Source of the DNA: Baffinella frigidus
Lineage: Eukaryota > Cryptophyceae > Cryptomonadales > Baffinellaceae
DNA: 20,083 nt
Assembly (NCBI GenBank): GCA_026770585.1
Contig: MU646681.1
Coordinates: 108,721-128,803, forward strand
Direction: 5' to 3'
The notes under the pieces are model-generated. The model had not been told where the DNA came from. It searched no databases and worked only from the letters and a program-made list of their open reading frames with translations. Positions 1 to 20,083 of the stretch are shown here, piece by piece. The first letter of the stretch is position 1. Each line of letters begins with the position of its first letter. The translations under genes and the position numbers were made by a program.

Positions 1-205
1 CCCCCTCCTCCCTCTCTGTTTACCAGATTTATCTTGCCAGCGGAGGCTTGACGGGACATTGGGGGCGTGTTGAATGTGTTCCACGATCCGAGGCGAGTCT
101 TGGGCGCCAATCTGTTGGCGGCTGACTGCGAACATGTAAATGCTTCAGGTCAAGTGTTATCTCTGCCCAAGGGTCCTGAGGAAGAGCTAAGCGCATAGGA
201 CCACC

Positions 206-329
206 CTACAGGGGTACCTCGCTCATAAGAAACCGCCCCCCCCCCCAGGACCACCATAGGGCCCTGGGCATATGCATACTGTAGGGACCCAGGGGGGTGC
301 GATTTCTTATGAGCGAGGTTCCGCTGTAG
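206..329. mobile_element. Foldback MITE-like element, family A, copy 1
   Basis: The left end reads CTACAGGGGTACCTCGCTC then ATAAGAAACCG and a C run. The right end is its inverse: a G run, GATTTCTTATGAGCGAGG, then CTGTAG. The centre carries short palindromic GGGCCC / TAGGACC motifs. It has no coding capacity and is about 124 bp. This fits a non-autonomous inverted-repeat element. No clear target duplication is visible. Confidence 0.8.
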
Positions 330-602
330 GGGCTGGGCTGACTGCGGATATGTGCAAGCCACAACGATTCCACATCTGTGTTCCTTAGCAGGATTGGTCG
401 CCGCGGCACTGCCGGCCACGGGATAAACTGCATGCGCATCTTGTGAGGACCGGGTCCTGGACGGGCCCGCCTCGGGGGAACAGGGCTCCAAGGGTAAGTC
501 CTATCGGGGGAAACGGCCCTAAGTAGTTGTAATGACTTCTGGAGTAAACTCATCACAGATTGGAAGCAGTGCCTGCCATGGTTCCACACATCTATTTCGC
601 AT

Positions 603-833
603 CTACAGGAGTACCTCGCTCATAAGAAACTGCCCCCCCCCCTAGGACCACCATAGGGTCCTAGGCATAGGCCTACTATCCCTTAAGTGACCAGTAGGTG
701 CATGCGCCCTACGGCAGGGCCCTAGGACCTGCCTAGGACTTCTTGGCCGTCAAAAATGACTACCTGGGCACTTAAGGGATAGGGTCCTAGGGGGGGGCGG
801 TTTCTTATGAGCGAGGTACATGTACCCCTGTAG
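603..833. mobile_element. Foldback MITE-like element, family A, copy 2 (expanded)
   Basis: It has the same terminal inverted repeats as the 206-329 copy but is 231 bp long. The extra length is an inner segment bounded by its own inverse pair, TATCCCTTAAGTG near 678 and CACTTAAGGGATA near 769, suggesting a nested insertion or internal expansion. The right end has a small extra TACATG before the terminal CCCCTGTAG. Confidence 0.78.
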
Positions 834-1104
834 TCCCAACGGGTTGGCGGCTGACTGCGATCATGTGTGCGCCAACGACACGACCTTACATGGCGTCCCT
901 CCACTCCTTTCAGGCAACTGGCGGTTCACAACCTGATTGCCCAGGCTCGTAACCTAAGACCCCCACACGTGTGGCCACATCAGCCACTTTACAGTGGCGC
1001 ATGTAAACCGTTCTTTCTGTCCACGGGGCCTGCAGAAGGGATCAGAGCGGACCACCCTGCTGTAGGGGCCCTGGTGTTCTTGTTTGCGAGAAACCAGGTC
1101 CACG

Positions 1105-1235
1105 CTACAGCGGGTTGTTCGCAAATAAGGACACGTACCGCCCTACATGTAGGGTCCCACGGCAGGCCTACTCCTAGAAGCGTTGGGACCACCAGAGGGA
1201 CGGCGCGTACCGTTGTTTGCGAGTAACCGCTGTAC
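1105..1235. mobile_element. Foldback element related to family A
   Basis: The ends are imperfect inverted repeats: CTACAGCGGGTTGTTCGC at the left and GCGAGTAACCGCTGTAC at the right. The arrangement resembles family A (CTACAG-GG, then CGC-A-ATAAG), with a central GTAGGGTCCCACGG block, but sequence identity is low. I read it as a diverged subfamily; it could be independent. Confidence 0.5.
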
Positions 1236-1452
1236 CCCTTTACGGTAAGTAGCGAAGATGCAATTGCACTTCTGTCAGGGTGCTCGCAGGGTGATTGCTA
1301 TCCTGGCATAGGCCCGCTCTCTCCAGCCGATAGCTCCAACGTCTCCGAGTCGGGCCTCCCCGGATAGTCCTCAATACGCAGGGCCTGAGACCCATCACGC
1401 CGCACACGCCGTGGCAGACACGCACAGACGCCAACACACGCGCTTCGACAAT

Positions 1453-1890
1453 CCCCGACACATATTCACTAGCGTCGACTCCGTCTAGACTCCGCAGCGT
1501 GCACCGAGAACTCGAAAGGGTGCGGCAGACGCACACCAGACTCCAGACGCATGCAAACTGGGCGGACACAGGCGTCTTCGCATTCCCCTACACATGTTTA
1601 CTCCGCGGCGTACGCCGGGAACTCGAAGACGGCGTCCCTCCCTTCACGCAGCGTAAAGGGGTACCTCGCTCAGAAGGAGGCACCCCCCAGCCCTCGAGGA
1701 CCCTACGGCGAGCAAGACACCCCTGTGTGGAGGAGGTTGGGGGAGGGAGCGGGTGTGGGATGCCGCTGCGACGCACACGCTCGCAGAGGCACGCAAGACA
1801 CGCCTTCACGTTCCCCGACACTTGTTAACTGACTAGCGTTAACTCCGCGGCGTGCATTGGGAACTCGAAAGGGTGCGGGAGGGGTGTGGC
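1453..1890 (-). pseudogene. Three decayed copies of the RPS7 terminal exon
   Basis: On the minus strand the true last exon ends with residues [10 protein letters not shown] and a stop at 1942. Recognisable copies lie further downstream at about 1890-1811 (FEFPMHAAE), 1641-1581 ([13 protein letters not shown] with an in-frame TAA) and 1521-1453 (FEFSVHAAE). Each keeps the nearby TTCCCCGACACATG-like block, so the repeated unit included 3'-UTR sequence. None keeps a convincing acceptor; upstream of the middle copy lies a fragment of a family A foldback. They look like tandem duplication debris, though the middle copy still codes cleanly. Confidence 0.75.
1656..1690. mobile_element. Family A foldback fragment
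   Basis: It reads GGGGTACCTCGCTCAGAAGG and then a C run, which matches one terminus of family A. No facing inverse end is recognisable nearby, so this is a truncated remnant. It abuts one of the RPS7 terminal-exon copies. Confidence 0.5.
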
Positions 1891-1941
1891 AGACGCAGAC
1901 AGCGTCTTGACATTCCCCGACACATGTTTACTGATTAGCGT

Positions 1942-4352
1942 TTACTCCGCGGCGTGAACCGGGAACTCAAAGACGGCGTCCCGGCCCGTCAGCTTCTTGT
2001 ACACCTGATTTTGGAGTAGAGGGTTTAGGAAGGGCATGTGGGGTCCTGCGTGGGACTTGGGAGACACCGTGCACCACGACAAGTCTCTCTTCTCTGGTGG
2101 GCCTGTCTGACAAGTGCGAGCACACGCATCCACCCTGATGTGCACTCTACAGAATCCAAGGTGTTACACAACGGTTTCCAGCACTGCACTGCCAAAGGAT
2201 GCTCGCGCACGAGAGGGGAAGATCAGGCGCACCGCGACAAGCCTCTCAGAAAGCTAGCACCCAACCTCCCTACCGCACGTCAACCAAAGCGCGCAGGAGT
2301 CGAACCTTGCAGGAGGGTGTGGAGTGCGACGGGGGCGGGGTGATGTGGGTATCTAGGCTCCTGTAGCGTTCAGAGGTGTAGCGTTGAGAGGAGGAGGGAT
2401 GAGGGGAGGGGGCGCACCGTCGAGAAGGTGTCAAGCTTGTGCTCGACGTTGGTCTTGTCCTTGGGGTCGAGGAACACCTTGAGGATCTTCGAACCTGGTG
2501 TTGGGATTGCAGTTCAGGGTCAAGATTATCAGTGTTCGGGGTCAGATTCTCAAGACTCTTTGGGTTTGAGGGTTTGAGGCGGGGCTTAGGCTTTAGAGTT
2601 GTGTAAGGTGGGGTTTAGGGTTGTACCGTCGACGCGCACGCGGGTGCGCTTCCCCACAATCTCCGTCGGGTGCACAAGGTCCTCAAGCGTGGACTGCGGA
2701 CCAGGCGGGGGGTCAAGGGTCAGCGGCGCGTCACAGCACTCCACAGCACGGCGACGTGAGGGCAGCGGTGTTCATGGCACGGGCAACACCCGTCACAGCT
2801 GCACATGAGACGCATTGAGTAGAGCGTCACAGCACTGCACGCCAACGCGAATAGAGCTACCCAACAAAGCAGCACCACGCCCAAAGACACCAGCGCACAC
2901 AGCTGCGTCCAACGGTGCTGCCACAGCAGCGTCGCGTGCTGATCCACGACGCATCGCGATGAGTTAACTACTTCCTGAATTTCGTGGCGATGTGGCGATT
3001 TGGGGGGGGGGGGCATCAGGGCGGTTGGGGTGGCACCTCGTGCACGGAAGTGAGAGTCCGCGAGAAAGGGCGGTTCTGCTTCTGCGTGCGGTTCTTGCGC
3101 CCCTGGTGTCGGACGTAGGGTTTAGCGTTTGCACCGTACGCATTGTTTGCAGTGTCTCCCCTCGCAGCTGAAGCTCTGACCCCCTCCCCCCCACGTTTCA
3201 GCGCGCCTGTCGAGTATCCTTCCGAGCTGAAAGGAGCGTGTGCGTGCCCGGGGGAGATGATGGAGACATCCTTGTGAGTCAAACTACGCACCGCCGAGAC
3301 GCTTTGAAACGACGGTGTGCGCTAGCTCATTGAGGCGACTCTTCGGGTTCCCGGCGCCAACGCATGGAGGGGGGAAGACACCACGCATGACGGGGAAAGG
3401 ACACGACGCATCAGGGTCCTGATCCAACGTGTCTCGGTTGCGACTATCCCTGTATGTCTTGTGGCTGTCCACGTGTCTCGGTTGTGATTGTTGCCTCGAT
3501 TCTGGCTCAAGGGTCAGGGTGTATGGTTGGTTGGTTGGCCACGTGTCTCGGTTGTGCCTCAAGTTTAAGGGTTCCATATCTGAGTAGTGGCTGCAGTTGC
3601 AAGTTTGGTTAAGAGGGGCACCTCGCGCGGCAGGATACGGCGCTGGGCGATGATGCACACGTGCTTCCCCGAAAACTTCTTCTCCAGCTCGCGGAGCAGC
3701 TTCTGCACACACGCAATCCCACTTTCTCGTCAGGATCAAACCATTTTCGAGACTGGCTCTTCAGGGCAACGTCACATGGCCGGCACGAGCAAGGTCAGAG
3801 CGTCGCACGGGTACGCCACGGAGTGCAACCAGGGCCTGCGGTGCTGCTCCCGACATATCCACGCGCGAGGGCTGCTCGGACCCGCTGATCCCCTGTGTCT
3901 GGAAAGGAGGGCGGACCTGCTGGATCGCGTGGAAGGACTTGAGGAGGCGGAAGGGCACGTGGATGATGACCGCCTTGCGGCCGGCTGAGACCTCCACCTC
4001 CTTGGCCGAGGTGATGAAAAGGTCCTGCAGGTCCGCCTTCATGTCGGTCTGGACCTGTACGGAGAGAATGGCGATGGGGTTTAGGGTTTGGGTTAGGGGT
4101 TGGTGTGATGTGCTGTCTTTAGGGATGGGGAGATGGTGTGGGTTGTGGGGTTGAGGGTGTCGGCTGTCGTATGTGGGATGGGCGGTGCTGAGTACAGGGT
4201 TCAGGATTCAGGGATTCGAAGCATGACTCGCGAGGAGGCAGAATTGCTGGGCTCCGGACCTGGAGGTCGAAGATCGCCTGAGCGACCTGCTCCTCGAAGG
4301 CATCCACCGGAGCATCTCCTTCCTTCACGATCTTCTTCTTAGCCGTGAACAT
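1942..4352 (-). CDS. 40S ribosomal protein S7 (eS7), complete, seven exons
   Basis: This gene encodes the eukaryote-specific small-subunit protein eS7, which acts in cytosolic ribosomes and 18S rRNA maturation. Minus-strand exons: 4352-4260, 4054-3917, 3702-3622, 3102-3037, 2693-2627, 2494-2418 and 2004-1942 (stop TAA at 1944-1942). Every junction is GT-AG and all reading phases match; only the 2627/2494 intron is not phase 0. The product is 194 residues, typical for the family. Landmarks are [12 protein letters not shown] at the start, [38 protein letters not shown] with [43 protein letters not shown] and [15 protein letters not shown]. Introns carry telomere-like heptamers on the sense strand. 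The start is the only ATG that fits the family N-terminus. Identification is from family knowledge and is firm. Confidence 0.95.
3424..3561. repeat. Triple repeat inside RPS7 intron 3
   Basis: The motif C(C)ACGTGTCTCGGTTG occurs three times, near 3424, 3469 and 3539, each followed by partly similar sequence (the last two share GTG then a CTCAAG-containing tail). It lies in the intron between the exons ending at 3622 and starting at 3102. No function is apparent. Confidence 0.65.
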
Positions 4353-4929
4353 ACTGACTGCAGGTGGGAACGGGGTTCAGTTGTCTGCGCTGCTGGTCTG
4401 CCTGCCCCTCCTGCCCCTCCTGCCCCCTCTGGAACGGAATTCCCCCAGCCTGATGCTCCCCGCCACCCCGCCCCGGCGGCCCGGCAGCGAACCGGCGCTG
4501 CCTGGTCGCCAGGGGGGACCATCCCGCCCACGAATCGCAGCGAGACTGCCGCCGAGACAGTCCCAGTCGAGCATCTGGCCAGCCTGACGCACGCTTCCCC
4601 GCCACTGACTCGATCACGCCTGGAATGAGCTGTCCCGCTGGCCCGCCGCGCCCCCGGCCGCGCCCAAAGCACATCCGAACAGACACGGGCAACGACATAA
4701 TGAGCGCCCGCAAGAAGTCTCCAACCCATCCCGCCCATCCTCCAAGCAGCCCCGCCGGACCTGGCGCACGCACCTGACCTGAGAGTGCTGCAAGAACACG
4801 AGCTGGAAAAAAGGCTTTTACTACTATTGTATTTTTGGTCAACGATTTTAAGTGCATTTTTGACTTAAAGCGGCGAACCGCCTTGTAACGTGACCAAAAT
4901 GGCTCCAGGAAAATCCGAGGATTCGGCGC
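4353..4929. promoter_or_regulatory. Divergent promoter region shared by RPS7 and MEPCE
   Basis: This 577-bp gap separates the ATG of RPS7 (minus) from the proposed ATG of the methyltransferase (plus). Most of it is GC-rich, but about 4806-4866 is a marked AT-rich island (TACTATTGTATTTTTGG and TTTAAGTGCATTTTTGAC). That island is also kept in the inverted copy at about 6826-6886, as expected for core promoter or 5'-UTR sequence. No canonical TATA box position can be assigned. Promoter function is inferred from position. Confidence 0.55.
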
Positions 4930-5172
4930 ATGGCGAAGAAATCGCGGAAGGTAAAGGAGGAGGAGGAGGCGGGGGAGAGCAAGGACGGCAACGCCACACG
5001 CGAAGGGGCAGGAACTGACGACGCAGGTTCGGATATGGACTCGGCGGTCGCGGAGTCGCCGAGGGGGGGCGGCAAGGAGAAGGGGGGGCGCAAGCGCAAG
5101 GACTCGGTGCAGGAGGAAGGTGCAGGGGGCGAGAAGCGCAAGAGCACCCGCGGGGAGGCCAAGAAGGAGGTG
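4646..5172 (+). repeat. Left arm of a large inverted duplication
   Basis: This arm, covering promoter, 5' leader and first exon of the methyltransferase gene, is repeated in inverse orientation at about 6358-7038. Agreement is visible from the CCCCCGGCCGCG block near 4650, through the AT-rich island and CAAAATGGCTCCAGGAAAAT, to the exon end AAGAAGGAG. The arms are separated by about 1.2 kb containing exon 2. The right arm is longer because of an inserted small element and length changes in GC-rich tracts. Confidence 0.9.
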
Positions 5173-7590
5173 ACCTCTCACCACCGTGGACATTGTTTTT
5201 TCTCTTTTTGGTGCCCCCCTGATGCCTTGGCACAACCACCGAACATGCCACAGAAGGCGCATGCGCGAGTAACTCACAAAAACATTTTCCTTCCCAGGGC
5301 AACGAGGAGGAGCAACTTCGTTCCCCCAGAGAGCGACGCCCCTCCTCGAACGACGCCGCCCCGGAAGCCGGCGGTCGCAAGCGCCCCCGCGTAGATCCTC
5401 CCCCCTCTGGCTCGGAGGATCCGATCACACCCCGCGGAAAGCGCGAATCCCCGAGGACGAAGCAGGACACTTCTCCCCACGAGAGGAAGTCTTCCGTGAC
5501 GACGCCACGTGGCAGCCGCTCCGAGCATCACCCGGCTCCGGACAGTGGCGGCAAGTCGCAGCCGTCCGCGGAGCAGAGCAAAACCGGCAAAGTCCCGCCG
5601 CCTCCACAAACCGCGTCCAGCGCAGGAGGCTCGGCGGGGCTTGGGGGCGACGCGTCGGGAGGGGGGGGGGGGGCGGGGGGCGCGGTGAGGGGACTGGAGC
5701 CGCCGCGGCGCGTGCAGAAGAACCCTGGCTTCCTTGAGGTGTCGCTCTGCCTTTCGTGGATTGACGAACTAACTATTCGAATGTTGATGTTGTACTATTC
5801 GAAAGTTGATGTTGTGGGTTCGTGGTACGAATCCAGCAACTTTTTTGGGGGGGAAGAGCACGATTTCGCCTGGTTGGTGAGACCGAATCAGACCGATAGA
5901 GAGGTTGATGGTGTTTCTACGGAGCTCGGTGGACCCCAGGATATCGGAATTCGGGCAGGGGAACTCCGACACTATTACTTCCAGTCTATTTGGTATCACC
6001 AATTTGGCGAGGCTGGACTCTTTTCCGCTCCAAAGTTGACGGATTTGTACCACACATCCAGCATGTCAACTGAAGAATAGTCAGCCAACGAGACTGAGGC
6101 AGAGCTAGACACTGTGCCCCGATACAGCAGAGGAAGTAAGCTGTTCCCTACCCGACGTGAACCAAATCGGGTTGGATCCGTTTTTTTTTCACCGGGGGTA
6201 AACTTCCGAGTGTATCGTCTATCTATTCACCCCCGTAGAAAATCCCTAGGCCCCTAGAGATTTGCTTCCATAGGGTCCTGGCATCCAAACAAATCGCCCC
6301 ACTACCCGGATTTGATTCACTTGGGGTGTCTGGTGGGAGGGGAGATCGTCCCCCCCCCCCTCCTTCTTGGCCCGCGGGCGTTGTTGCGCTCCACGCCCCC
6401 TTGACCTTCCTCCTTGACCTTGACCTTCCTCCTTGCGCGTGTGCCCCCCCTTCTCCTTGCCGCCCGCCCTCGGCGACTCAGCCGCCGCCTCCTCCATTTC
6501 CGAACCAGCGTCCTCCGTTCCTGCCACTACCCCTTGGAGGTGGCTCAAATAGTGTTCTGGGGCATTTTTTATTTTCCTTGGATCATGGCCTGACCCGACC
6601 CCGATCCAAGGTGAACTCGAAGACCTTGCAGGGCACTATTTGAGGCACTTGGGATTGCTGGTGGTGCCCCCTCGCCTGGTGTGGCGTTGCCGTCCTTGCT
6701 CTCCCCCGCCTCCTCCTCCTCCTCCTTTACCTTCCGCGATTTCTTCGCCATGCGCCGAATTCCTTGGATTTTCCTGGAGCCATTTTGGTCACGTTACAAG
6801 GCGGTTCGCCGCGTTAAGTCAAAAGTGCACTTGAGATCGTTGACCAAAAATACAATATAGTAGTAAAAGCCTTTTTTCCAGCTCGTGTTCTTGCAGCACT
6901 CTCAGGTCAGGTGCGTGCGCCAGGTCCGGCGGGGCTGCTTGGAGGATGGGCGGGATGGGTTGGAGACTTCTTGCGGGCGCTCATTATGTCGTTGCCCGTG
7001 TCTGTTCGGATGTGCTTTGGCCGCGGCCGGGGGCGTGGAGTTCTCTGAATTCACCTTTAACATAGCCTCTGAACATGGTGGCTCTGGTCGTGATGCGACG
7101 CATCTCATCCGGGTGGGCGTTTAATGTAAATATGTAGGGAATTGGAGCCGTCTGCCTAATTTCCAAAGGAAAAGCTCCAATTCCCGACGGCGACTATTTA
7201 AACCAAAATATCGCCAACATTCAAACAAATCTCGGTGTGATTAAATCTCGGATTCTCTGACTTGTTGAAATACTTGCCGGTATGTGGAATTGAAGGCTTT
7301 CCATGAGAAATGAGGGTGACGGCTCCAATTGGCTATGGCCTGGCAGGAACATAAGGAGCGGTACGCAGCACGGAGGCAGGCCGAGGCCACAGGTTCTGCC
7401 CGCCTCTGCCTCTAAACCCTCAACCCTCAACCCAAATCTAAACCCCAAACCCTCAACCCTCAACCCTACACCCTAAACCCTGAACGCTAAACCCTAAACC
7501 TCAAAAACGTGCTATGTGCTCAACAAAGCCTCCTGTCCCCCACAACCCCTGAACCCTGCATCCTGAACCCTGCATCCTGAACCATGAACC

Positions 7591-7622
<32 letters not shown>

Positions 7623-10600
7623 ACCCCCCAACCCACAACCCCTCAACCCTGACCTGCAGGGAGTAATATGCGTTGAATCGGATCGCACCCAACAAGGCCA
7701 CTATATGTTCCCTCCCGAACCCTGAACGCGGCACCCTCAACCCTGCATACGAACCCCCCAGAAATCTTGCACCCTCAACCCTCACCCCTCACCCCTCACC
7801 CCTCACCCCCCACCCCTCACCCCTCTACCCTCAACTCTCCACCCTCCACCCTCCACCCTCAACCCTCAACCTTAACAAAGGAACCGCAAGCGTTCTGGGC
7901 AAACCGAAACGGAAGTTCCTCGACGGAAACTACGACACCTACTACAACTACCGCAACCCTGGCGCGGCTGACGACCCCCGTCTTGAGGTTCCAACCCAAA
8001 CCCAGACCTATAATTTTATTATGCATGGTTTATAACCCCTAACCCCTAGACCCTGAACACGAAACCATAAATAACTCCTTTCCCCTAAACCCTGAACACG
8101 AAACCCAACACCATAAACCATAAACCTAGGGTTGAGAGTTTGGGGTGTAGGGGGTTGGATACTTATTCCAACTACCGGAACCCTGGCGCCGCTGACGACC
8201 CTCGCCTCGAGGTTTCTACACCTAGGGTTTGGGGTGAAGGGTTTGTATACGTGCTACAAGCAGCGAATGCACCTAGGGTTTGGGGTTTGGGGTTTGGGGT
8301 GTAGGGTTTGGATACCTGCTACAAGTAGTTGATAAACTTAGGGTTGAGGGTTGAATGTTGAGGGTTGAGGGTTGAGGGAACTACGATACGTATTCCAACT
8401 ACCGGAATCCTGGCGCCGCTGACGACCCTCGCCTTGAGGTGAACCCTAAACCCTCAATCCTAAATCCTAAACTCTAAACCCTAATCCCTAGACTCTAAAC
8501 CCTAGACCCTAGACCCTAGACCCTTACCCCTTGACCCTAAACCCTAAACCCTAGACCCTAATCCCTAATCCCTAAACCAGGCTCTGAATTCTACACCTTA
8601 TCCCTTAACCCCTAACACCTGGAACCTCAGGCTCTGAGCTCTAAACCATGTACTCTAACCCCTAACCCCGAACCCCTAACCCCGAACCCCTAACCCCTGG
8701 CCCCTAACCCCTAAACCCCAACCCCTGAATACTAAACCCTGAGCCTTGGACCCTCAGGTGTTTGAGGAGGCGTGGTTCCAGGGCAAGCGGGCGCTCGACA
8801 TCGGATGCAACTCCGGCTCCGTCACTATGGTGCGCCCTCAACCCTACACCCTAGACCCTGCACCCTAGACTTTACACCCTAGACCCTACACCCTAGACCC
8901 TGCACCCTAGACTCTTCACCCTAGACCCTAGACCCTACACCCTAGACCCTAGACCCTGCACCCTAGACCCTACACCCTAGACCCTCTCCCCACCTTACAC
9001 CTTCCGTGCAGCGGGGTGCGCTTTTCTTTGGATGCAGCGGGGGGGGGGTAGGTTGTCAGGTGCATGGTGTAGGGCGCAGGGTGCAGGGTGCAGGGTGCAG
9101 GGTGCAGGGTGCAGGGTGCAGGGTGCAGGGTGCAGGGTGTAGGGTGTAGGGTGTAGGGTGTAGGGTGTAGGGTGTAGGGTGTTGGGGCATTGGTCCCAGG
9201 GCAAGCAGGCGCTCGACATCGGATGCAACTCCGGCGCCGTCACCATGGTGCCTCCTCAACCCGAAACCCTAGACCCTGCACCCTACACCCTACACCCTGC
9301 ACCCTACACCCTACACCCTCTCCTCACCTTACACCTTCACCAACGGGGGGCGCGGGGAGGTTGTAAGGTGTAGGGTGCAGGTTTTAGGATTTTGGGATAT
9401 ACGCATCGGATGCAACTCCGGCTCCGTCACCATGCCCCCCCTCCCCTCTCCTCTAAACTCTAAACCCGAAACCCTAGACCCTCTCCCCACACACCCCATC
9501 CGTGCTGCACCTAAACCCTACACCCTACACCCTACACCCTACACCCTACACCCTACACTCTAAACCATAAACCCTAAACCCCAAACCCATAACCTGCAGG
9601 AGATCGCAGAGCGGTTTAAGCCGCGGCACATTATGGGGTTCGACATCGACAATGCGCTCATCGCCAAAGCCCGCGCCAACCTCCTCACGCGGTCTAGCTC
9701 CCACTAGCCCTCCGAAGTGGACCAAATCGAAAATCTGGCTTTTTGGATTTCAGGCGGGCTTTTGAGCCATTCCCTCCGAATTCGGAGAGCTGCAGACGGG
9801 AAATGGCCCAGCCACTGCCTTGATTTAGTCCCGCTTCGGAGGGCTAGTGGTCTGCCCCAGTTGGGTTGTTCAAGCCGCCGCACATCGTGGGATTCGATGT
9901 TGACGGAGCGCTCATCGCCAAAGTTGATATGCTGGGTGTGCGGTACAAATCCGTCAATTTTGGAGCGGGAAACATCCCGGGCTCACCAAATTGGTGAGCC
10001 GAAAGCAGGCTTTGAGACAGCGCTAGGAAAGAGTGACGCGGCGCTCATCGCCAAACAGTGACGCAGCGCTCATCGCCAAAGCGCGCGCAGACCTCCTCGC
10101 GAGGTGCCCTCATCCGGGCCTAATCCGGGATCATAAATTTAAGGTCCAGGGTTTAGGGTCAGCGAGCAGGTTCGGGCGCCTGCAGCCTAACCCCCAACCT
10201 CTAATCCCAAACCCCCAAACCCCAAACCTTAAACCATAACCCTTGCACCCGAACCCCTGAAGCCTAAAACCCGAGCCCTCAACCCCAAATCGTCACCCCC
10301 CCCCCAAAAAAACCCCCCCTCAACCCTACACCCCAACCAGGGCGTGCCGAGACCCAGCCGCCAAGGATGCCAAACCCTCAGACACAGCGGCCACGGGCGT
10401 TGGGGGGGCAGGAGAATCAGGGGGCAAGGTCAAGAAATCAGACGCAGGGGGGAAGACTGAGGAAGGGGGGGGGAAGGCGGCGGGGGCGGGTGGGGTGAAG
10501 GTGAAGGTGGAGGGGGGGGGGGAGGGAAAGGGGGAGGAGCTGGCGTCTGCGGGTTCGCATAAGGGCACTGAGACGCGGGTACGCTTAGAGAGCGAGCGAG

Positions 10601-12185
10601 AGCGCGAGAGCGAGAGCGAGAGCGAGAGCGAGAGCGTGTGCGAGTGCGAAGGCGAGTGCCCGAGAGAGCGGGAGAGAGCGAGAGCGAGAAAGGGAGAGCG
10701 AGAGAGCGAGCGCGCGCGCGAGAGAGAGAGACAGAGAGCGAGAGCGCGAGAACGCGCGAGGGAGAGAGAGCGAGAGCGAGAGAGCGAGAGCGAGAGAGCG
10801 AGAGCGAGAGAGAGCGAGCGCGAGAGAGAGATCGAGAGAGAGAGCGAGAGCGAAGCAGGAAGCGAGAGAGACAGCGAGAGAGAGAAATGGAGAGCGAGAG
10901 CGGCTTAGCTCTGCCTCACTCGGGTTGACCGACTGTTCTCAAGTCGACATGCTGGGTTCGCGGTACGAATTTGTCAACTTTAGAGCGGGGAAGAGCTCGG
11001 GCACACGAAATTGGTGAGCCCGAATAGACTGGGACAGAGCTAGTACGTGGCCTTTTTGACACCTTGGGGAGAGTCGGCTGGGGTTTGTAGCGGCAACGTT
11101 GCTGTCAAACAGCTAGAAGAAGAGACGGTACAAAAAACGTGATAAGTGGCTTCCTAAATTTCGGCAACCCCTAAAACCTAAACCCTAAACACTAAGCACT
11201 CAACACTAAACGCTATACAGGTTGCGAGGATGGAGGTGGACTGGTCGCGGCTTCCCGACAGTGACAAGCACCCGTACGAAGCCCACTCCCCACACCAGAA
11301 ACCCTAACCCCTAACCCCTAAACCTGAACCCCTGAACCCCAACCCCCAAATCATCACCAGGAAACCTCCCCAACCCCCAAACTCTACCCCCAAACCCTAC
11401 CCCCTACCCCCTAAACCCCAAATCCTAACCCTAAACCCTAAACCCTAAACCCTAAACCCCAAACCCTAAACCCCGAAACTATACCACCCAAACCCTACCA
11501 CCAAACCCTAAACCGTAACCCAGATTCTCGTTCCCGTTCAACTGCTCGTTCAAGAAGGAGGACTACTGCAACGAGGCGGAGATCGACGCGCGCTACGACG
11601 TCATCACCTGCCTCTCCGTCACTAAGGTCAATACTCTTTACCTTTTGCTGTTCAGGCTTCAGGGACTAGGGATCAGGGTTGAGGATTTGTACAAGGTTGG
11701 GGTTTACGGTTGTCACAAAGGTGTTTAGGGTTTTGGGTTTGGAGTTGAGGGGTTGAGGGTTTGGGGTGTGGGGTTTGTACACGGTTGGGGGTTAGGGGTT
11801 AGGGTTTAGGGGTGAGGGTTTAGGTGTGTGGGATGACTAGTGCAATGAAGCGGAGATGGACGCGCGCGTGACGGCGGCATCACCTGCCTCTCCGTCACTA
11901 AGCTACCCCTACCCTAAACCCAACTCCCTTTTGATTTCAAACCGCAAAAAAAACTCGTCCTTTAAAACGTCGAAATGGCATCTTTTTCCCGTGCGACTTC
12001 TGCGCGAATGTTGACAGAGAGCATTTGGCCGTGTGCAGTGCGCTCGACCTCTCTCTCTAGGTTTTGCTCAGACGGAGCCTCGGTGGGGGTGCATGCATGG
12101 CGGCCGTGTTGGTAGTCATGAATATCCCTCCCTCGCTCTCTCTCTTTCTTTCTCTCTTCCCTATCTCTCTCTATCTCTATCTCTA

Positions 12186-12218
<33 letters not shown>

Positions 12219-13300
12219 TTCTATCTCTCTCGCGCGCGCGGTTCTCTCTCGGCATCAGTTGCTTTACAATAAAGGTTTCTCTCGTCCCCGCGTGCACTGG
12301 GTACACTTCAACCCTCAACCCTGGACCCCAAACCCCAAACCCTCGACCCTGAACCACAAACCCTGAACCCTAAATCCTAAACCCCAAACCCCAAACCCTA
12401 AACCCGAAACCCTGAATTGTCAACGGTGAGCAGTGGGTGCACTTCAACCGGGGCGACGAAGGAGTCAAGCTGCTCTTCTCCAAAGTGCACAGGTCGCGCG
12501 CCGAACCCTAACCCTACACCCTAAACCTTTAACCCCAAACCCCAACCCCCGTACCCCAAACCCTAAACCCAAAACCCAAAACCCAAAACCCTAACCCAAA
12601 CCCCAAAACCCTAAACCCTAAACCCTAAACCCCAAACCCTAAACCTTAAACCCTAAACCTTAAAACCCTAAACCCTAAACCCCAACCCTAAACCCTAACC
12701 ACTAAACCCCAAACCCCAAACCCCAAACCCTAAACTCCAACCCCAAACCCTAAATCACAAACCCTAACCACCAATCCCCCCAACCCTAAACCCTAAACCC
12801 TAAACCCCAACCCCGAAACCAGGGCCCTCAAGGAAGGCGGGAGGTTCATCCTGGAGTGGCAGGAATGGGGGTCGTACAAGAAGAAGAAGACGCTGACGCC
12901 GCTCTTCAAGGCCAACTGCGCTGCCATCAAGCTCCACCCGGTACATTTCCCAACTCCCAGACTTTCTGCGGTCTTGCTAAACTGTCAACCTTGGCAGTTG
13001 TTTGATTGTTTTCTTGGCTCACAGACGCAAAAGTGCTGGATTAACGGTCTCCCGTTGCACTCTGCAGCGACGGTTCAAGCAGTACCTACTCGAAGAGGTG
13101 GGGCTCAAGTCGGCGACCCTTACAAAAACGGACCTCACACCCTGAACCAAACCCTAAACCCAAACCCCTAAACCCTAACCCAGGGGCGGTTCAAGGAATA
13201 CCTCCTGAACGAGGTGGGGTTCAAATCGGCAACCGTCCTCACACCGCGCAAGGGGAAGAGCGAAGGCTTCCAGCGCCCGCTCGTTGTCTTCCAGAAGTAG
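4930..13300 (+). CDS. Bin3/MEPCE-type RNA 5'-phosphate methyltransferase, 12-exon model
   Basis: This is a SAM-dependent enzyme of the family that methylates the gamma-phosphate of 7SK or U6 snRNA. Exons: 4930-5169, 5298-5738, 7660-7706 (uncertain), 7891-7987 (start uncertain), 8758-8829, 9600-9691, 10341-10578, 11221-11273, 11524-11626, 12434-12492, 12823-12940 and 13184-13300 (TAG). All junctions are GT-AG and phases join without a break, giving about 558 residues. The N-terminal ~227 residues are charged and disordered. The Bin3 domain shows [12 protein letters not shown], the SAM motif [25 protein letters not shown], a K/G/E-rich insert (exon 7), [47 protein letters not shown] and [11 protein letters not shown]. 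The usual LEPQPW motif reads LEWQEW. The start at 4930 is chosen because its frame runs through exon 2; an ATG at 4899 is out of frame. Nuclear location is inferred from the family. Confidence 0.92.
5802..6108. mobile_element. Family B repeat element, inverted pair
   Basis: The left half begins AAAGTTGATGTTGTGGGTTC and includes GGTACGAATCC, AGCAACTTTT and TGGTTGGTGAGACCGAATC. The inverse of the same set appears at about 5988-6070 (CCAATTTGGCGAGGCTGG, TTTCCGCTCCAAAGTTGAC, GGATTTGTACCACACATCC). A GAGACTGAGGCAGAGCTAG end follows at about 6090-6108. Single copies of the family occur at 9923-10034 and 10941-11047. No coding capacity is seen. Confidence 0.7.
6358..7038 (-). pseudogene. Inverted copy of the MEPCE promoter and first exon
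   Basis: This is the reverse-orientation arm matching 4646-5172. On the minus strand an ATG at 6751 begins [18 protein letters not shown], nearly identical to the true N-terminus. After GNAT the frame enters an inserted 105-bp element (6542-6646), and exon-1 homology then resumes as [20 protein letters not shown]. The AT-rich promoter island is also kept (about 6826-6886). It lacks downstream exons in its own orientation. It might be transcribed antisense to exon 2 of the host gene, but that is inference. Confidence 0.85.
6542..6646. mobile_element. Small inverted-repeat element inside the exon-1 copy
   Basis: The termini are TGGCTCAAATAGTG (from 6541) and CACTATTTGAGGCA (to 6647), inverse of each other with one mismatch. 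The insert interrupts the exon-1 homology of the inverted arm and is absent from the true exon 1, so it arrived after the inverted duplication or was lost from the other arm. A target duplication is not evident. It is about 105 bp and non-coding. Confidence 0.75.
7418..7659 (+). repeat. Telomere-like heptamer tract (CCCTAAA/CCCTCAA)
   Basis: The tract is degenerate tandem CCCTAAA, CCCTCAA and CCCTGCA-type units, C-rich on the sense strand of the host gene. A second tract (CCCTCAC/CCCTCCA) runs at about 7765-7875, just before the Bin3-domain exon, where it doubles as a polypyrimidine tract. The units are imperfect and intronic, so this is not a chromosome end. Confidence 0.85.
8158..8438 (+). 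pseudogene. Tandem copies of the [12 protein letters not shown] exon
   Basis: The real exon ends at 7987. A copy at 8158-8211 encodes [18 protein letters not shown] and keeps a GT donor. Two short fragments of its GATACNTNNTACAA core lie near 8244-8265 and 8311-8330. A further copy at 8379-8438 encodes [12 protein letters not shown] and ADDPRLE and also keeps a donor. The spacers are G-rich heptamers (GGGTTTGGGG, GGGTTGA). No copy has a strong acceptor. The coding bases agree closely with the functional exon, so the duplications are young or constrained. Confidence 0.85.
8439..8757 (+). repeat. Telomere-like heptamer tract before the SAM-motif exon
   Basis: The tract is 319 bp of degenerate CCCTAAA, CCCTAGA, CCCTAAT and CCCCTAA units ending at the acceptor CCCTCAG of the exon starting at 8758. 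C-rich units are on the sense strand. No other feature is seen in it. Confidence 0.85.
8832..9186. repeat. Facing C-rich and G-rich heptamer arrays (potential hairpin)
   Basis: From 8832 to about 8998 the units are CCCTAGA, CCCTACA and CCCTGCA. From about 9057 to 9186 the inverse appears as GGGTGCA and GGGTGTA units, including nine or so near-perfect tandem GGGTGCA copies. The two arms could pair over more than 100 bases in RNA or single-stranded DNA. They lie exactly between two copies of the SAM-motif exon. Confidence 0.85.
9188..9434 (+). pseudogene. Tandem copies of the SAM-motif exon (LDIGCNSG)
   Basis: The functional exon is 8758-8829. A copy at 9188-9247 encodes [19 protein letters not shown] and keeps a GT donor; an internal AG at 9198-9199 would make 9200-9247 a 48-nt, phase-0 cassette. 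A second copy at 9404-9434 keeps only [10 protein letters not shown] and has lost its donor (CCCCCC follows ATG). Heptamer tracts of both orientations separate the copies (C-rich 9250-9326, G-rich about 9346-9385). The first copy is a plausible alternative exon; the second looks dead. Confidence 0.82.
9447..9598 (+). repeat. Telomere-like heptamer tract before the GFDID exon
   Basis: CCCTACA repeats (six in near-perfect tandem at about 9512-9555) and CCCTAAA variants end in the acceptor AACCTGCAG of the exon starting at 9600. Confidence 0.8.
9701..9850. mobile_element. 150-bp inverted-repeat (MITE-like) element
   Basis: The left end is CCACTAGCCCTCCGAAGTGG followed by ACCAAATC. The right end is GATTTAGTCCCG followed by CTTCGGAGGGCTAGTGG, the inverse with few mismatches over about 28 bp. 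It starts nine bases after the donor of the exon ending at 9691 and has no coding capacity. No clear target duplication is visible. This family differs from families A and B. Confidence 0.85.
9866..10103 (+). pseudogene. Interrupted copy of the [13 protein letters not shown] exon
   Basis: The functional exon is 9600-9691. A copy at 9866-9922 ([18 protein letters not shown]) is interrupted by a family B element (9923-10034). Homology resumes at 10035-10055 and again at 10060-10080, both repeating GACGC-GCGCTCATCGCCAAA, then continues as ARADLLAR to a donor at 10104. Frame and donor of the right part are intact, and its leftover bases AG fit the downstream exon phase. Confidence 0.82.
9923..10034 (+). 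mobile_element. Family B element inserted in an exon copy
   Basis: It begins GTTGATATGCTGGGTGTGCG, contains GGTACAAATCCGTCAATTTT and a 21-base near-perfect palindrome GGCTCACC-AAATT-GGTGAGCC (9980-10000), and ends near GAGACAGCGCTAG. It is flanked by 21-bp direct repeats (9902-9922 and 10035-10055) drawn from the exon copy, which look like an insertion-associated duplication. Confidence 0.75.
10588..10908 (+). repeat. GAGAGCGAGAGC purine tract
   Basis: About 320 bp of GAGAGC/GAGAGA units start nine bases after the donor of the exon ending at 10578. The tract is purine-only on the sense strand apart from scattered C. It reads as an open Arg/Glu/Ser frame, but the preceding GT donor and the family alignment place it in the intron. 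Confidence 0.85.
10941..11047 (+). mobile_element. Family B element, single copy
   Basis: It runs from AAGTCGACATGCTGGGTTCG through GGTACGAATTTGTCAACTTT and GAGCGGGGAAGAGCTCGGG to GGGACAGAGCTAG. It matches the copy at 9923-10034 along its whole length with scattered changes and lies in the same gene, in the next intron but in the same orientation. Confidence 0.75.
11831..11902 (+). pseudogene. Decayed copy of the [11 protein letters not shown] exon
   Basis: The functional exon is 11524-11626. This copy starts near GGATGACTAGTGCAATGAAG and ends with ACCTGCCTCTCCGTCACTAAG. It carries frame-disrupting changes around its CGCGCGTGACGGCGGC stretch, and the donor is lost (CTACCCC follows). The spacer is a G-rich TTTAGGG/TTGAGGG tract (about 11690-11825), opposite in orientation to the rest of the intron tracts. 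Confidence 0.8.
12125..12245 (+). repeat. CTCTCT pyrimidine tract
   Basis: About 120 bp of CTCTCT/CTATCT units lie in the intron before the WVHFN exon. A 50-bp segment just upstream (about 12070-12120, with GCATGGCGGCCGTGTTG) is repeated in inverse orientation at about 13930-13980, again next to a CT tract, so the two belong to one dispersed repeat. Confidence 0.75.
12295..12313 (+). pseudogene. Fragment copy of the WVHFN exon
   Basis: CACTGGGTACACTTCAACC repeats the first bases of the functional exon at 12434-12492 (TGGGTGCACTTCAACC) and then passes into CCCTCAA heptamers. It is too short to be an exon. It shows that exon fragments also occur upstream of their source. Confidence 0.6.
12501..12820 (+). 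repeat. Telomere-like heptamer tract, longest uninterrupted
   Basis: About 320 bp of CCCTAAA, CCCCAAA and CCCAAAA units fill almost the whole intron between exons 12434-12492 and 12823-12940, leaving only a few bases for the donor (GTCGCG) and the acceptor (GAAACCAG). Confidence 0.9.
13068..13145 (+). CDS. Alternative or decayed terminal exon of MEPCE
   Basis: It is a partial copy of the final exon (13184-13300). A good acceptor (GTTGCACTCTGCAG) precedes an in-phase frame [17 protein letters not shown], ending TDLTP and a TGA at 13143-13145. It parallels [17 protein letters not shown] of the main terminal exon but lacks the conserved GFQRP-VVFQK tail. If spliced to the exon ending at 12940 it would give a shorter C-terminus; the missing tail suggests a non-functional or regulatory product. 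It could be duplication debris only. Confidence 0.45.
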   Translation, partial: RRFKQYLLEEVGLKSATLTKTDLTP

Positions 13301-13404
13301 GCGCGTGCTCCTCTCGTAGCCTCGAGGATGTTAAGACTAGCACAGCGCTGTCCTGTTCAGGGAGCACGGAATCTTTCCGCGAAAAGACGCTCGCGCACCC
13401 CCCT

Positions 13405-13599
13405 CTTGAAAGGCGCTGCCATCACCCTCCACCCGGGACGCATCCTAAGGAGAGTGCGGTTTTGTGGGTGTGCAATGAACCGGGCGTCAAATCGGTGTGG
13501 GTGTGCAATGGACCGGGCGTCAAGTCGGCAACGGTTCTCACGCCGCGCAAGGGCAAGAGCCAAGGGTTCCAGCGCCCCCTCATTGTCTTCCAGAAGTGA
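13405..13599 (+). pseudogene. Downstream decayed copy of the last two MEPCE exons
   Basis: About 13405-13437 repeats the end of the penultimate exon (GCTGCCATCA, CTCCACCCGG). After a 60-bp stretch with a twice-repeated GGGTGTGCAATG-ACCGGGCGTCAA unit, 13519-13599 repeats the last exon as [27 protein letters not shown] and TGA. The exon junction and the RFKEYLL part are lost, so it is not usable as it stands. It lies beyond the functional stop, showing that the duplication extends past the gene end. Confidence 0.85.
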
Positions 13600-14385
13600 T
13601 CCAGAGAAGTGAGAGAACAAGGCGAGAGAGGCGAGAGAGAGAAGCGAGAGAGAGAGAGACCTTCGAGATCCATCCGAGTGCAAAGTCAGGTCCTAGTCTT
13701 CCAGGGCCTCCACTGGAGGGAATGCATCCTGACCAGGTTGGTTTTAATGAACCCACCTAATTCGCCGGTGGATTGTTTGGGAGCTCCCTATCACTATGTA
13801 GGAGTCTCGGGTGGTCGTAGGCGAGGGGTTCTGTATCTGGGTTCCTGTATGCAAGATTCAATTCCCATGCAGCTCCCTGGTCCACAGCCTGTCCCATGTC
13901 GTCAAGTTGTGCAAGAGGCAGAAAGAGACCCTTGTTGATAACAACACGGCCGCCATGCAACCCCCCCGAGGCCGTGTCTCAGCAGGCACGACGAGAGAGA
14001 CCACACCTGAACCCATGTTTACTCTCTCTCTCTCTCGTTCTCTCGCGCTCTTTCTCCCTCTCCCTCTCCCACCCTCTCTGTCTCTCCACATGTAGAAGGT
14101 TGATGCTACCGCTATGGCAGCCTCCCGCCATGTTATGTGCGTTACTCCGTGACGCACAGGAGACGGCACCTACTCAACCCCCGCAATCGCAACTATATGG
14201 TGCATGCTCTCATGCTCTCGTACACGAGGATACCACCTCCAGGATGCCGCCTCCAAGGCCGTTGCTGAGTAGGGACGACGAGAGAGGATATACCTGAACC
14301 GATTTACTCTCTCTCTCTCTCTCTCTCCCTCTCTCCAGGTTCCCGGCATCTCCCACGCGTTACTCACCATCTCACTGCCACCTAC

Positions 14386-14505
14386 AAGGGTACCTCGCTC
14401 ATATCAAAACACCTCCCCCTGGGACCCCACAGTAGGCCTATGCCCAGGGCCCTACGGTGGTCCTAGGGAAGGGGGTGCAGTTTCTTGAGAGCGAGGTACC
14501 CCTGC
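14386..14505. mobile_element. Family A foldback, copy flanked by 24-bp direct repeats
   Basis: The ends are GGGTACCTCGCTCATATC and GAGAGCGAGGTACCCCTGC. It is bordered by direct repeats ACTCACCATCTCACTG-CACCTAC at 14362-14385 and 14506-14529, differing by one base. This is the clearest insertion footprint of the family in the window. Confidence 0.85.
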
Positions 14506-15085
14506 ACTCACCATCTCACTGTCACCTACTCAACCCCGGAACCGCAACTACACGGAACCTGCTCTTGTACACCAGGATATACCGTGTGGGTACATCCACA
14601 TGAGGATTCCCCTCTCCCCCACTCTCTCCCCCCCTCCCTCTCCACTATCTCAACTTTGCTCACGAAAGTTGACAACCCTCGGATTCCAACCCTCGGATTC
14701 CGGGCCACCTCTCGGAACTTTCGATCCCGCACCACTCCTTGACAAGAGTCCTTGCCGACGCCGATTTTGGACCCCTCATCACTCAAGGGCTGATTCCAAA
14801 AAATGATGAGGAAAGTTGAGGCGGTCATCCCCAAGCCTTGGAAGTTGGGACCCCTCATCTCTCAAGGGCCCGACGCAGGAGTCGTCGTCGGTCGTTGTTT
14901 CACGGCCCTTGCGCCCTTGAGTGATCGATTCCTCATCAATCCTTTGAAAAAGGGGTCGTCTTCTGGCTCTCATTTCCAGAAGCGACAGGGTAGGCGCCGA
15001 GGCCTTCTGATGTATCCGTCGCGTTCGCATCTGCTCCCGTGCGCCCGCCATGTCAGATCGCTGCGGCGACTTGTTGTGCCGCCGC

Positions 15086-15207
15086 ACTACAGGGGTACCT
15101 CGCTCATAAGAAACCGCCTCCTCCTAGGACCCTACCGTAGGGCTATGCCTAGGGCCCTACGGTGGTCCTGAGGGGGGGGGCGGTTGCTTTTGAGCGAGGC
15201 AACCCTT
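15086..15207. mobile_element. Family A foldback, copy near the unknown gene
   Basis: The left end is ACTACAGGGGTACCTCGCTC then ATAAGAAACCGCC. The right end is GGCGGTTGCTTTTGAGCGAG. The inner part contains ACCCTACCGTAGGGC and GGGCCCTACGGTGG, a palindromic core. It is non-coding. Confidence 0.82.
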
Positions 15208-15307
15208 TATTGACTTGTTGTCCAGGCGGGCTATTGGTGAGGACACGCACCCTACGCGGAGTAGCCCTAACCTCCAAACCCGGTAGTGTGTGTGGGGAGA
15301 GGCGTAC

Positions 15308-16523
15308 CGTAGTGTTTGCCGTAGCCGGGAGTGAGCGCGCCGAACCAGCACGCCCGCGAAGGGTCATCGTCCTGGTGTTTTAGGGTTCAGGGTTTAGCGC
15401 GCGCAGCCCTCGTGAAGAAATTCACACGCGGCGCTAGTGAAGAGCTAAGGTTTAGGGTTTGGGGTCAAGGGTCAAGGGTCAAGGGTTCAGGGTTTAGGGT
15501 TTAGGGTTTAGGGTTTAGGGTTTAGGGTTTGGGGTTTAGGGTTTAGGGTTTTGGGTTCAGTGCTTAGGGATTAACGGGAAAGGTCATCATCCTGTGGGCG
15601 AGGGGTTTGGGGTTTGGGTTTGGGGTTTTCCTGGTACAAAGATACAAGGAAAAGCTCAAATCAGTCAACACACCTGGCGCGGAAACGGGGAGCGACCTGG
15701 CACATGTACTGGAGATGGTAGTCGTTGGGCGGGAGGGTGTCGAGTGTCTTGCCCTGGAGCTTGTCCATCGCCGCCCTTTCCAACCTCTGGGGTGTGGGGT
15801 TTGGGGTTTGGGGTTTGGGGTTGAGGGATTGGCGTTTGAACCGTATGAACCGTAAGGGTTTAGGATTTATTAGGGCTTTGGGGTTTATTCGAGCCTGGAC
15901 GTGTTGTGCATCCACAAGGCGTTTGGCACGATTCAGCCCTGGAAGTCCGACATCGTGCTCTTCTTGTGACCCGTATAACCCGTAAGAATTAACGGTTTAT
16001 TCGGGCTTAGAGGGTTATTCGAACCTGGACGTGCTGCGTATCCACGAGGCGTTTGGCACGATTGAGGCCCTGAAAGTCCCACAAAGTGCTCTTCTCGTTG
16101 TAGTAAAAGCACGCCAGCTCCCCCAACTGCGGTTTTGGGATTGCAGTTTAGGACTTTGGGTTTCGGGTTTCGGGTTTCGGGTCCAGGAATTCGGGTTCCG
16201 GATTTCGGGTTTCGGGTTCAGGAATTCGTGTTCAGGGTTTCGGGTTTCAGGATTCGAGTTTCGGGTTTCGAGTTTCGGTTCTAGGGTTTGAGTTTTTGAA
16301 GGGGAGGAAGGATTTGTGCGCCGCACGCCCTCTGCTCTTCCTCGTTCTAATCACGTGCGCATGAGATACAGAGAGAGAGAGCGCGAGAGAGCGCGAGAGA
16401 GACAGAGAGAGACAGAGAGAGACAGAGAGAGACAGCGAGAGCGAGAGCGAGAGCGAGAGAGAGCGAGACAGACAGACAGACAGAGACATACATACAGAGA
16501 CGGACAGAGAGAGAGAGAAAGAA

Positions 16524-16554
<31 letters not shown>

Positions 16555-16633
16555 GACATAGAGAGAACTGTGCGCCGCACACCCGCTGCTCTTCCACGTT
16601 CCAGTCGCGCGCGCACGAGATACAGAGAGAGCA

Positions 16634-16665
<32 letters not shown>

Positions 16666-16679
16666 CGAGATGGAGAGAG

Positions 16680-16724
<45 letters not shown>

Positions 16725-19700
16725 TACAGAGAGAGAGAGAGAGACCTGAGCGCCGCACGCCCTCTGCGCGTCCACGTTCCAATCACGCGCGCACGACCAC
16801 ACCCCATACTGCCCCGCCGGCGTGCCCTGCGTGGGGTGTAGGGTTTCAGCGTTTAGGAAGCAATACACCGTACAACTTCGCCCTGGACCTTGAACCCTAC
16901 ACCCTGTGCCACCGCAGGGTTTGGGGCTTAGGGTTTCTGGAGTGTATCTTCTACTTTGTGTGGTTAGTGCCCAGATCCCCCAGAGGGGTTAGGGGTTGGG
17001 GTTCAGGCTTCAGGCTTCAGGGTCTCACGACCACACCCCATACTGCCCCGCCGGCGTGCCCTGTTCCACCGCAGGGTTTAGTGTGCAGGGTACATGGTAT
17101 GGTTCAGGAGTGTGGTTTGGGGTTGGGGTTTATGGTATGGTTTATGGTATGGTCTATGTGTTAGGGTTTCGGGCTTGGGGGTTAGGGTTTTGTGGTTTAG
17201 TGAGTGGGGTTCAAGGTCAAGGGTTTCAGGTCCACACCCCGTACTGCCCTGGCGGCGTGCCCTGCGTGAGGTTTGGGGTTCAGGGTTTCGGGCTAAGGTT
17301 TGTGGTTTGTGGTTTGTGGTTTGGGGTTCAGCCACAGCCGCGATATACGGTTCCGGGTTTCAAGTTCCGGGGTTTGAGTTCCGAATTTCGGGTTCCGGGA
17401 ATTCTGGTTCGGGGTTCCGGATTTCGGGTTTCGGGTTCGGGGTTCTGGATTTCGGGTTCTTGGTTCCGGGAATACCTGCACGTGCACCGTTTCGGGGTTC
17501 GGGTTTCGGGTTTCGGGTTTCGGGTTCCGGGAATACATCCAAGCGGCGCGCGCCGAGCCCCCCCAGTGAAGGCGGAGCCTTGCGCGTTTCGGGTTCGGCA
17601 TTTCGGGTTCCGGGTCCCGGGTCTCAGGTGCCGGGTTTTGGGAAGAAACCTCCATGCGGCGCGCGCCCAACCCCCCCGTGACTGCGGAGCCTTGCCCCTC
17701 GAGCTTGTTCATGTCGACCCAAGATGCTTGCATGTTGCACCCCGAAGTCCCCACTCCGAACTCCTGTGTTTCGGGTTTTGGGTTTCGGGGTTCAGGTTTC
17801 AGGTTTCGGGGTTCAGGTTTCGGGTTTCGGGTTTCGGGTTTGGGTTTCTAGGATTTTTTAATTATGTTAAGGTTTAGTATTTACTGGTTAGTGTTTCGTG
17901 TTTAGTATTTAGTGTTTAGTGTTTAGTTTTGAGGGTTCAGGGATAGTGGTTTAGGGTTTAGTGTTGAGATGTTTGGGCCTCGGGGATTTAACCTCGACGG
18001 ACCATTCGGCCTCAAACCTGAGCGCCTTGTTTCGTGTTTCGGGTTGTACGGTTTCATCATTTCGGGTTTCGGGTCCGGGTTTCGGTTTTCGAGTTTGACC
18101 TCGACGGACCACTCGGCCTCAAACTTGAGCGCCTTGCGGCACACGGCGTCGCACGGCCCACGCACACCCTCCGAAATCTGTTTTATTTGTGGGGTTCAGG
18201 GACACACGATTTGTACCAGGAGAGGAATCCACAATAGATGTATAGACGAACAAAACAACAAGTATAGCCATGTGGTGGTACAAAGCCAACCCCCCCCTCC
18301 GATATCTGCCCCAGGGTTTCGGGTTTCAGGTTTCAGGTTTCGGGTTCAGGGTTTGGGGTCTGGAACGATTCCATTTAGGGATTGGGGTTTCGGGTTCCGC
18401 GTGTAGGGTTCAGGACGGTTGCGGGCTGCAGGTTGAGGGTCTAGGGGTGCAGGGTTGAGGGTGTGGTGTTGGACGATACCAGCGTGATTGAGACGAGGCC
18501 GAAGGATCGCTCTCCGGAGGCAGCGTTGGGAACAGGGGCGGTGACCTTCTTCGGCACCTCGATGTCTGCTCTCGAAACCCTAACCCCTAGAGTGTGGGGG
18601 TTCGTGAAACCCTAAACCCTAAGGTTAAGGGGTTCTAAGACACAGATACCAGGGACAGGTTTCGGGTTTGGGGTTTCGGACGGTTTCGGATACCAGCGTG
18701 ATCGAGACGAGGCCGAACGAACGCTCTCCAAAGGCAGCGCTCGGGACGGGGGCGCTGAGCCTCTGCGGCACCTCGCAGTCTGGTCTCGAAACCCTACACC
18801 CCATACGGGACGTACTCCCGCATCTCCCGAACCTGAGACCAAACCCCCAAACCCCTTACCAGCGTGATCGAGACGAGGCCGAAGGAGCGCTCTCCGAAGG
18901 AAGCGCTCGGGACGGGGGCGGTGAGCTTCTTGGGCACCTCGCAGTTCGAGTCCAGCACCTCCGTCAGCGCCTGGTGTGGGGGGTGTTTAGTGTTGAGTGT
19001 TTATTATTTAGTGTTTAGTGTTTTAGTGTTTTAGGGATGCGGGTTTATGGTTTATGTTTCTAGGTTTCTAGGTTTGTAGGGTTCAGGGCGTGAGGGATGA
19101 GGGTGAAGGAGGCAGAGTTCGGGACGGGGGAGGTGAGCTTCTTCGACACCTCACAGTTCGAGTCCAGCACCTCCGTGAGCGCCTGGGAGGTCTGGCGAGT
19201 TACGGTTTTGGGCTTCGTAATTTGAGGACTACAGGGGTACCTCGCTCATGAGACCCCCCCCCATCGTAGGACCCTACAGCAGGGCTATGCATAGGGCCCT
19301 ATGGGGGTCCTGGGGGGGGGGGCAGTTTCTTATGAGCGAGGTACCCCTGTACGGTTTGGAGGTTTTGGGGTGTACGGGTTGGGCCAGTGGACGGCACCTC
19401 GGACTGGGGTTCAAGTTTTCATGGTTGGAGGTTAGGGGTTACACACCTCACTCGCGGAACCCGGCGCCGCGCCGTGGAACAACACGATCACACTCGAGTT
19501 CAGCGGAAGCCCGAGCTTCGTGACGGCCAGTGAGAGGAGGAGGGAGGGGTGGAGCGCCAGGGGGGCGGAGGTTAGGGGAGGAACCCCCAACCACTAACCC
19601 CTAAACATAAACCCCAACTCCCGACCCCCAACCCGTACACCCCAACCCCGCGTTTTCGGGTGATGCACCTCAGACGCAGACCCCGGCGTCGCGCCGTGAA

Positions 19701-19846
19701 ACGAGACGATGACACTCGAATTCGGCGGGAGCCCGAGCTTCGTGACGGTCAGCGTCAGGAGGAGCGACGGGTGGAGCGCCAGGGGGGCGCCGGGCGCGGG
19801 GGCGGCGATGGCACCCGAGGCCATGCCGCGCAGCCATGAAGAGCAC
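15308..19846 (-). CDS. Unrecognised spliced gene, eight consecutive exons (partial)
   Basis: Minus-strand exons: 19846-19669, 18970-18860, 18177-18100, 17763-17650, 16826-16746, 16126-16025, 15786-15697 (or 15674) and 15371-15308. Each has AG before and GT after, and the frame stays open; all internal junctions are phase 0. Product landmarks in order: [175 protein letters not shown]. No signal peptide or transmembrane segment can be claimed. The 5' end lies right of 19846, probably outside the window; the 3' end is not found. I recognise no family. The regular phase and duplicated exons support a real gene. Confidence 0.65.
15371..15580 (-). repeat. Telomere-like tract in the unknown gene (TTTAGGG on plus strand)
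   Basis: The plus strand reads GGGTTTAGGGTTTAGGG and variants, most regular at about 15488-15552. On the minus-strand gene this is sense CCCTAAA, the same polarity relative to transcription as in the other two genes. A short copy of the exon start (sense GATGATGACCTTTCCCG, about 15600-15584) sits at its upstream edge. Confidence 0.85.
15905..15977 (-). pseudogene. Decayed copy of the unknown-gene exon [14 protein letters not shown]
   Basis: The sense strand retains [10 protein letters not shown] and then, after a one-base loss that creates [15 protein letters not shown]. The functional exon is 16126-16025. Surrounding motifs (CGTATAACCCGTAAG and GGTTTATTCGAGC) are also repeated. Confidence 0.8.
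16140..16290 (-). repeat. CCCGAAA-type heptamer tract
   Basis: The plus strand reads TTTCGGG, TTCCGGA and TTCAGGA units, i.e. CCCGAAA on the sense strand. The same variant dominates at about 17340-17530, 17580-17640 and 17767-17850. It replaces the CCCTAAA unit of the other genes, so variant composition is intron- or gene-specific. Confidence 0.8.
16313..16745 (-). repeat. GA/CT tracts separated by copies of the DWNVD exon end
   Basis: Plus-strand GAGAGA/CAGAGA tracts at about 16365-16562, 16621-16668 and 16670-16745 are interleaved with copies of the 3' half of the exon at 16826-16746. One copy is at about 16620-16567 (sense [16 protein letters not shown]), another at about 16365-16313 (degenerate, with an in-frame stop). 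The functional exon ends CAG and its donor is GTCTCTCTC, so the CT tract begins inside the donor. The first copy has lost the donor G. Confidence 0.82.
17023..17271 (-). pseudogene. Two 5'-end copies of the [10 protein letters not shown] exon
   Basis: At about 17271-17232 the sense strand reads acceptor CTCACGCAG then [10 protein letters not shown] and a stop. At about 17077-17023 it reads [11 protein letters not shown] and a stop after GAACAG. The intact exon starts at 16826. Only the 5' half was copied here, while only the 3' half was copied on the other side of the exon (16313-16620). Confidence 0.8.
17528..17583 (-). pseudogene. Decayed copy of the [10 protein letters not shown] exon end
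   Basis: The sense strand GCAAGGCTCCGCCTTCACTG with GGCGCGCGCCGC and GGATGTATTC repeats the 3' part of the exon at 17763-17650 ([14 protein letters not shown]) with a length change in the G run that breaks the frame. It lies immediately downstream of the source exon. Confidence 0.72.
17994..18031 (-). pseudogene. 5'-truncated copy of the [12 protein letters not shown] exon
   Basis: The sense strand encodes [11 protein letters not shown] and is followed by GTTAAATC, so donor and frame are intact while the 5' half and acceptor are missing. The functional exon is 18177-18100. Confidence 0.78.
18480..18787 (-). pseudogene. Two downstream copies of the [18 protein letters not shown] exon
   Basis: Copies at about 18787-18690 ([20 protein letters not shown]) and 18580-18480 ([20 protein letters not shown]) both continue FGLVSITL and keep a GTATC donor. 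Both lack the first ~8 codons and the acceptor and are preceded by CCCTAAA-type sequence. The intact exon is 18970-18860. Frames are open, so coding decay is slight. Confidence 0.85.
19107..19183 (-). pseudogene. Upstream, 3'-truncated copy of the [12 protein letters not shown] exon
   Basis: The sense strand has an acceptor (ACCTCCCAG) then [26 protein letters not shown], after which homology stops before GERSFGLV and no donor remains. Together with the two downstream copies this makes four versions of one exon in about 700 bp. Confidence 0.83.
19228..19350. mobile_element. Family A foldback in an intron of the unknown gene
   Basis: The left end is ACTACAGGGGTACCTCGCTC and the right end is TTTCTTATGAGCGAGGTACC then CCTGTAC. 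Long C and G runs sit inside each end, and the core contains GCAGGGCTATGCATAGGGCC. It lies in the intron between the exons starting at 19846 and 18970. Confidence 0.85.
19447..19560 (-). pseudogene. 5'-truncated copy of the LALHPSLLL exon
   Basis: The sense strand encodes [39 protein letters not shown] and keeps a GT donor at 19446. The acceptor and first ~20 codons of the functional exon (19846-19669) are missing, replaced by heptamer-like sequence. The frame is fully open. Confidence 0.83.
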
Positions 19847-19926
19847 CTGTTTGCGGTTAAGATGTTGGATTTAGCGTGTGGGGTGTGAGGGTTGGGAGGT
19901 ATGGGTTAGGGTGTAGGGTTCGGTCG

Positions 19927-20027
19927 GTGAGGTGAGCGAGAGGAGCAGGGAGGGGTGGGGGGCGAGGGGGGCGGAGGGCGCGGGGGATTCGATGGCGCCA
20001 TCAGTCCGCCTCATGGCTCCAGATGAC
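19927..20027 (-). pseudogene. 3'-truncated copy of the LALHPSLLL exon
   Basis: After CAG at 20030-20028 the sense strand continues in the same phase as the functional exon: DGAIESPAPSAPLAPHPSLL and LSLTS, then homology ends without a donor. An open stretch upstream (sense RDMAQWQ, about 20048-20028) may be more exon or its flank. The last 20 bases of the window are a G run. Confidence 0.7.
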
Positions 20028-20083
20028 CTGCCACTGAGCCATGTCGCGGACCTGGCGGCGGCGGGGGGGGGGGGGGGGGGTTT

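Follow-up and report, generated by a model that had tools for sequence, protein, structure and literature searches.

Partial copies of exon edges in the introns of a putative MEPCE/Bin3 methyltransferase gene of Baffinella frigidus

How do pieces of exons come to lie in the introns of the same gene, beside the exons that they resemble? This question is raised by a plus-strand gene in the nuclear genome of Baffinella frigidus, an Arctic cryptophyte alga. In the 20,083-nt stretch of DNA that was analysed (hereafter, the window), a first-pass annotation had described such pieces as copies made by many local events, exon by exon, and not by a single segmental duplication. The positions of the copies relative to their exons, the sequences in the gaps between them, and the substitutions that they carry may provide a clue to their origin.

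The gene and its exon copies

By its domain matches, the plus-strand gene is a predicted MEPCE/Bin3 methyltransferase, a class defined by the capping of a small nuclear RNA. In the profile search, the protein matches the Bin3 Pfam domain PF06859 over the whole profile (1–109; E = 3.6e-37), and PF08242, PF13649 and other SAM-binding methyltransferase domains are found N-terminal to the Bin3 part. The gene has 11 exons (Table 1), and the nine-exon set of the Bin3 region is open; the first base of exon 3 is placed to within a few nucleotides. The NCBI model P0001 uses the functional version at all seven exons checked, while exon 7 is missing from it and the linker is in another frame.

Direct copies of the MEPCE exons came up when the masked window was compared with itself by BLAST, and no hits of any kind were obtained in 20 local shuffles; thus, the copies are real, as had been described. 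In the search of each exon against the locus, six of the 11 exons were found to have direct copies at a distance of 2.5 kb or less, and the number is seven when the 20-nt copy of the WVHFN exon (exon 9; expected 0.00 by chance in 100 shuffles) is counted. The copy of exon 10 is additional to those described before. An origin of the block of exon 10 and exon 11 copies from spliced RNA was considered; the bases on the 3′ side of the exon 10 copy fit a mutated donor and the next exon equally well. All of the copies are partial, and their number is one or two per exon, with one copy split in three pieces, so that the earlier count of one to four was too high. The insert that splits this copy, that of exon 5, has GCGCTCATCGCCAAA repeats on its flanks. 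The same orientation, said to hold always, does hold for the seven copied exons: the exception is exon 1, which is duplicated in inverted orientation along with its promoter. In the exon search, the inverted copy of exon 1 lies in pieces within 6360–6751. The four inverted pieces found in the exon search represent one event at exons 1–2. The view that many local events took place exon by exon is supported by these results.

Table 1. Positions of the exons, copies and gaps in the window
Feature	Position	Strand	Remarks
Terminal exon of eS7 and its decayed tandem copies	1432–2005	−	self-BLAST and exon search; family PF01251
Inverted duplication of MEPCE promoter and exon 1	4646–7038	+	arms 4646–4954 and 6727–7038, 97%
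MEPCE exon 1 (N-terminal, low complexity)	4930–5169	+	ORF, GT donor
MEPCE exon 2	5298–5738	+	AG/GT borders; phase of join to exon 3 uncertain
MEPCE exon 3, functional (NYDTYYNYR)	7883–7987	+	final 21 codons identical to NCBI protein P0001
Exon 3 downstream copy 1, 3′ part and GT	8158–8211	+	83% over 54 nt, reaches exon end; 8S:1N
Exon 3 downstream copy 2, 3′ part and GT	8379–8438	+	85% over 60 nt; 9S:1N
MEPCE exon 4, functional (ALDIGCNSG)	8758–8829	+	exact in P0001
Gap, exon 4 to first copy	8830–9190	+	C-rich then G-rich heptamers forming a palindrome
Exon 4 downstream copy 1, donor present	9191–9247	+	93%; intron side 22/24 also homologous
Exon 4 downstream copy 2, donor lost	9404–9434	+	97% over 31 nt; CC replaces GT
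MEPCE exon 5, functional (MGFDID)	9600–9691	+	codons 9600–9689 exact in P0001
Gap, exon 5 to copy: element whose ends are inverted, CCCTCCGAAG..CTTCGGAGGG	9692–9867	+	inverted pair 9701–9728/9822–9850
Exon 5 downstream copy with GT	9868–10103	+	pieces 9868–9923, 10041–10055, 10066–10101
MEPCE exon 6 (linker)	10341–10578	+	no copy found in copy search
MEPCE exon 7	11221–11273	+	no copy found in copy search
MEPCE exon 8, functional	11524–11626	+	exact in P0001
Exon 8 downstream copy	11831–11902	+	86% over 72 nt; stop codon, indel; CT replaces GT donor
Exon 9 start (WVHFN), upstream copy	12294–12313	+	20 nt, 2 mismatches; acceptor AG changed to AC
MEPCE exon 9, functional (WVHFN)	12434–12492	+	exact in P0001
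MEPCE exon 10, functional	12823–12940	+	exact in P0001
Exon 11 upstream copy, 5′ part	13071–13118	+	81% over 48 nt; AG kept
MEPCE exon 11, functional, terminal	13184–13300	+	exact in P0001
Exon 10 end, copy beyond exon 11	13413–13436	+	expected 0.00 in 100 shuffles; 13413–13435 in exon search
Exon 11 downstream copy, 3′ part	13520–13597	+	88% over 78 nt; own stop codon follows
Exon-like block of a minus-strand gene, in four versions	18477–19186	−	self-BLAST
Exon-like block of a minus-strand gene, in two versions	19436–19789	−	84% over 132 nt, self-BLAST

The copying had been treated as a matter of a single gene, which is not supported: MEPCE is not special, and exon copies are also found in the CCT genes, a NEK-like kinase and eS7. 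Among the CCT genes, three of the nine exons found by the family search have adjoining copies. When the CCT1 gene was read whole, copies were found beside 5 of its 18 exons, and all seven local direct repeats touch exons, which account for 28% of the unmasked DNA. The NEK-like kinase has at least four different versions of one exon over one stretch. Within the window, two further genes carry repeats like those of MEPCE, which the first-pass annotation had overlooked. Local direct repeats also occur in all nine random regions of the genome that have sequence letters; this count is not taken as evidence of exon copies, because many of the repeats are mobile elements.

Positions, gaps and substitutions of the copies

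The exon-against-locus search provided 28 direct pieces, all within the 2.5 kb looked at. One feature of these pieces is the side on which they occur: upstream copies represent the 5′ edge of the exon and downstream copies the 3′ edge, and 24 of the 28 pieces obey this rule. Of the 9 upstream pieces, 8 begin no more than 6 nt from the first base of the exon; of the 19 downstream pieces, 16 stop no more than 6 nt from its last base. The rule is broken by two pieces of the split copy of MEPCE exon 5, by an inner piece in CCT1, and by the eS7 piece, for which the exon border is placed approximately. No piece is a whole exon (0/28), and the length is at least 23 nt in 27 pieces and 15 nt in the remaining one, with pieces shorter than those found escaping such a search.

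Another feature is the position at which the homology ends. For 23 copies, the identity is 88% on the exon side, while it is 35% at bases 7–30 of the intron side, as compared with a background of 26%. The homology ends at the splice site, with the intron side at background, in 20 of 26 copies; two are borderline and four show clear intron-side homology. (The CCT1 exon 9 copy, with an earlier intron-side value of 13/24, is left out of the 26, as its acceptor could not be placed.) Those with clear homology are copy 1 of MEPCE exon 4, the CCT1 exon 10 copy (21/24, a CT microsatellite), and both copies of the CCT exon on C6 (18/24 and 20/24). Thus, three of the seven CCT copies run into the intron, which matches the prediction of plain tandem duplication. 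Among the eight youngest of the 23 copies (23–24 of 24 exon bases identical), the intron side is at background in seven and borderline in the eighth (12/24 bases, the threshold being 11). The GT or AG is retained in 21 of the 26 copies. The possibility that the inner, truncated ends are hidden splice sites is not supported: AG precedes 0 of 17 such ends, and GT follows 2 of 10. The copies differ in age, and a weak trend is seen for older copies to lie farther from the exon (11 concordant and 4 discordant; permutation p = 0.086).

The gaps between the exons and their copies vary: several of the 25 are palindromic and others are not. A tendency of the gaps toward palindromes or flipped heptamers becomes clear only on pooling the genes: the median palindrome z is 2.5 in the gaps (n = 25) and 0.1 in copy-free intron pieces (n = 23; p = 0.003), and 7 of 25 gaps contain three or more G-type heptamers, as compared with 1 of 23 control intron pieces (p = 0.03). 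The palindrome excess is not significant gene by gene (MEPCE, p = 0.14; NEK, 0.08; CCT1, 0.21) or for MEPCE and CCT1 combined (p = 0.06). In the gap between MEPCE exon 4 and its first copy, the palindrome z is 57, and 21 C-type and 17 G-type heptamers are found. The palindromic gaps fit break repair without proving it. Only a few families of elements were seen in the small sample analysed.

As for the substitutions, the differences of the copies lean modestly toward synonymous ones. The non-synonymous share is 42–46% with all copies, as compared with the 54–60% expected for copies born dead, and it is 35% in a narrower set, without one CCT copy rich in non-synonymous differences and with less of the exon 10 copy included. 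Synonymous differences number 8 in 18 codons in a MEPCE exon 3 copy and 4 in 11 codons in a CCT1 copy.

Possible origins of the copies

The explanation that we prefer, tentatively and with less than even confidence, is that recurrent insertion or repair at splice junctions duplicates the edge of an exon, and that selection keeps one intact exon. Foreign or fold-back DNA, such as palindromic elements or telomere-like heptamer arrays, would be inserted or synthesised at an exon–intron junction, and a stretch of the exon edge, tens of nucleotides long, would be duplicated during the insertion. The edge still joined to the exon body would then acquire a new intron flank, while the second edge would be left within the intron with the old splice dinucleotide. 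The side rule would hold because an event survives only when a complete exon that can be spliced remains. MEPCE would run on a single intact exon set, and the intronic copies would be fossils of exon edges. We infer that splice junctions are the sites of the breaks, as would be expected of introns cut or inserted as mobile elements; the duplication would be the product of repair synthesis, and the copies are probably not used. In favour of this explanation are the side rule, the end of the homology at the splice site in most copies, the retained GT or AG, the pooled excess of palindromes and G-type heptamers in the gaps, and the contact of all local direct repeats of CCT1 with exons. Several observations stand against it: four copies carry intron homology and two are borderline, the palindrome signal needs pooling, the non-synonymous shortage is not explained by it on its own, the trend of distance with age is weak, and no enzyme or active element has been identified for it. 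The wider version is doubtful: across the Baffinella genome, splice junctions would be opened or broken, their repair would both duplicate the edge of the exon and add fold-back DNA, and introns would grow outward from exons as a layered fossil record of the past synonymous states of the exon.

Plain tandem duplication is nearly as likely as insertion or repair at splice junctions. Here, ordinary short duplications (by slippage, unequal exchange or template switching) would have their breakpoints in the exon and the neighbouring intron, selection would remove the cases that break exons, and fast intron turnover would wipe out the duplicated intron flank. Selection alone suffices for the side rule, all 28 direct pieces are local within the 2.5-kb search span, and clear intron homology is present in 4 of 26 copies, including both at the CCT exon on C6; cases hidden by splicing are described in Drosophila in the available text of PMC2891723. 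However, the intron flanks of seven of the eight youngest copies are at background, with the eighth borderline, and the pooled gaps are more palindromic than the controls. Unequal exchange between heptamers, suggested in the first-pass annotation, is not supported as the full cause: no piece is a whole exon, although whole-exon copies might have been purged by selection, and one of the breakpoints falls within the exon, which has no heptamer there. Such whole-exon exchange is disfavoured, as is haplotype mis-assembly.

An improbable origin is from diverged alleles of a very diverse or hybrid population, by unequal exchange or interhomologue break repair. The copies would therefore have diverged as coding sequence before being copied, in agreement with a non-synonymous share below that expected, and allelic introns would be the source of the unrelated intron flanks. 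Against this, the synonymous differences in the exon 3 and CCT1 copies would require extreme allelic diversity, a second MEPCE locus was not found in a genome much of which reads N, and the P0001 cluster has one member. Still less probable is the use of the copies as alternative exons or splice decoys maintained by selection: the non-synonymous shortage and the retained splice dinucleotides agree with it, but the truncated ends lie away from splice sites, the exon 8 copy has a stop codon and an indel, and P0001 has the functional version of the seven checked exons. An assembly artefact, in which a short-read assembler set two haplotypes or overlapping contig ends side by side, is equally remote. 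The published assembly is an Illumina-only ALLPATHS-LG assembly with scaffolds, according to the available text of PMC9756366, and a mis-joining of haplotypes had been raised earlier as a trivial cause. Nevertheless, the window is without any N, the copies are cut inside exons at one end and reach the splice site at the other, and both the four or more versions of the NEK exon stretch and the decayed MEPCE exon 8 copy argue against such a cause.

A paralogue as the source of the copies was also considered and rejected. When the Baffinella genome was searched at the protein level, 17 matches were obtained, of which 13 lie in the contig of the window (E ≤ 0.065) and the other four, elsewhere, are weak (E ≥ 0.1), within a search limited by the sequence, 11 of 20 sampled regions being wholly N. 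Scans of the viral collection found no relative.

Significance and comparison with known systems

These copies bear on two open questions: how introns grow, and whether events at the DNA level recognise splice-site positions. In a genome with repeated copying of exon edges, often with one end at the splice site, the growth of introns could be read directly from the sequence. Annotators should also be wary, as gene models may be misled by copies of exons whose splice sites are intact; the NCBI model of MEPCE, with its missing exon 7 and its linker in another frame, may be a case in point.

Pseudo-exons and partial exon duplications are non-functional copies of exons in introns, known as single copies in single genes. 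In Baffinella, by contrast, seven of the 11 MEPCE exons and several genes are affected. Introners, the intron-forming DNA elements described in the available text of PMC9860276, resemble the Baffinella copies in being inserted close to or at splice sites, with direct repeats, and at many loci; their ends are often inverted, and several of the Baffinella gaps are palindromic and others not. Their target repeats are 3–9 bp long, however, whereas the Baffinella exon pieces are at least 23 nt long, with the one 15-nt exception; in addition, the latter have one end at a splice site that already exists, and the inserts vary between gaps. Neither "Baffinella" nor "Crypto" appears in the available main text of that paper. 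In the tandem exonic duplication of Drosophila, as far as the available text of PMC2891723 describes it, duplicated exonic sequence likewise lies in an intron and is masked by splicing, but the duplication spans a proto-splice site and gives rise to a new intron, whereas the Baffinella copies sit in existing introns, their homology mostly ends at the junction, and events are repeated at one exon. Finally, the spliceosomal twin introns with terminal inverted repeats (PMC12403724) share with the Baffinella copies the events at donor sites, the inverted repeats and the nested introns, while the duplication of the exon edge, seen in Baffinella, is not reported in the available text of that paper.

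Local exon copies in MEPCE and other genes

When the masked window was compared with itself by BLAST, 70 repeat pairs appeared, many of them mobile elements, as against none in 20 shuffled sequences. In an exon-against-locus search of four genes, 14 of the 39 exons had a direct copy within 2.5 kb, 28 pieces in all: 6 of 11 exons in MEPCE (11 pieces), 5 of 18 in CCT1 (6 pieces), 2 of 3 in the NEK-like kinase gene (10 pieces), and 1 of 7 in eS7 (1 piece). A copy of MEPCE exon 9, from a separate search, raises that gene to 7 of 11. The exon copies are real, and MEPCE carries partial local copies of most of its exons, as the first-pass annotation had claimed for the Bin3-domain exons; its picture of a peculiarity of one gene did not hold, since copies also occur in CCT genes, the NEK-like kinase gene and eS7. 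The genes with copies lie on four contigs (C373, which contains the window, C245, C94 and C6). The four inverted matches all came from a single inverted duplication at MEPCE exons 1-2.

The genes were chosen in different ways. MEPCE was given, and eS7 adjoins it. The CCT genes were picked by a family search blind to copies: direct copies were found at 3 of the 9 matched exons on contigs C94, C6 and C39 (regions L041, L048 and L043), and the other six had none at the matched exon; a tenth match, on contig C1202, was left out of this count. CCT1 (C94) was fetched whole once its copies were known, so that 5/18 is not a blind count, and its exons were delimited with a human protein sequence as guide. 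The NEK-like gene is a biased example, because its random region, L035, was chosen for its visible repeats; a further NEK block there, in at least three versions by eye, is outside the counts. Eleven of the 20 sampled 10-kb regions (L019-L038) were wholly N, in single blocks, which makes paralogue absence in this genome copy unreliable.

Joined together, the nine exons of the Bin3 region in the plus-strand MEPCE gene give an open frame of 318 codons; the codons at the start of exon 3 and the link of that exon to exon 2 are uncertain. Its translation has matches to Pfam Bin3 (PF06859, E = 3.6e-37) and to methyltransferase domains. Among 79 proteins found, its best match is the NCBI "Bicoid-interacting protein 3-domain-containing protein, partial [Baffinella frigidus]", to stretches of which seven window exon translations are identical, letter for letter. 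This places the window in the cryptophyte Baffinella frigidus or a very close relative; it spans positions 108721-128803 of contig C373 in a 382-Mb assembly. That protein lacks exon 7 and has the linker in a different frame; the frame used here is backed by two relatives, P0002 and P0053 (SLLPDSDAEPFAFPYNC, SLPDPDADPFAFPYNC). The minus-strand neighbour eS7 matches PF01251 (E = 4e-69), and the pieces tried of a second minus-strand neighbour gave no Pfam match.

Positions of features in the window and in region L035
Feature	Region	Positions
Inverted duplication (97%) of MEPCE promoter and exon 1 start; weaker inverted matches within	window	4646-4954 / 6727-7038
Region of MEPCE linker	window	10268-10578
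MEPCE exon 7	window	11221-11273
Minus-strand gene, no Pfam match to the pieces tried; several exon-like blocks in two- to four-fold versions	window	15640-20083
Palindromic element family (GGGGTACCTCGCTCATAAGAAAC...), both arms inverted	window	203-331, 603-677, 780-834, 14381-14504, 15086-15209, 19228-19351
Second element family	window	5981-6107, 9921-10000, 10906-11032
Second element family, between exon and its copy	L035	6442-6565, 7181-7303
Further NEK block	L035	~5800-5280
Pieces with 18 identical bases flanking a palindrome	L035	9751-9768, 9899-9916

Boundaries and divergence of the copies

Pieces upstream of the functional exon start within 6 nt of the exon start in 8 of 9 cases, and downstream pieces end within 6 nt of the exon end in 16 of 19. 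Those that depart from this are the eS7 piece, an inner piece of CCT1, and two of the three into which an insert splits the MEPCE exon 5 copy. None of the 28 pieces spans an entire exon. Selection that preserves one intact exon is enough to account for this side rule.

At the junction, identity to the functional exon over 24 exon-side bases (16 for one short copy) is 88% in 23 copies, of which 16 are downstream and 7 upstream, while intron bases 7-30 show 35% identity versus 26% in unrelated flanks. A GT stands directly after 12 of the 16 downstream copies, and an AG directly before 6 of the 7 upstream ones. Intron-side scores exceeded the 95% background threshold (11) in four copies: MEPCE exon 4 copy 1 (22), the CCT1 exon 10 copy (21; CT microsatellite in both flanks) and two others (12 each). 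The eight youngest (23-24 of 24 exon bases) comprise seven at background and one borderline. Three copies were added: in both at the C6 CCT exon the homology continues into the intron (scores 18 and 20), in that from L041 it does not (7), and all three keep their splice dinucleotide (21 of 26 overall). Seven pieces are outside this test: two from the exon 5 copy, the end of exon 11, which is a stop codon, a NEK piece adjoining a palindrome, the inner piece of CCT1, the copy of CCT1 exon 9, for which no acceptor position could be assigned, and the eS7 piece.

With every distinct codon variant entered a single time, the differences in 28 copies from 14 exons came to 64.8 synonymous and 35.2 non-synonymous; when the L041 copy and a longer exon 10 copy were included (29 copies), the ratio was 66.7:47.3 or 71.7:60.3, depending on the mismatch penalty. 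The non-synonymous share is 35% (28 copies) or 42-46% (29), versus 54-60% expected if a copy next to a constrained exon were non-functional from the outset (p = 4e-7 to 0.03 over settings, with variants treated as independent although strictly they are not). The substitution comparison proposed in the first-pass annotation thus yields a modest deficit of non-synonymous differences, most marked in NEK exon H and MEPCE exon 3 and not seen in MEPCE exons 8 and 10 and CCT L041. An origin of the copies from diverged alleles would explain it, and error-prone repair with errors filtered in the functional exon might do so; that the copies are used is less likely. Decay ranges from NEK exon V copy 1, which is identical, to the MEPCE exon 8 copy, broken by a stop and an indel. 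Of 15 pairs, 11 were concordant for distance and divergence (permutation p = 0.086), which only suggests an outward age order with older copies farther out.

Material between exon versions

The gaps separating one version of an exon from the next (n = 25) were more palindromic than 18 copy-free CCT1 and MEPCE intron pieces, one intron being left out for N (median z 2.5 vs 0.25, p = 0.003). They also fold more stably (p = 0.004), and at least three G-type (telomere-like) heptamers occurred in 7 of 25 gaps versus 0 of 18 controls. With five NEK pieces added to the controls (n = 23), palindromy gave p = 0.003 and the heptamer count was 7/25 versus 1/23 (p = 0.03). The palindrome signal is weaker when split (MEPCE with CCT1, p = 0.06; MEPCE, 0.14; NEK, 0.08; CCT1, 0.21), and the six CCT1 gaps contain no G-type heptamers. 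In one NEK gap, the palindrome lies between two pieces sharing 18 identical bases, like a target duplication, and the MEPCE exon 5 copy holds an insert with GCGCTCATCGCCAAA on its flanks. Local direct repeats touch exons in 7 of 7 cases in CCT1 (exons, 28% of unmasked DNA), 10 of 14 in MEPCE (the remainder being three copy-to-copy pairs and one element) and 12 of 32 in NEK (the remainder being copy-to-copy pairs, elements and some unexplained).

The GGGGTACCTCGCTCATAAGAAAC element family is seemingly also present, by translation, in regions L020 and L033. Intron heptamers of MEPCE and CCT1 are mostly C-rich on the sense strand (CCCTAAA type); judged from sequence, their CTAAA or CTAAC with a pyrimidine tract could be candidate branch points.

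Origin of the copies and known systems

The copies are local, direct, partial and one-sided; the homology of most is confined to the exon, and many are separated by palindromic or flipped material. Heptamer-mediated unequal exchange, suggested in the first-pass annotation, predicts intron breakpoints on both sides, whereas the 28 pieces have one end within the exon. The trivial cause raised in that annotation, mis-joined haplotypes, is unlikely, as is mis-assembly generally, because the window is free of N, one NEK exon stretch exists in at least four versions and one copy is decayed; the published CCMP2293 assembly (Illumina ALLPATHS-LG) is given as 534.5 Mb in 10,880 scaffolds with BUSCO 72.3% (PMC9756366).

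Plain tandem duplication and splice-junction-anchored events stand nearly level as candidate causes. Intron sequence would be expected in a random tandem duplication that crosses the boundary, which makes a homology stop at the splice site unexpected; yet intron flanks are at background in 20 of 26 copies, with two borderline. The four with clear homology (MEPCE 1/9, NEK 0/10, CCT genes 3/7) favour plain duplication, and the CCT cases show that it also happens. Under splice-junction anchoring, a break or insertion at the junction would be followed by repair synthesis involving fold-back or a template switch, or by insertion of an intron-like element; the exon edge would be duplicated, and events leaving one intact exon would survive.

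Exon-edge copying is a real phenomenon, wider than MEPCE, its gene of discovery. Among the papers listed from a limited literature collection, none described exon-edge copies or heptamer introns in cryptophytes. Although not assignable to any of them on the features tested, the Baffinella copy pattern is similar to three systems: introners, with target repeats of 3-9 bp (PMC9860276), tandem exonic duplication as an intron source in Drosophila (PMC2891723), and the twin introns with inverted repeats of fungi (PMC12403724).
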